Below, piece after piece: positions 1 through 64,000 of a DNA stretch of 64,000 nucleotides. How positions within the stretch are numbered: the stretch's first letter is position 1; every line of letters starts with the position of its first letter. The notes below the pieces were generated by a model. That model saw nothing but the letters and a program-made list of their open reading frames with translations, searched no databases and was not told the origin of the DNA. Position numbers and translations under genes: made by a program. This stretch comes from Pedobacter nutrimenti. GTDB lineage: Bacteria > Bacteroidota > Bacteroidia > Sphingobacteriales > Sphingobacteriaceae. The stretch lies in the NCBI RefSeq assembly GCF_003208655.1, contig NZ_QKLU01000007.1:248001-312000 (forward strand), given 5' to 3'.

Positions 1-29
1 TACTAAATACCTGTTCTGATCAAAACCAG

Positions 30-60
30 GGCTGTTTGCTTAAAGCAGGCAGCCTTTTTT
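30..60 (+). terminator. Intrinsic terminator of a gene lying left of the window
   Basis: An 11-pair stem with G-U wobbles (30-40 with 44-54, loop TAA) is followed directly by six T. It reads on the + strand, so it should end a + transcript entering from the left edge. It meets the stop codon of the minus-strand LacI gene at 59-61. Confidence 0.7.
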
Positions 61-1066
61 ATTTGGTAGAATTCCGGGCAATCAGACTGGATTTTAAAAC
101 TGTCGTGGCTTTAGAATCTTCCATCGCCCTGCGTTCAATAATATTAAACAACACTTCCGCACATTTTTTACCAATGTCGAAGGCAGGTTGGGTAATGGTG
201 CTTAAGGATGGGCTGAGCAGGGGGGCCGTAGCCAGATTGGAAAAACTGATGAGTTTGATTTTTTCCGGGATGTTCAGGTTCAGTTCATTACAAACCAGAT
301 AAGAGGTGACCGCCAGTTTTTCGACCGATGCAAAAATACCATCTGGGGGATTTGCCGACTGTAACAGGTTTTTGATCTGCTGGTGGTTTTCTTCTTCTGT
401 GCCCGAACAGGTGAGGATCAATCCGGGTTCTGTTTTTATATGTTGTTCCAAAAGGGCATTCTGGAAACCTGCAAACCTTTTTTTACTGATGGAAAGGGTT
501 TCAGAGACCTGTAAATAAGCGATCCTTTTACATCCTGCCTCGAGCAGGTGACGGGTCGCTTTATACCCGCTGTCGTAATCGTCTGTAGTAATTTTTGCGG
601 TGTCGATCTGTTCGCAGATCCGGTCAAAGAAAACCAGGGGTATGCCTGTATCGTATAAATTTTTCAGGTGTTCTATGTCTTCTGTCTGACTGGTCACCGA
701 TATTAAAATGCCATCCACTCTTCCGCTGAGCAGGTGTTTTGCAATGGCCACTTCTTTTTTCAGGTCTTCATGGGTCAGGTAAATTAACACATGATAGCTC
801 TTTTTCTGGGCGACTTCTTCTATGCCGTTAATGGCAAGGGTGAAAAAATTATTGTCTATTTCAGGAATGACCAGCGCAATGGTCTTGCTTTTTTGTTTTC
901 TTAAACTGCTGGCATAAGGGTTAGGTTGATAACTCAACTTTTCTGCCATTTCCCTTACCCTCTGTTTGGTCTCGATACTGATCTCGTGGCTGTCATGCAG
1001 CGCGCGTGATACGGTCGAGGTAGAGAGCTTAAGTTCAGCTGCGAGTTGTTTTAAATTAATACCCAT
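59..1066 (-). CDS. LacI-family transcriptional regulator
   Basis: A sugar-responsive DNA-binding repressor or activator of about 335 residues. The N-terminus has the LacI helix-turn-helix and hinge (LKQLAAELKLSTSTVSRALH), and the rest is a periplasmic-binding-protein-like effector domain with GRVDGILIS and PDGIFASVEK segments. I start at the ATG ending at 1066 (MGINLKQLAAEL) because LacI proteins begin directly at the helix-turn-helix; the ATG five codons upstream (1081) only adds MLSLT. The target is unknown. LacI genes often sit beside the sugar genes they control, but nothing to the right is obviously linked, so the target may lie off the left edge. Confidence 0.9.
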   Translation of the reverse strand: MGINLKQLAAELKLSTSTVSRALHDSHEISIETKQRVREMAEKLSYQPNPYASSLRKQKSKTIALVIPEIDNNFFTLAINGIEEVAQKKSYHVLIYLTHEDLKKEVAIAKHLLSGRVDGILISVTSQTEDIEHLKNLYDTGIPLVFFDRICEQIDTAKITTDDYDSGYKATRHLLEAGCKRIAYLQVSETLSISKKRFAGFQNALLEQHIKTEPGLILTCSGTEEENHQQIKNLLQSANPPDGIFASVEKLAVTSYLVCNELNLNIPEKIKLISFSNLATAPLLSPSLSTITQPAFDIGKKCAEVLFNIIERRAMEDSKATTVLKSSLIARNSTK

Positions 1067-1279
1067 AGTCAAAGATAACAAACAAAAATAGTTTATATGG
1101 ATAAGAATAAAAATGCAGATTTGGTTTTTTTCTTAAGTGTTAAATAGGTGTTTTTTAAGGTTTAGTTTTTAAAATGATTTGTTTTTGGTTTTAATATTGA
1201 TGAAATGTTAATTTTTATGTTTACATGTTATTAAAATGTTAAAAATTAAAATAGTCTATTAAATTAGTAGATTATAATT

Positions 1280-1287
1280 TATATTTG
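1280..1287 (+). promoter_or_regulatory. Bacteroidetes-type minus-7 promoter box
   Basis: TATATTTG matches the TAnnTTTG consensus exactly. It predicts a start near 1294, in a gap that has no convincing protein gene on this strand. No clear TTTG minus-33 element lies 19-21 bp upstream. Confidence 0.5.
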
Positions 1288-1293
1288 CAGAGT

Positions 1294-1438
1294 AATGATT
1301 GAAAGATCACTGCAAAATTTAAAAACTCCGCCATGTGAATGGCATCAGCAGGTTCTCTGCTTAAAATATTAGATGTTTGGTTAGATCTAAGTTTTGTTTT
1401 GTTTGACAAAAAACCAGGTAGGATTGCCTGGTTTTTTT
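1294..1438 (+). ncRNA. Candidate small RNA in the LacI-methyltransferase gap
   Basis: The 393-bp gap (1067-1459) holds a + strand unit with its own exact minus-7 box (1280-1287) and an intrinsic terminator (1411-1438), about 145 nt apart. The flanking genes are both on the minus strand, so it is neither a leader nor a 3' UTR of a neighbour. A 25-codon ORF could start at 1295, but it has no recognisable features. The left part of the gap, about 1080-1270, is AT-rich and shows nothing else. Confidence 0.4.
1411..1438 (+). terminator. Intrinsic terminator
   Basis: The stem AACCAGG/CCTGGTT, with extra A-T closing pairs, is followed by a run of T ending at 1438. It lies 20 bp past the end of the minus-strand methyltransferase gene. 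The poly-A on the left side could also let it work on the minus strand for that gene. Confidence 0.75.
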
Positions 1439-1459
1439 ATTTGAAGTTCAACCTTGTTT

Positions 1460-2089
1460 TTAGAGTTTTTTATACACAACTGCTTTAATGAAGTTTTTAT
1501 AGTACCTCTTCTGAATGATTTTTTTGAGTTTGTATTTTCTAAAGTAGACCCGGGTATCAATCAGTTCCCTGGCTTCTACATTGGAAACAACCCTGAAAAA
1601 CAGGTACATGGTTTTTAATAAAAAACGCTGCCATAAATTATTTCTTTTTACCTGATTGCTGAAGTCTGAAAAGAGCCAGAGCCCTTCTGGTTTTAAAAGG
1701 CTGTTTAACTTGCTGAAAGCGGTTTCCATGGTTTCTTTCCCGAAATTATCAAAAAGAAAAGCCGTCATGATCACATCAAATTGCCTGCTTCCTTTATAAT
1801 CTTCAATGGCCGTGTTGACAAATTCAATACTGTTGTTCCTCAGGTTCCTTTTTTGAGCCAGATGAATCATTTTTGAAGAGATTTCTATATAGGTAATGCG
1901 CAATCCTTCAGGATGAAGCTCTGCAATTTTGTTTAAGATCCAACCTGTCCCACCGCCGGCGATGAGTATTTTTGCACCGGGGGGAATATAGCCAAGCTGA
2001 TCTGTTTGGGCATTGACTTGCGCTTTGAAAAATACGGCACGGCTTAGAAAATCATAATACCTGGCAATTCTGTTGTAGTTGTTGTTCAT
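1460..2089 (-). CDS. Class I SAM-dependent methyltransferase
   Basis: A 209-residue protein with a Rossmann-fold methyltransferase core. Motif I is ILIAGGGTGWIL near residues 40-52, and the acidic end of strand beta-2 is in ITYIEIS. A post-I segment (IEFVNTAIEDY) and FDVIMTAFLFDNF at motif IV follow. The N-terminal YNRIARYYDFLSRAVF resembles the start of UbiE/Coq5-like enzymes, so a small-molecule or quinone-type substrate is possible, but the substrate cannot be read from the sequence. It is a single gene. A 13-bp palindrome lies just upstream of the start at 2103-2115. Confidence 0.85.
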   Translation of the reverse strand: MNNNYNRIARYYDFLSRAVFFKAQVNAQTDQLGYIPPGAKILIAGGGTGWILNKIAELHPEGLRITYIEISSKMIHLAQKRNLRNNSIEFVNTAIEDYKGSRQFDVIMTAFLFDNFGKETMETAFSKLNSLLKPEGLWLFSDFSNQVKRNNLWQRFLLKTMYLFFRVVSNVEARELIDTRVYFRKYKLKKIIQKRYYKNFIKAVVYKKL

Positions 2090-2102
2090 TTTTCAATTCA
2101 CA

Positions 2103-2115
2103 TAGGGATTCCCTA
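2103..2115. promoter_or_regulatory. 13-bp palindrome upstream of the methyltransferase gene
   Basis: TAGGGA-T-TCCCTA is a perfect 6-1-6 inverted repeat, 14 bp upstream of the methyltransferase start on the minus strand. It could be an operator, but no matching regulator is evident. Confidence 0.3.
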
Positions 2116-2220
2116 AGTTAGAACTATCTTTGGGGAATTGAAGGCAAAAAGACGATTGAAGGTCTGATGCTTTTCTGACAAAAAGATGATTTTGCGCAGA
2201 AAAAGAAACTGAACTCTTTT

Positions 2221-3324
2221 TTATTCTGCTTCAGTCAATACAAAGGTCTTCAGTTCTTTTTCAGAACCGTTAACGATGACTGAAAGCTGATGGGGTCCTG
2301 GATAAAATTTTCTGGTGGTGATGATTTTAAAACTCTGTTTTCTTTTGACCAGTACCCCTTCATTGGCCAGATAACTTTTTTCACTGATTTTAAAGACTTT
2401 TTTTGAAGGTTGTCCATTTAGCCTTTTATAATACAGAGCATACTCCAAACGGATAATCTGGGCTTTTTTGGATGTATTTTTAACATGAAATGAAAATTCC
2501 AAATGCTTACCTATGGCAACTTCAGGGCTCAGGACCTGAAAATTACTCCATTCCACTGCAGAGCTGTCCAGGGTATAATGGGCAAGTATATCCGGATGTC
2601 CCTGTTTGAGCAGGGTGCGGCAGCCATGTTTGATGATGGCATCGGTTTCTTTGCTGATCCCTTTCCATAGGGCAGCAATACCGAGCACGACCTGGGGGTG
2701 ATCTTTAGAAATGTCGTTCAGGTTGTTGGCTACACTTTTACGCACAAAATCAGAAGGGTCATTTTTTAAATTCTCCAGTATGGGCAAAATAGGGGTAGGG
2801 TCTTTTTTCAGTTCAGGTAAAGCCATTGCCCAGGGTAATCTTGGTCTGCAACCTTCTGTTGCCAGTCTTCTGACTTTATGGTTTTCATGAAGGGACCAGA
2901 TTTCCATCTGTTTGATCATACGCTGGCCATACTTCAATAAAAATGGCCTGACGGCAAATTCGCAACTGATAAACTGGGTGACAAACTCTATCGCCTCTAC
3001 CGAAGCTTCAAAATGTTCCAGACCATGACATTCTATATAATCGGGTAAAAAAATAAAGACCAGTTCACCTCCGATACCATCTTTTTTCAGCTGTACAATG
3101 AGTGCTTTGAGCTGGGACGCTGCTATAGGAAAGTCAGCGGACAAAAATTCATGGATGACATTGGTGGTATGTCGCATTCGCTGTTTAAGTTCCATTTTAC
3201 AGAAATCAGGAATGCAGGTCTTTTTTAAAAAAAGTGTTTTGTCAAAATCTGGAAGGACTTCCGCCAGGCTCCCGGCGAGGCTCCTGTAAAATGTTTCTGA
3301 ATAAATGTCTTTTAATAATCCCAT
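2221..3324 (-). CDS. HEAT-repeat protein of the AlkD/DNA-alkylation-repair-like type
   Basis: I start at the ATG ending at 3324 (MGLLKDIYSETFYRSLAGSL), giving 367 residues; the 86 residues in frame upstream look non-coding. Helical repeats run through most of the protein. The segment HKVRRLATEGCRPRLPWA, then PILENLKNDPSDFVRKSVANNLNDISKDHP, then ILAHYTLDSS is typical of the DNA alkylation repair superfamily described by AlkC/AlkD proteins. Residues after about 260 form a beta-rich tail. The proteins in this superfamily remove alkylated bases, but catalytic activity here is unproven. It is divergent from the siderophore-interacting gene, with the Fur-like site between. Confidence 0.75.
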   Translation of the reverse strand: MGLLKDIYSETFYRSLAGSLAEVLPDFDKTLFLKKTCIPDFCKMELKQRMRHTTNVIHEFLSADFPIAASQLKALIVQLKKDGIGGELVFIFLPDYIECHGLEHFEASVEAIEFVTQFISCEFAVRPFLLKYGQRMIKQMEIWSLHENHKVRRLATEGCRPRLPWAMALPELKKDPTPILPILENLKNDPSDFVRKSVANNLNDISKDHPQVVLGIAALWKGISKETDAIIKHGCRTLLKQGHPDILAHYTLDSSAVEWSNFQVLSPEVAIGKHLEFSFHVKNTSKKAQIIRLEYALYYKRLNGQPSKKVFKISEKSYLANEGVLVKRKQSFKIITTRKFYPGPHQLSVIVNGSEKELKTFVLTEAE

Positions 3325-3443
3325 GAAGGTCAGTTGTTTGTTGTGCGATGTACGTTTGGTTACCCAAAGCTTAAAGTTAAACAAGTGCACCGGCTGTGCA
3401 GAAGGCATAACTGTCAGATTAATGCCATAAAGGAATAAATTAT

Positions 3444-3458
3444 TTAGAATGATTCTAA
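3444..3458. promoter_or_regulatory. Fur-like operator
   Basis: TTAGAAT-G-ATTCTAA is a perfect 7-1-7 inverted repeat, the same architecture as Fur boxes. It ends 6 bp before the TATATTTG promoter box of the siderophore-interacting gene, so bound repressor would overlap the polymerase site. The assignment to Fur is inferred from geometry and the downstream iron gene; no fur gene is in the window. Confidence 0.6.
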
Positions 3459-3464
3459 GTAATG

Positions 3465-3472
3465 TATATTTG
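3465..3472 (+). promoter_or_regulatory. Minus-7 promoter box of the siderophore-interacting gene
   Basis: TATATTTG fits TAnnTTTG exactly and predicts a start near 3479, giving a 5' UTR of about 145 nt before the ATG at 3624. Confidence 0.55.
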
Positions 3473-3570
3473 CCTTGTGCTTTGGTAACAGAAGTTCTGC
3501 AGAAGAATTTTTGACACCATACCGGGCATCCAGATGGAATATATTTGGTTAGATAAATAAAAGTCCTGTT

Positions 3571-3595
3571 TAGCCATACCATAAGGGTATGGCTA
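3571..3595. repeat. 10-bp perfect inverted repeat in the 5' UTR of the siderophore-interacting gene
   Basis: TAGCCATACC and GGTATGGCTA flank a 5-nt loop (ATAAG). No T-run follows, so it is not an ordinary terminator. It may be an mRNA stem-loop or a second operator, 28 bp upstream of the start codon. Confidence 0.45.
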
Positions 3596-3623
3596 AGACA
3601 GGCACAATAAAGCCCCTGAAACT

Positions 3624-4469
3624 ATGAGTGACAAAGGAAAAAGACCCCCAATTGTGCAGGCAGAACTTTACCTGAAATCAAAAGAATACATCACCCCACA
3701 TTACATCCGGATTACTTTGACAGGAGCTGATGTGCCCCTTTTTGCCGGAACCACAATAGGGGTAAACAATAAAATCTTTATTCCGCCTGCAGGTGTGAAC
3801 AAAGTGTTTTTTCCAGACTATAATTTTGAAAGCAATGAATGGACCTTTCCCCCGGAAGAGGTGAGACCTTCGGTTCGTACCTATACCCACCGGGGATTTG
3901 ACCTGGATAAAAAAGAAATGATTATCGATTTTGTTTCTCATGGAGACAGCGGACCTGCTTCCGCCTGGGCCATTTCGGCAAAAGAAGGTGATCCTTTGGG
4001 GGTTGCTATGAAAGCAGCCCCGACTGAGCTCTATCCACAGGCAGACTGGTACCTGCTGGTTGCTGACGCAACAGGTATTCCCGTCATTGCAGCCATACTG
4101 GAGCGCTTACCGGAAAATGCGAAAGGCATTGCGCATATTGAAGTACAGAGCCCTCAGGACGAGCAACTGCTGAAAGCCCCTTCCGGTATAAAAATCAACT
4201 GGTTGCACAATGCCCATCCGGGAGCGCAGGATCTTTTGTCAGCGGTTGTCCGTTCTACAGATTTGCCGGATAAAGCCAGTGGAAGCCGTTTCGGTTATGT
4301 CGCGGCAGAATTTTCCAGTGTAAAAGACATTCGTCAGTTTTTGCGGAAGGAACAGAACTGGAGCACCGAAGAACTGTATGCCTATTCTTACTGGAAGTTT
4401 GGTGTCAGCGAAGAGGGGTCGGTGAAAGACAGGCACCAGGAGCAGCAGGAAGCAAAACACCTGGCTTAA
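3624..4469 (+). CDS. Siderophore-interacting protein (FAD-dependent ferric-siderophore reductase)
   Basis: A 281-residue protein of the SIP/ViuB family, which uses FAD and NAD(P)H or ferredoxin to reduce ferric siderophores in the cytoplasm and release iron. The flavin-binding RTYTHRGF motif starts at about residue 85, followed by IIDFVSHGDSGPASAWA, which contacts FAD. The C-terminal nucleotide-binding half carries YLLVADATGIPVIAAILERLP, and the last section (ELYAYSYWKFG) is a family signature. The Fur-like operator upstream suggests iron repression. It appears to be a single gene ended by the hairpin at 4480-4503; no receptor or siderophore-synthesis gene is adjacent. Confidence 0.93.
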   Translation: MSDKGKRPPIVQAELYLKSKEYITPHYIRITLTGADVPLFAGTTIGVNNKIFIPPAGVNKVFFPDYNFESNEWTFPPEEVRPSVRTYTHRGFDLDKKEMIIDFVSHGDSGPASAWAISAKEGDPLGVAMKAAPTELYPQADWYLLVADATGIPVIAAILERLPENAKGIAHIEVQSPQDEQLLKAPSGIKINWLHNAHPGAQDLLSAVVRSTDLPDKASGSRFGYVAAEFSSVKDIRQFLRKEQNWSTEELYAYSYWKFGVSEEGSVKDRHQEQQEAKHLA

Positions 4470-4479
4470 AAAATAAAAT

Positions 4480-4503
4480 AAAAGGAGGCACCTGCTTCCT
4501 TTT
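4480..4503 (+). terminator. Terminator of the siderophore-interacting gene
   Basis: A ten-pair stem (4480-4489 with 4494-4503, one G-U, loop ACCT) is followed by ATTGTTTTT. Confidence 0.65.
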
Positions 4504-4539
4504 ATTGTTTTTGGGGCGCTATTGAGTAGCCTGACGTAA

Positions 4540-4547
4540 TATCTTTG
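4540..4547 (+). promoter_or_regulatory. Minus-7 promoter box of the secreted glycosidase-like gene
   Basis: TATCTTTG fits TAnnTTTG exactly, 96 bp upstream of the ATG at 4644. Confidence 0.5.
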
Positions 4548-4643
4548 CGATAGAAATGAAAAGCTAAAGGGATTGCTTAAACATTTATATTTTTATCTTA
4601 GCTTCTGTTTAATTAAAACATAAGCCCGGATAAAATAACCTGC

Positions 4644-7622
4644 ATGAAACCTATCTTCCTATTCGCATGCATCCTGATGAGCGGGATGAAACTGGACGCA
4701 CAAATTTTAAAATACAGCAATTCCAATGAGGCTTGGAATGCCGATTCGTTGGGTAACCACAGGGTTGTGGTTCAGTTCAAGGGTTCAGGCAGAATTGCCC
4801 ATGTGCTGGTCAATTGGCGCAGAAGGGATGATCAGCCCCAGAAAAAAGCCATCATCGTTACCGATGCAAGCGGTCAGAGGATCACTAAGGTGCATACTGC
4901 GAATGTGAATAGGGAAAGTGGGGAAATCTGGTTTGAAACTTCAGGGGGAGCTGGTGATTATTACCTTTATTACCTGCCCTATAAAAATGAAGGCCGCAGC
5001 AATTACCCCAAAGGGGTGTACCTGAAGCCTGCTGAAAGTGCCGAGGCCAGCTGGATTGCAAAGACCGAAAATGTGCCGGTTAATGCAGTAGCGAAGGAAA
5101 TACAGGCCATCAATGCCTTCAATAGTTTTTATCCCATGGAGGTGATTGCCACAAAAAAGGAAACGGCTTTGCTGCGCAGAACGAATTCTGGTAAGGGATT
5201 TATGGTTTTTCCGGAAGACAGAATGTTTCCCATTAAAATGGAAAAAGACCTGCCTTATCGTTGGATAGAAAGAAAAAGCGACTACCGTTTTTCAGCAACT
5301 GCCGACAGGGGAGAATATTATGCCCTGCAACTGGGAATTTATGCCATTGAAGACCTTAAATCAGTAAAGATCCGTTTTGGGGATTTAAAAAATGCAGCGG
5401 GTCAGCGGATTTCCGCTACAGTGATGAACTGTATCAATACAGATGGGACCACCTATGACAACCTGCCCTTAAAGAAAAACGTGCAGGTCGGAAAATCCAG
5501 GGTGCAGGCCATGTGGTGTATGGTGAATATTCCGGACGGACAGCAGGCCGGGACCTATAAGGGACATTTTACCGTTCAGGCAGCGGGTTTTCCAGACCAG
5601 ATGGTGCCTATTGAGTTGAGGGTTAGTGGGAAACAAGCCATTGCACACGGATTGAACGAGCCTGTGAAACAAAGCCGCTTAAACTGGCTGAATTCGGCCC
5701 TGGCTCAGGAAAATAAAGTAGTTGCTCCCTATATTCCCTTAAAAACAGAAGGCAACAGCATTAGCCTTTTAGGCCGGAAACTGGACATCAACGAGGATGG
5801 TTTTCCCAAACAGATTCAGACTTTCTTTAATACCGAAATGACGGGTTACACCGAAAAAGGGAATAACATTCTTGCCGAACCTATTCATTTTCATTTTTAT
5901 AACGATGCTAAAAAACAAGAAAAGTTTAAGGCAGAAAACCTGGTCCTGACAGAAAAAACACCGGGCACGGTAAAATGGACGGCAAACAGTATTTCTGAAC
6001 ACCTCAGAATGGACGTGGCTGGCAGCCTGGAATTTGATGGCTATGTGCATTATACCGTAAAAGTGACTGCACTGGCTGATGTGAACTTCAGCAATGTAAA
6101 TTTTCATATTCCTTTTGAAAAAACAGCAGCTAAGTACCTGATGGGACTGGGCGAAAAGGGTGGGCTGAGACCCGATACATTGAAATGGAAATGGGATGTG
6201 GCCCATAAAAATCAGGATGCCCTATGGGTAGGTGCAGTGAATGCCGGATTGTATTATAACCTCAGGGACGAAAATTATTCCAGGCCATTGAATACCAATT
6301 TTTACCTGCAAAAACCATTGGTTCTGCCAAAATCATGGGGCAATGAAAATAAAGGAGGGATCCAGGTCAATGAAAAAGGCAAGTCCATCCTGGCAGACAA
6401 TTACACAGGAAGCCGCTCGATGAAAAAAGGAGAAGAACTGTATTTTAATTTCAATTTACTGATTACACCTTTTCATCCCCTGAATACCGATTTTCAGTGG
6501 GACAACCGTTTTTATCATAAATACAATAACCTGGATTCGATAAAGGCAACTGGGGCAACAGTGGTGAACATCCATCACGCAACACCTGTTAACCCCTGGA
6601 TCAATTATCCTTTCATTGAGTCAAAAAAAATGAAAACTTACATCGATGAAGCTCATTCAAAGGGCTTAAAAGTGAAAATTTACAATACGGTCCGGGAGCT
6701 TTCCAACCATGCTTATGAGTTGCCTGCTTTAAGAAGCCTGGGAACAGAAGTTTATTCGGCCGGAAAAGGAGGTGGTTTCAGCTGGTTGCAGGAGCACCTG
6801 GACAGCAATTATATTGCGGCCTGGTTTGTTCCGGAAATTAAGGATGCGGCAATCATTAACAGCGGAATGAACCGCTGGCACAATTACTATGTGGAAGGTA
6901 TGAACTGGCTGGTACAACAGGTGGGCATAGATGGGATTTACTTGGATGACGTTGCTTTTGACCGGGTAACCATGAAAAGAATTAAACGGGTGCTGACAGC
7001 GGGCGGTCATCCTGGTATTATTGACCTTCATTCTGCAAATCAATACAATAAAAGTGACGGCTTTAACAACAGTGCCATTCTGTATATGGAACATTTTCCT
7101 TACCTGAACCGTTTGTGGTTTGGGGAGTATTTTGATTATCAGAAAAATGATCCGGATTTCTTTCTGACCGAAGTCAGTGGTGTGCCCTTTGGACTGATGG
7201 GAGAGATGTTGCAGGATGATGGCAACCCATGGCGGGGAATGCTGTACGGTATGACCAGCAGGTTGGGCTGGTCAACGGGGAGCGATCCCAGGCCATTGTG
7301 GAAAGCCTGGTCGGATTTTGGGATGAAAGGATCGGAAATGATTGGTTACTGGTCGGAGAATTGTCCGGTAAAAACAGACCATGCAAAGGTTCTGGCTACA
7401 GTATTTAAAAAGAAAGATCAGGTACTGATTTCGCTGGCCAGCTGGGAGAGCTCGGATGTAGAGGTTGCTTTACAAATCGACTGGACCAAATTAGGGCTGG
7501 ATCCTGGAAAAGTAAGTATCAGCGCCGCTGAAATTGCACATTTTCAAAAAGCAGGAAATTTTAAGACTGGGGAACGTATTCCGGTAGAAAAAGGGAAGGG
7601 CCTGTTGCTGAGGGTGCAATAA
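4644..7622 (+). CDS. Large secreted glycoside-hydrolase-like protein
   Basis: A 992-residue exported protein with a signal peptide ending around LDAQ (residue 20). The first 330 residues are beta-rich (carbohydrate-binding-like). The middle contains a beta-sandwich and the C-terminal third a TIM-barrel-like part, with VVNIHHATPVNPWINYP, then HSKGLKVKIYNTVREL, then GIDGIYLDDVAFDR with paired aspartates at 768-769. That pattern is typical of retaining glycosidases, where a barrel-strand Asp is catalytic. I would place it with the multidomain Bacteroidetes proteins annotated as glycoside hydrolase domain-containing (GH123-like layout); the exact family and substrate are not certain. No SusC/SusD pair is near, so it is not part of a classical polysaccharide-utilisation locus. 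Confidence 0.7.
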   Translation: MKPIFLFACILMSGMKLDAQILKYSNSNEAWNADSLGNHRVVVQFKGSGRIAHVLVNWRRRDDQPQKKAIIVTDASGQRITKVHTANVNRESGEIWFETSGGAGDYYLYYLPYKNEGRSNYPKGVYLKPAESAEASWIAKTENVPVNAVAKEIQAINAFNSFYPMEVIATKKETALLRRTNSGKGFMVFPEDRMFPIKMEKDLPYRWIERKSDYRFSATADRGEYYALQLGIYAIEDLKSVKIRFGDLKNAAGQRISATVMNCINTDGTTYDNLPLKKNVQVGKSRVQAMWCMVNIPDGQQAGTYKGHFTVQAAGFPDQMVPIELRVSGKQAIAHGLNEPVKQSRLNWLNSALAQENKVVAPYIPLKTEGNSISLLGRKLDINEDGFPKQIQTFFNTEMTGYTEKGNNILAEPIHFHFYNDAKKQEKFKAENLVLTEKTPGTVKWTANSISEHLRMDVAGSLEFDGYVHYTVKVTALADVNFSNVNFHIPFEKTAAKYLMGLGEKGGLRPDTLKWKWDVAHKNQDALWVGAVNAGLYYNLRDENYSRPLNTNFYLQKPLVLPKSWGNENKGGIQVNEKGKSILADNYTGSRSMKKGEELYFNFNLLITPFHPLNTDFQWDNRFYHKYNNLDSIKATGATVVNIHHATPVNPWINYPFIESKKMKTYIDEAHSKGLKVKIYNTVRELSNHAYELPALRSLGTEVYSAGKGGGFSWLQEHLDSNYIAAWFVPEIKDAAIINSGMNRWHNYYVEGMNWLVQQVGIDGIYLDDVAFDRVTMKRIKRVLTAGGHPGIIDLHSANQYNKSDGFNNSAILYMEHFPYLNRLWFGEYFDYQKNDPDFFLTEVSGVPFGLMGEMLQDDGNPWRGMLYGMTSRLGWSTGSDPRPLWKAWSDFGMKGSEMIGYWSENCPVKTDHAKVLATVFKKKDQVLISLASWESSDVEVALQIDWTKLGLDPGKVSISAAEIAHFQKAGNFKTGERIPVEKGKGLLLRVQ

Positions 7623-7639
7623 TTGAATATTAGAAATGA

Positions 7640-7654
7640 CCTGTTTTAAACAGG
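7640..7654. repeat. 7-1-7 palindrome between glycosidase-like gene and MFS gene
   Basis: CCTGTTT-T-AAACAGG lies 17 bp past the glycosidase stop and 36 bp before the MFS start. It could be a weak terminator or an operator; no T-run follows. Confidence 0.4.
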
Positions 7655-7689
7655 CATTATGTTTGTAAGGTAAGCATACAACAAAGGCC

Positions 7690-8940
7690 ATGAACATAAG
7701 TACCTTCAGCGCATTTAAAAGCCGTAACTACCGTTTGTATTTTAGTGGACAATCCATTTCACTGATCGGTACATGGATGCAAAAAACTGCTGTAAGTTGG
7801 GTAATTTATGCTGAGACACACTCCAAGTTCATGCTGGGCCTGAGCCTGTTTGCAAGCCTGTTTCCGTCTTTTGTTTTTTCTTTCCTGGGCGGGGTGGTTT
7901 CAGACCGTTACAACCGCTATAAAGTATTGCTCATTACCCAGGTGGCCTCTATGGTGCAGGCCCTGCTGTTGACGGCGCTGATTTTTTTTAAAAATTTTTC
8001 TGTCTGGGAAATTATTGCCCTCAGCGCCTTACTGGGCCTGATCAATGCTTTTGATGTCCCCGCCCGGCAATCTTTGGTTTACGATATGGTAGACAATAAG
8101 GAAGATTTACCCAATGCGCTGGCCCTTAATTCGTCTATGGTGAATTTATCCCGCCTGATTGGTCCCGGGATTGCTGGGCTGGTGCTGGAAAAATTCGGGG
8201 AGGACATTTGTTTTGGGATCAATGCGTTTAGTTTTGTTGCGGTCATTGGTTCTTTGCTGATGATGAAATTGCCTGTCTTTGTCCCGAAAGTTCATACCAA
8301 AAATATTGTAGGAGAGCTGAAAGAAGGCTTTGCTTATATCAAAAAAACGCCCTCCATTGCTTTTGTCCTGCTCATGCTGGCCCTGATCAGTTTACTGGTA
8401 TTGCCTTACAGTACGCTGATACCGGTGTATGCAAAAGATATTTTTAAAGGAACGGCATCAACTTTTGGGGTCATTGACAGTGCTATTGGGCTAGGGGCCT
8501 TTTGCGGGGCCATTTACCTGGCTTCCTTAAAACCAGGAAGGGACCTGAGAAAAATCCTGGCCAGAAATACCCTGATCTTTGGAGCCGGGCTATTGATGTT
8601 TTCACATACCAGCTATTATCCTTTAGCCCTTCTTTTTGCCGGGATTACCGGCTTTGGGATGATGTCCCAGATCACCATTAGTAATACCCTGATCCAGACT
8701 ACCGTTGATCCGGCCATGCGGGGAAGGGTCATCAGCTTTTATGCCATGGCCTTTTTTGGGATGCAACCGCTTGGAGGTTTGCTGATCGGATTGGTTTCCC
8801 AATGGGTGGGAACACCGGATACGGTTTTGATTCAGGGTTTAATTACCCTGTTGATCGGGGTTTTATTACTTCGTTTTCTAAGACAGAGTCGCAAAAAAAG
8901 GCAGGCTTACCGGGAAAGTATTTCTGCTGAAAGAGATTGA
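7690..8940 (+). CDS. MFS exporter of the EntS/DHA3-like (MFS_3) type
   Basis: A 416-residue inner-membrane major facilitator with about twelve hydrophobic segments. It opens with FKSRNYRLYFSGQSISLIGTWMQ, then the loop GGVVSDRYNRYKVLL (the MFS motif A equivalent), then LINAFDVPARQSLVYDMV. These are typical of the MFS_3 group, which includes the enterobactin exporter EntS and macrolide-efflux proteins. Substrate is unknown. The iron-related gene 3.2 kb upstream makes siderophore export possible, but they are not in one operon, so this is only a suggestion. Confidence 0.85.
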   Translation: MNISTFSAFKSRNYRLYFSGQSISLIGTWMQKTAVSWVIYAETHSKFMLGLSLFASLFPSFVFSFLGGVVSDRYNRYKVLLITQVASMVQALLLTALIFFKNFSVWEIIALSALLGLINAFDVPARQSLVYDMVDNKEDLPNALALNSSMVNLSRLIGPGIAGLVLEKFGEDICFGINAFSFVAVIGSLLMMKLPVFVPKVHTKNIVGELKEGFAYIKKTPSIAFVLLMLALISLLVLPYSTLIPVYAKDIFKGTASTFGVIDSAIGLGAFCGAIYLASLKPGRDLRKILARNTLIFGAGLLMFSHTSYYPLALLFAGITGFGMMSQITISNTLIQTTVDPAMRGRVISFYAMAFFGMQPLGGLLIGLVSQWVGTPDTVLIQGLITLLIGVLLLRFLRQSRKKRQAYRESISAERD

Positions 8941-8962
8941 ATTTTTGTCCGGAAACGGCTGC

Positions 8963-9874
8963 TTAGCGGGCAAGCAGCACCCCGGCAATTCCGCAAAGGG
9001 CCTTAATTAAAATAAGGCCGTCTATGACAATCAGGTAAAAAAGAATGTTCTTTTTTTTGTGTAGGGTATAAGCCACAAGGATGGTCAGCAAAAAAGGGAG
9101 CAGGTTAAACAGGACACTGATCAGTTTAAAATGCTGCGTATAGGCAAAAATGCAAAGAGAAAACATGCCTATACACAATAAAGGGATCAATACCTGGAAA
9201 ATGGTTTTCCTTAAACCCATGCGCACCACGAAGGTTTTAAGCTGTTTATTGGCATCAATTTCATAATCCTTAATGTCAAACATGATTGCATTTACGGTGC
9301 AGAACATCCAGTTTTTTACAAAAAGCCATAACCAGAAAATATTTTCTGTGCCACCTATTCCTTTTTCTATCTTAAGAACAATCAGGGGCAGAACATTTGC
9401 GGTGCATGCCCATACGAATCCGATAATAAAAGGCTTTAACCATCCGGTATTCCTAAGGTTAAGGTTAAAGAAATAGGAAGGCAGCAAGCCATAATATAAT
9501 GCGGCGGCCAGTAAGATCAAACAGACAATGAGCCAGTAGTATACCGGCAGGTGAAAAATTGCATAAAAGTTGTGTACAAAAAGATACAAAAAGATCAGCA
9601 GACTGGCTGCAGATAAAAGGATTTGGCTCCAGCGGACGAAATCTGCATGCTGCGCATACCATCTGATTCTTGGGTTGGAAGAGGTACTTAGTTTATTGAC
9701 CCCCATATAGGCATAGGTATAGTACACGATAGGGGCAAGGGAAATCAGCAGGTAATACCAAAAAGAATTGAAGGGTAACTTCAGCTGGATACTCGATTCA
9801 AGGCTTAAGGCCAAAGCCAGCAAACCGATAAAGTAGTTCCCGAAAAATATGGATTTAATAAGTTTTAAGCCCAT
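8963..9874 (-). CDS. UbiA-superfamily-like membrane protein
   Basis: A 303-residue protein with eight to nine membrane segments. The loop MFDIKDYEIDANKQLKTFVVRMG matches the second Asp-rich motif (DxxDxxxDxxxxxxT) of UbiA prenyltransferases. The usual first Asp-rich motif (NxxxDxxxD) is not evident: the corresponding region reads YMGVNKLSTSSNPRIR. It may therefore be a divergent or inactive member. Convergent with the MFS gene (22-bp gap) and divergent from the GH2 gene. Family membership is fairly likely; activity and substrate are unknown. Confidence 0.65.
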   Translation of the reverse strand: MGLKLIKSIFFGNYFIGLLALALSLESSIQLKLPFNSFWYYLLISLAPIVYYTYAYMGVNKLSTSSNPRIRWYAQHADFVRWSQILLSAASLLIFLYLFVHNFYAIFHLPVYYWLIVCLILLAAALYYGLLPSYFFNLNLRNTGWLKPFIIGFVWACTANVLPLIVLKIEKGIGGTENIFWLWLFVKNWMFCTVNAIMFDIKDYEIDANKQLKTFVVRMGLRKTIFQVLIPLLCIGMFSLCIFAYTQHFKLISVLFNLLPFLLTILVAYTLHKKKNILFYLIVIDGLILIKALCGIAGVLLAR

Positions 9875-10116
9875 GGGCAGCTGGCATGATTTCTACGGGT
9901 GAAATTAAGAAATTTAGCTGCAAAACAAACATACCTTGCTGTAAGGCAGCGCTATTTTTGCTGAATCTTTTGCCAATGGGGCAAAGTGTGCTGGTAACAC
10001 TTTGGTTAATTTTGAATTTAGGCACCCTGCTTAAGGAATTTAGGGCTATATTAATGGCCGGAACGCCCTTAAATAAGGAAGCCTTCCTTAAAATAGACCA
10101 ACAAAAAATAAAAGAG

Positions 10117-12573
10117 ATGTTAAAAAAGAACCTGCTTTTTGGATGGCTGATCCTTTGTGTACAACTGGTGAATGCTCAATCTTCGAGGCGTTTAATTCAA
10201 AACTGGGAATTTCTTAAGGGAGATCTTGGTGGGGTATGGGAAGCGGTAAGGCCCGTAAAAGAAGGCAACCCTGAAAGTTTGCCGATTTGGGAAAAAGTAC
10301 AGCTTCCTCATTGTTTTAATGCACATGACGCTGTTGATCCGGATGTGAATTATTATCAGGGTCCAGGCTGGTACCGGACCAATCTGGAGCTGAGCAATCC
10401 CTATTCAACCGGAAGGACCCTGCTTCATTTTGAAGGTGCAGGTCAGAAGAGTGCAGTATACATTTACACCACCAAAGTAGCAGAGCATGTGGGCGGCTAT
10501 GATGAATGGACAGTTGATTTGACAGAGGCCATTGAAAATTTTAAAAAATTACCGGTTTTTAAATCGCAGTTTAAGGGTAAAATTCCATTGGAGATCCGCT
10601 GCGATAATTCCAGGGACCTGGAAATGATTCCTTCCAATCTTTCTGATTTTAATGTATATGGAGGGTTGTACCGCTATGTAAACCTGGTTTATACCCCTGC
10701 ACTGTCTGTTGATAAATTGTTTGCCTCTGCCCGGACCGATGTAAAAGGATCCAGTGGTCAACTAAGTGTTAAAGCCCGTTTAAGAAATCCGGCTCATATC
10801 GCTTCGGCCCTGGTGCAGGTTAAAGTCAATGACCCTTCGGGTAAAACCGTCTATCAATACAGTAAGCAACTGAATACATTTAAAAGCGATTCCCTGCTCA
10901 CAGAAAACACCATAAAATCCCCAAAACTCTGGTCGCCGGAAAACCCGCAGTTGTATAGCGTAAGCATGACGGTTACTGCTGGGGCTGAAAGTTATACCCA
11001 GACTGAGAAGGTAGGCTTCAGAAATTTTGAGTTTGTGAAAAAGGGGCCTTTTATGCTCAATGGAAAACGCCTGCTGCTTCGTGGAACACACCGTCATGAA
11101 GACCATGCGGATGTTGCTGCGGCCATGACTGAAGACATGATCCGTACAGAGATTAAAATGATGAAGGAAATGGGGGTCAATTTTATCCGTTTGGGGCACT
11201 ATCAGCAGTCCCGGATTGTACTGAACCTTTGTGACAGTTTAGGGATCCTGGTCTGGGAAGAAATTCCCTGGTGCAGGGGCGGTTTGGGTGGCCCGGTTTA
11301 TCAGCAACAAGCCAAACGCATGCTCACCAATATGGTGGAACAGCATTACAATCATCCTTCCATCATCATCTGGGGAATGGGAAATGAGAACGACTGGCCG
11401 GGCGATTTTCCTGAATTCGACCAGCAAAAAATCAGGGCTTTCATGAAAGAGCTGAACGACCTTTCCCATCAGCTTGACCCTTCCAGAAAGACGGCCATAC
11501 GCCGATGTGATTTTTGTAAAGACATTGTTGATGTTTATTCTCCTTCCATTTGGGCAGGTTGGTACCGTGGGAATTATACGGAATATAAGTCCGTTTCTGA
11601 AGAAGAGTTTAATAAAGTAGATCATTTTCTGCATGTAGAGTGGGGAGGTGACAGTCATGCCCGCAGACATTCTGAAAATCCGGACAATGCTTTAAGTAAA
11701 ATTAAAACTGGTGGGGGTGCTGATGAAAGGGCTGGGGACGCTTCGTTATATGGTGGTGCTGCCCGTGTTTCAAAAGATGGCGACTGGAGTGAAAGTTACA
11801 TCAGCAATTTAATTGACTGGCACTTAAAGGAACAGGAAACCATGCCATGGTTAAGTGGCGCTGCTTACTGGCCGTTTAAAGATTTTTCTACACCGGTCAG
11901 GCCCGAAAACCCGGTTCCTTATGTGAATCAAAAAGGCGTGGTGGAAAGGGATTTTACCAAAAAAGAAGCTTTTTATGTATTCCAGTCCTACTGGACAAGC
12001 ACACCTATGGCGCATATTTATGGGCACAGCTGGCCGGTGCGCTGGGGAGAAGAGGGTGAAGAAAAGATGGTAAAAGTGTATTCCAACTGCGATGAAGCCG
12101 AGCTGTTTGTAAATGGTAAAAGTTATGGAGTAAAGAAAAGAAACAGTCAGAATTTTCCTGCGGCAGGGCTTCGCTGGCAAGTAGCGATGAATCAGGGACA
12201 ATATACTTTTAAGGTAGTGGCCAGAAAAGGAAAAGTAACTGTTACCGATGAAATTGTACAGGAATATCAAAGTCAAAAATGGGCTAAACCAGCAAAGCTG
12301 GTCCTTGAAAAACTGGAAGAAAAAGAGGGTATAGCGACCATACAGGTAAAAGCATTGGATGCGGCCGGATTGATTTGTCTGGATGCCATTAATCTGGTTG
12401 AATTTTCCCTAACGGGTGATGGAAAGCTAATCCAGGACCAGGGGACTTCTACCGGTTCTAGAAAAGTACAGCTTTACAACGGACGGGCATTGATCAGATT
12501 AAAAACAAACGGTGGCAAAAGCATAGCCGGAGTGAAATCTGCAGGCTTGCCAACCGTTTTTGTTAATTTGTAA
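10117..12573 (+). CDS. Secreted glycoside hydrolase family 2 enzyme
   Basis: I start at the ATG at 10117 (MLKKNLLFGWLILCVQLVNAQ), which begins a clean signal peptide and gives 818 residues; the in-frame extension from 9886 is not protein-like, and exact minus-7 boxes lie inside it (9953-9960 and 10007-10014). Domain order is a sugar-binding sandwich, an Ig-like domain (about 205-305), a TIM barrel and a C-terminal sandwich. The acid/base is E424 in GMGNENDW and the nucleophile probably E508 in HVEWGGDSH. The GH2 family includes beta-galactosidases, beta-glucuronidases and beta-mannosidases; which this is cannot be decided. The tail after about 600 has extra beta domains. Confidence 0.9.
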   Translation: MLKKNLLFGWLILCVQLVNAQSSRRLIQNWEFLKGDLGGVWEAVRPVKEGNPESLPIWEKVQLPHCFNAHDAVDPDVNYYQGPGWYRTNLELSNPYSTGRTLLHFEGAGQKSAVYIYTTKVAEHVGGYDEWTVDLTEAIENFKKLPVFKSQFKGKIPLEIRCDNSRDLEMIPSNLSDFNVYGGLYRYVNLVYTPALSVDKLFASARTDVKGSSGQLSVKARLRNPAHIASALVQVKVNDPSGKTVYQYSKQLNTFKSDSLLTENTIKSPKLWSPENPQLYSVSMTVTAGAESYTQTEKVGFRNFEFVKKGPFMLNGKRLLLRGTHRHEDHADVAAAMTEDMIRTEIKMMKEMGVNFIRLGHYQQSRIVLNLCDSLGILVWEEIPWCRGGLGGPVYQQQAKRMLTNMVEQHYNHPSIIIWGMGNENDWPGDFPEFDQQKIRAFMKELNDLSHQLDPSRKTAIRRCDFCKDIVDVYSPSIWAGWYRGNYTEYKSVSEEEFNKVDHFLHVEWGGDSHARRHSENPDNALSKIKTGGGADERAGDASLYGGAARVSKDGDWSESYISNLIDWHLKEQETMPWLSGAAYWPFKDFSTPVRPENPVPYVNQKGVVERDFTKKEAFYVFQSYWTSTPMAHIYGHSWPVRWGEEGEEKMVKVYSNCDEAELFVNGKSYGVKKRNSQNFPAAGLRWQVAMNQGQYTFKVVARKGKVTVTDEIVQEYQSQKWAKPAKLVLEKLEEKEGIATIQVKALDAAGLICLDAINLVEFSLTGDGKLIQDQGTSTGSRKVQLYNGRALIRLKTNGGKSIAGVKSAGLPTVFVNL

Positions 12574-12593
12574 AAAATGTTTTTTGGATCATA

Positions 12594-13367
12594 TTAAGGT
12601 GCAGGTTGATAAGTAATCTGGAAAGTTTCGGCATTCTGTCCGGTTAAAGTGAACTGATCGGGATAGTCATTTGTTTTGTACTGGTAAAGGAAAGTGAAAT
12701 TTTTGGCCGCAATTGTACCTTCTCTGCTCAAAAGATTATGGGCGGCAGAAGCGAAAAATTTATGACGGCTTTCCAGTGAAAGGATAAAGGCATTTGCAAT
12801 AGCACTGCAAATGCCTTTTTTTTGATCATAACGATAAGAATTGCTTTCCTGGGGAAGGGGAAAATCGATTTGCTCATTCACCAGGTTTGAAAGTTCGTCA
12901 TAAAGCAGGGTCTTGCTGCTGAGCAGTTTTTTACCTGGATTATAGGATTTGATTTTGCTCACCTGGTCAGCGGAATTATACTCAAGGGTGTAATAACCTG
13001 TTGGCGTGGAGACAGGACCATTTTCCTTGAACTGGTTGACGGTGATGAGGCGTTGTTTTTCGTCCCGGAAAAAATCGGCCGTGTAGACAAGCTTGCCGTT
13101 TTCATAACTTTCAAACCCATTTATGAGCTGGTCTTTAGTGTACCTGATGACTTCTTTTGTTCCGCTTTTGTCTTCAATCTGGGAAAGCAGATTGGTGTTT
13201 GGAAGATACTTTAACAGAATGATCCGGGATTGTGACTCGAATTTTACCGGCAGCACAGGTCCATTGGCTTCTTCCTTTTTTTCTTGTTGTTCTTCTTTTC
13301 TGCAGGCTGTTTGCAAGCTGATGAAAAGCAACATCAGCTGGAGGATTGTTGTTGATTTTAATTTCAT
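12594..13367 (-). CDS. Hypothetical lipoprotein
   Basis: A 257-residue protein with a lipoprotein signal peptide (MKLKSTTILQLMLLFISLQTAC; lipid-attached Cys at about 22) and a Lys/Glu-rich linker. The body has repeated short strands such as IRYTKDQLINGFESYENGKLVYTA and GYYTLEYNSADQVSKIKSYN, similar to the Bacteroidetes DUF4595-type and YD-like lipoproteins. Function unknown. Convergent with the GH2 gene across 20 bp. Confidence 0.75.
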   Translation of the reverse strand: MKLKSTTILQLMLLFISLQTACRKEEQQEKKEEANGPVLPVKFESQSRIILLKYLPNTNLLSQIEDKSGTKEVIRYTKDQLINGFESYENGKLVYTADFFRDEKQRLITVNQFKENGPVSTPTGYYTLEYNSADQVSKIKSYNPGKKLLSSKTLLYDELSNLVNEQIDFPLPQESNSYRYDQKKGICSAIANAFILSLESRHKFFASAAHNLLSREGTIAAKNFTFLYQYKTNDYPDQFTLTGQNAETFQITYQPAP

Positions 13368-13568
13368 TGGATTTAATTGTTGAATGCTTAATGTGGATCA
13401 GATTTATTGAAATAAAAAATTTATTTTCTTTTATGTTTAATGCAATGTCGTTTTATTCTGTTTTTGGGATTTACCCGCACACCTAAAAAGGTAGGCAGAT
13501 GTAGAGAAAGCCTTTAAAATTATCTGGGAATTCTTTTATATCTTCACCACTTGCTTAAAAGAAATGAT

Positions 13569-14393
13569 ATGAACAGGTTCCTTGCCCTTTTGTGTTTGTT
13601 GTGCTGCAATACCAGTCTGTGGGCAGCTAAAGTAGATACTGTAAGTACGTACAGTCCGTCTATGAAAAAACAGATTAAGGCCGTGGTGGTCCTTCCGGAC
13701 ACTTATAATCAGCAAGAGAATTTTCCGGTGGTTTACCTTTTACATGGCTATGGGGGGAACTATAGTAACTTTATCAATAAAATTCCGGCCATTAAAGAGG
13801 CTGCTGATCAATACCGTATGATTTTGGTCTGTGCAGATGGCAATGTCTCAAGCTGGTACCTTGACAGTCCGCAAGACAGCAGTTGGAAATATGAAACCTA
13901 TATTTCAAAAGAATTGGTTGAGTGGATCGACGGTCATTACAAAACCAAAAAAGACCGTAGTGCCAGGGCCATTACAGGTTTAAGCATGGGGGGCCATGGG
14001 GCCTTGTCTATGGCAATTAAGCACCAGCAGGTTTTTGGTGCCGCCGGGAGCATGAGCGGCGGAGTCGACTTCCGGCCATTTCCGGAAAACTGGGATTTGA
14101 GTAAAAGATTGGGACCTTATGCCAGCTACCCGGAAAGATGGAAAGAAAACTGCGTGATTGAAATGGTGCATTTACTGAGTAAAGATAAACTGGCCCTGAT
14201 CTTTGATTGCGGCAAAGACGATTTCTTTTATCCGGTCAATAAGGCCTTGCATGAAAAACTGACTTATTACAACATTCCCCACGACTTTATCAGCCGTCCG
14301 GGTAACCATAGTTGGGCATATTGGTCCAATTCTATCGCTTATCAGCTGCTTTATTTTTCAAAATTTTTTGCTGTCAAACCGCTTGTAAACTAG
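13569..14393 (+). CDS. Secreted esterase of the esterase D / antigen-85-like family
   Basis: I start at 13569 (MNRFLALLCLLCCNTSLWA), a signal peptide, giving 274 residues; six codons more would start at 13551. An alpha/beta hydrolase: VVYLLHGYGGNYSNF supplies the oxyanion-hole loop, S139 in GLSMGGHGA the nucleophile, IFDCGKDD the acid, and PGNHSWAYW the histidine. This family contains feruloyl and acetyl esterases, S-formylglutathione hydrolase and mycolyltransferases. An export signal plus the nearby glycosidases favour a carbohydrate-esterase role, but that is inference. Confidence 0.88.
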   Translation: MNRFLALLCLLCCNTSLWAAKVDTVSTYSPSMKKQIKAVVVLPDTYNQQENFPVVYLLHGYGGNYSNFINKIPAIKEAADQYRMILVCADGNVSSWYLDSPQDSSWKYETYISKELVEWIDGHYKTKKDRSARAITGLSMGGHGALSMAIKHQQVFGAAGSMSGGVDFRPFPENWDLSKRLGPYASYPERWKENCVIEMVHLLSKDKLALIFDCGKDDFFYPVNKALHEKLTYYNIPHDFISRPGNHSWAYWSNSIAYQLLYFSKFFAVKPLVN

Positions 14394-14463
14394 TTTTTTA
14401 AGGGTTTGGAATAAAATTTTAAAAATATTAAGCCTATAAAGACTATATATCCTATATACTTTA

Positions 14464-14471
14464 TATATTTG
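14464..14471 (+). promoter_or_regulatory. Minus-7 promoter box of the sulfate-assimilation operon
   Basis: TATATTTG fits TAnnTTTG exactly. It ends 4 bp before the ATG of the leader peptide (14476), so the mRNA could begin at or within a few bases of the leader start codon. No TTTG at the expected minus-33 position. Confidence 0.6.
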
Positions 14472-14475
14472 TGGC

Positions 14476-14538
14476 ATGAACAAAACAACCACGATTAAAA
14501 ATATGATGATGCCCCTATGTTGTAAAAGCATAGCTTAA
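14476..14538 (+). CDS. Met/Cys leader peptide of the sulfate-assimilation operon (20 aa)
   Basis: A 20-codon ORF whose middle reads KNMMMPLCCK: three consecutive Met codons (14503-14511) and two consecutive Cys codons (14518-14523), then four codons and TAA. It lies 82 bp before the sulfite reductase start and is followed by an intrinsic terminator. Runs of the codons for an operon's end-product are the mark of ribosome-mediated attenuation, as in the E. coli trp and his leaders. Cysteine is the direct product of sulfate assimilation and methionine the next sulfur amino acid. The ORF is short, so translation is inferred from codon content and position. Confidence 0.75.
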   Translation: MNKTTTIKNMMMPLCCKSIA

Positions 14539-14600
14539 GACTGTTTATGGGGTAAAATATAGGAGCTTCTTCAGTCTAACCAACGGAGAAGTTTTTTTTT
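14538..14600 (+). promoter_or_regulatory. Attenuator: intrinsic terminator with a competing antiterminator pairing
   Basis: Terminator: stem 14564-14572 with 14585-14593 (two G-U), 12-nt loop, T-run to 14600. Alternative 1: AGACTG at 14538-14543, touching the leader stop codon, is complementary to CAGTCT at 14572-14577, in the terminator stem-loop. Alternative 2: AGTCTAA 14573-14579 is complementary to TTAGACT 14611-14617, beside the sulfite reductase start. A ribosome stalled at the Cys codons would leave 14538-14543 free to block the terminator, and one reaching the stop codon would cover it. The pairings are visible; the mechanism is inferred. Confidence 0.7.
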
Positions 14601-14620
14601 AATCAAAAATTTAGACTAAC

Positions 14621-16723
14621 ATGCAAAGTTTTAGAACAGAACTTGAAAATCCTGTCGTTGAAAAGGATATTATCGACCTGGAGAAAAAGATCCGTCTTTT
14701 CAGGGAAGGACGGATTCATGATGAAAAATTCAGAAGCCTTCGTCTGGCCAGGGGAATTTACGGTCAGAGACAGCCAGGGGTACAGATGATCCGGATCAAG
14801 CTCCCATTTGGAAAAGTCACCTTCCGGCAATTGCTGAAAATTGCAGATGTGGCCGATGAATATGGCAGCGGAAACCTGCACCTGACCACCCGCCAGGATA
14901 TTCAGATGCATTATGTAAGCCTGGACCGTACCCCGGAGCTCTGGGAGCAGTTGGAAAGAGACGACATTACTTTGCGTGAAGCCTGTGGAAATACAGTTAG
15001 AAATGTAACTTCCTCTCCGGATGCTGGAATTCATCCGAATGAACCTTTTGATGTTTCTCCATATGCCCATGCCGTATTTTCTTATTTTCTGAGAAATCCC
15101 ATCTGTCAGGAAATGGGACGGAAAATTAAAATCTCCTTCTCTTCTACAGAAAAAGATACCGCATTCAGTTATATCCATGATCTTGGCTTTATCCCTAAAT
15201 TAAATGAAAAAGGAGAAAGAGGCTTTAAAGTGCTTTTTGCAGGTGGTTTGGGTGCTCAACCTTTCCTTGCTTCTGCGGTACATGAGTTTTTACCTGAAGA
15301 TCAGCTGATCCCTTATACAGAGTCGGTGCTCCGGGTGTTTGACCGCTACGGGGAAAGAAACAACAGAAATAAAGCAAGACTGAAATACCTGGTGCAGAAA
15401 CTGGGCCTGGAAGAAGTTTTACAATTGATAGAAGCAGAAAGGATAGCCAATAAATCCAAAAGCTATAAGGTGGACCTTCAGGCAGTAAGCCTGCCGGAAC
15501 CTCCTGCGTTAACCGACCTGCCGGAAACCATTGCAGCCCCTGGTTTGGCTTACCAGCACTGGCTGGCCACGAATGTTTTTGAACAAAAACAGCAAGGTTT
15601 TTATGGGGTATATGTAAAAGTACGTGTCGGTGACATCCGGACTTTTCAGGCCCGGGACCTGGTAGAGGCCATACAGCCCTATGTAGCCGATGAGATCAGG
15701 ATTACCCAAAACCAGGGCTTGCTGTTGAAATTTGTGCGTAAACAGAGCCTGCCGTTGTTGTACAGTAAGCTGGATGCACTTGGTTTTGCTGCCCCGGGCT
15801 TTGACAGTCTGGCAGATGTAACCACTTGCCCGGGAACAGATACCTGTAACCTTGGAATTTCCAACAGTATGTCACTCGCGGCAACATTGGAAGAGTTGGT
15901 TTATGAAGAATATCCTTCACTGACCTATAACAAAGACATTAAAATTAAAATCAGCGGCTGTATGAACTCCTGTGGCCAGCATGGTTTGGCGCACATTGGT
16001 TTTCACGGAAGTTCAGTAAAGGCGAATGGAAAAGTGGTGCCTGCCGTGCAGGTCATGCTTGGAGGCGGAACCGTTGGAAACGGAGAAGGAAGGGTTGCTG
16101 AAAGGGTGATTAAAGTGCCTTCCAAAAGGGCAACTGCTGTACTGAGAACAATACTGGACGATTATCATCAGCAGGCTGAGGCTTCAGAAAGTTTTCACAG
16201 CTATTATGACCGCTTAAGCAAAGATCATTTTTACCAGTTGTTGAAACCCCTGGCCGATCTGAGCAATTTAAAAGAAGAGGAATTTGTAGACTGGGGCCAT
16301 GAGGAAACCTTTGAAACCGCCATTGGGGTGGGTGAATGCGCGGGTGTAGTGATCGATCTGGTGGCCACATTGCTGCTGGAGGGAGAAGAAAAACTAGGCT
16401 GGGCCCAGGCTTCTTACCAGGCCGGTGCCTGGTCAGATGCCATATACCATAGCTATAGTGTGCTGGTGAATACCGCAAAAGCCCTGTTGCTGGACAAAGG
16501 CATCAACAGCAGTACCCAGGCCGGGGTCATCCGGGAATTTGACAGCAATTATGTCGAAAACGGGGAAATACCATTGGGAAGTTCCTTCTCTGAACTGGTT
16601 TTACAAATCAATAAACACGAACCATCCGAAGCCTTTGCGACCACTTACCTGGAACAGGCAGAAGAATTTTATCAGACCATAAAAGCGAAAAGGGAGGCGC
16701 AGTTCAATGAGCAGCACGGTTAA
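14621..16723 (+). CDS. Sulfite reductase (siroheme/4Fe-4S) with a C-terminal HEPN domain
   Basis: A 700-residue protein. Residues 1 to about 550 form the duplicated ferredoxin-like/catalytic architecture of ferredoxin-type nitrite and sulfite reductases; C403 and C409 (TCPGTDTC) and C447 and C451 (SGCMNSC) bind the 4Fe-4S cluster bridged to siroheme. It catalyses sulfite to sulfide in the cytoplasm. Operon context, between sulfate activation and siroheme genes, makes sulfite the likely substrate rather than nitrite. Residues 580-700 add a HEPN-like helical domain (WSDAIYHSYSVLVNTAKALL). The CysI family lacks that tail. The stop overlaps the start of cobA by 17 bp. Confidence 0.9.
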   Translation: MQSFRTELENPVVEKDIIDLEKKIRLFREGRIHDEKFRSLRLARGIYGQRQPGVQMIRIKLPFGKVTFRQLLKIADVADEYGSGNLHLTTRQDIQMHYVSLDRTPELWEQLERDDITLREACGNTVRNVTSSPDAGIHPNEPFDVSPYAHAVFSYFLRNPICQEMGRKIKISFSSTEKDTAFSYIHDLGFIPKLNEKGERGFKVLFAGGLGAQPFLASAVHEFLPEDQLIPYTESVLRVFDRYGERNNRNKARLKYLVQKLGLEEVLQLIEAERIANKSKSYKVDLQAVSLPEPPALTDLPETIAAPGLAYQHWLATNVFEQKQQGFYGVYVKVRVGDIRTFQARDLVEAIQPYVADEIRITQNQGLLLKFVRKQSLPLLYSKLDALGFAAPGFDSLADVTTCPGTDTCNLGISNSMSLAATLEELVYEEYPSLTYNKDIKIKISGCMNSCGQHGLAHIGFHGSSVKANGKVVPAVQVMLGGGTVGNGEGRVAERVIKVPSKRATAVLRTILDDYHQQAEASESFHSYYDRLSKDHFYQLLKPLADLSNLKEEEFVDWGHEETFETAIGVGECAGVVIDLVATLLLEGEEKLGWAQASYQAGAWSDAIYHSYSVLVNTAKALLLDKGINSSTQAGVIREFDSNYVENGEIPLGSSFSELVLQINKHEPSEAFATTYLEQAEEFYQTIKAKREAQFNEQHG

Positions 16724-17495
16724 AATAAATAAAGAACCCCGGATTACCCTTGTAGGTGCCGGGCCGGGAGATCCGGAACTGATTACAATGAAAGGGGCAA
16801 ATGCCTTAAAATCGGCAGATGTGATTCTCTATGATGCCCTGGTGGACGAAGGGATACTGTCTTACGGTAATCCACAGGCCATCCGGATTTATGTAGGCAA
16901 AAGATCTGGTGAACATTCCTTTTCCCAAGAAAAGATCAATAAACTAATGGTCGATTATGCTTTAAACTATGGACATGTGGTTCGCTTAAAAGGCGGGGAC
17001 CCCTTTGTTTTTGGCCGGGGCTATGAAGAACTCGATTACGCGGCCGGCTACAGTATTCCGGTACAGGTAATCCCCGGGCTGTCCAGTTCCATTTCCGTTC
17101 CGGGGCTGCAGCAAATTCCGGTTACGCACCGGGGCCTGAGTGAAAGTTTTTGGGTAGTTACCGGTACCACTGCTTCCGGGCATATTTCCAGTGATCTTTA
17201 TGAGGCTGCCAGAACCAAAGCGACTGTAGTGGTGCTGATGGGACTGGGTAAACTCAAAGAGATTGTCCGCTTATTTCAAAATGAAGGCAAAAGCAAACTT
17301 CCTGTAGCTGCCATACAAAGTGGCTCTACAAAAGAAGAAAAGCTGGCCGTAGGGATTGTGGACACAATCGAAGAACTGGTGGAAGAAAAAGGGATCAAAG
17401 CTCCGGCCTTACTGGTCTTTGGGGAGGTGGTTGCTTTACATCCTTCTTTCCAGCCGATCAAGGCATTTTATCAGGTGTTGAAAGCAGAAATTTAA
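16707..17495 (+). CDS. cobA: Uroporphyrinogen-III C-methyltransferase (siroheme synthesis)
   Basis: A 262-residue SAM-dependent enzyme that methylates uroporphyrinogen III twice to precorrin-2, the first step toward siroheme. Motifs are clear: VGAGPGDPELITMKG at residues 15-30, VVRLKGGDPFVFGRG, and GLSSSISVPGLQQIPVTHRG. The start overlaps the sulfite reductase end, so they are probably translationally coupled. Siroheme made here would serve the adjacent reductase. CobA-type (SumT) rather than CysG, since the dehydrogenase/chelatase half is in the next gene. Confidence 0.95.
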   Translation: MSSTVKINKEPRITLVGAGPGDPELITMKGANALKSADVILYDALVDEGILSYGNPQAIRIYVGKRSGEHSFSQEKINKLMVDYALNYGHVVRLKGGDPFVFGRGYEELDYAAGYSIPVQVIPGLSSSISVPGLQQIPVTHRGLSESFWVVTGTTASGHISSDLYEAARTKATVVVLMGLGKLKEIVRLFQNEGKSKLPVAAIQSGSTKEEKLAVGIVDTIEELVEEKGIKAPALLVFGEVVALHPSFQPIKAFYQVLKAEI

Positions 17496-17507
17496 ATCAG
17501 CAGCATT

Positions 17508-18971
17508 TTGGAAGGCAACCACTTATTTCCCGTTTTTATCAAATTGAATACGATCCATACGCTGCTTATTGGTGCAGGGCCCATTGGGCTGGAAAAATTG
17601 AATGCCCTGTTGAGCAATAGCCCTGATGCCCGGGTGACCGTTGTGGCAACGCAGGTTTTGGAGGAAGTGAAACTGCTGGCGCTGGGTTTTCCAAATGTCC
17701 AGGTGCTGGAAAGGGCTTTTGACCCTCAGGATCTGAAAACGGCAGGCCTGGTCATTGCCGCGACCAATAACCAGGCACTGAATGAACAGGTCCGTCAGGC
17801 GGCAAGTGCTCAAAAAATCCTGGTCAATTTTGCAGATAAACCCGCGCTTTGTGATTTCTATTTGGGCTCCGTCGTAAAAAAGGGAGACCTTAAAATTGCG
17901 ATTTCCACCAATGGAAAATCACCGACGATCGCCAAAAGGTTAAAAGAGACTTTAAATGCCGGTTTACCGGATGAATTAAACATAACCCTACAACAAATGC
18001 AGGAACTAAGAAATAAACTGGAAGGTGATTTTACTTCAAAAGTAAAGAAACTCAATAAGGTCACTTCGGTACTGATGGAAGACCAGAAACAAAGCGCGTC
18101 CAGATTGAGTTTAAAATGGTTGGTCTGGACTACGATTGTATTGTCGATTGCTGTAGTTGTTGCAGTTTTTTGGCATAAAGAGCCTGCCTTTCAGTCTTTT
18201 CTGGTCAATTTGAACCCCGTGTTCTATTGGTTTTTGCTGGGTGGTTTTGTTTTTGCCATGATAGACGGTGCCATTGGAATGTCTTATGGGGTAACCTCCA
18301 CTTCCTTTTCCCTGGCCATGGGTATTCCGCCGGCCTCAGCAAGTATGGCTGTGCATTTGTCGGAGATACTCAGCAATGGAATTGCGGGCTGGATGCATTA
18401 CCGGATGGGCAATGTGAACTGGAAGTTGTTTAAACTTCTCATCATTCCAGGGATTCTGGGTGCGGTAACAGGAGCTTATCTTTTGTCTTCGCTGGAACAT
18501 TATAGCCAGTACACCAAGCCGCTGGTTTCTTTGTATACACTGATTCTGGGTGGGGTGATCCTGTCCAAAGCCTATAACGTAAACCGCCGAAGGACAAATG
18601 GTAAAATCAAAAAGATCTCTTTACTTGGTCTCTTTGGTGGTTTTATAGACGCAGTAGGCGGTGGAGGCTGGGGTTCTATTGTTTTGTCCAGTTTAATCGC
18701 AGGCGGAAGAAATGCCAGGTTCTCTTTGGGAACGGTAAAAATTACCCGGTTTTTTATTGCATCCATGAGTTCGCTGACTTTTATAACCATGCTGAACGGG
18801 GCACATTGGGAAGCCGTTGCCGGACTGGTGATCGGCAGTGCACTGGCAGCCCCGATTGCAGCAAGGGTTTCCAATAAAATATCCGTTAAAACCATTATGG
18901 TGGCCGTAGGCATTATTGTGATCCTGGTGAGCCTCAGGAGTATCCTAAGCTTTATTTTAAAAATGATTTAA
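17508..18971 (+). CDS. Fusion: precorrin-2 dehydrogenase/ferrochelatase-like domain with a TSUP (TauE/SafE) transporter
   Basis: A 487-residue protein. I start at TTG 17508 because no ATG precedes the Rossmann motif LIGAGPIGLEKLNALL (residues 20-35); an ATT/TTG choice nearby cannot be settled. Residues 1 to about 190 match the Met8/CysG-A type domain (NLIVAATNNQALNEQVR, KPALCDFYLGSVV, ISTNGKSPTIAKRLKE), which makes sirohydrochlorin from precorrin-2 and inserts iron. Residues about 200-487 are membrane segments of the TSUP family (GAIGMSYGVTSTSFSL, DAVGGGGWGSIVLSSL), which move sulfite, sulfate or sulfonates. A single polypeptide would join siroheme synthesis to sulfur transport. No separate sulfate permease is in the operon. 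Confidence 0.85.
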   Translation: MEGNHLFPVFIKLNTIHTLLIGAGPIGLEKLNALLSNSPDARVTVVATQVLEEVKLLALGFPNVQVLERAFDPQDLKTAGLVIAATNNQALNEQVRQAASAQKILVNFADKPALCDFYLGSVVKKGDLKIAISTNGKSPTIAKRLKETLNAGLPDELNITLQQMQELRNKLEGDFTSKVKKLNKVTSVLMEDQKQSASRLSLKWLVWTTIVLSIAVVVAVFWHKEPAFQSFLVNLNPVFYWFLLGGFVFAMIDGAIGMSYGVTSTSFSLAMGIPPASASMAVHLSEILSNGIAGWMHYRMGNVNWKLFKLLIIPGILGAVTGAYLLSSLEHYSQYTKPLVSLYTLILGGVILSKAYNVNRRRTNGKIKKISLLGLFGGFIDAVGGGGWGSIVLSSLIAGGRNARFSLGTVKITRFFIASMSSLTFITMLNGAHWEAVAGLVIGSALAAPIAARVSNKISVKTIMVAVGIIVILVSLRSILSFILKMI

Positions 18972-19022
18972 TCTTTCCTAAAGAAAGAAAAATACCATAA
19001 AGAACTGAATAATAAGATCAAC

Positions 19023-19727
19023 ATGGAACGCGATTTAACAGCTACAGCAGCAGCCATAAAAGACAAGGACCCTTTGGAAGCCCTTCGTTTTTTTGCCCTA
19101 AGCCATCCCGGACAGGTTACTTTTTCGACCAGTTTTGGCTGGGAAGATCAGGTGATCACAGACCTGATTTTTAGAAATAAGTTGCCAATAGAAGTATTTA
19201 CATTGGAAACAGGCCGTTTATTTCTGGAAACCTATTATGTCTGGAACCGTACGCTGGAAATTTATCAGCAGCCAATCCGGGCCTATTTTCCGCAGACAGC
19301 TGCCTTGCAGGATATGGTGGACAGCAAAGGGCCGAGCAGTTTTTATGAATCTGTTGAAAACCGTAAAGAATGTTGTCACATCAGAAAAATAGAGCCCCTG
19401 GGCCGTGCCCTGAAAGATAAAAAGATCTGGATTACAGGCATCCGTGCGGAGCAATCCCCAAACCGCCAGGATATGTCAAATATAGAATGGGACCCTTCCC
19501 ATCAGCTGCTCAAGTTTCATCCTTTGTTCAACTGGAGTTTGGAAGCGGTAAAAGCTTATGTGAAAAAGAACAATATTGTGTACAACCCTTTGCACGACAA
19601 AGGCTTCCCAAGTATTGGCTGTGCCCCCTGTACACGGGCTGTAAGCGATGGAGTAGATTTCAGGGCCGGGCGCTGGTGGTGGGAAGATCAGTCAAAAAAA
19701 GAATGTGGCTTACATGTCACTTCATAA
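19023..19727 (+). CDS. cysH: Adenylyl-sulfate (APS) reductase type CysH
   Basis: A 234-residue enzyme reducing activated sulfate to sulfite. FSTSFGWEDQVITDL is the nucleotide-binding loop, and the C-terminal KKECGLH carries the catalytic Cys. The paired motifs NRKECCHIRK and GCAPCTR supply cluster cysteines typical of the 4Fe-4S APS-reductase branch; PAPS-type enzymes lack them. No APS kinase (cysC) gene or fusion is present here, which fits reduction directly from APS. The gene is followed after 13 bp by cysD. Confidence 0.93.
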   Translation: MERDLTATAAAIKDKDPLEALRFFALSHPGQVTFSTSFGWEDQVITDLIFRNKLPIEVFTLETGRLFLETYYVWNRTLEIYQQPIRAYFPQTAALQDMVDSKGPSSFYESVENRKECCHIRKIEPLGRALKDKKIWITGIRAEQSPNRQDMSNIEWDPSHQLLKFHPLFNWSLEAVKAYVKKNNIVYNPLHDKGFPSIGCAPCTRAVSDGVDFRAGRWWWEDQSKKECGLHVTS

Positions 19728-19740
19728 GATTTTAAACAAA

Positions 19741-20646
19741 ATGAGTAAGGTTAATTTAGATTATTTAGACGAGTTAGAAGCAGAAGCCATTCATATTTTA
19801 CGTGAAGTGGCCGGACAGTTCGAAAAACCTGCGCTGCTGTTTTCGGGTGGCAAAGACTCGATCACACTTGTCAGACTGGCAGAAAAGGCCTTTCGCCCCG
19901 GAAAATTTCCTTTTCCTCTGGTTCATATTGATACCGGGCATAATTTTCAGGAAACGATTACTTTCCGGGACCAGATGATAGAAAGGATTGGCGAAAAGTT
20001 GATCGTAGGTTATGTGCAGGATTCTATTGATGAGGGAAAAGTGATCGAACAAAAAGGAAAAAATGCCAGTCGAAATGCCCTGCAAACGGTAACATTACTG
20101 GATACGATCGCTAAACACGGTTTTGATGCCTGTATCGGCGGGGCCAGAAGAGATGAAGAAAAGGCGAGGGCCAAAGAAAGAATTTTTTCGGTAAGGGATG
20201 AATTTGGTCAGTGGGACCCCAAACGCCAGCGTCCCGAACTCTGGAACATTTACAACGGAAAAATCCATAAAGGCGAAAATGTACGTGTTTTCCCCATTAG
20301 CAACTGGACAGAACTGGATGTTTGGAATTACATTAAAAGAGAAAAAATGGAATTGCCTTCTATTTATTTTGCACACGAGCGGGATTGTATCACCAGAAAC
20401 GGACAATTGATGGCTGCCTCCCCATTTTTAAATATGGATCAGGAAGATGTTGTGGAACGAAGGCAAGTGCGTTTCCGTACGGTGGGTGACATGAGCTGCA
20501 CGGCGGCTATTGCGTCTGGGGCAACCGAACTGGACGATATTATTGAAGAGATCAGTGCATCAAAAATTAGTGAACGCGGGGCAAGAATGGACGATAAGGT
20601 TTCTGAAGCCGCCATGGAAGACCGCAAGAAAGGAGGGTATTTTTAA
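19741..20646 (+). CDS. cysD: Sulfate adenylyltransferase subunit 2
   Basis: A 301-residue PP-loop ATP pyrophosphatase-type subunit that makes APS from sulfate and ATP. The PP-loop is LFSGGKDSITLVRLAEKAF near residues 35-50, with VHIDTGHNFQETITFRD and CIGGARRDEEKARAKER following. I start at the ATG at 19741, just past the cysH stop at 19727; an upstream in-frame start at 19705 would extend into cysH. The stop overlaps the cysN start by one base (TAATG), indicating translational coupling. Confidence 0.95.
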   Translation: MSKVNLDYLDELEAEAIHILREVAGQFEKPALLFSGGKDSITLVRLAEKAFRPGKFPFPLVHIDTGHNFQETITFRDQMIERIGEKLIVGYVQDSIDEGKVIEQKGKNASRNALQTVTLLDTIAKHGFDACIGGARRDEEKARAKERIFSVRDEFGQWDPKRQRPELWNIYNGKIHKGENVRVFPISNWTELDVWNYIKREKMELPSIYFAHERDCITRNGQLMAASPFLNMDQEDVVERRQVRFRTVGDMSCTAAIASGATELDDIIEEISASKISERGARMDDKVSEAAMEDRKKGGYF

Positions 20647-21896
20647 TGAACCTATTGAAATTTTTTACAGCCGGAAGTGTTGATGATGGTAAAAGTACCC
20701 TGATTGGCAGGTTGTTGTATGATACAGATTCTATTCTGGCAGACCAGCTGGAGGCCTTACAGCAAAGCAACCGCAAAAATGATGACGGAAGTATTGACCT
20801 GGCCATTTTGACCGATGGTTTAAGGGCAGAAAGAGAGCAAGGCATTACCATTGATGTGGCTTACAAATATTTCCAGACCAGTAAAAGGAAATTCATTATT
20901 GCCGATACCCCAGGCCATATTCAATACACCAGGAACATGGTGACTGGTGCATCAACAGCGAAACTGGCCATTATTTTAATTGATGCCAGGAACGGGGTGG
21001 TTGAACAGACCATCAGGCATTCTTATCTGGTTTCCCTATTGGGTATTGAGCATGTGGTGGTATGTTTGAATAAAATGGATATGGTGGGTTACAGTGAAAC
21101 CGTATTCGATGCCATTACGGAAAAATATAAAAGCCTTGCAGCCCGGCTGGATTTAAAGGAGGTTACCTTTATTCCTGTCAGTGCTTTAAAGGGAGATAAC
21201 GTGGTTAATGAATCGCAAAATATGGATTGGTATTCCGGCGTTAGCCTGCTTCATTTTTTAGAAAGTGTGGATGCAGAGGATCGTCTGCCTTATAATCTGG
21301 CACGCATGCCGGTACAGTGGGTCATCCGGCCACAGACCCAGGAACTTCATGATTACAGGGGCTATGCAGGAAGAATATTGAGTGGTTCTTTTCAGGTCAA
21401 TGACCAGATCACCGTATTGCCATCAGGAAACAGTTCGGTACTGGAAAGGATCGAAATTTTTGAGCAACAAACCTTGCAGGCCCATGCTGGTCAGAGTGTG
21501 ACCCTCCATTTAAAAGACAATATTGACATCAGCCGCGGCGATGTCCTGGTGAATTCTGCTCATTTACCGCAGCGTTCCCAGTTAATTGAGGCCGACCTTT
21601 GCTGGATGGATGCCCGTCCTTTGGATGAAAGCATCACTTACCTGATCCAGCACAACAGTAAGGTCAGCAAATGTAAAATCAGGGAAATCATATATAAAGT
21701 GGACATCAATACCCTTGAAAAACAGGAAGCCTATGATTTTAAGCTGAACGATATTGGCCGGGTCGTCCTGAAAACTGCCGATGAGCTTGCTTTTGACCTT
21801 TATGCTGAAAATAAAGCAAACGGGGCGGCCATACTGATCGACAGCCGGACCAATTTGACCGTGGCGGCGCTGATGTTCCGTAAAGCAGTGGATTGA
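20646..21896 (+). CDS. cysN: Sulfate adenylyltransferase subunit 1 (GTPase)
   Basis: A 416-residue EF-Tu-like GTPase that drives APS formation with CysD. G motifs: GSVDDGKST near residue 10, DTPGH, and LNKMD; switch region REQGITIDVAYKYF. The length matches CysN alone, with no C-terminal APS kinase domain as in NodQ/CysNC fusions. Last gene of the operon. No obvious terminator follows; the stretch after it holds the repeat at 21937-22013. Confidence 0.95.
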   Translation: MNLLKFFTAGSVDDGKSTLIGRLLYDTDSILADQLEALQQSNRKNDDGSIDLAILTDGLRAEREQGITIDVAYKYFQTSKRKFIIADTPGHIQYTRNMVTGASTAKLAIILIDARNGVVEQTIRHSYLVSLLGIEHVVVCLNKMDMVGYSETVFDAITEKYKSLAARLDLKEVTFIPVSALKGDNVVNESQNMDWYSGVSLLHFLESVDAEDRLPYNLARMPVQWVIRPQTQELHDYRGYAGRILSGSFQVNDQITVLPSGNSSVLERIEIFEQQTLQAHAGQSVTLHLKDNIDISRGDVLVNSAHLPQRSQLIEADLCWMDARPLDESITYLIQHNSKVSKCKIREIIYKVDINTLEKQEAYDFKLNDIGRVVLKTADELAFDLYAENKANGAAILIDSRTNLTVAALMFRKAVD

Positions 21897-21936
21897 GGTT
21901 CAAAAAACTGCTGCGTGATTTAAAGACAAATAGTGG

Positions 21937-22013
21937 ATGAGTCCGGTATGAGTCCGGTATAAATCCGTTATGGGGCCGGATATTTATTAAAAAAACCGGA
22001 CCTATAACGGACT
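21937..22013. repeat. Tandem 11-bp units with an inverted arm (hairpin-forming repeat)
   Basis: Four head-to-tail 11-bp units start at 21937 (ATGAGTCCGGT twice, then ATAAATCCGTT and ATGGGGCCGGA). An inverted copy of the last two follows at 21996-22013. The resulting stem (21962-21979 with 21996-22013) pairs at 16 of 18 positions counting one G-U, with a 16-nt A/T loop. No T-run follows, so it is not a standard terminator. The 284-bp gap before glgA shows nothing else clear. Confidence 0.6.
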
Positions 22014-22180
22014 AAAAATGTTTTCCTGCCGGAAACATAGATAAGGCCGATCCGGTATCTTGGTGGGAATTGATTTTCTGTGAATTGCTGCTGACAATTT
22101 TACTGAATTATTTTTTTGCTAAATATTTGCTTTACGTATTCTAATCCCTAATTTGACTTTGTTTTTGAAAGCATCAGATT

Positions 22181-23587
22181 ATGGAAATTATACATGTGAG
22201 TGCCGAGTGTTATCCTGTGGCCAAAGTTGGCGGTTTGGGAGATGTAGTTGGTGCTTTACCAAAATACCAGCAGAAACTTGGACATTTTGCCAAGGTCGTT
22301 ATGCCAGCCTACCAAAGCCCTTTTATGCAGGGAAACGAATTTGAAGTGGTATACGATGGCTGGGGCAAACTGGGCTTCCGGGATTTTACGGTCCGTATTT
22401 TCCGGGAAAAAACCAATAAGCTGGGCTTTGACCTCTTTCTGGTCCATATTGCCGGTTTAACAGACCGGCCGCAAGTGTACGGATATGAAGACGATACCGA
22501 AAGGTTTCTTGCTTTCCAGATTGCTGTACTGGACTGGATGGAGCAATGGGAACACCAACCCAATGTAGTCCATTGTCATGACCACCATACCGGTATGATT
22601 CCTTTTATGATGGCTTATTGTCCGCGTTTCAGGAGATTAAGCCATGTGCCAACCGTACTCACCATTCATAATGCCCAGTACCAGGGACAATTTGGCTGGG
22701 ACAAACTACATTATCTGCCTCCTTTTGATACTTGGAAATCCGGTCTTCTGGATTGGCGGGGGGCGATTAATCCCCTTGCAGCTGCGATAAAATGCGCCTG
22801 GAGGGTCAGTACCGTCTCGCCAAGTTACCTCGAGGAGATCAGCCATCAGGCTGGCGGATTGGAAAGTCTCTTTGCACAGGAAAGGGGGAAATCGACGGGT
22901 ATCCTTAATGGAATAGACAATGAAGTCTGGAATCCGGCAAAGGATCCCATGTTGGAACAGAATTTTACAGTAAAAACTTCAGAAAATGGAAAAAAAGTAA
23001 ACAAACAGGCTTTATGTGCTGTTTTTGGTTTAGATCCGTCGAAACCATTGTTTACTTTTATAGGGAGGTTAGTTGGGGAAAAGGGGGCAGATTTGCTGCC
23101 GGATATTTTTTATAATGCGTTAAATCAGTTCCAGGGGGAAATCAGTGTGCTTGTACTGGGGTCCGGAGATCCTCATGTAGAAGGACGTTTAACGCACCTT
23201 AAAAATCTGTTTCCTCATCATTACAATGCTTACATCGGTTATAATGAACAATTGTCCCACCAGATTTATGCAGGGGCCGACTTTCTGCTGATGCCTTCCA
23301 GGGTTGAACCCTGTGGACTGAACCAGATGTATGCCCTGCGTTATGGCACGGTTCCGGTTGTGCGCCGGATCGGTGGTTTGAAAGATACGGTAACGGATAT
23401 TGGTGACGGTGGATTTGGCATTTGTCATGACCAGACCAGCATCTGGGATGTAGGGCATGCCATAGGAAGGGCTTACGACCTTTACCAGCAAGAAAAAAGG
23501 CTAAAGGAGATCCGTAAGTTCATGATGCAGCTGGACCATTCCTGGGATAGGGCGGCCCAGCAATATATTGACTTATACCAAATATAA
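22181..23587 (+). CDS. glgA: Glycogen synthase (ADP-glucose type, GT5)
   Basis: A 468-residue glucosyltransferase that extends alpha-1,4-glucan from ADP-glucose. The N-terminal MEIIHVSAECYPVAKVGGLGDV has the KVGGLGDV motif that binds ADP-glucose. HCHDHHTGMIPFMM and the C-terminal GADFLLMPSRVEPCGLNQMYAL are conserved. Starts at ATG 22181. Upstream of glgC by 12 bp, so the two form a small glycogen operon. Confidence 0.95.
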   Translation: MEIIHVSAECYPVAKVGGLGDVVGALPKYQQKLGHFAKVVMPAYQSPFMQGNEFEVVYDGWGKLGFRDFTVRIFREKTNKLGFDLFLVHIAGLTDRPQVYGYEDDTERFLAFQIAVLDWMEQWEHQPNVVHCHDHHTGMIPFMMAYCPRFRRLSHVPTVLTIHNAQYQGQFGWDKLHYLPPFDTWKSGLLDWRGAINPLAAAIKCAWRVSTVSPSYLEEISHQAGGLESLFAQERGKSTGILNGIDNEVWNPAKDPMLEQNFTVKTSENGKKVNKQALCAVFGLDPSKPLFTFIGRLVGEKGADLLPDIFYNALNQFQGEISVLVLGSGDPHVEGRLTHLKNLFPHHYNAYIGYNEQLSHQIYAGADFLLMPSRVEPCGLNQMYALRYGTVPVVRRIGGLKDTVTDIGDGGFGICHDQTSIWDVGHAIGRAYDLYQQEKRLKEIRKFMMQLDHSWDRAAQQYIDLYQI

Positions 23588-23599
23588 AATTGAATACAT

Positions 23600-24871
23600 A
23601 TGACCGAAAAAGTATTGGGTGTTATCCTTGGCGGTGGCCAGGGATCCAGGTTATCACCGCTTACACAGACCCGTTCCAAGCCAGCGGTACCCATTGCAGG
23701 TAAGTACCGCCTGGTGGATATTCCCATTTCTAATTGTCTGAATTCGGGCATACACCGGATGTTTGTACTGACACAGTTCAACTCCGCTTCTTTAAATAAA
23801 CACATTAAGAACACCTATCATTTCAGTCATTTCAGTGATGCTTTTGTGGACATCCTGGCGGCCGAACAAACTCCGGACAACCCCACCTGGTTCCAGGGGA
23901 CTGCAGATGCGGTACGCCAAACCATGCACCACCTGCTGAACCATGAATTTGAGTATGTACTGATCCTTTCGGGCGACCAGTTGTATCAAATGGACTTTAA
24001 TGAAATGCTGGAAGAGCACATCCGTAATGAGGCACAGATTTCCCTGGCAACCATTCCGGTGACCGCAAAAGATGCTACGGATTTTGGCATTCTGAAAGCG
24101 AATGATGAAAATGTGATTACTTCTTTTATAGAGAAACCTGCTGCAGAGTTACTTAAAGACTGGTCTTCGGATACCGGGGAAGCCATGCAGGCCGAGGGGC
24201 GTAATTTTCTGGCTTCCATGGGGATTTACATTTTCAATAAGGATCTGCTAATCAGTATTTTTGCAGAGAATGCAGATGAAAAGGATTTTGGTAAAGAAAT
24301 TATTCCAAGGGTAATTGAAACCTATAAAGTACTGAGTTTCCAATATGAAGGTTACTGGACAGATATCGGTAACATTTCTTCCTTTTTTGAGGCGAACCTT
24401 GGACTGACAGATGACATTCCAAAATTTAACCTGTTTGACAGCAACCACAGTATTTTTACCCGACCAAGGATGCTGCCTCCTTCCAAAATATTGGGAACCA
24501 CCCTCGATAAAACCGTCATTGCAGAAGGTTGTATTCTGCAGGCTGATGACATCCGGCATACCGTTATTGGCATCCGTTCAAGAATAGGGAAGGGTACAAG
24601 AGTCGAAAATGCCTACATCATGGGCAGTGACATGTATCAGACCCTGGAAGAGATCCAACAGGAAACCGATTTGGGTAACCCATTGATTGGTATCGGGGAG
24701 CGATGTGTGATTTCGAATGCCATTTTAGATAAGAATTGTAAAATCGGGAATGATGTACACATTCAGGGAGGACCGCACCTGGCCAATGGAGATTTTAGTA
24801 CTTATGCCGTTAAAGACGGAATTGTGGTCGTGAAAAAAGGGGCCACCATTCCCGACGGGACCAGAATATAA
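23600..24871 (+). CDS. glgC: Glucose-1-phosphate adenylyltransferase
   Basis: A 423-residue enzyme making ADP-glucose. N-terminal GVILGGGQGSRLSPLTQTR is the nucleotidyltransferase signature, followed by SKPAVPIAGKYRLVDIPISN. C-terminal left-handed beta-helix repeats (hexapeptide-like) include NCKIGNDVHIQGG. It ends with TAA at 24869-24871, immediately abutting the stop of the convergent histidine kinase gene, with no space for a terminator between. Confidence 0.95.
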   Translation: MTEKVLGVILGGGQGSRLSPLTQTRSKPAVPIAGKYRLVDIPISNCLNSGIHRMFVLTQFNSASLNKHIKNTYHFSHFSDAFVDILAAEQTPDNPTWFQGTADAVRQTMHHLLNHEFEYVLILSGDQLYQMDFNEMLEEHIRNEAQISLATIPVTAKDATDFGILKANDENVITSFIEKPAAELLKDWSSDTGEAMQAEGRNFLASMGIYIFNKDLLISIFAENADEKDFGKEIIPRVIETYKVLSFQYEGYWTDIGNISSFFEANLGLTDDIPKFNLFDSNHSIFTRPRMLPPSKILGTTLDKTVIAEGCILQADDIRHTVIGIRSRIGKGTRVENAYIMGSDMYQTLEEIQQETDLGNPLIGIGERCVISNAILDKNCKIGNDVHIQGGPHLANGDFSTYAVKDGIVVVKKGATIPDGTRI

Positions 24872-26230
24872 TTATTGGTAACGGAACACCAGGGAAAAAG
24901 TTGTTCTTTCAAATGGAACAGAGTTCACCTCTAAACTTCCCCTGTGCATTTTCATAATGTTTCGGGTAATGGTCAGTCCAATACCCGAACCATTTTTTCT
25001 GGTGGTGAAAAAAGGAACAAATATTTTATCAATCATTTCGGGGTCGACGCCCTTGCCATTATCCGAAATATCCAGGAAAAGTTTATTCTGTTCCAGCCTG
25101 TAATTAATTTCAATGACCGGATGTTCCATGTCCTCAACGGCATAAATGCTATTGGTCACCAGATTGATCAGGGCTTGTTCAATGAGTTTAAGGTCTAGTT
25201 TTAAGGTGATTTTTGAAGAAGTTTGTTCGATTTTTAGCTGAATGTTTTTTCCGCTGGCAAAAGGTTGCATGAGCACTTTGATCTGTTGCAAAATTTCACC
25301 TATGGTATGGGTTTCCATAACCGGGGTTGGGAGTTCTGCAATCAGGCGATAATCCTTTACAAAGTCCAGCAAGCCTTCTGATCTTCTTTTTATAGTTCTT
25401 AAGGCGGGTTTAAGGTCCTCCAGGTCTTCTGCACCCAACATCGTTTTATCTGCCACCATGCTGTTTACCGTATCAGATAAAGAGCTGATGGGGGTAATGG
25501 AATTTAAAATTTCATGGGAAATGACCCCAATTAACCTGTTCCAGGCTTCTGCTTCTTTCTGCTCGATCTCATCTTTAATGTTCTGAAAAGAGACGATCAG
25601 GTAATCGGTATGGTAAAGGTTCAGGGGAATCACCTCTGTAGAGAGCTGGATCAGTTTGTCCTGAATTTTAAGTTCAATGAATTTTTTACCCCCTTCTTTT
25701 ATTGCGGAAATTTCCCTGGTAAAATAGGGTGTGTGTGTTTTTAGCCTGTGCCAGTATTTATAAGCCGGCACCTGGAGCAGGCCACTGGCTGCCATATTGA
25801 AAAAAACGATTTCAGACTGCTCGGTGTCAATTTCCTTTCCTTTAAGAACAATGACCCCAACGGGGACTTGTTCTAAAATGGTTTTAATGAGCTGGAACAT
25901 GGAGTCTTTTTCCAATTGCATGCTTTTATGCATTTGTATAATGTCATTAAAAGATTCATACAGTTCGGGAAAGCTTCCCCGGGTTACTTTGTTTTTAAAA
26001 TTGATGGTACTGTCCTGGGTTTTCACTGCAAGGATAAACCTGCGGATGTCTTCCCTCATTTCATTAATATATAGGTATAATGAAATTATAGCTGCAATAA
26101 AGATGACAGCGATGCCGGAAATGGTAAACCAAAGTTCGGTATTGCGGATCAGGTATAGCAGAAGAAAAGCCAGGACATTAATAAAAATTAACCTGATCAG
26201 GAGCTGGAAGGTGAAATTTTTATAGAACAT
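24872..26230 (-). CDS. Membrane sensor histidine kinase (NtrY-like)
   Basis: A 452-residue kinase starting at ATG 26230 (the codon before, 26233, is TTG). Two N-terminal membrane segments (about 8-28 and 36-56), then a cytoplasmic PAS-like region, then the phospho-acceptor H239 in VISHEILNSITPI, then an ATPase domain with DNGKGVDPEMIDKIFVPFFTTR and GSGIGLTITRNIM. Five bases after the stop of the response regulator, in the same operon, so it is its likely partner. The short periplasmic loop suggests it senses the membrane or a small ligand. Confidence 0.9.
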   Translation of the reverse strand: MFYKNFTFQLLIRLIFINVLAFLLLYLIRNTELWFTISGIAVIFIAAIISLYLYINEMREDIRRFILAVKTQDSTINFKNKVTRGSFPELYESFNDIIQMHKSMQLEKDSMFQLIKTILEQVPVGVIVLKGKEIDTEQSEIVFFNMAASGLLQVPAYKYWHRLKTHTPYFTREISAIKEGGKKFIELKIQDKLIQLSTEVIPLNLYHTDYLIVSFQNIKDEIEQKEAEAWNRLIGVISHEILNSITPISSLSDTVNSMVADKTMLGAEDLEDLKPALRTIKRRSEGLLDFVKDYRLIAELPTPVMETHTIGEILQQIKVLMQPFASGKNIQLKIEQTSSKITLKLDLKLIEQALINLVTNSIYAVEDMEHPVIEINYRLEQNKLFLDISDNGKGVDPEMIDKIFVPFFTTRKNGSGIGLTITRNIMKMHRGSLEVNSVPFERTTFSLVFRYQ

Positions 26231-26235
26231 CAAAA

Positions 26236-27609
26236 TTAAAGATCAAATTTTTCTATGCGTCTGTATAATGCGGCCCGGGTAAGGCCAAGTTCTGCGGCGG
26301 CCCTGGAAATATTGCCCTTATGTTTATCAATGGCCTTTTGAACCATTAACTTTTCCATATCACCAAGGGCCATGTCGGTTTGAAGGGGGGCTGCTGCTCC
26401 GCCAAATTTTTGCGGGCTCAACTGCAAATCCTCGGCACCAATCTGGGACCCGTCAGACATGATAACAGCCCTTTCAATGACGTGTTGTAATTCCCTGACA
26501 TTTCCTGGCCAATGATAATCCAGCATCATATTTTGTGCTTTAGAATCAAATTTATGAAGAACCTTATGGTATTTGGCACTAAAACTTTGCAGAAAATGTT
26601 CCGCGAGCAACAGAATGTCCTGCCCGCGATGTGAAAGTGGCGGAAGCAGAAGTTCTACGGTATTGATTCTGAACAATAAATCCTGTCTGAAGGTGCCTTG
26701 TGTAACCATTTCATTTAAAGGCATATTGGTTGCGGTGATCAGCCGCACATTGATTTTTCTCTCCTTACTTTCTCCAAGGCGGGTGACGGTGCGGTTTTGC
26801 AAAACACTGAGTAATTTTGCCTGCATCGCCAGGGAGAGGTTTCCAATTTCATCGAGAAAAATAGTTCCTCCCTCAGCGAGCTCAAAACGACCGGGTTTAT
26901 CTTCTTTAGCATCGGTAAAAGCCCCTTTGGCATAACCAAAAAGCTCACTTTCAAACAGATTTTCATTTAGAGAACCCAAATCCACATGCATGAAAATGCT
27001 GTTTTTTCTTTGAGAATGTTTGTGCAGTTCATAAGCAAATACCTGTTTCCCCGTTCCGTTCTCTCCAAGTATTAATACATTGGCATCAGTAGGTGCAACT
27101 TTAACCAAAACATGCTGCAGTTTTTTGACAGGTTCGGAGTCACCCACAATATGGTCAAACTGTCTGGCCATATCCTTTTGAAGGGAAGTATGGATTTTTT
27201 CCAGTTTTTTTACCTTTTTTGTGGATTGTCTTAATTTGGAAGCAGAGGACAGGGTGGCAAATAGCTTTTCATTTTCCCAGGGTTTCAGTATAAAGTCCGT
27301 GGCACCTTTTTTAATGGCCTGGACCGCAAGTTCTACATTGCCATAAGCAGTCATCAGGATGACAACATGGTCCCGGTCAATGGAAAGGATGTGTTCCAGC
27401 CAATACAAACCTTCTCTTCCGTCGCTGGCCCCTTTCTGGTAATTCATGTCCAGCAAAATAAGATCAATTTCATTCCTGCTCAGCAAAACATTGATTTCCT
27501 TTGGAGATTTACAGGTAATGACCTGTCTGAAATGCTGTTTTAAAAATAATTTTGCACTCAAAAGAATGTCATCATCATCATCAATAACTAAAATTGTTGC
27601 CTCGATCAT
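26236..27609 (-). CDS. NtrC-family sigma-54-dependent response regulator
   Basis: A 457-residue regulator starting at MIEATILVIDDDD (27609); the in-frame extension to 27657 precedes this typical receiver start. Receiver D54 (LLDMNY), an AAA+ domain with P-loop GENGTGKQ at 181-188, the sigma-54-contacting loop at 228-233, and a Fis-type helix-turn-helix (NISRAAAELGLTRAALYRR) at the end. The sigma-54 loop reads GAFTDA instead of the usual GAFTGA. Divergent from the membrane-fusion/ABC operon, whose promoter is of the sigma-54 type, so it probably activates that operon. Confidence 0.92.
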   Translation of the reverse strand: MIEATILVIDDDDDILLSAKLFLKQHFRQVITCKSPKEINVLLSRNEIDLILLDMNYQKGASDGREGLYWLEHILSIDRDHVVILMTAYGNVELAVQAIKKGATDFILKPWENEKLFATLSSASKLRQSTKKVKKLEKIHTSLQKDMARQFDHIVGDSEPVKKLQHVLVKVAPTDANVLILGENGTGKQVFAYELHKHSQRKNSIFMHVDLGSLNENLFESELFGYAKGAFTDAKEDKPGRFELAEGGTIFLDEIGNLSLAMQAKLLSVLQNRTVTRLGESKERKINVRLITATNMPLNEMVTQGTFRQDLLFRINTVELLLPPLSHRGQDILLLAEHFLQSFSAKYHKVLHKFDSKAQNMMLDYHWPGNVRELQHVIERAVIMSDGSQIGAEDLQLSPQKFGGAAAPLQTDMALGDMEKLMVQKAIDKHKGNISRAAAELGLTRAALYRRIEKFDL

Positions 27610-27661
27610 AAAAATAGCTTTGCTCAAAAGTAATAGAAAGTGTTCGATGATGCACATAGAC

Positions 27662-27677
27662 TGTCCGGATATGAACA
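27662..27677. promoter_or_regulatory. Candidate upstream activator site (copy 1)
   Basis: TGTCCGGATATGAACA matches 14 of 16 bases of the second copy at 43221-43236; flanking bases extend it to the imperfect dyad CTGTCC/GAACAG. It ends 64 bp upstream of the -24 GG of the sigma-54 promoter. It is located between the response regulator and the operon, as expected for an enhancer-type site. Confidence 0.6.
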
Positions 27678-27739
27678 GTTTTGGCTTTGTTATTCTTTTA
27701 ATGTATTGATATACAGTGATATAATTATTTTGATTCCTT

Positions 27740-27755
27740 TGGCACAGCCTTGGCT
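27740..27755 (+). promoter_or_regulatory. Sigma-54 promoter (-24/-12)
   Basis: TGGCACAGCCTTGGCT carries the -24 GG (27741-27742) and -12 GC (27753-27754) with exactly ten bases between, close to the TGGCAC-N5-TTGC consensus. The predicted start is near 27766, upstream of the ATG at 27780. A TTG-initiated reading at 27750 would lie before the transcript start. Confidence 0.75.
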
Positions 27756-27779
27756 ATCTGCAGAACAATAAGCCTGAAA

Positions 27780-29030
27780 ATGGAAATGGACAAAATAATA
27801 GAGAAAAAAAGATTTAATAAAAAGACCATATTGATGATGGTCGGCGGACTTGTTTTTTTAGGCCTTGTTGCTTACGGTTACAATTTGTCCCTGAAAAAAG
27901 TGTATAAAGTGGATGCCGATAAAGTTACCATCAGTAAAGTGAAATATGGTGATTTTGAAGATGTGGTCTTGTTGAATGCAAGTGTGGTTCCCCTGACTTC
28001 TGTAATTGTGAGTTCTTCTGAAGGAGGAACAGTTGCGGAAATTTTTACAGAAAACGGTGCCTCGGTTACAAAAGGTACCCCCTTGCTCAGGATTGACAAT
28101 CCAAGGGCCTTATCAAATTATACCAGTAGTGAAACCAGTATTACCGAGCAGATTAACCAGCTGCGCAAAGTAAGACTGGATCTGGAGCAGAACCAGCGGG
28201 TCATGAGCCAGGACATGATGGTCATTGAAAACAGCCTGCGTTCTGCCACCAGAAAATACAGGGCAGATAGCACCCTGTACTCTAAAAAGGTGATTACCAA
28301 AGAAGAATTCAGTGCGTCCAGTCAGGATTATGAATATTATTTAGGCCGCAGGGCCATTTTGAAACAAGCCATCAAGCAGGAAAACCAAAGCAGGCAGATG
28401 CAGCTTAGTCAAATAGATGTGTCGGTTAGAAGAATGAACGAAAGTCTGGAAACCATTCGTAAAAATATAGAGAATATGACCATTAAGGCACCAGTGGCCG
28501 GGAGACTGTCTTCTTACGATCCAGTGATCGGTAAATCTTATAATCCGAATGAGATGCTGGGCAAAATTGACGTGATGCAGGGCTATAAACTGCAAGCTGG
28601 AGTGGATGAATATTATGTAAACAGAGTGAAAGAAGGACAAAAGGCCAGTTGTGAGTTTAATGGCGCAACTTATCAGCTGACGGTACGGAAAGTTATTCCC
28701 GAAGTAACTGCGGGACAATTCCAGGTAGAGTTGGTTTTTGAGGGGAAATCTCCTGAAGATTTAAGAAGAGGTTTATCTTTACAGACCAAGCTGACCTTGT
28801 CGGACAACAGTAAATCTTTATTGTTATCCCAGGGACAATTTTTTCAGAGCACAGGCGGCGCCTGGGTTTTTGTACTCAAAGACGGACAGGCCAAAAAGCG
28901 CAATGTTAAAATTGGGCGGAAAAACTTCCTTTATTATGAAGTCATGGAAGGACTGCAAAAGGATGAAGAAGTGATTACTTCCTCTTACGACCAGTTTAAC
29001 CAGTACGATATTATACAAGTAAATAAATAA
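27780..29030 (+). CDS. Membrane-fusion (HlyD/RND-type) periplasmic adaptor
   Basis: A 416-residue protein with a single N-terminal membrane segment (KKTILMMVGGLVFLGLVAYGYNLSL) and the adaptor layout: lipoyl half-motif (SVTKGTPLLRIDNPRA), long helical hairpin (SETSITEQINQLRKVR through ESLETIRKNIENMTIKAPVAG), and beta-barrel (VKEGQKASCEF). Adaptors link inner-membrane transporters to outer-membrane channels. The following ABC ATPase and permeases make it the MacA-like partner of MacB-type pumps. No outer-membrane TolC gene is in the window. Confidence 0.88.
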   Translation: MEMDKIIEKKRFNKKTILMMVGGLVFLGLVAYGYNLSLKKVYKVDADKVTISKVKYGDFEDVVLLNASVVPLTSVIVSSSEGGTVAEIFTENGASVTKGTPLLRIDNPRALSNYTSSETSITEQINQLRKVRLDLEQNQRVMSQDMMVIENSLRSATRKYRADSTLYSKKVITKEEFSASSQDYEYYLGRRAILKQAIKQENQSRQMQLSQIDVSVRRMNESLETIRKNIENMTIKAPVAGRLSSYDPVIGKSYNPNEMLGKIDVMQGYKLQAGVDEYYVNRVKEGQKASCEFNGATYQLTVRKVIPEVTAGQFQVELVFEGKSPEDLRRGLSLQTKLTLSDNSKSLLLSQGQFFQSTGGAWVFVLKDGQAKKRNVKIGRKNFLYYEVMEGLQKDEEVITSSYDQFNQYDIIQVNK

Positions 29031-29051
29031 ACAATTACCCAATATAAATAA

Positions 29052-29098
29052 AGGCTGGAAGACACTGTATCAGGTGCGTTGAACAGGACTTTCAGCCT
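29052..29098 (+). other. Intercistronic stem-loop between adaptor and ABC ATPase
   Basis: Outer stem: nine pairs (29052-29060 with 29090-29098, one G-U). Inside it CTGT (29065-29068) pairs with ACAG (29083-29086). No T-run follows, so it may adjust mRNA stability or expression ratios rather than terminate. Confidence 0.45.
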
Positions 29099-29126
29099 CA
29101 TTTGGAAAACATATTAAACTAAGGCA

Positions 29127-29825
29127 ATGATCAAAATTGAAAATCTAGAAAAAGTTTATAAAACTGAAGAAATTGAAACTACGGCATTAAACGGCATTAA
29201 CATCCACGTTAAGGAAGGGGAATTTGTTTCTATTATGGGACCCTCTGGTTGTGGCAAGTCTACCTTGCTGAATGTAATGGGCTTGCTGGATAAACCGGAA
29301 AGCGGCAGTTATAAGTTTCAGGAAACAGAACTTTTGAAACTGAACGACCGGGAACGTTCCAATTTCAGAAAAAGGAATATGGGTTTTGTTTTCCAAAATT
29401 TCAACCTGATCGATGAGCTGACGGTTTTTGAAAATATTGAGCTGCCCCTGATCTATAATAAAATTGCCGCAACCGAGCGCAAAAAGTTGGTAAACGAGAT
29501 CATTGAAAGGATGAATATTGTGAACAGAAGCGGGCATTTTCCACAGCAATTATCGGGTGGGCAACAGCAACGTGTGGCCGTAGCCAGGGCACTGGTCACC
29601 AAGCCCAAGCTGGTACTGGCCGATGAGCCTACCGGAAACCTGGACAGTTCACATGGTAACGAAGTGATGGAATTGCTTTGTGAGTTGAATGAACAGGGAA
29701 CAACCATTGTCATGGTGACACACTCTTCTCATGATGCCAGCTTCTCCAACCGGATCATCAATTTGAAAGATGGGCATGTGATCTCGGAAAAAGTAAATAA
29801 AGGACGTACTGAAGAACTGATCTGA
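29127..29825 (+). CDS. ABC transporter ATPase (MacB/LolD type), first unit
   Basis: A 232-residue ATPase: Walker A GPSGCGKST (about residues 36-44), Q-loop FVFQNFNLID, signature LSGGQQQRVAVARAL, Walker B plus D-loop [14 protein letters not shown], and switch His in MVTHS. It should power the permease(s) encoded next (gap of one base). The MacB/LolD group moves peptides, antibiotics or lipoproteins and drives mechanotransmission across the envelope. Confidence 0.95.
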   Translation: MIKIENLEKVYKTEEIETTALNGINIHVKEGEFVSIMGPSGCGKSTLLNVMGLLDKPESGSYKFQETELLKLNDRERSNFRKRNMGFVFQNFNLIDELTVFENIELPLIYNKIAATERKKLVNEIIERMNIVNRSGHFPQQLSGGQQQRVAVARALVTKPKLVLADEPTGNLDSSHGNEVMELLCELNEQGTTIVMVTHSSHDASFSNRIINLKDGHVISEKVNKGRTEELI

Positions 29826-29826
29826 A

Positions 29827-32202
29827 ATGTTTAAACTGAATTTAAGAATTGCTTTACGCAACCTCTGGAAAAACAAGGCCTATACACTGATCAATGTAGG
29901 TGGGCTTTCTATTGGCCTGGCCAGCTGTATGATCTTGTTGCTGTACATTAATTACGAATGGGGTTATGATAAGCAGTTTAAAAATTACAAAGACACCTAT
30001 ATGGTGTACAACAACCAGAAGGCCAACGGGGGTATTTTTAGTGTGAGCGCTACTCCAGGTGTACTGGCTGAAGGAGCGAAGGCCGAAATTGCCGGTGTGC
30101 TACAGGCCACACATATTTCCTGGTCAGCAAGCGAACTGTTGAGTTACAATCAACATAACTTTAAAAAATCAGTGACCTATGCCGATAGCAATTTTCTGAA
30201 AATATTCGATTACAAGGTATTACAGGGCAACGCCGCTGATTTTTTGAAAAACCCCAATTCGGTGGTCTTGACAAAATCCATGGCAACCGCCCTTTTTGGT
30301 AAAGAAGATCCGTTGAATAAAACTGTAAAGCTTGCGCAGACGGAGTATCTAAAAGTAGAGGGAGTAATTGAAGATGCGCCTAAAAACAGCAGTATACAGT
30401 TTGATTATCTGTTGCCCTGGACTCTGTATGAGAAACAGAACTCATGGGTCAAAACTGCCGGATGGGGCAGTAATTTCTGTATGACTTTCCTACTGCTGAA
30501 GGACAACAGTTTTTTCAGTGCAGCCAATACGCAGCTTAAGGGAATGATAAAAAGAGGCGATAAAGACAGTAATGGCGAGGCTTTTTTACATCCTTTATCC
30601 AAATGGCACTTATACAGTACCTTTGAAAACGGCAAATCTGTAGGAGGTAAGATCCAACAGCTGCAGATTTTTTTATTGCTGGCATTTTGTATCCTGTTAA
30701 TTGCCTGTGTCAATTTCATGAACCTTTCCACGGCCAGGTCTGAAAAAAGATCAAGGGAAGTTGGGGTCCGAAAAGCCATTGGTTCTTCCAGGAAAAGCCT
30801 GGTCAGTCAGTTTTTAATGGAATCTGTATTACTGGCACTGATCAGTATGGTTTTTGCCTTTATGCTGATCGAGATTGCACTCCCTTATTTTAATGGACTA
30901 TTGGGCATATCCCTGGAAATTGCCTATATGGAATGGAAATTTTGGGCTGTTTTAATTTTATTGACCTTATTTACAGGCTTGATTGCCGGCAGTTATCCCG
31001 CTTTTTATTTGTCTTCTTTTGATCCGATAAAAGTACTGAAGGGATTTACCTTGCCTGGAAATTCTTCCCTGTCTATCCGTAAGTTTCTGGTGGTGTCTCA
31101 ATTTGTTTTTGCCGTCTGTCTGATCATTTGCATCACCGTCATTTATCAGCAGTTGAATTACATCAAAAATAAACCTGTGGGCTATAATAAAAATAACCTG
31201 ATTGAAATTCCGGTTCAGGGCGATTTGAAAATGGCTTCCAAATTTCAGGTTCTTAAAGATAATTTATTGAAATCCGGTTATGCCAGTGGGGTCAGTTATT
31301 CCTCCCTGTCTATGACGGGCTGGGGCAATAACGGTTATGGGGTTTCCTGGCCTGGAAAAAATGAAAAAGAAAAAGTCCTGGTCAGTTACCGGAATACAGG
31401 GTATGACCTGATCAAAACCACAGGGATGGAATTGATTGCTGGCCGGGATTTCTCCGAAAAATTTGCCGATTCTGCCAGTGTGCTGATCAACGAGACCTTG
31501 GCCAAGACGATGGGAAACCGGCAACCTGTCGGATCGGTGATCAAATGGGACGGACGGCCTGTTACAATTATTGGCCTGATTAAAGATTATATATTTGAAT
31601 CCCCTTATCAAAAGAGCAATGCATTGTTGATTTCCCATACGCCCGATATGGGATCTGACGGATCTGCCGTTATTCTGATTAAAATACCTGCAGAACAAAA
31701 CCTGAGCAAAGCGGTTGATTTTATTGATGATCAGCTTAAAATCATAAATCCTCAATATCCGGCCGACCGGCATTTTGTTGACGAAAACTTTGAGCAGAAG
31801 TTTCGGAATGAGAAACTGCTGGGTACCTTATCCAATTGGTTTGGAGGTTTTGCGGTTTTTATTTCCTGTTTGGGTTTACTGGGGCTTGCTTTGTTTATGG
31901 CCGAGCAGCGTAAAAAGGAAATCAGCATTCGTAAGGTATTGGGTGCGAGCTCTGTGAATATTCTTCTGCTTTTGAATAAAGACTTTATTAAACTGGTATT
32001 CATTGCCAATCTGATTGCTTTTCCATTGGCCTATGTCATTGTGAGCAGGTGGCTTTCCAATTATGATTTCAGGATTTCTATCTCAGTTTTTCCTTTTGCT
32101 ATTGCTGCGGTTTTATCTGTATTGATTGCATTGTTTACTGTAAGCCTTCAATCTTTTAAAGTGAGCAAAGCAAACCCTGTTGATGCTTTAAAATATGAAT
32201 GA
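29827..32202 (+). CDS. FtsX/MacB-type ABC permease, paralog 1
   Basis: A 791-residue membrane protein. It begins MFKLNLRIALRNLWKNKAYTLINVGGL and contains two halves, each with a periplasmic MacB-like core and an FtsX membrane domain (IACVNFMNLSTARSEKRSREVGVRKAIG; then EQRKKEISIRKVLGASSVNIL). It ends ANPVDALKYE. Downstream genes 32219, 34599 and 37002 are close paralogs. Closest to the second copy across the whole length. Partner of the ATPase 29127 by position. Confidence 0.93.
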   Translation: MFKLNLRIALRNLWKNKAYTLINVGGLSIGLASCMILLLYINYEWGYDKQFKNYKDTYMVYNNQKANGGIFSVSATPGVLAEGAKAEIAGVLQATHISWSASELLSYNQHNFKKSVTYADSNFLKIFDYKVLQGNAADFLKNPNSVVLTKSMATALFGKEDPLNKTVKLAQTEYLKVEGVIEDAPKNSSIQFDYLLPWTLYEKQNSWVKTAGWGSNFCMTFLLLKDNSFFSAANTQLKGMIKRGDKDSNGEAFLHPLSKWHLYSTFENGKSVGGKIQQLQIFLLLAFCILLIACVNFMNLSTARSEKRSREVGVRKAIGSSRKSLVSQFLMESVLLALISMVFAFMLIEIALPYFNGLLGISLEIAYMEWKFWAVLILLTLFTGLIAGSYPAFYLSSFDPIKVLKGFTLPGNSSLSIRKFLVVSQFVFAVCLIICITVIYQQLNYIKNKPVGYNKNNLIEIPVQGDLKMASKFQVLKDNLLKSGYASGVSYSSLSMTGWGNNGYGVSWPGKNEKEKVLVSYRNTGYDLIKTTGMELIAGRDFSEKFADSASVLINETLAKTMGNRQPVGSVIKWDGRPVTIIGLIKDYIFESPYQKSNALLISHTPDMGSDGSAVILIKIPAEQNLSKAVDFIDDQLKIINPQYPADRHFVDENFEQKFRNEKLLGTLSNWFGGFAVFISCLGLLGLALFMAEQRKKEISIRKVLGASSVNILLLLNKDFIKLVFIANLIAFPLAYVIVSRWLSNYDFRISISVFPFAIAAVLSVLIALFTVSLQSFKVSKANPVDALKYE

Positions 32203-32218
32203 TTAATTCTGAAAAGAT

Positions 32219-34582
32219 ATGTTTAAACTGAATTTGAAAATTGCTTTAAGGAGTTTATGGAGACATAAGGGTTTTACCCTTATTAATGTGGGTGGTTTGG
32301 CGATTGGTCTGGCCAGCTGTATGATTTTGCTCTTGTATGTGACTTATGAATGGAGTTACGATAAGCAGGTTAGTAATGCAGATAAAACTTATATCGTTTA
32401 TCAGAATTCCAAAAATGACGGGAACATCATGACCTGGTTCTGGACCACCAATACAATTGCGGGGGAAAGCAGGGAGAAAATACCTGGTGTGGCCAATTCT
32501 TCACATTTTACTTATCCGGATGATGAATTACTAAGTTATGAAAATAAAAACTTCAAAAAAGCTGGAGTTTATGCGGATGAATATTTTCTAAAAATAATGG
32601 ATTACAAAGTGTTAAGGGGGAATCCGGAAAAAGCACTAAAAGGACAAAATTCCATTGTACTGACCCAAACAATGGCCAAAATGCTGTTTGGAAATGCAGA
32701 TCCGATCAATAAAACGGTGAAATTACAGAACAGCGAAGTTCTTAAAGTAGAGGCTGTGATTGAGGATGTTTCAAAGAACAGCACCATCAGGTTTGATTAT
32801 CTTTTGCCCTGGACTTTAATGTTAAAATTCAGACCCTGGAATAAAGAGGCCAACTGGGGCAACAACTTTTGTCTCAACCTGGTACAGTTAAAAGACAATC
32901 GGTTTTTTGAACAGGTCAACCAGCAGATGAAAGGTATTTATGTCCGGAACGCGCCAAATTCCTCTTCTGAGGCATTTTTGCATCCTTTATCCAAATGGCA
33001 TTTGTACGATAAATTTGAACAGGGGAAATTAGCCGGGGGAAAAATAGACCAGGTGAAAATATTTCTTATACTGGCTTTTTGTATTTTACTGATTGCCTGT
33101 ATCAATTTTATGAATTTGGCTACAGCCCGGTCAGAAAAACGGGCCAGGGAAGTTGGGGTCCGAAAAGCAATTGGTTCTTCCCGTAAGGCCCTGGTCAGAC
33201 AGTTTCTGATGGAATCTTTTCTGCTTGCTTTTATGGGAATGATCATCGCTTTTGTACTCATAGAGCTCAGTTTGCCCTATTTTAACGGATTACTGAATAT
33301 TGAATTAAAAATTAATTATAGCGACTGGAGGTTTTGGACCGGACTTCTGGGCCTCACTTTGATCACAGGAGCCATTGCAGGTAGCTATCCGGCATTTTAT
33401 CTTTCCTCCTTTGAACCGGTTAAAGTTTTAAAAGGTTTTGGGCTGCAAATGAATGCCTCAGTGTCTGTAAGGAAAGTGCTGGTGGTTTTCCAGTTTGTTT
33501 TTGCAGTCTGTCTGATCATTTGTACGACAGTGATTTATCAGCAATTAAATTATGTAAAAAATAAACCAATTGGTTATAACCGTGAAGGCCTGGTTGAAAT
33601 ACCCATACAAGGAAATTTGCGGAATAAGGAAAAATTGGCTTTGCTGAAGGAAAGATTGTTGAATTCGGGCAGTGCGACTGCACTTAGCTATTTCAGTACC
33701 TCCATGGGCCAGACTGGAAACAATACTTATGATTTTAGCTGGCCTGGTAAAAATCCTAAAAGTAATATATTAATAGATTTTCGTGCAGCGGGTCAGGATT
33801 TTGCAAAAACAGTGGATGCAAAAATGCTTTCGGGCCGCGATTTTTCCGCTGCTTATACAGATACGGCCAACGCGGTTCTGAATGAGGCTGCTGTAAAAGT
33901 AATGGGATTGAAACAGCCGGTCGGGACGGTGATCAAATGGGATGGCAGACCTTACACGGTAGTGGGTGTGATCCAGGATCTGGTCATGGGTTCGCCCTAT
34001 CAACAGGCTGCACCTATGGTGATGTATTATTTTATGAATGACATGAATTATATTTCTGTCAGGCTAAATCCTGCTCAGAATGTGAGTGCTTCAGTGGCGA
34101 AAATCGATGAAATTGTCAAAGAAATTAACCCCGATTTTCCGGTGGACAGAAAATTTGTATCTGATCAGTTTGAGCAAAAGTTTCAAAATGAACAATTACT
34201 CGGTACCATGTCCAACTGGTTTGGGGGCTTCGCTATATTTATTTCCTGTCTGGGCTTACTTGGTCTGGCCTTGTTCATGGCAGAACAGCGTAAAAAAGAG
34301 ATCAGCATTCGTAAAGTGCTTGGTGCCAGTACCGGAAATATACTCACGCTGTTGAACAGGGATTTTGTAAAACTGGTCTTGATTGCAAACCTGATCGCTT
34401 TTCCTTTGGCTTATGTGGTTGTTAACCACTGGCTTTCGGCTTATAGTTTCCGGATTTCGATCTCGGTTTTACCATTTTTAATGGCGACGATGATCTCTCT
34501 TTTAATTGCAGTGCTCACGGTGAGCGTACAATCGGTTAAGGTGGCAAAATCCAATGCGGTGGATGCCTTGAAATATGAATGA
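32219..34582 (+). CDS. FtsX/MacB-type ABC permease, paralog 2
   Basis: A 787-residue copy with the same architecture as paralog 1: start MFKLNLKIALRSLWRHKGFTLI, middle FtsX segment IACINFMNLATARSEKRAREVGVRKAIG, final NAVDALKYE. The 16-base gap before it (TTAATTCTGAAAAGAT) is nearly the same as before paralog 3, which points to tandem duplication including the spacer. It most resembles paralog 1. Confidence 0.93.
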   Translation: MFKLNLKIALRSLWRHKGFTLINVGGLAIGLASCMILLLYVTYEWSYDKQVSNADKTYIVYQNSKNDGNIMTWFWTTNTIAGESREKIPGVANSSHFTYPDDELLSYENKNFKKAGVYADEYFLKIMDYKVLRGNPEKALKGQNSIVLTQTMAKMLFGNADPINKTVKLQNSEVLKVEAVIEDVSKNSTIRFDYLLPWTLMLKFRPWNKEANWGNNFCLNLVQLKDNRFFEQVNQQMKGIYVRNAPNSSSEAFLHPLSKWHLYDKFEQGKLAGGKIDQVKIFLILAFCILLIACINFMNLATARSEKRAREVGVRKAIGSSRKALVRQFLMESFLLAFMGMIIAFVLIELSLPYFNGLLNIELKINYSDWRFWTGLLGLTLITGAIAGSYPAFYLSSFEPVKVLKGFGLQMNASVSVRKVLVVFQFVFAVCLIICTTVIYQQLNYVKNKPIGYNREGLVEIPIQGNLRNKEKLALLKERLLNSGSATALSYFSTSMGQTGNNTYDFSWPGKNPKSNILIDFRAAGQDFAKTVDAKMLSGRDFSAAYTDTANAVLNEAAVKVMGLKQPVGTVIKWDGRPYTVVGVIQDLVMGSPYQQAAPMVMYYFMNDMNYISVRLNPAQNVSASVAKIDEIVKEINPDFPVDRKFVSDQFEQKFQNEQLLGTMSNWFGGFAIFISCLGLLGLALFMAEQRKKEISIRKVLGASTGNILTLLNRDFVKLVLIANLIAFPLAYVVVNHWLSAYSFRISISVLPFLMATMISLLIAVLTVSVQSVKVAKSNAVDALKYE

Positions 34583-34598
34583 TTAATTCTAAAAAGAT

Positions 34599-36989
34599 AT
34601 GTTTAAACTGAATTTAAAAATCGCCTTAAGAAATTTGTGGAAACACAAGAGTTATACCTTTATAAATGTGGCCGGGTTGACCATTGGTATGGCCAGTTGT
34701 ATTCTCATTTTTATTTTTATCCGGTATCATTTGAGTTTTGATGAGCAGTTCGCAAATAAAGACAGAATTTTCAGGATGGTCACGTATTGGAAATATACGG
34801 AAGGTGAAGAGTTTCAAAGAGGTACTCCAAGACCATTGCCTGCTGCGGTACGGAATGATTTTTCAGAAGTAGAACAAGCTGGGGCTATTCAGGGGAGTGG
34901 AGGCATTCTTAAAATCAGAGACGAATCGGGTAAGGAAAAAATCAAAACCGCAGAAGATGTATATTATGTAGAACCTCAGTTTTTTAAAATTTTTGACTAC
35001 AAGTGGTTACAAGGTGATCCTCAACAAGCACTTTCTAACCCAAATACGGTGGCCTTATCCGAAAAAATGGCAACCCGGTTTTTTGGGGACTGGCGAAAAG
35101 CAGTGGGCCAGACCATTAATTTTCAAAACAAGACCGATCTTAAGGTAACGGGTGTTTTTGAAAATGTTCCGGAGAACAGCAGCATTCCATTAAAAGTGGT
35201 CATTTCTTATGCTGGATATACGAATCCAAATCTGAGGAAGTGGGGAAGTGTTTCTTCCAGCTCGCAATGTTATGTCTTGTTGAAAGCAGGAACCGAGCTG
35301 GTGCAAATGCAGGCACAGCTTAGGGCTTTTGCAAAAAAATACAATTCTGATAAAGAAGTTGGGGAAAGGAAATACTTTTTACAACCCTTAAGGGAAATAC
35401 ATCACGATGAACGTTATGGCAGTGGCAGGGGAACCATGCCCATGAAACAAATCTGGGGTCTTGGAATCATTGGTTTATTTCTGCTCATTACTGCTTGTAT
35501 TAACTTTATCAACTTAGCTACAGCCCAGGCAATTGGCCGTTCCAAGGAGGTGGGGGTAAGAAAAGTAATGGGTAGTCTCAGGAGCCAGCTGATGGTTCAG
35601 TTTTTGACCGAAACTTTGACCATTACCGTATTTGCCGTTTTACTGGCTTGCGCGGTTACTGAACTTGCCTTACCCGGTATGGCATCTTTATTCAGAGGGA
35701 ACGTGACCTTTAGCCTGTTTGCGCATCCGGTTATTTTTGTTTTTCTGTTTGGTCTGGTCCTGCTGGTGAGTTTTCTGGCCGGCTTTTACCCAGCCTTGGT
35801 CATTTCAGGATTTAATCCTGCCCTGGCCATAAAAAATAAGATCAGTAGTGCCAGTTCCGGAGGTGTTGGTTTGAGGAAGGCATTGGTTATTGTCCAGTTT
35901 TCGATTACAGTAATCCTGATCATTGCCACCCTGGTGGTATTGAAGCAGATGAATTACATGCGGGAGAAATCTTTAGGCTTTAATCCCAGTGCGGTTGCCC
36001 TGGTGGATGTGCCTAGTGACAGCTTAAGCCTGGAAAGGTATGCGGGTCTGAAAGAAAGGGTGCTGAAATTACCCGGAGTGCTTCATGCCAGTTTCTGCAG
36101 TGCTTCTCCTTCTTCAGACAGTAATAATATGGATAATTTCAGTTTTGAAACTTCAAAAGAGCGGGATTTCCAGGTCAACACCAAACAGGCTGATGAAGAT
36201 TATTTTAAAACTTTCGGCCTGAAAATAATCGCTGGAAAGCCCTTGTCGAAAAGTGATACCCTAAAAGAGTATGTCATTAATGAAACCATGCTTAGAAAAT
36301 TAAATATTCCTGACCCTCAGCAGGCCATTGGGAAATATTTGAACATTAGTGGAGATCAGAAAGCACAGGTGGTCGGGGTGGTGAAAGATTTTAACAACCT
36401 GAACTTAAGAGAAGCGATTTCACCAATAGCTTTATCTTCTTCCAAAATAAGAAGCACCACACTGGCCGTAAAACTGCAGAGCGGTGCTTTGATGTCGACC
36501 ATGCCGGCTATTGAAAAGACATGGAATGATGTGTTTCCCGAGCATGTTTATGGTGCCGTTTTTATGGAAGATGAAATTGGCCGGTACTATGAAGGTGAGC
36601 AAGTGATGGGGACGCTTTTTAAAGTTTTTGCAGGCACGATTATTTTCATTTCCTTTATTGGTCTGTTTGGCCTGATCTCTTTTATTGCCGCTCAGCGGAC
36701 AAGGGAAGTGGCCATCAGAAAGGTCCTTGGAGCGAGTAATCTGGAATTGGTCCATATGCTCAACGGCTCTTTTTTGGCCATGGTTTTTGTAGCCAATCTG
36801 GTCGCTTGTCCCTTGGCTTATATTTTTGCTTCCAAATGGTTGTCTGGTTATACTTACCGGATTGAACTGAGCATCTGGCCCTTTTTGATTGCCATGCTGG
36901 TCTCGGTGGTCATTACGCTGATCACGGTCAGTGTCCGTTCTTATCAAACGGCTTTAAAGAACCCGGTAGATGCACTGAAATATGAATAA
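34599..36989 (+). CDS. FtsX/MacB-type ABC permease, paralog 3
   Basis: A 796-residue permease with MFKLNLKIALRNLWKHKSYTFI at the start and NPVDALKYE at the end. Middle (ITACINFINLATAQAIGRSKEVGVRKVMG) and C-terminal (AAQRTREVAIRKVLGASNLELV) FtsX motifs are conserved, but the periplasmic domain (from about residue 50) is clearly different from paralogs 1 and 2. This divergence is where substrate or partner specificity would be expected. Second of two paralog groups. Confidence 0.93.
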   Translation: MFKLNLKIALRNLWKHKSYTFINVAGLTIGMASCILIFIFIRYHLSFDEQFANKDRIFRMVTYWKYTEGEEFQRGTPRPLPAAVRNDFSEVEQAGAIQGSGGILKIRDESGKEKIKTAEDVYYVEPQFFKIFDYKWLQGDPQQALSNPNTVALSEKMATRFFGDWRKAVGQTINFQNKTDLKVTGVFENVPENSSIPLKVVISYAGYTNPNLRKWGSVSSSSQCYVLLKAGTELVQMQAQLRAFAKKYNSDKEVGERKYFLQPLREIHHDERYGSGRGTMPMKQIWGLGIIGLFLLITACINFINLATAQAIGRSKEVGVRKVMGSLRSQLMVQFLTETLTITVFAVLLACAVTELALPGMASLFRGNVTFSLFAHPVIFVFLFGLVLLVSFLAGFYPALVISGFNPALAIKNKISSASSGGVGLRKALVIVQFSITVILIIATLVVLKQMNYMREKSLGFNPSAVALVDVPSDSLSLERYAGLKERVLKLPGVLHASFCSASPSSDSNNMDNFSFETSKERDFQVNTKQADEDYFKTFGLKIIAGKPLSKSDTLKEYVINETMLRKLNIPDPQQAIGKYLNISGDQKAQVVGVVKDFNNLNLREAISPIALSSSKIRSTTLAVKLQSGALMSTMPAIEKTWNDVFPEHVYGAVFMEDEIGRYYEGEQVMGTLFKVFAGTIIFISFIGLFGLISFIAAQRTREVAIRKVLGASNLELVHMLNGSFLAMVFVANLVACPLAYIFASKWLSGYTYRIELSIWPFLIAMLVSVVITLITVSVRSYQTALKNPVDALKYE

Positions 36990-37001
36990 TACGTTTTTAA
37001 T

Positions 37002-39392
37002 ATGTTTAGATTAAACTTAAAAATAGCACTTAGGAACCTTTGGATCAACAAGGGATTTTCCCTGATCAGTATCGCCGGCCTGGCCATTGCACTGGCCATC
37101 TTTATCCTGTGTATGCTGTATGCAAATTACGAACGGAGTTATGATGCCTGGAATCCGGGTAAAGACAGGCTTTACCGGGTCAATTATCGTTCTGAAATAG
37201 AAAACGTTGCCCTAAGCCCCGGGAATATGGCCACCAGCAGCAAGGAAAATATAGCAGCGGTGGAAGCTTCTACCAGAATACAGGACTACTGGAAAGGAAG
37301 TTTACTGTTGAAAACAAATCAGAAAGATCACTATGTGGATAAGGTATTGCTTGCAGATAGTAATTTTCTAAAGGTATTTGAATATCCTCTGCTGTATGGG
37401 AATGCACAAAAAGCACTGAATCATCCGCAATCTCTTATTTTGAGTAAAGAGCTGAGTGAAAATCTTTTTGGGAAAGGGGTGAACCCCGTTGGGGAGAAGG
37501 TTATTCTGGATAACAATACGGCTTATGCAATAGATGGTGTGATCGATGTAGCCAGATATCCTTCGCATTTTCAGTTTAATATGATCTGGAGGTTTAAAAA
37601 GAGTACATCTACAGATTTTTACGGCAATAATTATTATACCTACGTAAAACTGTATCCAAATTCACCGGTCCTTGAAACCCAGGTGCTGTTGAACCAGAAC
37701 CGGACAACATTGATGAATGCCGAGTTATTAAAAATGCCTGATGAGGATAAGGCCGTTTTTCGCGAATTTATTGACAAGAACAAACTTTATTTACAGCCGG
37801 TAAAAGACATCCACCTGACTAAAAGTAATGTCGAATATGAGTTTTCGGGAAATGGGATTGGAACATATTTGTTTTTGATGCTGCTCGTTGCTTTGCTAGT
37901 CCTTGTCATTGCAGCAGTAAATTTTACCAATTTATCGATTACCATTGCAATCAAAAGGGCAAAAGAAGCAGGGGTGAGAAAAGTTCTTGGGGCTTTTCGC
38001 CTGCAAATTGCCATTCAGTTTATATTGGAAATTACCTTGCAGTGTTGTTTCAGCGTATTGCTGGCCATTGTACTGATGGAATTGTTTTTACCTTCTTTTA
38101 ATACTTTGGCTGACAGTCATATACAGCTGGAGCAGTTTCGTGATTATGCGCAGCTTTTAATAGAGGTTTTTATTTTGCTGGTTGTACTGGTTTTGCTTTC
38201 GGGTTTGTATCCGGCATTACTGATCAGTAATGTGATGCCTGTTAAGGTACTTAAAGGAAACTTTAGCAACAGTGACAAAGGGAGCCGGATCCGCAACGGA
38301 CTGGTGGTTCTTCAGTTTTTTATTGCTGTCCTTTTTATATTGGGGATATGGGTCATAGGCCATCAGCTTAAGTTTATGCAGCAGAAAGACCTGGGGTATA
38401 AACCACAACAGGTTCTTGCCATTCGTTTAATGAAGGAAAACGGAGAGGCGCATTATCGTCAGGTTAAAAATGTACTTCAAAATATTGAAGGGGTACAGCA
38501 AATTTCCAGGGCTGATCATATTCCTGGTGAGGATATGGGTGGAAACAGCTATAGTGTTGAGGGGAAAACCTATAGTGCAAATTTTATTACCATTGACGGG
38601 AATTATACCCAGACAATGGGGATGAAGATGATTGGTGGCAGATCTTTCAGTTCATCCGTTCCAAAAGACACCATGGGATCGGTGCTGCTGACTGAAACAG
38701 CTGCAAAAACCTTTGGGTTAAAGGACCCGGTAGGAAAAATGATTAAATTTCATGGAATGCCACTTGAAGTCATTGGACTGGTGAAAGATTTTAATCATTA
38801 TAGTCCCGAAAAAGCATTTCAGCCTATCGTTTTTCAATATGTGAGAGGGAATCCGCTTCAATATGTGTTGGTACAGGTGGAAGCAGGCCAGTCTTCTAAG
38901 GTGCTTTCTGAGATAGAAACTGCATGGCATAAGCTGGAACCAGATTTTCCGATCCGTTATACTTTCCTGGACCGGAATTTTGAAACACTGCTGCATAAGC
39001 AAGCCCAGCTCGGCAGGATTATCGGGATTTTGTCTACAGTGACCATAATGCTGGCTTTAATGGGAATATTTGCGCTGGCTGCACTTTCTACACAACGCCG
39101 ACGTAAAGAAATCAGTATCCGAAAAGTTTTAGGGGCTTCTATGTTTGATATTCTGCGCCTGCTCAATACCGGTTTTATTAAGCTGGTGCTTTTGGCAAAC
39201 CTGCTGGCCTGGCCGGTCGCTTATTTTCTTTTGAAAAACTGGTTGGATGAATTTGCTTTTCGGATAGAGGTTTCGCTGTTTCCATTTTTACTGGCAGCGG
39301 GGCTTACCTCCTGTCTGACTGTACTGGTGGTCAGCATGCAGTCTTATCGAACGGCCAGTTCAAATCCGGCTGATGCTTTAAAGTATGAATAA
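37002..39392 (+). CDS. FtsX/MacB-type ABC permease, paralog 4
   Basis: A 796-residue permease beginning MFRLNLKIALRNLWINKGFSLISIAGL and ending NPADALKYE. Motifs FTNLSITIAIKRAKEAGVRKVLGAFR and TQRRRKEISIRKVLGASMFDIL mark the two FtsX halves. Only 12 bp from paralog 3, the last of the run. The intergenic region to the LytS gene (39393-39509) has a degenerate minus-7 box, so this may be the operon end; no clear terminator is seen. Confidence 0.92.
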   Translation: MFRLNLKIALRNLWINKGFSLISIAGLAIALAIFILCMLYANYERSYDAWNPGKDRLYRVNYRSEIENVALSPGNMATSSKENIAAVEASTRIQDYWKGSLLLKTNQKDHYVDKVLLADSNFLKVFEYPLLYGNAQKALNHPQSLILSKELSENLFGKGVNPVGEKVILDNNTAYAIDGVIDVARYPSHFQFNMIWRFKKSTSTDFYGNNYYTYVKLYPNSPVLETQVLLNQNRTTLMNAELLKMPDEDKAVFREFIDKNKLYLQPVKDIHLTKSNVEYEFSGNGIGTYLFLMLLVALLVLVIAAVNFTNLSITIAIKRAKEAGVRKVLGAFRLQIAIQFILEITLQCCFSVLLAIVLMELFLPSFNTLADSHIQLEQFRDYAQLLIEVFILLVVLVLLSGLYPALLISNVMPVKVLKGNFSNSDKGSRIRNGLVVLQFFIAVLFILGIWVIGHQLKFMQQKDLGYKPQQVLAIRLMKENGEAHYRQVKNVLQNIEGVQQISRADHIPGEDMGGNSYSVEGKTYSANFITIDGNYTQTMGMKMIGGRSFSSSVPKDTMGSVLLTETAAKTFGLKDPVGKMIKFHGMPLEVIGLVKDFNHYSPEKAFQPIVFQYVRGNPLQYVLVQVEAGQSSKVLSEIETAWHKLEPDFPIRYTFLDRNFETLLHKQAQLGRIIGILSTVTIMLALMGIFALAALSTQRRRKEISIRKVLGASMFDILRLLNTGFIKLVLLANLLAWPVAYFLLKNWLDEFAFRIEVSLFPFLLAAGLTSCLTVLVVSMQSYRTASSNPADALKYE

Positions 39393-39509
39393 TAGGAAGT
39401 CAGGAGCCTAAAATGACTGTTATTGATCTATATTTTAGTGCATTTGGTCTAAAATTATAATTTGTAAAACCAAGAGTGCCTATCTTTATCTGATAGGCCA
39501 CTTTAAATA

Positions 39510-40583
39510 ATGTCAGTACAAGCACCGGTAGTTCCTGATCATGACCACTTTCTACGTTTTATTGTAGATGATAAATACAGTCTTTACCGCAGAATTGCAG
39601 GTGTCGCCTTATTGTCCCTGATTCTGACCGGGGGGAATACCAAACAAGAGTTTTCGGACCTGACCTTTTTTTGTTTAAAAATGGGAGGGTTTTTGATCAC
39701 TTTGTTGTTGTTGTACATTAACATTTATGTACTGATTCCTAAATACCTGTTCAGAAAAAAATATATACACTATGTGATTTGGGTGGCTGTAGTTATTGTT
39801 TTGTCTTTTTTAGTTTTTGCAGGATTAAAAGAATGGTTGCCTTCCCTGCGGCTTAAACCAGGACCTGTGGTTAAAAATGAATATCTGGAGGATTTTATAT
39901 CCGTTGTCATTTTACTGAGTATTTTGTGTGCGGCAACCATGGCCATAAGATTGTTTCAGCGCTGGGTGAAGGATGGTTACAGGTTGACACAGCTGGAAAA
40001 CATTCGGATGCAAACCGAACTGGACCTTTTAAAAAGTCAGGTGAACCCGCATTTTCTTTTTAATATGTTGAACAATAGTCAGGTATTGATTCAGACAAAT
40101 CCGCAAAAGGCTTCAGAAATACTGATCAAGTTATCGGATTTGCTCCGTTATCAGCTTTATGACAGCAGCCGGGAAAAAGTATTGTTAAGTGCCGATATTC
40201 GCTTTATAGCACAACTTTTAACCCTGGAAAAGGTCCGGCGTGATTATTTTGACTTTAATATAGAGCAGGAGGGGACCAGTCGTCAGCTTCTTATAGCCCC
40301 GCTTTTGTTTGTGCCTTTTGTGGAAAATGCAGTGAAACATAACATAGAATCTGTTAAAGGGGCCTTTGTGGAATTGAGTTTTAAACTCCATGAGGATGTC
40401 CTGATTTTTAAATGCCGTAATTCCAAGGCTGCCGGGGCAATAGAAATGGATCCAGACCAAATGGGCGGATTGGGACTTCCAAATGTTCAGCGGCGATTGG
40501 AATTGCTGTTCCCGGATAAACATCAATTAAGCATAAAGGATCAGAATGGAGTTTATGAGGTTCATTTAATTTTAACTTTATGA
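39510..40583 (+). CDS. LytS-type sensor histidine kinase
   Basis: A 357-residue protein of the His_kinase (PF06580) family. Four N-terminal membrane segments, then the short kinase part with the phospho-acceptor H181 in QVNPHFLFNMLNNSQ, and a Bergerat-like ATPase (LLFVPFVENAVKHNIES, GGLGLPNVQRRLELLF). Four bases of overlap (ATGA) with the LytTR gene show coupling. Part of a two-component pair common in Bacteroidetes, often sited near transporter operons. Confidence 0.93.
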   Translation: MSVQAPVVPDHDHFLRFIVDDKYSLYRRIAGVALLSLILTGGNTKQEFSDLTFFCLKMGGFLITLLLLYINIYVLIPKYLFRKKYIHYVIWVAVVIVLSFLVFAGLKEWLPSLRLKPGPVVKNEYLEDFISVVILLSILCAATMAIRLFQRWVKDGYRLTQLENIRMQTELDLLKSQVNPHFLFNMLNNSQVLIQTNPQKASEILIKLSDLLRYQLYDSSREKVLLSADIRFIAQLLTLEKVRRDYFDFNIEQEGTSRQLLIAPLLFVPFVENAVKHNIESVKGAFVELSFKLHEDVLIFKCRNSKAAGAIEMDPDQMGGLGLPNVQRRLELLFPDKHQLSIKDQNGVYEVHLILTL

Positions 40584-41299
40584 AGTGTTTGATTGTTGAC
40601 GATGAACCCCTTGCAAGGGAAAACATTATGATACACCTGCAGCAATATCCGGAAATGGAACTTTGCGGTTGTTTTAATAATGCGACGGCTGCGGCTGGAT
40701 ACATGTTGCTGAATCATGTTGACCTGGTTTTTCTGGACATCCGGATGCCCGGAATTAATGGAATTGAATTCGCCAGATCTTTGGGACGTAAAACAATGGT
40801 TATTTTTGTTACGGCTTTTGCTGAATACGCTTTGGATAGTTATGAGGTAGATGCAGTGGATTATCTGGTAAAGCCCCTGCATACGGAACGCTTTCAAAAG
40901 GCTATAGCCAAAGCAATGGTTTACAAGGACCTTTTGGATCATCAGGGGGAATCCAGGATAGAATTTAGTGCACAGGATTTTATTTTTGTCAGGGCAGAAA
41001 GGCAGTTTTTCAAAGTGAATTTTAAAGACCTCATTTTTATTGAAGGCCTCAAAGATTATGTGATCCTGCACCTTCCGGATCAAAAATTACTAACGGCCAT
41101 GAACCTGAAAGCCATACATCAGAAACTACCTTCGGCTCTTTTTATCAGGGTGAGCAAATCTTATATCGTAAATGTAAGTCAGATCAGGGTTTTTGATAAC
41201 AATACCATTTATATAGATCAGAATGAAATTCCTATTGGAAATAATTACAGAGATTTCTTTTTTGAAAATTTTGTAAACAAGAGCTTTAATGAAAAATGA
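40580..41299 (+). CDS. LytTR-family response regulator
   Basis: A 239-residue regulator: receiver with D53 in LVFLDIRMPG, conserved T/K region (FVTAFAEYALDSYEVDAVDYLVKPL), and a C-terminal LytTR DNA-binding domain (FIFVRAERQFFKVNFKDLIFIEGLKDYVILHL to FIRVSKSYIVNVSQI). Its partner is the overlapping LytS kinase. LytTR proteins bind pairs of direct repeats about 21 bp apart, exactly what lies just downstream at 41307-41338. Confidence 0.95.
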   Translation: MKCLIVDDEPLARENIMIHLQQYPEMELCGCFNNATAAAGYMLLNHVDLVFLDIRMPGINGIEFARSLGRKTMVIFVTAFAEYALDSYEVDAVDYLVKPLHTERFQKAIAKAMVYKDLLDHQGESRIEFSAQDFIFVRAERQFFKVNFKDLIFIEGLKDYVILHLPDQKLLTAMNLKAIHQKLPSALFIRVSKSYIVNVSQIRVFDNNTIYIDQNEIPIGNNYRDFFFENFVNKSFNEK

Positions 41300-41306
41300 T
41301 CTGTTT

Positions 41307-41338
41307 TTTCATCTAAAATACTTCCACTTTCGTCTAAA
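41307..41338 (+). promoter_or_regulatory. Paired direct repeats, probable LytTR operator
   Basis: TTTCATCTAAA (41307-41317) and TTTCGTCTAAA (41328-41338) differ at one base and are offset by exactly 21 bp, two helical turns. The second ends about 42 bp upstream of the predicted start from the minus-7 box at 41366-41373, the usual place for an activator. A related single site (TTTGGTCTAAA, one mismatch) lies upstream of lytS at 39433-39443. Confidence 0.65.
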
Positions 41339-41365
41339 TTAGAACATGGACTTAGCATAGCCAGA

Positions 41366-41373
41366 TACTTTTG
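41366..41373 (+). promoter_or_regulatory. Minus-7 promoter box of the phospholipase-like gene
   Basis: TACTTTTG fits TAnnTTTG exactly; the ATG follows at 41399. Confidence 0.55.
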
Positions 41374-41398
41374 GGATAATACCTAAAGAAATACGACT

Positions 41399-43186
41399 AT
41401 GCAAATCAAGCTGAAACCAGCGCTATATTTATCCCTTTCCCTTATTTTGTTGTTGAGTAGCTTGTGTCTGGAAATGCTGCTGGTTTTTAAAACGGAAAGC
41501 ATTTTAAAATGGCTAAGGCTCTGGGGAGTCGGATTACTGTGTCTGTTGATTCCCGAAAGTGGGTTTTCCTTTGTTTATGGAGAACATAAACGGATTGGGG
41601 ATCTTGCTTTTTTTAGAGCAATTGATAAGTTAAAATCAGAAGGAAGTTCAAAGCTGCTGTTGGATTATCTTCACCAGGTAATCCGGTTGGACAAAGACAA
41701 CTATAGTTTTCCTGCTTTGTCTGGAGGAACATACCCAGTTACTTATGGCATGCTTAACGGGCTTTCAGGTGATCACCAGGAAAATCCCATCGTATTGGAA
41801 GAACAATTAAAAGATCCGCAGTCCAAACTTCAAAAAATAATTGCCCTGCATCAGTCCTATCTGGATAAAGGAATGAAAGCTGCGCCAGATGCGGAATTGG
41901 TTGGTCTTGATCTTCATTATGCACTGGCGGCAGCCGTTAATCTTTCTCATTTTTACGCGTATGGCAAGACCTTTCAGGAGCAGCTCCATGATTTTGATCT
42001 TAGCCAGCTTAAAAAGGCCAGAGACCGGGCTTACCTCTCAGATCTGGTCAAGAAGCTTTCCCGCAGCAACGCGATTAGAATGTATGTAAGTATGCACCTG
42101 CTGGCCATAGATCTGGCAGAGCAAAGCGCTAAAATGACAGTTGGACAAAACAAAGAGGGGGTTGCCCTGCTCCAGTCGGCATTATTTTTAAATGGGTTTG
42201 CTGACCATTTTCTGGAAGATGCCTTTTCCGCGGGACATCTGGTGGTGAACCGGACCATGCTGGAATCTTTTACCAATAATAAGGCCCTTCACGATTTTTA
42301 TTCCGAACACGGAACAGTCGTGATGAACAGGAAAGCAGAGATTTGGAGGGCCTATGGAGATGGAAAATTTGAGGAACAGACAACGGCAGGACAACGGATC
42401 ATTTTAGCGGTTGAAGCTTCATTGGAAGACTTGTTTGTCGCTTTTAACCAAGCGGCCAAAAAAGAAGATGAAGTGAAATTTTTTGATAGAATCCCGCTGG
42501 ATAAATCTAGGCAGGCGATCTATCTTCTGGATCATATTTCCTGTTTAAACCTGGTACCCATTCCCTATAATTCAAAACTGGAAAGCCTGATGCCGAAAGA
42601 AACAACCTTGACCGCGGACATGCGAAAAGCAAACCAATTGCTTTATTACCGGAATTTCATCCGGAGCAGGGTCGGTAATTCATTTATGGTTGCCCGTTTA
42701 AACTCGGCTGCAGGAGATCCTTACGCAGGTTTTGAATTTAGGGTCAATGCCTTAAATTTTAGCAAACGCTATAAATACAATGAACAAGGGGGGAAGAAAG
42801 GGATGGTGGATGATTGGTTTGGTTATACCCTGGCCTATAATTTTTTAAGGAGCAGGGCTGAGGCACCGCATCAGAATACTTATCAGATCAGTGGGGGCCT
42901 GAGGGCTAATTTAGATTATTGGTTTGCAGAGAAAAGATTTTTGGGTATGTACAGCTATATGGAAACAGGACTGAGATTTGAAAAGGGAAAGGCTGAACCG
43001 GTTTTTGCCCCTTCTATAGGTATACATCTGGGTTCGCTTTTTAATGTGAATTATTACAATATGCCTGGCTGGTTGCGTTTACCAGCGATGTACCTGTTGC
43101 CACTGAAAATCAGGTATGCACCGGTTTTTTCGTTTAAACATGCCCCAAGGCATTTTGCGGCGGCGGAACTGGACCTTTTCTTTTAA
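41399..43186 (+). CDS. Zinc-phospholipase-C-like protein with a probable outer-membrane barrel tail
   Basis: A 595-residue protein with a hydrophobic leader; a shorter start at the second Met cluster (MLLVFKTESILK, residue 24) would give a simpler signal peptide. The core has a motif HFLEDAFSAGH (H270, D274, H280) with the spacing of zinc ligands H118, D122 and H128 in Bacillus cereus phospholipase C; LDLHYALAAAVNLSH upstream and HDFYSEHG downstream may be further ligands. After about residue 420 it turns into amphipathic strands ending FAAAELDLFF, as in outer-membrane barrels. A hydrolase on the cell surface is a reasonable guess. The upstream LytTR site suggests LytR control. Confidence 0.65.
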   Translation: MQIKLKPALYLSLSLILLLSSLCLEMLLVFKTESILKWLRLWGVGLLCLLIPESGFSFVYGEHKRIGDLAFFRAIDKLKSEGSSKLLLDYLHQVIRLDKDNYSFPALSGGTYPVTYGMLNGLSGDHQENPIVLEEQLKDPQSKLQKIIALHQSYLDKGMKAAPDAELVGLDLHYALAAAVNLSHFYAYGKTFQEQLHDFDLSQLKKARDRAYLSDLVKKLSRSNAIRMYVSMHLLAIDLAEQSAKMTVGQNKEGVALLQSALFLNGFADHFLEDAFSAGHLVVNRTMLESFTNNKALHDFYSEHGTVVMNRKAEIWRAYGDGKFEEQTTAGQRIILAVEASLEDLFVAFNQAAKKEDEVKFFDRIPLDKSRQAIYLLDHISCLNLVPIPYNSKLESLMPKETTLTADMRKANQLLYYRNFIRSRVGNSFMVARLNSAAGDPYAGFEFRVNALNFSKRYKYNEQGGKKGMVDDWFGYTLAYNFLRSRAEAPHQNTYQISGGLRANLDYWFAEKRFLGMYSYMETGLRFEKGKAEPVFAPSIGIHLGSLFNVNYYNMPGWLRLPAMYLLPLKIRYAPVFSFKHAPRHFAAAELDLFF

Positions 43187-43220
43187 AACTTTTCAGGATC
43201 GTACGGCAGCGGACAACCAT

Positions 43221-43236
43221 TGTCCGGAATTGAACA
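43221..43236. promoter_or_regulatory. Candidate upstream activator site (copy 2)
   Basis: TGTCCGGAATTGAACA matches copy 1 (27662-27677) at 14 of 16 positions, ending 53 bp upstream of the -24 GG (43289-43290), compared with 64 bp for copy 1. The 11-bp difference equals one helical turn. Overlapping it is a perfect inverted repeat GGACAA-CCA-TTGTCC (43211-43225), not seen at copy 1. Confidence 0.55.
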
Positions 43237-43287
43237 TGTCGGGGTTAATGTGTAGCTTTATTGTGGAATAGGGTTGCTTTTTGAATT

Positions 43288-43303
43288 TGGCATAAGGCTT
43301 GGG
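43288..43303 (+). promoter_or_regulatory. Sigma-54-like promoter of the second ABC unit
   Basis: TGGCATAAGGCTTGGG has the -24 GG and the TTG of the -12 element at the correct spacing, but the invariant GC is GG. It sits 40 bp upstream of the ATP-binding gene. The imperfect -12 lowers confidence; the shared activator motif upstream raises it. Confidence 0.45.
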
Positions 43304-43342
43304 CCAGAGGGTGGATGATCATATAATCTTAAATGAAAGAAG

Positions 43343-44032
43343 ATGATAGAACTAAAAAATATAGAAAAATACTACGCAAATAAAGGAGTAAAGAGTTATA
43401 TCCTGCGTCATGTGAGCACAGAGATCAAAGCAGGCGAATTCGTCAGTATTATGGGGCCTTCCGGTGCAGGTAAGTCCACTTTACTGAATATCCTGGGTAT
43501 GCTCGAAGAACCTACTTATGGTGAATACCAGTTTATGGGAGAGGACATCACTTCCCTGAACGAGCGTAAAAGGATAGATTTATATCGTAATCATATCGGT
43601 TTTGTGTTTCAAGCTTATCATCTTATTGATGAGATGACTGTTGCTGAAAATATTGAAGCGCCTTTGTTGTATAAAAAAATTGGAGGATCTGAACGTAAAA
43701 GCAGGGTGGCAGATGTTTTGGACAGGTTTAACATGGTTGCCAAAAAAGATCTTTTTCCAAACCAGCTTTCCGGTGGCCAGCAACAGCTGGTTGGAATTGC
43801 AAGGGCACTGGTTGCCCAACCCAGCATTATTCTTGCAGATGAACCTACCGGAAACCTGCAATCGGCCCAGGCCCTTCAGATCATGGAACTTTTTAAGAAA
43901 CTGAATGAGGAAGAGGGGATTACGATTGTGCAGGTTACTCATTCAGAGGTGAATGCGGGCTATGGTTCCCGGATTTTGCATTTACTTGATGGGGTGATTA
44001 AAGAAGACCTGAAAGTCAACCAGACGGTGTAA
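43343..44032 (+). CDS. ABC transporter ATPase (MacB/LolD type), second unit
   Basis: A 229-residue ATPase: Walker [11 protein letters not shown]-loop [10 protein letters not shown], signature [15 protein letters not shown] and Walker [13 protein letters not shown]. The D-loop Asp of the usual NLDS is Gln (NLQS), and the Arg expected after the signature QQQ is Leu. It is encoded 30 bp upstream of the matching permease and has no adaptor of its own. Probably works with permease 44063. Confidence 0.92.
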
Positions 44033-44062
44033 GTTTTTTATATGCTGTAAAGGATTTACTTG

Positions 44063-46465
44063 ATGTTCAGGATCAATTTTAAAATTGCCTTGCGTAATTT
44101 GTTAAAGAACAAAGCCTTTGCTGCAATAAATGTTATCGGATTGGCATTGGGACTCTGCTCTTTTGTTCTTTTGCTATTGTATATCCAGTTTGAAAAAAGC
44201 TATGATCGTTGGGATCCGGAACTTGAGCAGGTTTATCAAGTCCGTGAAAAACATCATTTTGGTAGCCGAGATAACAAGGCAGACTGGCAAATTACTAATG
44301 ATTCCAGGGTTGCCGCACTCCTTAAAAAGGATATACCACAGTTTAAATATACAACCAGAATTAAAGGTGCACATGATTGCTCCGTTAGAACAACCAGTGC
44401 CGAGCCTGTAAGCATGAGTGGGTTCCGGTACTCGGATTCCAATTTTTTTAAAGTCTTTCCTTATAAATTTCTTTTGGGTGATCGAACAACGGCATTTAGC
44501 AATCTAAATTCTGTTGTTTTAAAAGAACACACAGCCTTAAAGCTATTTGGCACATCAGAAGTTCTCGGAAAAGATTTAAAGATATTGGGTTATGTGGGGG
44601 ACAAAGGAGTTGTTTATAAAGTAACAGGGGTTGTTGAAGATCCTGTATGTCCTGAAAGTGTTGATTTTGGGGCTATTGTTTATGATGGGGCACAGAATCA
44701 GGATCCTGAAAATCTGGGAAGAACGAGTTACTGTGAGGTGTATGTGCTTTCGGAAAAAGGAATAGACCTTGGACTGCTCAATCTAACGATCCATAAGAGC
44801 TATTTAAACTTCAAAAAATCATTTCCTGACTTTGATCCTAAAGTAAATGAGAAAATAAAGGACCATGGTTTGAAAATTTTACCAATAGGAGAAGTTCATG
44901 CAAATCCCCCATTTAAAGAAGGATGGGTAGACCAGATTAAATCTGTGGGGGCTTTATCTCTATTTCTACTAGTGGTTTCGATTATTAATTTTGTAAATCT
45001 TGCCACTGCAAAATCTGTACAAAGGGCTAAGGAAGTTGGCGTAAAAAAAGTCCTTGGGGCCAGTCGAAAATCCCTTACCTGGCAATTTCTCATTGAAGCT
45101 GCTTTCCTGAGTTTTGCAGCCTTGTTTTTAAGTATCGTATTTGTAGAATTGCTTTTGCCTTTTTTTAACAGTCATTTTGATCTGGAACTTAGCCTTTGGC
45201 ATAACCGGGAAATCTTTATGATCGGCTTAGAGCTTTTAGCTATACTGGTCATTGTAACGATAATGGCAGGGATTTATCCTGCATTGGTTTTGTCTTCTTA
45301 CCGGCCGGTGGAAGTCCTGAAAGGAAGTTACACAGGAAGTTTTAAAGGGAGCAAACTAAGATACGGACTTGTTATTGTTCAATTTGTGATTACGGTAACT
45401 TTTATGATTTGTATGGGGATTATGATGCAGCAAGGACACTTTATTCACCATAAAAATCTGGGCTTTGACCGGGGAAGGTTGATCAATTTACCGCTCAACT
45501 ATAATGAAACTTTTGCGCAAAGACTTAAAAAAATACCTGGGGTGCAATATGTAGGGACAACAACCCAGGTAATGGGAAATGTTTTTAATGTTGATGAAGA
45601 GGGTAAGTACAAACAACAGATCATACATCTGAATATGGTTACTGTGAGTATGGAAACTTTAGCTGCCCTGGGCGTTCAGTTAAAAACTGGCAGGCTTTTT
45701 TCCAGGGAATATCAGCAGGATACTCTAAATTCAGTAGTCTTGAATGAATCTGCAGCAAAACTATTTGGCGGAAATTGCATAGGAGAGCAGTATTCCAAAA
45801 AAAGCTGGGATAATAAAGAATATAGATTCAAGATTATCGGGGTAATCAGAGACTACCACAATCAGGGATTTGATAAAACAGTCTTGCCAACTGTGTATAA
45901 AGTTACGCAGCAGGGAGGCTCAGCAAGTACGAACAATTTACTTGTCCGTCTCAATGTTTCTGACATGCGCCTGGTTATTAAACAAATTGAAAAGGAATGG
46001 CGTATCCTTTACCCGGACAATCAAATGACTTATGTTTCTGTAGAGGATGTGTTTAAAAAAGAATTAAAAACAAATGATGCGTTTATAGAAATGATTGCAT
46101 GTTTTAGTTTTGTTTCTGTATTCATCTCCTTAATGGGGTTGTTTGCGTTATCTGCGTTTGTAATTAGCGGAAAAACAAAAGAACTTGCCATTAGAAAAGT
46201 TCTTGGAGCTTCTAATATTCAGATCTTGAATTTGCTTAGCCGTTCCTTTTTATATCTGGTATTTGCAGCAAATCTGGTCGGCTGGCCCCTTGCTTATATT
46301 TTTGCATCACAGTGGTTGAGTGGTTTTGCCTACCGGGTTGATATTACTGCTGGACCATTTTTCATTACGGCAGGAGGGTCTCTATTGATCGCTTTATTAA
46401 CAGTGGGCAGCCAGGCTGGAAAAGCAGCTGTAAGTAATCCGGTCAAAGCACTTAAATATGAATAG
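44063..46465 (+). CDS. FtsX/MacB-type ABC permease of the second unit
   Basis: An 800-residue permease starting MFRINFKIALRNLLKNKAFAAINVIGL (44060 is TTG, so the ATG at 44063 is preferred). FtsX motifs: VNLATAKSVQRAKEVGVKKVLGASR and SGKTKELAIRKVLGASNIQILNLL. It ends NPVKALKYE. It shares the whole architecture with the four paralogs at 29.8-39.4 kb but is more distant. Its long periplasmic domain is specific. Confidence 0.92.
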   Translation: MFRINFKIALRNLLKNKAFAAINVIGLALGLCSFVLLLLYIQFEKSYDRWDPELEQVYQVREKHHFGSRDNKADWQITNDSRVAALLKKDIPQFKYTTRIKGAHDCSVRTTSAEPVSMSGFRYSDSNFFKVFPYKFLLGDRTTAFSNLNSVVLKEHTALKLFGTSEVLGKDLKILGYVGDKGVVYKVTGVVEDPVCPESVDFGAIVYDGAQNQDPENLGRTSYCEVYVLSEKGIDLGLLNLTIHKSYLNFKKSFPDFDPKVNEKIKDHGLKILPIGEVHANPPFKEGWVDQIKSVGALSLFLLVVSIINFVNLATAKSVQRAKEVGVKKVLGASRKSLTWQFLIEAAFLSFAALFLSIVFVELLLPFFNSHFDLELSLWHNREIFMIGLELLAILVIVTIMAGIYPALVLSSYRPVEVLKGSYTGSFKGSKLRYGLVIVQFVITVTFMICMGIMMQQGHFIHHKNLGFDRGRLINLPLNYNETFAQRLKKIPGVQYVGTTTQVMGNVFNVDEEGKYKQQIIHLNMVTVSMETLAALGVQLKTGRLFSREYQQDTLNSVVLNESAAKLFGGNCIGEQYSKKSWDNKEYRFKIIGVIRDYHNQGFDKTVLPTVYKVTQQGGSASTNNLLVRLNVSDMRLVIKQIEKEWRILYPDNQMTYVSVEDVFKKELKTNDAFIEMIACFSFVSVFISLMGLFALSAFVISGKTKELAIRKVLGASNIQILNLLSRSFLYLVFAANLVGWPLAYIFASQWLSGFAYRVDITAGPFFITAGGSLLIALLTVGSQAGKAAVSNPVKALKYE

Positions 46466-46492
46466 CCTGGCCTGAAATAAGTGCCGGTTCTT

Positions 46493-46500
46493 TATCTTTG
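46493..46500 (+). promoter_or_regulatory. Minus-7 promoter box immediately before the binding-protein-like gene
   Basis: TATCTTTG fits TAnnTTTG exactly and ends 4 bp before the ATG at 46505, so the mRNA would be leaderless or nearly so. It argues against the in-frame GTG at 46481 as start. Confidence 0.55.
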
Positions 46501-46504
46501 TGAG

Positions 46505-47302
46505 ATGCAAAGGACTTTTACCGATCAGCTGGGCAGAACCATTTTGCTGAACTGGCCACCAAAACGGATCATTTCATTGGTGCCTTCTCAAACCGAATTG
46601 TTGTTTGATCTGGGATTGGACAAAGAAGTTATAGGGATTACCAAGTTTTGTATCCACCCTGATCATCAGTTTAAAACCAAACAGAAAATTGGAGGGACAA
46701 AAAAACTGAATATAGAGTTGATCCGTGAGTTAAAACCGGATTTGCTGATCGGGAACAAGGAAGAAAATGAGCGGGAACAACTGGAGCTGCTGATGAAGGA
46801 ATACCCGGTATGGATGAGTGATATTTATGATTTGGAAGATGCGCAAAAAACCATACTACAAATTGGCGAACTGGTGGACCGGGAACCGGAGGCAGCTTAT
46901 TTGAACCATTTGATTCAAGCAGGTTTTAGAGACCTTCAAAGTTTGGCATTACAGCATAAACTCGATAAAAAAGTGGCTTATCTGATCTGGCGTGAGCCCT
47001 GGATGTTTGCCGGTAAGAATACCTTTATCAATCATATTCTGTCTTTAAATGGTTTGCAGAATGTGGTTCAGGAAAAACGCTATCCGGTCATCGCACTCGA
47101 TTCCATTTCTGAGTTAAAACCGGATCTTATTTTACTCTCTTCTGAACCTTATCCTTTTAAAGAGAAACATATTCAGGAGATACAGACATTTATACCTGAA
47201 GCAAAGATTATGCTGGTAGATGGTGAGATGTTTTCCTGGTATGGCAGCAGGTTAGTTAAGGCGGTTCAATATTTTTTTCAACTTCAAAAGGAGTTGTATT
47301 AA
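46505..47302 (+). CDS. Periplasmic-binding-protein-like (Fe-siderophore/cobalamin type) protein without signal peptide
   Basis: A 265-residue protein of the helical-backbone metal-receptor superfamily (BtuF/FhuD-like, PF01497). RIISLVPSQTELLFDLGL near the start, IGGTKKLNIELIRELKPDLLI in the middle, and SISELKPDLILLSSEPYPF near the end form the two lobes. It starts MQRTFTDQLGRT with no export signal, so unlike true binding proteins it may stay cytoplasmic or be attached otherwise. No permease or ATPase lies next to it. Confidence 0.8.
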   Translation: MQRTFTDQLGRTILLNWPPKRIISLVPSQTELLFDLGLDKEVIGITKFCIHPDHQFKTKQKIGGTKKLNIELIRELKPDLLIGNKEENEREQLELLMKEYPVWMSDIYDLEDAQKTILQIGELVDREPEAAYLNHLIQAGFRDLQSLALQHKLDKKVAYLIWREPWMFAGKNTFINHILSLNGLQNVVQEKRYPVIALDSISELKPDLILLSSEPYPFKEKHIQEIQTFIPEAKIMLVDGEMFSWYGSRLVKAVQYFFQLQKELY

Positions 47303-47316
47303 ACTGCCTGTTTTGG

Positions 47317-47324
47317 TAAATTTG
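47317..47324 (+). promoter_or_regulatory. Minus-7 promoter box of the DUF1572 gene
   Basis: TAAATTTG fits TAnnTTTG, with a TTG 20 bp upstream (47294-47296) as minus-33 element. The ATG follows at 47344. Confidence 0.6.
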
Positions 47325-47343
47325 ACTAAACAAAACAAAAGCC

Positions 47344-47916
47344 ATGAAAAATAATTATCTGGAAAGTGTCCGCAAACAATTTGAATATTACAAATTGCTT
47401 GGCGATAAAGCAATGGCTCAGGTTCCGCAGGAGAAGCTGACCTGGCAATTTAACCAGGAAAGCAACAGCATTGCCCTTATTGTAAAACACCTGAGTGGTA
47501 ATATGTTGTCAAGATGGACTGATTTTCTGGATAGCGACGGAGAAAAGGAATGGCGTAACCGGGATGAGGAATTTGAAGGGCCCCAAACCGGAAAAGAAGA
47601 ATTGTTGTACAGCTGGGAGAAAGGATGGACTTGTTTATTTAATGCCCTGGAAAGCCTGAATGAACAGGACCTGGACAAACTGGTGTATATTAGGAATATG
47701 GGGCATACCGTAACCGAGGCGATTAACCGGCAGCTGGCACATTATCCATATCATGTTGGTCAGATTGTATTCCTCGCTAAAATGCTTTGCACAACAGACT
47801 GGGTTTCTCTTTCCATACCCAGAGGGAATTCCAAAGATTATAATACAGAGAAATTCAGTAAAGCCAAACACACAGCGCATTTTACCGAGGAACTGATCCG
47901 GCAAAAAAAGGTTTAG
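47344..47916 (+). CDS. DUF1572 (DinB-fold) protein
   Basis: A 190-residue protein of the DUF1572 branch of the DinB/YfiT four-helix metal-binding superfamily. Metal-binding His positions appear in LIVKHLSGNMLSRW and in LAHYPYHVGQIVFLAK. Members include glutathione- and bacillithiol-transferase-like enzymes, but function is not established. It overlaps by four bases with the convergent OmpA-family lipoprotein gene. Confidence 0.8.
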   Translation: MKNNYLESVRKQFEYYKLLGDKAMAQVPQEKLTWQFNQESNSIALIVKHLSGNMLSRWTDFLDSDGEKEWRNRDEEFEGPQTGKEELLYSWEKGWTCLFNALESLNEQDLDKLVYIRNMGHTVTEAINRQLAHYPYHVGQIVFLAKMLCTTDWVSLSIPRGNSKDYNTEKFSKAKHTAHFTEELIRQKKV

Positions 47917-48443
47917 TTGCTTTTAAGTAAGGTGACTTCTACTCTTCTGTTTTTTAACCTTCCTTCTTTTGTTTTGTTGTCTGCTATGGGTCTGGTATCA
48001 CCTAAACCTGAGGTTTTAATTCTTTGTGCATCAATTCCAAGCTTAACTAGCTGGGTTTTTACCGATACGGCCCGTTTTTCTGATAGCCACTGATTGTATT
48101 CTGCTGTGCCGGTCTTATCAGAGTGACCTTCTATCAGAATTTGACGGTTATTTTCTTTTTCCTGGATAACCTTTGCCAGATCTGTGATCTTCTTTTTTGA
48201 GTCTTCATTCAGAATAGAGGAATTGGTTGGAAAAAGGATTTCTGAACTGAACGTAAATTTAATTCCGGCTTCGGTACGTTCTACCTCCTGTTGAGGCATG
48301 TCTTTTTTTATTTTATCAATTTCTGCATCCCTAATACTTGTTTCTACTGGAGTGCTGGGCTTCTGAATAAGATTTTTCTTTGTTTTACACGAAAGGGTAA
48401 GTGCAAGAAGGGAAGCGGCAATTAAAGTGGTTTTATAGCTCAT
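47913..48443 (-). CDS. OmpA-family lipoprotein
   Basis: A 176-residue outer-membrane lipoprotein (lipobox ALTLSC at residues 14-19) with a C-terminal OmpA-like peptidoglycan-binding domain (ILIEGHSDKTGTAEYNQWLSEKRA, then RIKTSGLGDTRPIADNKTKEGRLKNRRV). It probably anchors the outer membrane to the wall. The start codon lies 110 bp from the divergent lipoprotein gene. Confidence 0.9.
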   Translation of the reverse strand: MSYKTTLIAASLLALTLSCKTKKNLIQKPSTPVETSIRDAEIDKIKKDMPQQEVERTEAGIKFTFSSEILFPTNSSILNEDSKKKITDLAKVIQEKENNRQILIEGHSDKTGTAEYNQWLSEKRAVSVKTQLVKLGIDAQRIKTSGLGDTRPIADNKTKEGRLKNRRVEVTLLKSN

Positions 48444-48514
48444 CTGATCAAATTTGAATAAGACCTAAATATAGGTATTATTAGGTGGTGTACTGCTCAT
48501 TTCTATTATTCTTT

Positions 48515-48522
48515 TACCTTTG
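48515..48522 (+). promoter_or_regulatory. Minus-7 promoter box of the lipoprotein gene
   Basis: TACCTTTG fits TAnnTTTG exactly, 31 bp upstream of the ATG at 48554. Confidence 0.5.
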
Positions 48523-48553
48523 CGGCAATTTTAGAACCATTTAATACTTAGAT

Positions 48554-49627
48554 ATGCAATCGAAAACGCTACTTGTTTTTATGATGATCCTGCTGTTTTT
48601 TACAGCCTGCAAAAAAGACGAAACCAAAGAAGAAACAATCAGCCCTAAAGGACCTTATGCAGGTGGCGTATTGTTGCTCAGCAACAGCAGTAAGGAGGTT
48701 GATGGGCCATCTGAACTCTCTTTTATCGATGAACAGGGAAAGTTGAGTACCAATGTTTTTTCAAAAGAAAATAAAGACCAGGTGTTGTCACCCTCAGCAA
48801 TGAGCATCACTCATTTTAACAACCGTTATTACATTACTTCTTCCCAGGGGCCAAATCATTTAACGGTTATAGATGACCAGAGTCTGAAACTGGATTATAA
48901 CGTTACCCAGTCGGGCATTTCCGGCCTGACCTATTTTACAACCACGGATGGTAAAACAGGTTACGCAAATGTGACCAACCGTAAAAAACCAGGTTTGTAC
49001 CCGGTTGATCTGCTGGCTAAAAATGTTTCGGGAACAATGGTTACTGATACCAAAGATATCGCACTGGTACCTGTAAATAAAGTAGACAACAGCATTGTCA
49101 CTGGTGCAGGGAAAAGACTGGTTAAAATTGATAACAACGTAGTGAAAGTACTATATACTTATAAAGAGAATGTCTCTGGTGTGGTTAAAACAGCCAATAA
49201 AGTGGTATGGGTTGGTGTACAGGGTTTCAGTAATAAATCTAAATTCATAAAACTGGATCAAAATTTTAAAGCTGTTGACTCCGTTGAACTGGATAATACT
49301 TATAAACTGCCAGCAAATGGAATTCTGACAGCCTCTGGCCAGGATGAGTATATTTATTGGCAAGAGACTTCCACCGGAGTGACCTGCAGATTTAATACGA
49401 TGACCAAAACAGCAGAGAAGTTTATCGATCATGCAGGTGCCGGCATTATTTTCGCTACGGCCTGGAAAGTAAATCCAAAAAATGGAGAGCTCTATATTGC
49501 AGACAGCCCGGGACTATTTATGGGAGAAATGGCCAGTAGTCTGTTTATTTTTGACCAAAAGGGAAAGTTAAAAAAGGAAATTAAAAATGCGGGCTATGGA
49601 ATTATAGATATTCTTTTTACGCAATAA
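48554..49627 (+). CDS. Lipoprotein with a DUF5074-type beta-propeller-like fold
   Basis: A 357-residue lipoprotein (lipobox FFTAC, Cys at about 19) with repeated propeller-like blades, such as ITHFNNRYYITSSQGPNHLTVIDD and TAWKVNPKNGELYIADSPG. Such proteins occur near surface uptake systems in Bacteroidetes, but nothing of that sort is adjacent here. Followed by a long bidirectional terminator. Function unknown. Confidence 0.75.
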   Translation: MQSKTLLVFMMILLFFTACKKDETKEETISPKGPYAGGVLLLSNSSKEVDGPSELSFIDEQGKLSTNVFSKENKDQVLSPSAMSITHFNNRYYITSSQGPNHLTVIDDQSLKLDYNVTQSGISGLTYFTTTDGKTGYANVTNRKKPGLYPVDLLAKNVSGTMVTDTKDIALVPVNKVDNSIVTGAGKRLVKIDNNVVKVLYTYKENVSGVVKTANKVVWVGVQGFSNKSKFIKLDQNFKAVDSVELDNTYKLPANGILTASGQDEYIYWQETSTGVTCRFNTMTKTAEKFIDHAGAGIIFATAWKVNPKNGELYIADSPGLFMGEMASSLFIFDQKGKLKKEIKNAGYGIIDILFTQ

Positions 49628-49642
49628 GCAACAAAAATGATC

Positions 49643-49682
49643 AAAGAAAAGGCCCGTTAATTACAACGGGCCTTTTCTTTTT
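49643..49682. terminator. Bidirectional intrinsic terminator
   Basis: A perfect 16-pair stem (49643-49658 with 49665-49680, loop AATTAC) with A-run on the left side and T-run on the right. It serves both convergent genes (48554 and 49688). Confidence 0.9.
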
Positions 49683-49687
49683 ATTTG

Positions 49688-52171
49688 TTATTTGAGTTCT
49701 GCAAGTGCTGCGTCTATATAAGCCAGGCTGACAGGATCAGATTGCTTCTTTTGTCTGAGCTGTCCCAGAAAATTACTGACAAAAGTGTTGGCGCCATAGG
49801 TTTTGTATTTGATGCCTATTGCTTTGACCACATCGACTCCTTTTTTAACTTCATTCAGGTCATTTACCCTACCCAGTAGGGCCATATAGGCTGGAATCAG
49901 CTGTACTTGGTCCTGAGTATCGAGGGTTGAAAATTTTTCACTAATGAAAGGAAGTTCTTTTTCTGAACCATATTTCGAATAAACATTTACCATAGCCGTT
50001 GTAAGGGCTTTTCTGTTGTCTTTTTCCAGTTTTTTTGCTGCGGTCATTGCCTCTTCCGGATTTTGAAGGGAAATTGCAGTAAGTGACGCACCTTGTACGG
50101 CATAAGACTTATCATCCAATCCTTTTCTGAACAAGGTAAGGTCGGCGGGATTGGCGAGCGAAGACATCGCAGTAATGGCTTGGGCCTGTACTAAGGTATT
50201 CGGATCGGAAACCGCCATTTTTTGAATAAGCGGCAAGGCATTTTGGGCCAGTGCAGCATTGCTCAGGTCTATCGCTTCAATGGCTTCTATTCTTAACCCA
50301 TAATATTTGTCGTTTAAGGCAGCAAGAAGAATTTTTGAAGCATCTGTTTCCGTTTTGTTTTTGGCTGCAGCAATGATTGCTTCAAGCCGGTCTGCATAAA
50401 GAGGGGCATGCTGATATTGGAAAACAAATTCACTTAAAGGCTTGTTGTCCGTTTTGATGGCCAGTAAAACTTTATCTGCATCTACATTAACCAGATCGGG
50501 TTTTGAGCTCGAGGGAAAACTGAAAGATTGTTCTGCGTTGACAAGGGTGATTTGATATCGCTTTTTCGTGTTACCTGTGTAAATGTCAACCGCCATTGGT
50601 AAACGGAAGTGATGCCCTTTCTGTAATTGCTTAATCGTTACTTTTTCTGTTTTGGCATTTTCATCCCAGGCGTAATCTATACTCAGTTCTGGATGTCCAG
50701 CGTTAAAATACCACTGGTTGAAAAACCAGTTAAGATCTTGTCCACTGGCTTCTTCCATTGCCAGTCGGAGCTGATGGGCTTCACCATTTTTTAAGGCATT
50801 TTGTTTCAGGTAAATGTTTAAGCCTTTGAAAAATACCTTGTCGCCAAGATAATTACGCATCATATTGAGAATGCGTCCTCCCTTCTGATAGGACACCAGA
50901 TCAAAGACTTCTTCTTTATCTGCGTAATGAAAACGGACCAGATTTTTTAAAGCGTCGGGTTTAGATCCAAGATAGCTGTCCATATCCTTGTAATTATGTG
51001 CGTCTCCCTGGTCCTTTCCATATTGATGTTCTGCCCACAAAACTTCGCTGTAATTCGCAAATGACTCGTTAACGGTCAGGTTACTCCAGCTTTCGGCAGT
51101 CACATAATCTCCAAACCACTGATGGAAAAGTTCATGAGCGATGGTGCTTTCAGCCTGTCCGTAATAGTCATCAAGCATTTCTTTTTGAGTGCGCTGTACA
51201 TATTCTCCGTGCAGGGTAGCTGTGGTATTTTCCATGGCACCGCTGACGTAATCGCGAACAACGATCTGGCTATATTTGTTCCATGGAAAGTCTACGCCCA
51301 ATATGCCTGAATAGAAATCAATCATTTTTGGGGTCAGCCCAAATATTTGTTTTGCATAGGGCGCATAGTCAGGTTCAAGGTAATAGTTGACCTCTTTGTC
51401 TTTCCATTTATCTTTGTAAATTCTGAAATCGCCAACTGCCATCATAAACAGATAAGGAGAATGAGGAAGTTCCATTTTCCAGGTATCTGTACGGGTCCCA
51501 TTTGTGTTTTTGAGCTGGTTGACGAGTTTACCATTGGACAGGGTAACATACTTTGCGGGAACAGTCATACTAATTTCAGCAGTCGTTTTCTGATTCGGTT
51601 TGTCAATAGTAGGAAACCAAGCCGAGGAAGCTTCTGTTTCCCCTTGTGTCCATATTTGTACGGGTTTACCTTTAACGGTGCTATCGGGATTGATAAAATA
51701 CAGACCTTTAGCGTCGGTAATGGCGGCGCTTCCCTTTGCTTTCAGTTCATTTGGTTTCGCGGTATATTCGATAAAAATGGTGTAGGGATCACCTGGCTGA
51801 AAACTTTTTCCAAGCTGGATTTTAAGCTGGTCTTCTGTATAGCTATATTTTAATTTCTGAAGATCTTTTCCGTTTTGAATGGCTACCGTTTTGATGTCCA
51901 TTCCCTTTGCGTCCAAGGTTAAAGAGTCTGTAGCATAAGCATATGGTTTGAGTGTAAGCCATTCTTTCCCGTAAAGATATCTTTTAGTGTAATCGAACCT
52001 CACATCCAGTTTTGTATGAATAAGTGCATTGATTTTGGTGGCAGAGGCACGGTAAATTGATTTTGCCTGTGTTTGTCCAGTTGTATTGCTTTCTGTTTGG
52101 GCATGAAGTGTCTGAATAGCCAAAACCAAAGCCAGGCAGGCATAAGATGATTTTCTGAAAATTTCTTTCAT
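49688..52171 (-). CDS. M1-family zinc aminopeptidase
   Basis: An 827-residue exported aminopeptidase with signal peptide (LALVLAIQTLHAQ). The exopeptidase motif is GAMEN (SGAMENTTATL) and the zinc site is H346-E347-x-x-H350 with E369 (HELFHQWFGDYVTAESWSNLTVNESF). The C-terminal quarter is made of HEAT-like repeats (LVQAQAITAMSS, SYAVQGASLTAI). It removes N-terminal residues from peptides in the periplasm. Gene ends at the bidirectional terminator. Confidence 0.93.
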   Translation of the reverse strand: MKEIFRKSSYACLALVLAIQTLHAQTESNTTGQTQAKSIYRASATKINALIHTKLDVRFDYTKRYLYGKEWLTLKPYAYATDSLTLDAKGMDIKTVAIQNGKDLQKLKYSYTEDQLKIQLGKSFQPGDPYTIFIEYTAKPNELKAKGSAAITDAKGLYFINPDSTVKGKPVQIWTQGETEASSAWFPTIDKPNQKTTAEISMTVPAKYVTLSNGKLVNQLKNTNGTRTDTWKMELPHSPYLFMMAVGDFRIYKDKWKDKEVNYYLEPDYAPYAKQIFGLTPKMIDFYSGILGVDFPWNKYSQIVVRDYVSGAMENTTATLHGEYVQRTQKEMLDDYYGQAESTIAHELFHQWFGDYVTAESWSNLTVNESFANYSEVLWAEHQYGKDQGDAHNYKDMDSYLGSKPDALKNLVRFHYADKEEVFDLVSYQKGGRILNMMRNYLGDKVFFKGLNIYLKQNALKNGEAHQLRLAMEEASGQDLNWFFNQWYFNAGHPELSIDYAWDENAKTEKVTIKQLQKGHHFRLPMAVDIYTGNTKKRYQITLVNAEQSFSFPSSSKPDLVNVDADKVLLAIKTDNKPLSEFVFQYQHAPLYADRLEAIIAAAKNKTETDASKILLAALNDKYYGLRIEAIEAIDLSNAALAQNALPLIQKMAVSDPNTLVQAQAITAMSSLANPADLTLFRKGLDDKSYAVQGASLTAISLQNPEEAMTAAKKLEKDNRKALTTAMVNVYSKYGSEKELPFISEKFSTLDTQDQVQLIPAYMALLGRVNDLNEVKKGVDVVKAIGIKYKTYGANTFVSNFLGQLRQKKQSDPVSLAYIDAALAELK

Positions 52172-52344
52172 TGGATATATTGTTTTTACTCAAAAATTCA
52201 AGCGTTATTTAAAAGAACTCCACTCTGAGGCATTTATTATGCAGAAATGGGTTAATACCACTTGAAGTCTTTTCTGATTTTTTCCCTAAAATAAGGGTTA
52301 GAAGCAGATAGAAAGAAATTATTTATCTGAAATTAATTTTGATC

Positions 52345-52827
52345 CTAAAGATTTTTGAGCATCCAGATGGTACAGGCATGATGGCCGGAATTACCCATTG
52401 CCTGAGGGAGGTGTTCAAATCCTGCTTTAAGATATAAGTCAACCGCTTTTTCCAGCTGGGGGAAAGATTCCAGGTAGAGTTTATTGTAGCCGGATTTTAT
52501 AGCCGCTTGAAAACAGGTTTCAAGTAATTTTCTGCCAAGGCCTTTACCTCTTGCTGCTTCGGAAAGATAAAGTTTTACAAGTTCTGCGCAGCCCTGGGGT
52601 AAACCTTCGGTAGGGAAAATGCCACACCCACCCAATAGAATGTCATCTTCTTCAGCCACAAAATAGCTCGCGCCCTTAGTTTTAAAAAGCTCATAGAGCC
52701 GATCCGTTGTCGGATCCGAATAAACTGTGCCAATTTTAGGGACGTTAAATTCATTCAGCGAAGAACGGATGATCCTGGCCAGGGCTGCATTGTCTTTTTC
52801 GGTGATGCTTCTGATGATAGAGGACAT
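52345..52827 (-). CDS. GNAT-family N-acetyltransferase
   Basis: A 160-residue enzyme with the acetyl-CoA pocket motif EAARGKGLGRKLLETCF (motif A, RGKGLG) and a following YLKAGFEHLP in motif B. Substrate unknown. Divergent from the degenerate DinB gene, with a perfect 8-4-8 palindrome between. Confidence 0.88.
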   Translation of the reverse strand: MSSIIRSITEKDNAALARIIRSSLNEFNVPKIGTVYSDPTTDRLYELFKTKGASYFVAEEDDILLGGCGIFPTEGLPQGCAELVKLYLSEAARGKGLGRKLLETCFQAAIKSGYNKLYLESFPQLEKAVDLYLKAGFEHLPQAMGNSGHHACTIWMLKNL

Positions 52828-52848
52828 AAAATTTTAGTTTTTACAATT

Positions 52849-52868
52849 ATATGTAGTCTGCTACATAT
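52849..52868. promoter_or_regulatory. 8-4-8 palindrome in a divergent promoter region
   Basis: ATATGTAG-TCTG-CTACATAT is a perfect inverted repeat, 21 bp from the GNAT start and 90 bp from the DinB-like start. Likely an operator for an unknown dimeric regulator. Confidence 0.5.
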
Positions 52869-52958
52869 TGCCAAATTATTTTATTTTTTTGTTTCTTTTC
52901 AGACTGACATAAGGTTGTCAGTGGGACTTGTTTACTTCGTTCTGTAATCCCTGAACAT

Positions 52959-53345
52959 ATGAATTTACAAATCGCCATTAAAGATCTTTGTGCTTATAAT
53001 TTTAAAGCAAATACCTGTTTATTAACTTCTGTAAGGGACCGGTCCAGTACGGATTTACTGCAGCAACTACATTTGAATTTTGAGGAGATCAATACCGGAA
53101 TACAAGATGTACTTTCTGCAGATGGTAAGTCTTCTCAGATGGGAGGACAGGAATTGGATGACCTGGTTTCCAGTTCCCGTGCATTACTGGGTTATGTGGA
53201 AGTGCTTTCTGAGGAGCAGTTAAGAGAAGAAGTCCCTTACAGTCTTCCCAGCGAAGGGGAAGTTAAAATGTCCAGATACGATCGGATTAAGCAAATTATT
53301 GTATATAGTACCTACAGAAGGGGTTTGGTGCAGTTGTTTTTTTGA
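52959..53345 (+). CDS. Degenerate DinB-fold protein
   Basis: A 128-residue protein with the DinB layout: MNLQIAIKDLCAYNFKANTCLLTSVRD corresponds to the first helix of DinB proteins, and IVYSTYRRGLVQLFF to their last helix, whose usual form is HxxxHxxYHRGQ. Here the metal-binding His residues are absent. It is also short. Perhaps a non-metal descendant of the family. No partner is clear. Confidence 0.5.
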   Translation: MNLQIAIKDLCAYNFKANTCLLTSVRDRSSTDLLQQLHLNFEEINTGIQDVLSADGKSSQMGGQELDDLVSSSRALLGYVEVLSEEQLREEVPYSLPSEGEVKMSRYDRIKQIIVYSTYRRGLVQLFF

Positions 53346-53373
53346 GAAGGACTTTATTTGCTTAATTTGCAGG

Positions 53374-53763
53374 ATGATCGATGTTTGCTGTGCAATAATT
53401 GTCCGGGAGGATGGCTGTGTGTTTGTAGCCCAAAGGGCTGCCAATCAGTCTTTGCCCTTTAAGTTTGAGTTTCCGGGTGGTAAACTGGAGGCGAATGAAA
53501 GTCCGCGGGATTGTGTGCTTAGAGAGGTTAAAGAAGAATTAAACCTGGACATTTGTATTGTAAGCGAGCAAATGCCTGTCAGTTATAATTATCCTGCCTT
53601 TTCTATCAAACTCATTCCTTTTGTATGCAGGATTACCGGTGGAACCTTAGTATTGAAGGAGCATCATTCAGGAAAGTGGGTGGCTCCTAAAAACCTGCTG
53701 GATCTGGACTGGGCAGCTGCAGATGTCCCGGTTGTTAAGGCATATCTGGCGGCAAATCTTTAA
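53374..53763 (+). CDS. Nudix hydrolase (MutT-like)
   Basis: A 129-residue enzyme starting MIDVCCAIIVREDG (53374); an in-frame start at 53299 lies inside the preceding gene. The Nudix box is clear: GGKLEANESPRDCVLREVKE from residue 35 on, continuing ELNLDI. It hydrolyses nucleoside-diphosphate-type compounds; the size, the CVFVAQR strand and the FPGGKLE box are like 8-oxo-dGTP diphosphatases. Twenty-eight bases after the preceding gene, a possible operon. Confidence 0.9.
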   Translation: MIDVCCAIIVREDGCVFVAQRAANQSLPFKFEFPGGKLEANESPRDCVLREVKEELNLDICIVSEQMPVSYNYPAFSIKLIPFVCRITGGTLVLKEHHSGKWVAPKNLLDLDWAAADVPVVKAYLAANL

Positions 53764-53764
53764 G

Positions 53765-53784
53765 GACCGGAAATTTTACCGGTC
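53765..53784 (+). terminator. Weak stem-loop after the Nudix gene
   Basis: GACCGG and CCGGTC flank an 8-nt A/T loop, followed by AATTTAATT rather than a T-run. Confidence 0.4.
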
Positions 53785-53910
53785 AATTTAATTCATTTAC
53801 CGATTTTAAACGATGCTCCGCCCGGATTGCATTGCCTTGCGTGCATTTCTGCCGTAATTTTAGGGTACCATTCAAAAATAAATGAATGCAAAGATTAAAA
53901 TTTAAAGATC

Positions 53911-54276
53911 ATGGAAACTTTTAACAACAACCGCACAAATCGTCATTTTAGTATTGGTATTATATTTATTATAGCGGGAATACTGTTTGCTGCGAAAAGC
54001 ATTGGCTTAATTATACCTTTCTGGTTGTTGAGCTGGCACAGTATATTATTGCTCATTGGTTTAGTGATTGGTTACAGAAAGAATTTTAAGGCAGGGGGCT
54101 GGATTGTATTGGTGCTGATTGGCGGTATATATACACTTCAAAGTATTCTGTTTGTAGGGATGTCTTCTTTTGCTGCAGCGGCCACTTTAGTTGGTGTGGG
54201 TTTATACCTGATTTTTAAACCCTCAAAAGATTTTAGGGTATGTGGTTTCGACCCTGAAAAAAAAGAAAATTATTAA
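53911..54276 (+). CDS. Small membrane protein of the LiaF/DUF5668 type
   Basis: A 121-residue protein with four hydrophobic segments (FSIGIIFIIAGILFAAKSIGL, SILLLIGLVIGY, GGWIVLVLIGGIYTL, AATLVGVGLYLIF). It resembles the N-terminal four-helix part of LiaF-like envelope-stress proteins without the soluble domain. Possible stress role, not proven. Followed by a perfect 10-pair terminator. Confidence 0.7.
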   Translation: METFNNNRTNRHFSIGIIFIIAGILFAAKSIGLIIPFWLLSWHSILLLIGLVIGYRKNFKAGGWIVLVLIGGIYTLQSILFVGMSSFAAAATLVGVGLYLIFKPSKDFRVCGFDPEKKENY

Positions 54277-54342
54277 CTCTATCATATATAGGTGCTGTTT
54301 CAAATGGAGCCCGCTTAAAGGGAAAGTTTTAAACAGTTCCAG

Positions 54343-54372
54343 AAAGGCAATCGGAAATGATTGCCTTTTTTT
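54343..54372 (+). terminator. Intrinsic terminator
   Basis: Stem AAAGGCAATC/GATTGCCTTT (54343-54352 with 54359-54368), loop GGAAAT, then T-run. It ends the small membrane protein gene. Confidence 0.85.
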
Positions 54373-54420
54373 ATAAATTAGGGCGATTAAGCCTTCAATA
54401 AAACACCTAAACTATGATTT

Positions 54421-56562
54421 ATGAACCCAACATTTAAAAGTACCCTTATCCTTATTGCTGCCGCATTGCCAGCGTTAACGTTGGCGCAGCAAAAAGAAAG
54501 CAGCGTTAAAAATAATATGAAATATCCTGAAACGAAGAAAGAGACTGTAAAAGACAATTATTTTGGAACCGTAGTAGAAGATCCTTTTCGCTGGTTGGAA
54601 GATGATCGTTCAGAAGCAACCAAAGCCTGGGTGAAGGCAGAAAATGAGGTGACCCAGGCTTACCTGAGCAAAATTGTGTATAAAAAAGATATTAAGGAAA
54701 GGCTCAGCAAATTAATGAACTACGAAAAATATTCCCAGCCTTTCATCGAGGGAGATTATACTTATTATTACAAAAATACAGGGCTGCAAAACCAGAGCGT
54801 TCTTTATCGTCAAAAAAAAGGAGGGGAAGCTGAAGTATTTCTTGATCCGAATACTTTTTCAAAAGATGCGACAACTTCTCTCGCTGGTATTAGTTTTTCA
54901 AAAGATGGAAGTTTACTGGCGTATCAGTTGTCTGAAGGGGGCTCTGACTGGACCAAAGTTGTCGTCATGAATGCTGCCGACAAACGTATCATTGGTGAAA
55001 CCCTGACCGATATAAAGTTTTCGGGAATTTCCTGGAAAGGAAATGATGGTTTTTATTATAGCAGTTATGATAAACCTAAAGAAGGTAGCCAGTTATCCGG
55101 ATTGACCCAGTATCATAAATTATTTTTTCATAAACTGGGCACTGCACAGAAGGAAGATCAGCTAATTTTTGGAGGAGAGAAAACTCCGCGTCGTTACATT
55201 AGCGGGGGATTAACGGAGGACGAACGTTATTTAATTATCACTGCAGCAAACTCTACTTCGGGAAATGAATTGTATTTACAGGATCTTTCAGTTGCTGATG
55301 CACCCATTGTAAATGTGGTGAATGATTTTGAACAGAGTCATTGGGTGATTGATAATGTTGGCTCTAAACTATATATCTATACCAATCTGAAGGCGCCAAA
55401 TGGTCGTGTGGTGACAGTGGACGCCTCTAGTCCGAAACCTGAAAACTGGAAAGAACTGATTAAGGAAACAGATAATGTACTGACTCCTTCTACAGGCGGA
55501 GGAAAATTATTTGCCAATTATATAAAGGATGCTGTTTCTTTTGTATTGCAGTATGACATGAATGGCCGGCTGGAACACCAAATCGAATTGCCGGGTATTG
55601 GGACAGCAGGTGGTTTTGGTAGCAAAAAAACAGAACAGGAATTTTATTATACGTTTACCTCTTATGTGTATCCGACAACAATATTTAAGTATTCGATAAC
55701 AACGGGCCAATCAGAAATTTATAAAAAGCCGGGAGTTGATTTTGATCCTTCAAAATACGAATCCAAACAGGTGTTTTACCATTCCAAAGATGGAACGAAA
55801 ATACCTATGATTATTACGTATAAAAAGGGCATTAAGCTAAGTTCAAAAAATCCAACGCTTTTATATGGTTACGGAGGCTTTAACGTAAGTCTTACTCCGG
55901 CTTTTAGTACCTCCATCGTAGTTTTACTTGAACAAGGTGCTGTGTATGCGGTTCCAAACCTGAGAGGAGGGGGAGAGTATGGAGAGAAGTGGCATATTGC
56001 AGGTACAAAAATGCAAAAACAGAATGTTTTTGATGATTTTATTGCTGCCGCAGAATATCTTATTGCCAATAAATACACTTCAAAGGATTATCTGGCCATT
56101 ATGGGCGGTTCTAATGGAGGTTTACTGGTCGGAGCGACTATGGCACAGCGTCCGGAATTGTTTAAAGTTGCATTTCCAGCGGTTGGGGTAATGGATATGT
56201 TGCGTTATCATAAATTTACCGCAGGGGCTGGATGGAGTTATGATTATGGTACGGCTGAAGACTCCAAAGAAATGTTTGAATACCTATATCGTTATTCGCC
56301 TGTACATGCTTTAAAAAAAGGAGTTAAGTATCCGGCGACATTGGTTACTACGGCTGACCATGATGACCGGGTCGTACCGGCACATTCTTTTAAATTTGCA
56401 GCAAATCTTCAACAAGATCAGGGTGGAGATGCGCCGGTGCTGATCAGTATCCAGACCAACGCCGGACATGGAGCAGGTAAACCAACCGATAAAGCCATTG
56501 AAGAAACCGCAGATAAATGGGCTTTCCTATTGTACAATATGGGACTGGATTATAAAAAATGA
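54421..56562 (+). CDS. Prolyl oligopeptidase (S9A)
   Basis: A 713-residue exported serine peptidase cleaving short peptides after proline. Signal peptide to about LAQ (residue 23), N-terminal seven-bladed propeller, then the C-terminal hydrolase with S564 (GGSNGG), D648 (TADHDDRVV) and H683 (AGHGAGKP). The spacing agrees with porcine prolyl oligopeptidase. Terminated by the 13-pair hairpin at 56585. Confidence 0.95.
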   Translation: MNPTFKSTLILIAAALPALTLAQQKESSVKNNMKYPETKKETVKDNYFGTVVEDPFRWLEDDRSEATKAWVKAENEVTQAYLSKIVYKKDIKERLSKLMNYEKYSQPFIEGDYTYYYKNTGLQNQSVLYRQKKGGEAEVFLDPNTFSKDATTSLAGISFSKDGSLLAYQLSEGGSDWTKVVVMNAADKRIIGETLTDIKFSGISWKGNDGFYYSSYDKPKEGSQLSGLTQYHKLFFHKLGTAQKEDQLIFGGEKTPRRYISGGLTEDERYLIITAANSTSGNELYLQDLSVADAPIVNVVNDFEQSHWVIDNVGSKLYIYTNLKAPNGRVVTVDASSPKPENWKELIKETDNVLTPSTGGGKLFANYIKDAVSFVLQYDMNGRLEHQIELPGIGTAGGFGSKKTEQEFYYTFTSYVYPTTIFKYSITTGQSEIYKKPGVDFDPSKYESKQVFYHSKDGTKIPMIITYKKGIKLSSKNPTLLYGYGGFNVSLTPAFSTSIVVLLEQGAVYAVPNLRGGGEYGEKWHIAGTKMQKQNVFDDFIAAAEYLIANKYTSKDYLAIMGGSNGGLLVGATMAQRPELFKVAFPAVGVMDMLRYHKFTAGAGWSYDYGTAEDSKEMFEYLYRYSPVHALKKGVKYPATLVTTADHDDRVVPAHSFKFAANLQQDQGGDAPVLISIQTNAGHGAGKPTDKAIEETADKWAFLLYNMGLDYKK

Positions 56563-56584
56563 TCTTTTTATAACTGAAATTTTT

Positions 56585-56616
56585 AAAAGGAACGGATTTA
56601 ATCCGTTCCTTTTTTT
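56585..56616 (+). terminator. Intrinsic terminator of the prolyl oligopeptidase gene
   Basis: A perfect 13-pair stem (56585-56597 with 56601-56613, loop TTA) with T-run. Confidence 0.92.
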
Positions 56617-56639
56617 GTTTTGCAGGATGGAATTTTCCT

Positions 56640-56869
56640 TTGTACGCTTGTTTGAAGTTTAAGTACAGGAAAATATTCTTTTAAAAACGATTAAAATAGT
56701 AGAAATTATTGAATTGTGAATATTACTGGGAGTAGAGCATTGGCTTGCGCATCTTTGAGGCGTATATTCTACAGTAATGGAGAATGGAAGAACTTCACAA
56801 TTGGTGGATGCGAATTGTAACCAGGTAGTAATAATGTGCAAGGGCCGGAATTCCGGCCTTGTTTATTTT
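56640..56869 (+). ncRNA. Possible small transcript between two terminators
   Basis: A second + strand hairpin (56839-56861, GGCC-rich, one bulged G) followed by a T-rich tail lies 220 bp beyond the oligopeptidase terminator. A gene-free stretch of about 200 bp lies between, suggesting an independent transcript. A weak promoter is seen: TTTG at 56651-56654 and TATTCTTT at 56674, 19 bp apart. No ORF is convincing. The evidence is thin; the hairpin may simply be a terminator for read-through. Confidence 0.25.
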
Positions 56870-57336
56870 AAGGGAAGGGGAATTGCGGTTTCTTTTTTTA
56901 TTTCTTTAAGAACAAAACTACTGGATAAATTAGAGATATTTGCGATAGACGATATTTTCTCGATGACAAATGTGTGGTAAGTATTGACATCTTCTATGGC
57001 AATTTTAAGTAGATAGTCACTGCTGCCTGCAATGCACATGACTTCAAGGACCTGGTCCAATTGTATGATATCCCTTTCAAAATTTTTGAGGGTTTCTATA
57101 GATTGCTCTTTTAAAGTTACTGTACAAATAACCATCAGGTGTTTTCCCAGTTTTTCACGGTTAACCAGGGCCACATATTTTTCAATGTAACCTTCTGATT
57201 TCAATCTTTTAATCCTTTCGTAGGTTGGAGATTGACTGAGTCCGACTTTGCCCGCAATGTCTTTTACACTCCAGGAAGAATCTTGTTGCAGGAGGTTCAG
57301 GATTTTGTGGTCCATGATGTCCAGTTGTTCAGCCAT
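56863..57336 (-). CDS. Lrp/AsnC-family regulator
   Basis: A 157-residue feast/famine regulator with the helix-turn-helix SWSVKDIAGKVGLSQSPTYERIKRL and the RAM ligand domain (LMVICTVTLKEQSIETLKNFER, CIAGSSDYLLKIAIED). Divergent from the histidine-decarboxylase-type gene across 152 bp, so it likely controls that gene in response to an amino acid. Confidence 0.93.
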   Translation of the reverse strand: MAEQLDIMDHKILNLLQQDSSWSVKDIAGKVGLSQSPTYERIKRLKSEGYIEKYVALVNREKLGKHLMVICTVTLKEQSIETLKNFERDIIQLDQVLEVMCIAGSSDYLLKIAIEDVNTYHTFVIEKISSIANISNLSSSFVLKEIKKETAIPLPLK

Positions 57337-57488
57337 AGTTTTTTCCTTTCTTTTCGTTTTATAAATGCAAAATAAGGTAAATAATCTTGTTTTTTTTGTT
57401 TTTTAAGTTAAAATTATTGATTATTTAATATTTATAGTGATATAATCTATTGTTGGTGATATTTGCAGTGGATTTTTAAACGTATTTT

Positions 57489-58628
57489 ATGTTAAAACAA
57501 GAGGACAGCCAAAGACTAAATGCCTATATGAAAAAGGCAGAAGAAAGGTCAAAATATTTTATAGGGTACCCTATTGCTCAGGATTTTGATTATTCGGAGT
57601 TGTATCCTTTGTTAAAATTGCCTTTAAACAATGTAGGAGACCCACAGGTAGAGTCTACCTATGATCTGAATTCACGTTCCCTGGAGCAGGAAGTACTCAA
57701 GTTTTTTGCTGAGCTGTTTCATGCACCTGCAGCTAATTGGTGGGGATATGTCACAAATGGAGGTTCTGAAGGAAATTTGTATGGTTTGTATGTGGCCAGG
57801 GAAATTTATCCAAATGGAATAGTGTATTATTCAGAAGCAACTCATTATAGTGTTCAAAAAAATATTCAGTTGCTCAACTGCAATAGTATTGTAATCAGAA
57901 CTCAGCATAATGGAGAGATGGATTATGAAGATTTGAGCCAAATGTTGCAGATGCATCGAGATCAGCCGGTCATTATTCTGGCGAATATTGGCACAACGAT
58001 GACTGAGGCAAAGGATGATTTGTCAAAGATCAAAGCAATTCTTCGTTCATTGGCCATAAAGAACCATTACATCCACTGTGATGCTGCGCTGGCGGGTACT
58101 TACAGTGCAGCCCTGGAGTTGGAGCCTGGTTTTGATTTTAATTATGGAGCAGATAGTCTGGCCATTAGTGGTCATAAATTTATAGGATCTCCTATTCCAT
58201 GCGGGTTGGTTATGGTGAAAAAGAATTACAAAGAACGCATCGGAAAAAATATTCCTTACATCGGGACAATTGATACCACAATTAGCGGGAGCCGCAATGG
58301 GCACAGTCCTGTGTTTTTATGGTATGCTATTAAAAAATTAGGCATTGAAGGACTAAAGGAACGCGCTTTAATTTGTCTGGAACATGCTGCTTACTTGCGC
58401 CGGCGTTTTACCGAACTTGGCGTAAGTGCCTGGAGTAATCCTTTTGCTTTAACGGTTGTTTTTCCTGCGCCTTCATTAAGTCTGCGACAAAAATGGCAGC
58501 TTGCGACCGAAGACGGACATAGTCATGTGATCTGTATGCCTGGAGTTAGCATAGAGCAGCTTGATGAATTCTTAGAGGATTATAAAGCTGAACTTGTAAA
58601 AGATAAGGAAGTAGCTGCTGTGCTGTAG
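57489..58628 (+). CDS. PLP-dependent histidine-decarboxylase-family enzyme
   Basis: A 379-residue group II decarboxylase with the same length and motifs as enterobacterial histidine decarboxylase (378 aa): YVTNGGSEGNLYGLYVAREI, YYSEATHYSVQK, ANIGTTMTEAKDD, the PLP-lysine K230 in ISGHKFIGSPIPCG, and TISGSRNGHSP. The likely reaction is L-histidine to histamine; related serine decarboxylases exist in plants, so substrate should be tested. An Lrp regulator is divergent; no histidine/histamine antiporter is adjacent. Confidence 0.85.
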   Translation: MLKQEDSQRLNAYMKKAEERSKYFIGYPIAQDFDYSELYPLLKLPLNNVGDPQVESTYDLNSRSLEQEVLKFFAELFHAPAANWWGYVTNGGSEGNLYGLYVAREIYPNGIVYYSEATHYSVQKNIQLLNCNSIVIRTQHNGEMDYEDLSQMLQMHRDQPVIILANIGTTMTEAKDDLSKIKAILRSLAIKNHYIHCDAALAGTYSAALELEPGFDFNYGADSLAISGHKFIGSPIPCGLVMVKKNYKERIGKNIPYIGTIDTTISGSRNGHSPVFLWYAIKKLGIEGLKERALICLEHAAYLRRRFTELGVSAWSNPFALTVVFPAPSLSLRQKWQLATEDGHSHVICMPGVSIEQLDEFLEDYKAELVKDKEVAAVL

Positions 58629-58776
58629 TAGGAGGTCTTGTCGTTTTTTATAGATTGTGCCTGCTTTTTCACACAATATTTAATGTATTTTGTTTTATGG
58701 AAATGTAAACCCATTTGAATCATTTAATTCGTCCGGGTATCGCAGACATTAACCAAAATCATTAAAAACAAAATTT

Positions 58777-59253
58777 ATGAAAAAACCAGCTTTTTATCTT
58801 GCCTTTGCTGCAATGCTTCTTATGTTTAGCTGTGGCCAGGGGACAAAGGACAATAAACAGGCAGAACAAGCCAGGAAAGATTCACTGATCAAGAACAGTT
58901 GTTTTATAGCTGTTGACGGAAAGGATACGGCAAATCTTAAAATTAAAACCCTGGATAATGGAAAGGTTACGGGGGCTCTGGTGATCAATTACCTGGACAA
59001 GGGCAAAAATGATGGTCTGCTGGAAGGGAAGTTTAGTGGAGATACTTTGTTTGCTGATTATACATTTAAAATAGGTAAAACAAATCCTACGGTGTACAAA
59101 AATCCGCTGGCTTTTTTAAAGAAAGACGGCAAAATGATATTAGGTGTGGGTCAGATAGAGACGAATCTTGGAAAATCGTACTTCGTAAAAGGAAAGCCGA
59201 TTAGCTTTGAAAAAGGTAGATTTACTTTTTCTCCGCAAGATTGTAAGGACTAA
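58777..59253 (+). CDS. Hypothetical lipoprotein
   Basis: A 158-residue lipoprotein (lipobox LMFSC, lipid Cys at 19), then NKQAEQARKDSLIKNSCFIAVDGKDTANLKIKTL. The rest is a small beta-rich domain (GKVTGALVINYLDKGKNDGLLEGKF). Family not recognised. No partner gene. Confidence 0.7.
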   Translation: MKKPAFYLAFAAMLLMFSCGQGTKDNKQAEQARKDSLIKNSCFIAVDGKDTANLKIKTLDNGKVTGALVINYLDKGKNDGLLEGKFSGDTLFADYTFKIGKTNPTVYKNPLAFLKKDGKMILGVGQIETNLGKSYFVKGKPISFEKGRFTFSPQDCKD

Positions 59254-59355
59254 GAGTAGGAAATGCTTTCAGTATGTTTATAATTCTGTGGATAACCTGT
59301 TAAGAAACTGTTAGCAGGCAGTGCAGAACTTGTTGATAATTATTGATCAAAAAAC

Positions 59356-59387
59356 TTGACTGGAATAGCTAAAGAGTTGTAAATTAG
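59356..59387 (+). promoter_or_regulatory. Candidate promoter in the gap before phoH
   Basis: TTG (59356-59358) and TAAATTAG (59380-59387, one mismatch to TAnnTTTG) are 21 bp apart, predicting a start near 59394. Confidence 0.4.
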
Positions 59388-59393
59388 ATATAT

Positions 59394-59762
59394 CAAAAAC
59401 GAAGTACTTTGACAGTCTGAAAAGATTATCCAAAAAGAAAACTTAGCTTAAGGGCAAAAAGATTCTGGATATCTTGATGGATCAGTAAATATCGAATTCG
59501 AAGGAGACAGAAGATGAGATGTTTAAAATAGTGGATGCTGAAAAGCAGAAATGAAAAACTGTATCTGGAACGGACATTGTTTGAGGTAGGTCTTTCTATG
59601 GAGAGGCTGACAGAAACGATAGAATTGTACAAGTGATTTGCGAGAGTCATTTGAAACAAGGAAAGTGGAAGTAAATGAAATTTGATGTTTTTAATGGCTA
59701 TGGCTGTTAAAAATTGAAACCGGAGAACCAAATCGAACGAAGAGGGCTCCGGTTTCTTTTTT
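59394..59762 (+). ncRNA. Candidate ncRNA of about 370 nt upstream of phoH
   Basis: A 553-bp gene-free stretch (59254-59806) contains the promoter above and a strong terminator at 59716-59762 that is independent of the phoH start. No protein ORF on either strand looks real. I do not recognise it as RNase P RNA, tmRNA or 6S RNA: their signature sequences are not visible. It may be an unknown RNA or a decayed gene. Confidence 0.35.
59716..59762 (+). terminator. Intrinsic terminator
   Basis: Perfect 10-pair stem GAAACCGGAG/CTCCGGTTTC (59716-59725 with 59747-59756), 21-nt loop, then six T. Confidence 0.8.
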
Positions 59763-59806
59763 CTAATCCTGTCTTTAGGATCGTATAATTTCGCTATTTT
59801 AGGGAT

Positions 59807-61156
59807 ATGAGTAAATCTGCCAGGTCCCTGTCCTCAAAAAAGAAAATATTTGTATTGGATACCTCTGTGATCCTATATGATCATAATGCATTTCATAATT
59901 TCAAGGAAAATGATGTAGCTATCCCCATACAGGTTTTAGAAGAACTGGATCATATGAAAAATGGTAATGAGACCCGAAATGCTGAGGCGAGGGGGTTTAT
60001 ACGTTTAATGGATGAGGCATCTGATGAAAAACTACTGAGCCAATGGATTGCTTTTTCCGGTATAAAAGGAGGAAGGTTTAAGGTGGTGATGGATCATCAT
60101 CCCGGAGAAACAGATGCAGAGAAAATCTTTGGAGAAGGAAAATTCGACCATAAAATTTTAAATGCTGCCTTAGGGTTAAAGCTTGAATTTCCTGAAAAAA
60201 AAGTTGTACTGGTGTCTAAGGATATTTGTCTTCGCCTGAAGGCCAAGTCCCTGGATCTGTATGCCGAAGATTATGAAACAGGTAAAGTAAAAAATGTAGA
60301 AGAATTATATACAGGAAAAACAACACTTACAAAAGTACCCGAAGAGTTAATGTTGAAGTTAAAAAAGGATGGAATGGCGCCTGCTGATCTTTTGGATACT
60401 TCTCTGGGTTTGGGAAATCACTTTTACGTTCTGAAGAATAAAAGAAAGACTGTAAATGTATTTTATGATAAGCAATCTGAACAGTTGCTCCATATAGAGC
60501 CTCAGACTGTATTTAATATTGCTCCCAGAAATTACGAACAGGCACTGGCCGTACATGCATTGCTGAATCCGGAGGTCAAGCTGATTACCATTCAGGGGAA
60601 GGCTGGGACCGGCAAAACCCTGCTGGCCATTGCTGCTGCATTGGAACAAAGGAAGGAGTTTAGGCAGATTTATGTAACCAGGCCAATTATTCCACTAAGT
60701 AATAAGGATATTGGGTTTTTACCGGGGGATGCCAAATCTAAAATTGATCCTTATATGGCTCCTATATGGGACAGCCTTCGTTTTATAAAGGAACAATATG
60801 CCGGTGATCCGGTTATGCAGGAGCGTATTGATGAATTTGTAAGTACGGAGAAAATTGTCATTACCCCTCTGGCCTATATCAGGGGAAGAACGCTGACAAA
60901 AATATTTTTTATAGTGGATGAAGCTCAGAATTTAACGCCACATGAAATTAAAACTATTATTTCCCGGGCGGGAGAAGATACTAAAATTATTTTTACAGGG
61001 GATATTCATCAGATTGATACGCCTTATCTGGATGCAGAAAGTAACGGATTGTCTTATCTGATCGAAAATGCAAAGGAGCACGCGCTTTATGCACATATTA
61101 CTTTAGATAAAGGGGAGCGGAGTGAGTTGGCTAACCTTGCAAATGATTTACTTTGA
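59807..61156 (+). CDS. PIN-PhoH fusion ATPase
   Basis: A 449-residue protein: N-terminal PIN-type nuclease domain (KIFVLDTSVILYD; D18 and following acidic positions; EELDHMKNG), then the PhoH ATPase domain with Walker A GKAGTGKT (about 264-271) and IIFTGDIHQIDTPYLD. This PhoH2-type arrangement is thought to unwind and cleave RNA. It abuts the convergent thioredoxin-reductase-like gene with no gap. Confidence 0.93.
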   Translation: MSKSARSLSSKKKIFVLDTSVILYDHNAFHNFKENDVAIPIQVLEELDHMKNGNETRNAEARGFIRLMDEASDEKLLSQWIAFSGIKGGRFKVVMDHHPGETDAEKIFGEGKFDHKILNAALGLKLEFPEKKVVLVSKDICLRLKAKSLDLYAEDYETGKVKNVEELYTGKTTLTKVPEELMLKLKKDGMAPADLLDTSLGLGNHFYVLKNKRKTVNVFYDKQSEQLLHIEPQTVFNIAPRNYEQALAVHALLNPEVKLITIQGKAGTGKTLLAIAAALEQRKEFRQIYVTRPIIPLSNKDIGFLPGDAKSKIDPYMAPIWDSLRFIKEQYAGDPVMQERIDEFVSTEKIVITPLAYIRGRTLTKIFFIVDEAQNLTPHEIKTIISRAGEDTKIIFTGDIHQIDTPYLDAESNGLSYLIENAKEHALYAHITLDKGERSELANLANDLL

Positions 61157-62062
61157 TCAGAATTCTTCTTCTATAAGTTCTCTGTTGATGAATGAACCTG
61201 CCTTTGTGCCTGCGGCTGTTGCAACAGAAACGGCCCTGAAAACAGTGGTGTTGTCCCCGGCCGCGTAAATTCCCGTCACATTGGTTCGTTGAAAATCATC
61301 GATTTTAATAAAGCCTTGTTCTGTTAACTCTACGCCAAGTTGCTGTGGTATGTTACATTGTTGTTCAAAAGGCAGTTTGGTGAAAAGTGCATCTATCTGG
61401 TAGGTTGTGCCATCTGTAAAGTGAATAAACTGGATTTGTCCGTTGAGGTGTTCAATACTCAGGAATTTCTGCTCTATGACCGGTATGTTTTTTTTCTTTA
61501 AAAGCCAGGCTTGTTCTTTCGTCAGATGGCTTTCTCCATTGGTAAAAAGGATCATGTCTTTACTCCAGCTGTAAAGAACCCTGCTTAATTCAAAGCCTGT
61601 TTTGCCATGGCCAAGCAAGCCAATTTTTTTATCTTTTACTTCGTAGCCATGACAATATGGGCAATGAAGTATCGAAATGCCCCAACAGCTCGAGAATCCC
61701 TCAATAGAAGGTATAATGTCCCTGATGCCTGTAGTAAACAGTAACTTTTTTGTATTCAGGGTAATTCCGTGACCAGTGAGCAATTCAAAGCCTGAAGCTG
61801 ATTTTTTAGCCCGGAGTACCTCGTCTTTCAGGAACTGGGTTGTTGGGTAGTTTAATACTTGTTCTTTTGCTTTTCTGGCAATGCTGGCAGGTTTTTCTCC
61901 GTCCCTGGTGATGAAGTTGTGTGCATATGGGGTACGCAGGTTGCAGGGGGTACCACTGTCCACAATAAGTATGGTTCTGATGGCTCTTCCTAAAGCCATT
62001 GCAGCTGACAATCCGGAGTAGCTTCCGCCAATGATGATGACATCAAATATCTTTGGTTTCAT
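61157..62062 (-). CDS. Thioredoxin-reductase-like FAD/NAD(P) oxidoreductase
   Basis: A 301-residue flavoprotein starting MKPKIFDVIIIGGSYSGLSA (62062); the longer form from 62122 adds non-homologous residues. Motifs: GGSYSG (FAD), HCPYCHGYE (redox CxxC), GLLGHGKTGFEL (NAD(P)), and the C-terminal GIYAAGDNTT. It is shorter than glutathione reductases. Probably reduces thioredoxin or a related disulfide partner; some relatives with the CPYCHG motif act on small substrates. Confidence 0.9.
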   Translation of the reverse strand: MKPKIFDVIIIGGSYSGLSAAMALGRAIRTILIVDSGTPCNLRTPYAHNFITRDGEKPASIARKAKEQVLNYPTTQFLKDEVLRAKKSASGFELLTGHGITLNTKKLLFTTGIRDIIPSIEGFSSCWGISILHCPYCHGYEVKDKKIGLLGHGKTGFELSRVLYSWSKDMILFTNGESHLTKEQAWLLKKKNIPVIEQKFLSIEHLNGQIQFIHFTDGTTYQIDALFTKLPFEQQCNIPQQLGVELTEQGFIKIDDFQRTNVTGIYAAGDNTTVFRAVSVATAAGTKAGSFINRELIEEEF

Positions 62063-62132
62063 ACAAGTGTAAAAATAAACGTCCAAATATAAATTAAATA
62101 TCGCCACAATGTTGCGTACCAATATTATTACT

Positions 62133-62984
62133 TTATAATGAGGGTTTTAAGTACCTTGTTTTTATTTTTAGGTGGGGCCCCTTTTTTAGAAAATCCGGAT
62201 ATCCTTTTTGTTGTTTAATGGATTTTATTGCTTCATAACCTGCAGATGTGCTGCGGATTTTATTTAGTAAATAAACGTCATCTTTCAGAAGGTCTGTTTC
62301 TGTGAGCGTGCCTTTTTTTATAAAATCATGGATCAGTATTGCCAGTTGCTGATTGGCATATACGTACAAAGGATGATTAAAAACCTCTTTATTTAGTTTT
62401 TCCAGGGTGCTGCTAATCCATTGTGCTTGCATGGGGTCGTTGACAACAATTTTTCCTCGTTTTAAAGTAATGGAATCTATAAAATTCCTGGCGGCCTTTC
62501 TGGTAATTAGTTTAGCGTGAAGGGCATCCCTGAGGGTGTAGTCGATCCGGTCAGCACAAAGATAAGGTAGTGGCTGTTCCAGGATAGAAAAATCAGTTCT
62601 TAAAATTTGGTCGATGGAGTAGTCAAATCGCTCCAGTATTTCGGGGATATCCGAGTGAAGCAGTACAGGTTCAAATACTTTTTCATGATAGTCTTCTTCC
62701 TGATTGCCAAATACGTAATCGCCAACATGAGAAAAAGCCGTATGTGAAACATCATGGAGCAAGCCGGCTATTTGTTCAAGTTCAGAACCTCCAAGGATGC
62801 GGATCAGGAGCATAACACCAATGGAGTGTTCCATTCTGGAATGTGAAATGTCTGGATTAACAAGAAAGATGGCGCCACTCTGATGGACATTTCTCAGCCT
62901 TAACAAGCTTTTATTGTTTAGTAACTCCCGGAAAATGGCTGGAAGTTCAAATGTGCCATAAATAATATCGCTGACTTTAATCAT
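62133..62984 (-). CDS. HD-domain phosphohydrolase
   Basis: A 283-residue protein starting MIKVSDIIYGTFELPAI (62984). HD signature: SRMEHSIGVMLLIRIL, GLLHDVSHTAFSHVGDYVFG, and later CADRIDYTLRD. The family includes nucleotide-hydrolysing SAMHD1-like and dGTPase-like enzymes; substrate not known. It is a single gene upstream (minus) of the flavoprotein gene by 70 bp. Confidence 0.88.
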   Translation of the reverse strand: MIKVSDIIYGTFELPAIFRELLNNKSLLRLRNVHQSGAIFLVNPDISHSRMEHSIGVMLLIRILGGSELEQIAGLLHDVSHTAFSHVGDYVFGNQEEDYHEKVFEPVLLHSDIPEILERFDYSIDQILRTDFSILEQPLPYLCADRIDYTLRDALHAKLITRKAARNFIDSITLKRGKIVVNDPMQAQWISSTLEKLNKEVFNHPLYVYANQQLAILIHDFIKKGTLTETDLLKDDVYLLNKIRSTSAGYEAIKSIKQQKGYPDFLKKGPHLKIKTRYLKPSL

Positions 62985-63125
62985 ATGCAAATATACTAAA
63001 GTAGATAGTTTATTTGCTAATATTTTTAGTTTTATTGTGGTGATTCTTTTTAATTTCCTTGTCGGGTTAAGTATTGTGGGAATAAAAGGTTGAAATGGTT
63101 ATATTGTAACCTGTTTAGTATTGTT

Positions 63126-63569
63126 ATGTTTGATGAACTGGAAAAATATACCTTCAAAGGTAATTTCTTTTATCGCCCGACAGATAGCCTAGAAGAGGTT
63201 TGTAATGCACCTTCAAGTTATTATGGTGTTTTTCTTGTGTACGCATTAAGAAAAGGAAAAGTAGAGTTGATTTACATTGGAAAGAGCGGAGTGGAGTTGT
63301 TTGGAAATGCAAATACAGAAGGACATATATGTGATGGTTTAAGAGATAACCTGGTGGATGGGCTTCATTTTGATGAAACCAGCAGAAAAAATTGCTGGCC
63401 CGTACAAATGTTTATTGAGGATATAGAAGCTTTACATGTTCATTGGTATGTGACCTATGATGGCCAGTATAAGGACCGGCCAGGATATATAAAAATAAAG
63501 CTTCTACAGGTTTACCAGGGTATCTTTGGAAAAATACCGAGATGGAATTTTGGATCCGACCGAACCTGA
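63126..63569 (+). CDS. GIY-YIG-like nuclease-fold protein
   Basis: A 147-residue protein from ATG 63126 (MFDELEKYTFKGNFF). YYGVFLVYALRKGKVELIYIGKSG has the spacing of the GIY-YIG motif (here GVF and YIG), in which the two strands flank a loop. Downstream residues HICDGLRDNLVDGLHFDETSRKN could supply the Arg/Glu side of the site. Related to a nuclease fold, but activity is uncertain. No restriction or defence partners are adjacent. Confidence 0.55.
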   Translation: MFDELEKYTFKGNFFYRPTDSLEEVCNAPSSYYGVFLVYALRKGKVELIYIGKSGVELFGNANTEGHICDGLRDNLVDGLHFDETSRKNCWPVQMFIEDIEALHVHWYVTYDGQYKDRPGYIKIKLLQVYQGIFGKIPRWNFGSDRT

Positions 63570-63678
63570 TTTTATTGTATCTGTCTATTTATCAGAGTGC
63601 TGAAAAGACTTTTTTGGAATCTGTTGAAAAATGTAAATACAAGCTGTTTTTTTAAGTGAAAATAAATGTAAAAAGCAT

Positions 63679-63708
63679 TTTGACTTTTAAAAACAATCCC
63701 TATCTTTG
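63679..63708 (+). promoter_or_regulatory. Promoter of tRNA-Leu
   Basis: TTTG at 63679-63682 and TATCTTTG at 63701-63708, separated by 18 bp, match both elements of the Bacteroidetes consensus. It lies 22 bp before the tRNA. Confidence 0.8.
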
Positions 63709-63730
63709 CAGTCCTAAATAACTCCTAACT

Positions 63731-63812
63731 GCGGAAGTGGCGTAATTGGTAGCCGCACCAGACTTAGGATCTGGCGCTTCACGGCGTGGGGGTTCGAGTC
63801 CCTTCTTCCGCA
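63731..63812 (+). tRNA. tRNA-Leu (anticodon TAG)
   Basis: Acceptor GCGGAAG (63731-63737) pairs with CTTCCGC (63805-63811), discriminator A at 63812. Anticodon stem CCAGA/TCTGG with loop CTTAGGA gives anticodon TAG at 63765-63767. A long variable arm and GTTCGAGTC T loop fit the class II leucine tRNA. CCA is not encoded (CAC follows). Confidence 0.97.
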
Positions 63813-63818
63813 CATTAG

Positions 63819-63846
63819 AATTCCTCCGCAACACGGGGGAATTTTT
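63819..63846 (+). terminator. Terminator of tRNA-Leu
   Basis: Stem 63819-63828 with 63834-63843 (one G-T), 5-nt loop, then T-run. It separates the tRNA from the trigger factor gene. Confidence 0.85.
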
Positions 63847-63885
63847 ATATAAAAGGATATTGGTAAAATATTTTGATTCAGAAAA

Positions 63886-64000
63886 ATGAACATTACACAG
63901 GAAAAAATTAACGATTTAAACGCAGTCGTAAAAATTAAGATTGCACCTGAGGATTATACTGCAAAGGTGGAAAAAGCCATTAAGGATCAAGCGAAAAAAG
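63886..64000 (+). CDS. tig: Trigger factor (start only; runs off the right edge)
   Basis: The first 38 codons (MNITQEKINDLNAVVKIKIA, then PEDYTAKVEKAIKDQAKK) match the N-terminal ribosome-binding domain of trigger factor, where the start is MNxTxExLxxLxxxxKIxIxxxDY. Trigger factor is the ribosome-bound chaperone at the exit tunnel. Incomplete here, so C-terminal domains cannot be seen. Confidence 0.8.
   Translation, partial: MNITQEKINDLNAVVKIKIAPEDYTAKVEKAIKDQAKK

Follow-up and report, generated by a model that had tools for sequence, protein, structure and literature searches.

A predicted sigma-54 regulon of long MacB/FtsX permeases behind tandem palindromes in a Pedobacter genome

The window analysed here, a stretch of 64 kb, carries two groups of ABC transport genes, an NtrC-type two-component system beside the first of them and a three-gene LytTR cassette between the two (Table 1). 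The response regulator matches the Pfam profiles PF00158 (214 bits) and HTH_8 (45 bits), and Pfam likewise confirmed the ABC and FtsX genes, as an earlier, sequence-only reading of this DNA had described them. In 11 relatives ATPase 2 directly continues operon 1, whereas here the cassette intervenes (the stretches from two further relatives, G054, covering the wrong side, and G140, reaching a contig end, were uninformative for this comparison). Because of this contiguity, the two transport units are not independent of each other.

Table 1. Genes and putative regulatory elements of the locus, in positions of the 64-kb window.
Feature	Positions	Strand	Remarks
Sensor histidine kinase	24872..26233	-	Two hydrophobic segments near N-terminus, HATPase_c
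NtrC-type response regulator	26236..27657	-	Receiver, Sigma54_activat, Fis-type HTH, GAFTDA loop
Distal UAS, pair 1	27641..27656	+	TGTTCGATGATGCACA, 11/12 motif positions, 21 bp upstream of proximal UAS 1
Proximal UAS 1 (site 1)	27662..27677	+	TGTCCGGATATGAACA
Sigma-54-type promoter 1	27740..27754	+	TGGCACAGCCTTGGC, GG-N10-GC, 78 nt from UAS start; kept in relatives
Periplasmic adaptor (HlyD/MFP), gene 1 of operon 1	27780..29030	+	Profile match
ABC ATPase 1	29127..29825	+	Pfam, NCBIfam
Long MacB_PCD/FtsX permease X1a	29827..32202	+	Pfam
Long permease X1b	32219..34582	+	62% identity to X1a
Long permease X1c	34599..36989	+	
Long permease X1d	37002..39392	+	
Cassette, three genes	39510..43186	+	No counterpart at this position in 11 relatives
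LytS-type kinase, cassette	39510..40583	+	
LytTR response regulator, cassette	40580..41299	+	
595-aa protein, cassette	41399..43186	+	No Pfam match
Distal UAS, pair 2	43200..43215	+	CGTACGGCAGCGGACA, 10/12 motif positions, 21 bp upstream of proximal UAS 2
Proximal UAS 2 (site 2)	43221..43236	+	TGTCCGGAATTGAACA
Sigma-54-type promoter 2	43288..43302	+	TGGCATAAGGCTTGG, GG-N10-GG, 67 nt from UAS start
ABC ATPase 2	43343..44032	+	51% identity to ATPase 1
Long permease X2	44060..46465	+	Pfam

Most relatives align with the regulator from about residue 13–17 onward, so its likely true start is the ATG at 27609 (residue 17). Its loop reads GAFTDA rather than GAFTGA in all 80 orthologues; passages of PMC4641369 place this form among the variants that would retain activity, and those of PMC10714721 leave open whether it weakens the interaction. 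The regulator scores 305 bits against the model of NtrC proper (TIGR01818), below the equivalog cut-off of 558.6. The genome also encodes RpoN (one Sigma54_DBD gene, E 1.8e-55) and six further strong sigma-54 activators, of which C6:307066 is 40% identical to the window regulator and has a similar recognition helix.

Each of the two sigma-54-type promoters is preceded by two copies, about 21 bp apart, of a 16-bp palindrome, TGTYCRNNNNYGRACA (hereafter UAS). The promoter-proximal copies are the two sites that the sequence-only reading had picked out; they agree at 14 of 16 positions, and its distances to the GG of the -24 element (64 nt past site 1, 53 nt past site 2) and its promoter letters proved correct. 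In both cases a weaker second copy, 21 bp farther upstream, had been overlooked. With no mismatch allowed, TGTCCGGAWWTGAACA occurs at only these two places in the 5.72-Mb genome. With three mismatches the motif alone was seen 4 times in the window against 1.86 expected, a count reached by 14 of 100 shuffles. Across the genome, the exact 16-mer with up to two mismatches returned a mixture of likely and chance sites, and the palindrome TGTYCN6GRACA alone was barely in excess (29 sites versus 23 in the control). Likely and chance sites could be told apart only by a joint score for pair and promoter (i.e., two sites 20–23 bp apart plus a promoter at an allowed distance, with spacing classes derived from the 115-site survey below). 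By this score two places in the window stood above background, at 32 and 31, while the next reached 25, which was also the maximum in six shuffled copies and one reversed copy of the window.

Absence of the motif from orthologous promoters had been named in advance as evidence against a shared regulon, and here the outcome was divided: site 1 is kept, but site 2 has no counterpart at most orthologous loci. A pair with its promoter lies beside the regulator at 79 of 80 regulator loci. At 66 of these loci site 1 and promoter are found with at most one mismatch, and joint scoring recovered 13 of the remaining 14; the single miss (L112) has merely 219 nt of upstream DNA. Among 145 genomes of the genus, the UAS-N45-68-promoter pattern was found in 108, and its reversed control in 1. 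The search imposed the UAS core and the promoter letters TGGCAY and T-K-G, leaving only the last base free. In this strict form it was present in 108 of 119 genomes with a regulator orthologue and in none of the 26 without (G155, G156, G157 and G160 counted among the latter), although the genomes are related and the co-occurrence does not amount to many independent events. Under a looser pattern, one match appeared in a regulator-lacking genome (G015) of the sample searched with that pattern. Outside the genus, in a 300-genome sample of the order, the strict pattern was found in only 19 genomes, and regulators of about 50% identity were common.

The architecture recurs across the genus. We surveyed 115 sites, 5 from this genome and 110 foreign ones from the pattern matches listed in the genus survey (30 available as loci and 80 fetched, in list order first and then from later genomes); one locus, L079, had no strict-pattern site and was dropped, its two divergent promoters showing only under laxer scoring. 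The UAS-to--24 distance was 64–70 nt at 36 sites and 77–80 nt at 79, with none elsewhere in the allowed range of 61–84. The two classes differ by about one helical turn, which extends to the genus the one-turn relation first suggested for the two window sites. Sorted by median spacing, 13 of the 25 first-gene clusters fell in one class and 12 in the other (the clustering left out the 9 sites without an ORF, and two of the FtsX clusters mix both classes). Of 114 sites (one more having too little upstream DNA to be included), 107 had a second UAS 20–23 bp farther upstream, against 0–4 in eleven control windows. GG-N10-GC or GG-N10-GT was found at 72 of the 79 long-spacing sites; the -12 element was more variable at the 36 short-spacing ones, where GG at -13/-12 was the commonest form (11). 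The first genes comprised 48 adaptor orthologues, 29 FtsX permeases, 3 adaptor paralogues, 1 ATPase and 25 others, with 9 sites lacking an ORF; thus at 34 of the 115 sites a downstream transporter gene is lacking or not apparent. Several places scoring at least 26 were not counted in the regulon, namely singles at 26 (L007, L081, L082, L089), opposite-strand readings of counted palindromes at 29 (L027, L082) and one place at 30 (L087).

A scan of the window's own genome for the motif near -24/-12 promoters, which the sequence-only reading had proposed, placed eight further long permease genes directly behind such promoters. With the 5 inside operons 1 and 2, this accounts for all 13 of the genome's MacB/FtsX permease genes of the long type (about 800 aa) detected by Pfam, as against none of the 8 short ones. 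Joint scores were 28–32 at the eight long permeases versus 21–23, with a background of at most 25 over 2831 overlapping window pieces. These eight genes are scattered elsewhere on the chromosome, with no ATPase neighbour detected. The regulon with two transport units suggested earlier is strongly supported by the conservation and spacing of the sites, their distribution over the genome and their co-occurrence with the regulator, and the regulon as now predicted is much wider than that.

From the motif, its pairing and spacing, the conservation of site 1, the co-occurrence and the gene content, all of them read from sequence, we consider it very probable that the window regulator controls a regulon including all long MacB/FtsX permeases through tandem palindromes and sigma-54 promoters. 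The neighbouring membrane kinase would presumably phosphorylate the regulator, which would bind the tandem palindromes as two dimers on one helix face (about 21 bp, two turns) and activate sigma-54 RNA polymerase at the -24/-12 promoter from either of two in-phase distances. The predicted regulon would include the adjacent adaptor-ATPase-permease operon, the ATPase-permease unit at 43343–46465, the eight other permeases and at least two hydrolase genes, with the genes of each operon presumably co-transcribed. On this account, deleting the regulator alone would be expected to abolish expression of all the long permeases.

How site 2 arose is less clear-cut. Of the 29 foreign X2 loci put through joint scoring, 28 lack it (30 were examined, the window's own included, among 65 matches listed), and 10 of the 11 relatives with a contiguous operon 1 have no site immediately in front of ATPase 2. 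The absence is explained in part by that contiguity and by the closest relative, G014, which carries a tandem site and promoter directly before ATPase 2 with no cassette there. Site 2 may descend from an internal promoter and would retain in the regulon the piece that the cassette split from operon 1. It is also conceivable, though we somewhat doubt it, that site 2 arrived or was copied with the cassette: the spacer of one site in another genome (L283), located before an unrelated small gene, is nearer to site 2 than that of G014 (score 13 versus 6.5), which weakens the case for homology of the G014 and window promoters, and another long permease of this genome (C3:192217) likewise follows a LytTR pair and has a tandem site of its own. 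Against this, the G014 site occupies the same place in the absence of a cassette, and its spacer is closer to site 2 than are 1994 of 2000 shuffles. A separate concern is that site 2 might have little effect, with most transcription of operon 2 coming from the cassette or another promoter, given the LytTR two-component genes directly upstream, the GG at -12, the weaker distal UAS and the lack of the site at most orthologous loci. This seems unlikely to us, as the joint score of 31 falls inside the range seen at the eight long permeases that directly follow such a promoter, GG is the commonest short-spacing form and G014 carries the same arrangement at the same place.

With motif and regulon taken as real, the distant sites, or a part of them, might instead be bound by the paralogous regulator G000:C6:307066. 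Its recognition helix (TRNALYRRLEKY) resembles that of the window regulator (TRAALYRRIEKF) and its gene cluster includes adaptor, ATPase and short permease genes; those permeases, however, have no such site, and the strict pattern is missing from all 26 genus genomes without a window-type regulator, including two (G056, G057) that carry only a weaker relative (E about 1e-101), which makes this alternative quite improbable. Coincidence of the two 16-bp matches, to which the unremarkable frequency of the motif alone might point, is contradicted by the conservation, pairing, spacing and co-occurrence results and can hardly be entertained.

In sigma-54 regulons of the NtrC family (bEBP), paired enhancer dyads stand in helical phase upstream of -24/-12 promoters. 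The window system shares with them the receiver-AAA+-Fis regulator and the phased paired dyads, but its gene set consists of MacB/FtsX permeases rather than nitrogen genes and its loop is GAFTDA. Among transporters, the darobactin exporter DarBCD has a separate adaptor, ATPase and long permease, as here, while in the window there is more than one permease, and a sigma-54 two-component system lies alongside. In NCBIfam, DarC and DarD were the best models for the adaptor and ATPases and DarB the second-best for X1a and X2. Identity with DarBCD was rejected because all scores lay under the curated cut-offs (adaptor 229/450, ATPase 1 291/375, X1a 126/700 bits). The ADOP duplicated permeases (TIGR03434) match the roughly 800-aa window permease over its full length, and the eight copies without a detected ATPase neighbour recall them; X1a (278.6 bits) and X2 (243.7 bits) fall below the cut-off of 622.3, and assignment to ADOP was rejected on that ground, as was that of the regulator to NtrC proper. 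With MacAB-TolC the system has in common MacB_PCD and FtsX domains and an HlyD-type adaptor, and MacB is the best PDB sequence match of X1a. MacB itself was rejected, as the window ATPases are separate ABC_tran genes and its permease is of the duplicated kind; a scan of operon genes showed none of TolC type.

Sigma-54 control of COG0577/FtsX-like permeases in Bacteroidia has been predicted (PMC12316311, 2025). As far as its permease passages go, that prediction concerns the same promoter class and permease superfamily, but it is COG-based, covers whole classes and names no activator; the terms 'UAS', 'upstream activ' and 'Pedobacter' are absent from its main text. In the open-licence literature we recognised no paper on this activator, motif or regulon, and found nothing combining 'Pedobacter' with 'sigma-54'. 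Our analysis proposes for a Bacteroidota sigma-54 system an activator, a tandem site, two promoter distances and a genus-wide gene set, and offers a possible answer to how orphan MacB/FtsX permeases obtain an ATPase. Tentatively, the system could be a modular exporter in which one adaptor-ATPase engine serves a changing set of interchangeable long permeases under one NtrC-type two-component switch, co-regulation supplying the ATPase of the orphans; the additional tandem promoters that some relatives have within their long operon can, in such an exporter, let broken-off pieces stay in the regulon. The role of the system may lie in export or envelope stress. The genus Pedobacter is described as multi-drug resistant in passages of PMC7254926.

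The palindromic, putative upstream activator sequence (UAS) TGTCCGGAWWTGAACA occurs without mismatch at only two places in the whole genome, namely site 1 (27662-27677, before the adaptor, ATPase 1 and long permeases of operon 1) and site 2 (43221-43236, before ATPase 2 and the permease X2 of operon 2). Re-reading the sequence bore out the sequence-only reading: both 16-mers, how far each lies from its -24 element and the form of each promoter are as proposed there. With three mismatches allowed, the frequency of the motif alone in the window was unremarkable, and the evidence must thus rest on architecture and conservation. Across the genus, a second copy of the UAS (at least 9 of 12 positions) was found 20-23 bp upstream in 107 of 114 sites, compared with 0-4 in eleven control windows of equal width. 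When this pair and the promoter were scored jointly, only site 1 (32) and site 2 (31) rose above background in the window, the next score being 25.

Features of the window, its genome and related loci
Feature	Position or locus	Remarks
Window	G000 (own genome), contig 7, 248001-312000	Genome of 5.72 Mb in 21 contigs
Kinase	24872-26233	Divergent from adaptor-ATPase-permease operon
NtrC-type regulator	26236-27657	Receiver, Sigma54_activat, HTH_8; divergent from adaptor-ATPase-permease operon
Distal copy of site 1	27641-27656	11/12 positions
Distal copy of site 2	43200-43215	10/12 positions
Further own promoter	C4:703558	Before S41 peptidase
Further own promoter	C4:626263-626278	Before gene with beta-lactamase-family domain
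Relatives with contiguous arrangement	G067, G059, G077, G153, G047, G101, G014, G120, G092, G102, G134
Foreign promoters without nearby long ORF	L229, L241, L243, L249, L258, L262, L265, L268, L272

Conservation of the motif at orthologous promoters, expected if the two units form a regulon, held for site 1 and for the most part failed for site 2. Specifically, among the 80 regulator loci of the named collection that come closest to that of the window (78 labelled Pedobacter, on which the genus assignment of the window rests, and two from Sphingobacteriales or Sphingobacteriaceae MAGs), the palindrome TGTYCRNNNNYGRACA lay 78-80 nt upstream of a TGG promoter in 66 at no more than one mismatch (53 exact, 13 with one), and joint scoring picked up 13 of the remaining 14; the exception, locus L112, has only 219 nt upstream and is also the exception to the presence of the adaptor gene near the regulator (79/80). 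By contrast, 28 of 29 foreign X2 loci had no site above background (all except L314). With an E-value limit of 1e-150, X2 itself had matches in 60 of the 145 genus genomes, the best of them 57% identical. Glycogen genes (starch synthase and GlgC; 22181-24871) adjoin the kinase and are also nearby in many of the 80 relatives.

The pattern UAS-N45-68-TGGCAYNNNNNTKG was found in 108 of the 145 genus genomes and its reversed control in one. All 108 belong to the 119 genomes with a regulator orthologue (E below 1e-160), while none of the 26 regulator-lacking genomes matched; given the shared ancestry of these genomes, this is an association and not a tally of independent events. A looser pattern, applied to a smaller genome sample, gave a single match in one regulator-lacking genome (G015). 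Of 300 genomes sampled across the order, 19 from outside the genus matched, while regulators with about 50% identity occur widely there.

Seven strong Sigma54_activat proteins are encoded in the own genome. We favour the window regulator as the predicted binder, on the basis of adjacency, co-occurrence and its LTRAALYRRIEKF recognition region, which is invariant across the 80 orthologues. The paralogue C6:307066 has a helix similar to the recognition helix, and no UAS of this type was found before the short permeases of its cluster. That cluster (C6:301001-316000) contains an adaptor, an ATPase, short permeases, the paralogous NtrC-type regulator (39%) with a kinase, and a LytTR pair. In all 80 orthologues the activator loop is GAFTDA, departing from the GAFTGA that PMC12316311 terms invariant; according to PMC4641369, GAFTDA is one of the variants that would keep activity.

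The proposed spacing difference of one helical turn was borne out genus-wide. In 115 sites (110 foreign, a part of those found by the strict pattern, and 5 own), the UAS began 64-70 nt before the TGG at 36 and 77-80 nt before it at 79, and no other spacing occurred within the allowed range of 61-84 nt; the two classes are thus about one turn apart, like the window's sites (78 and 67 nt). An ORF follows 106 of these sites; when grouped at 50% identity, these first genes formed 25 clusters, 13 short and 12 long by median spacing, two FtsX clusters mixing both classes. GG-N10-GC or GT was found in 72 of the 79 long-spacing sites and the GG form (as at site 2) was commonest in the short class (11/36), these counts reflecting the last base only, as the search pattern fixes the others.

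The first gene behind the 115 sites was an adaptor orthologue in 48 cases, an FtsX/MacB permease in 29, an adaptor paralogue in 3, an ATPase in 1 and another gene in 25, with no ORF in 9. In the own genome, the permease genes detected with PF12704 comprised 13 long ones, with open frames of 789-875 aa, and 8 short ones of 396-444 aa. A tandem site with its promoter immediately precedes eight of the long ones (joint scores 28-32; two, on contig 3, with one mismatch in the proximal site), and the other five lie in operon 1 (four) and operon 2 (one). The short genes scored 21-23, against a background of at most 25 over 2831 overlapping window pieces. No ATPase 1- or ATPase 2-like neighbour was found within a few kilobases of the eight directly preceded genes. 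At C1:1016708-1017043 (in L079), the intergenic region between two divergent long permease genes contains several palindromes, which provide each promoter with its own pair. Pfam assigns two stretches of MacB_PCD and two of FtsX to each of X1a (in operon 1) and X2, whose hydropathy peaks are consistent with a duplicated permease.

In larger stretches from eleven relatives, ATPase 2 lies on the same strand as the adaptor, ATPase 1 and several permeases, and the LytTR cassette that separates operon 1 from ATPase 2 in the window (39510-43186) is absent; in most, ATPase 2 is followed by X2 or a different permease. Four contain internal tandem promoters (G067 has two; G059, G101 and G014 have one), and only in G014 does one directly precede ATPase 2 (spacing 68). 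G014 is close to the window (regulator 88%, ATPase 2 95% identity), and the likeness of its promoter spacer to that of site 2 beats 1994 of 2000 shuffles; the spacer of the L283 site, before an unrelated small gene, is closer still. Site 2 may therefore be an inherited internal promoter, or it may have arrived together with the cassette. In either case, site 2 brings ATPase 2 and X2, the unit cut off from operon 1, into the predicted regulon. The own long permease C3:192217 (C3:190287-194551, L373) has a LytTR kinase/regulator pair directly upstream and its own tandem site, in the same gene order as around site 2.

PMC12316311 (2025) predicts that COG0577/FtsX-like permeases of Bacteroidia are under sigma-54 control and claims to give the first evidence for it, so that the general idea is already in print. 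Literature searches turned up no description of the activator, the tandem site, the spacing rule or a genome whose long permeases are all covered. The transporter resembles DarBCD and ADOP, yet falls under the curated cut-offs of both. From the MacB, DarBCD and COG0577 relatives, a natural guess at the function would be that the system exports membrane-active compounds or confers resistance to them.

Other genes behind sites include a 396-aa protein in four genomes (L220, L224, L248, L276; spacing 77), which we take to resemble ROK-family regulators, and proteins of about 200 aa in several genomes (L207, L211, L226, L236, L256, L264; spacing 78-80); Pfam searches with the first 120 residues of one representative of each gave no match. 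Nine foreign sites (promoter spacing 77-80) face similar DNA without a nearby long ORF; four of these are followed, about 690 nt downstream, by the start of an ORF of 467-497 aa. Such promoters could drive small RNAs, antisense transcripts or transcripts with a long leader. The own site C8:312266-312281 (L087; score 30) appears to have the same arrangement.
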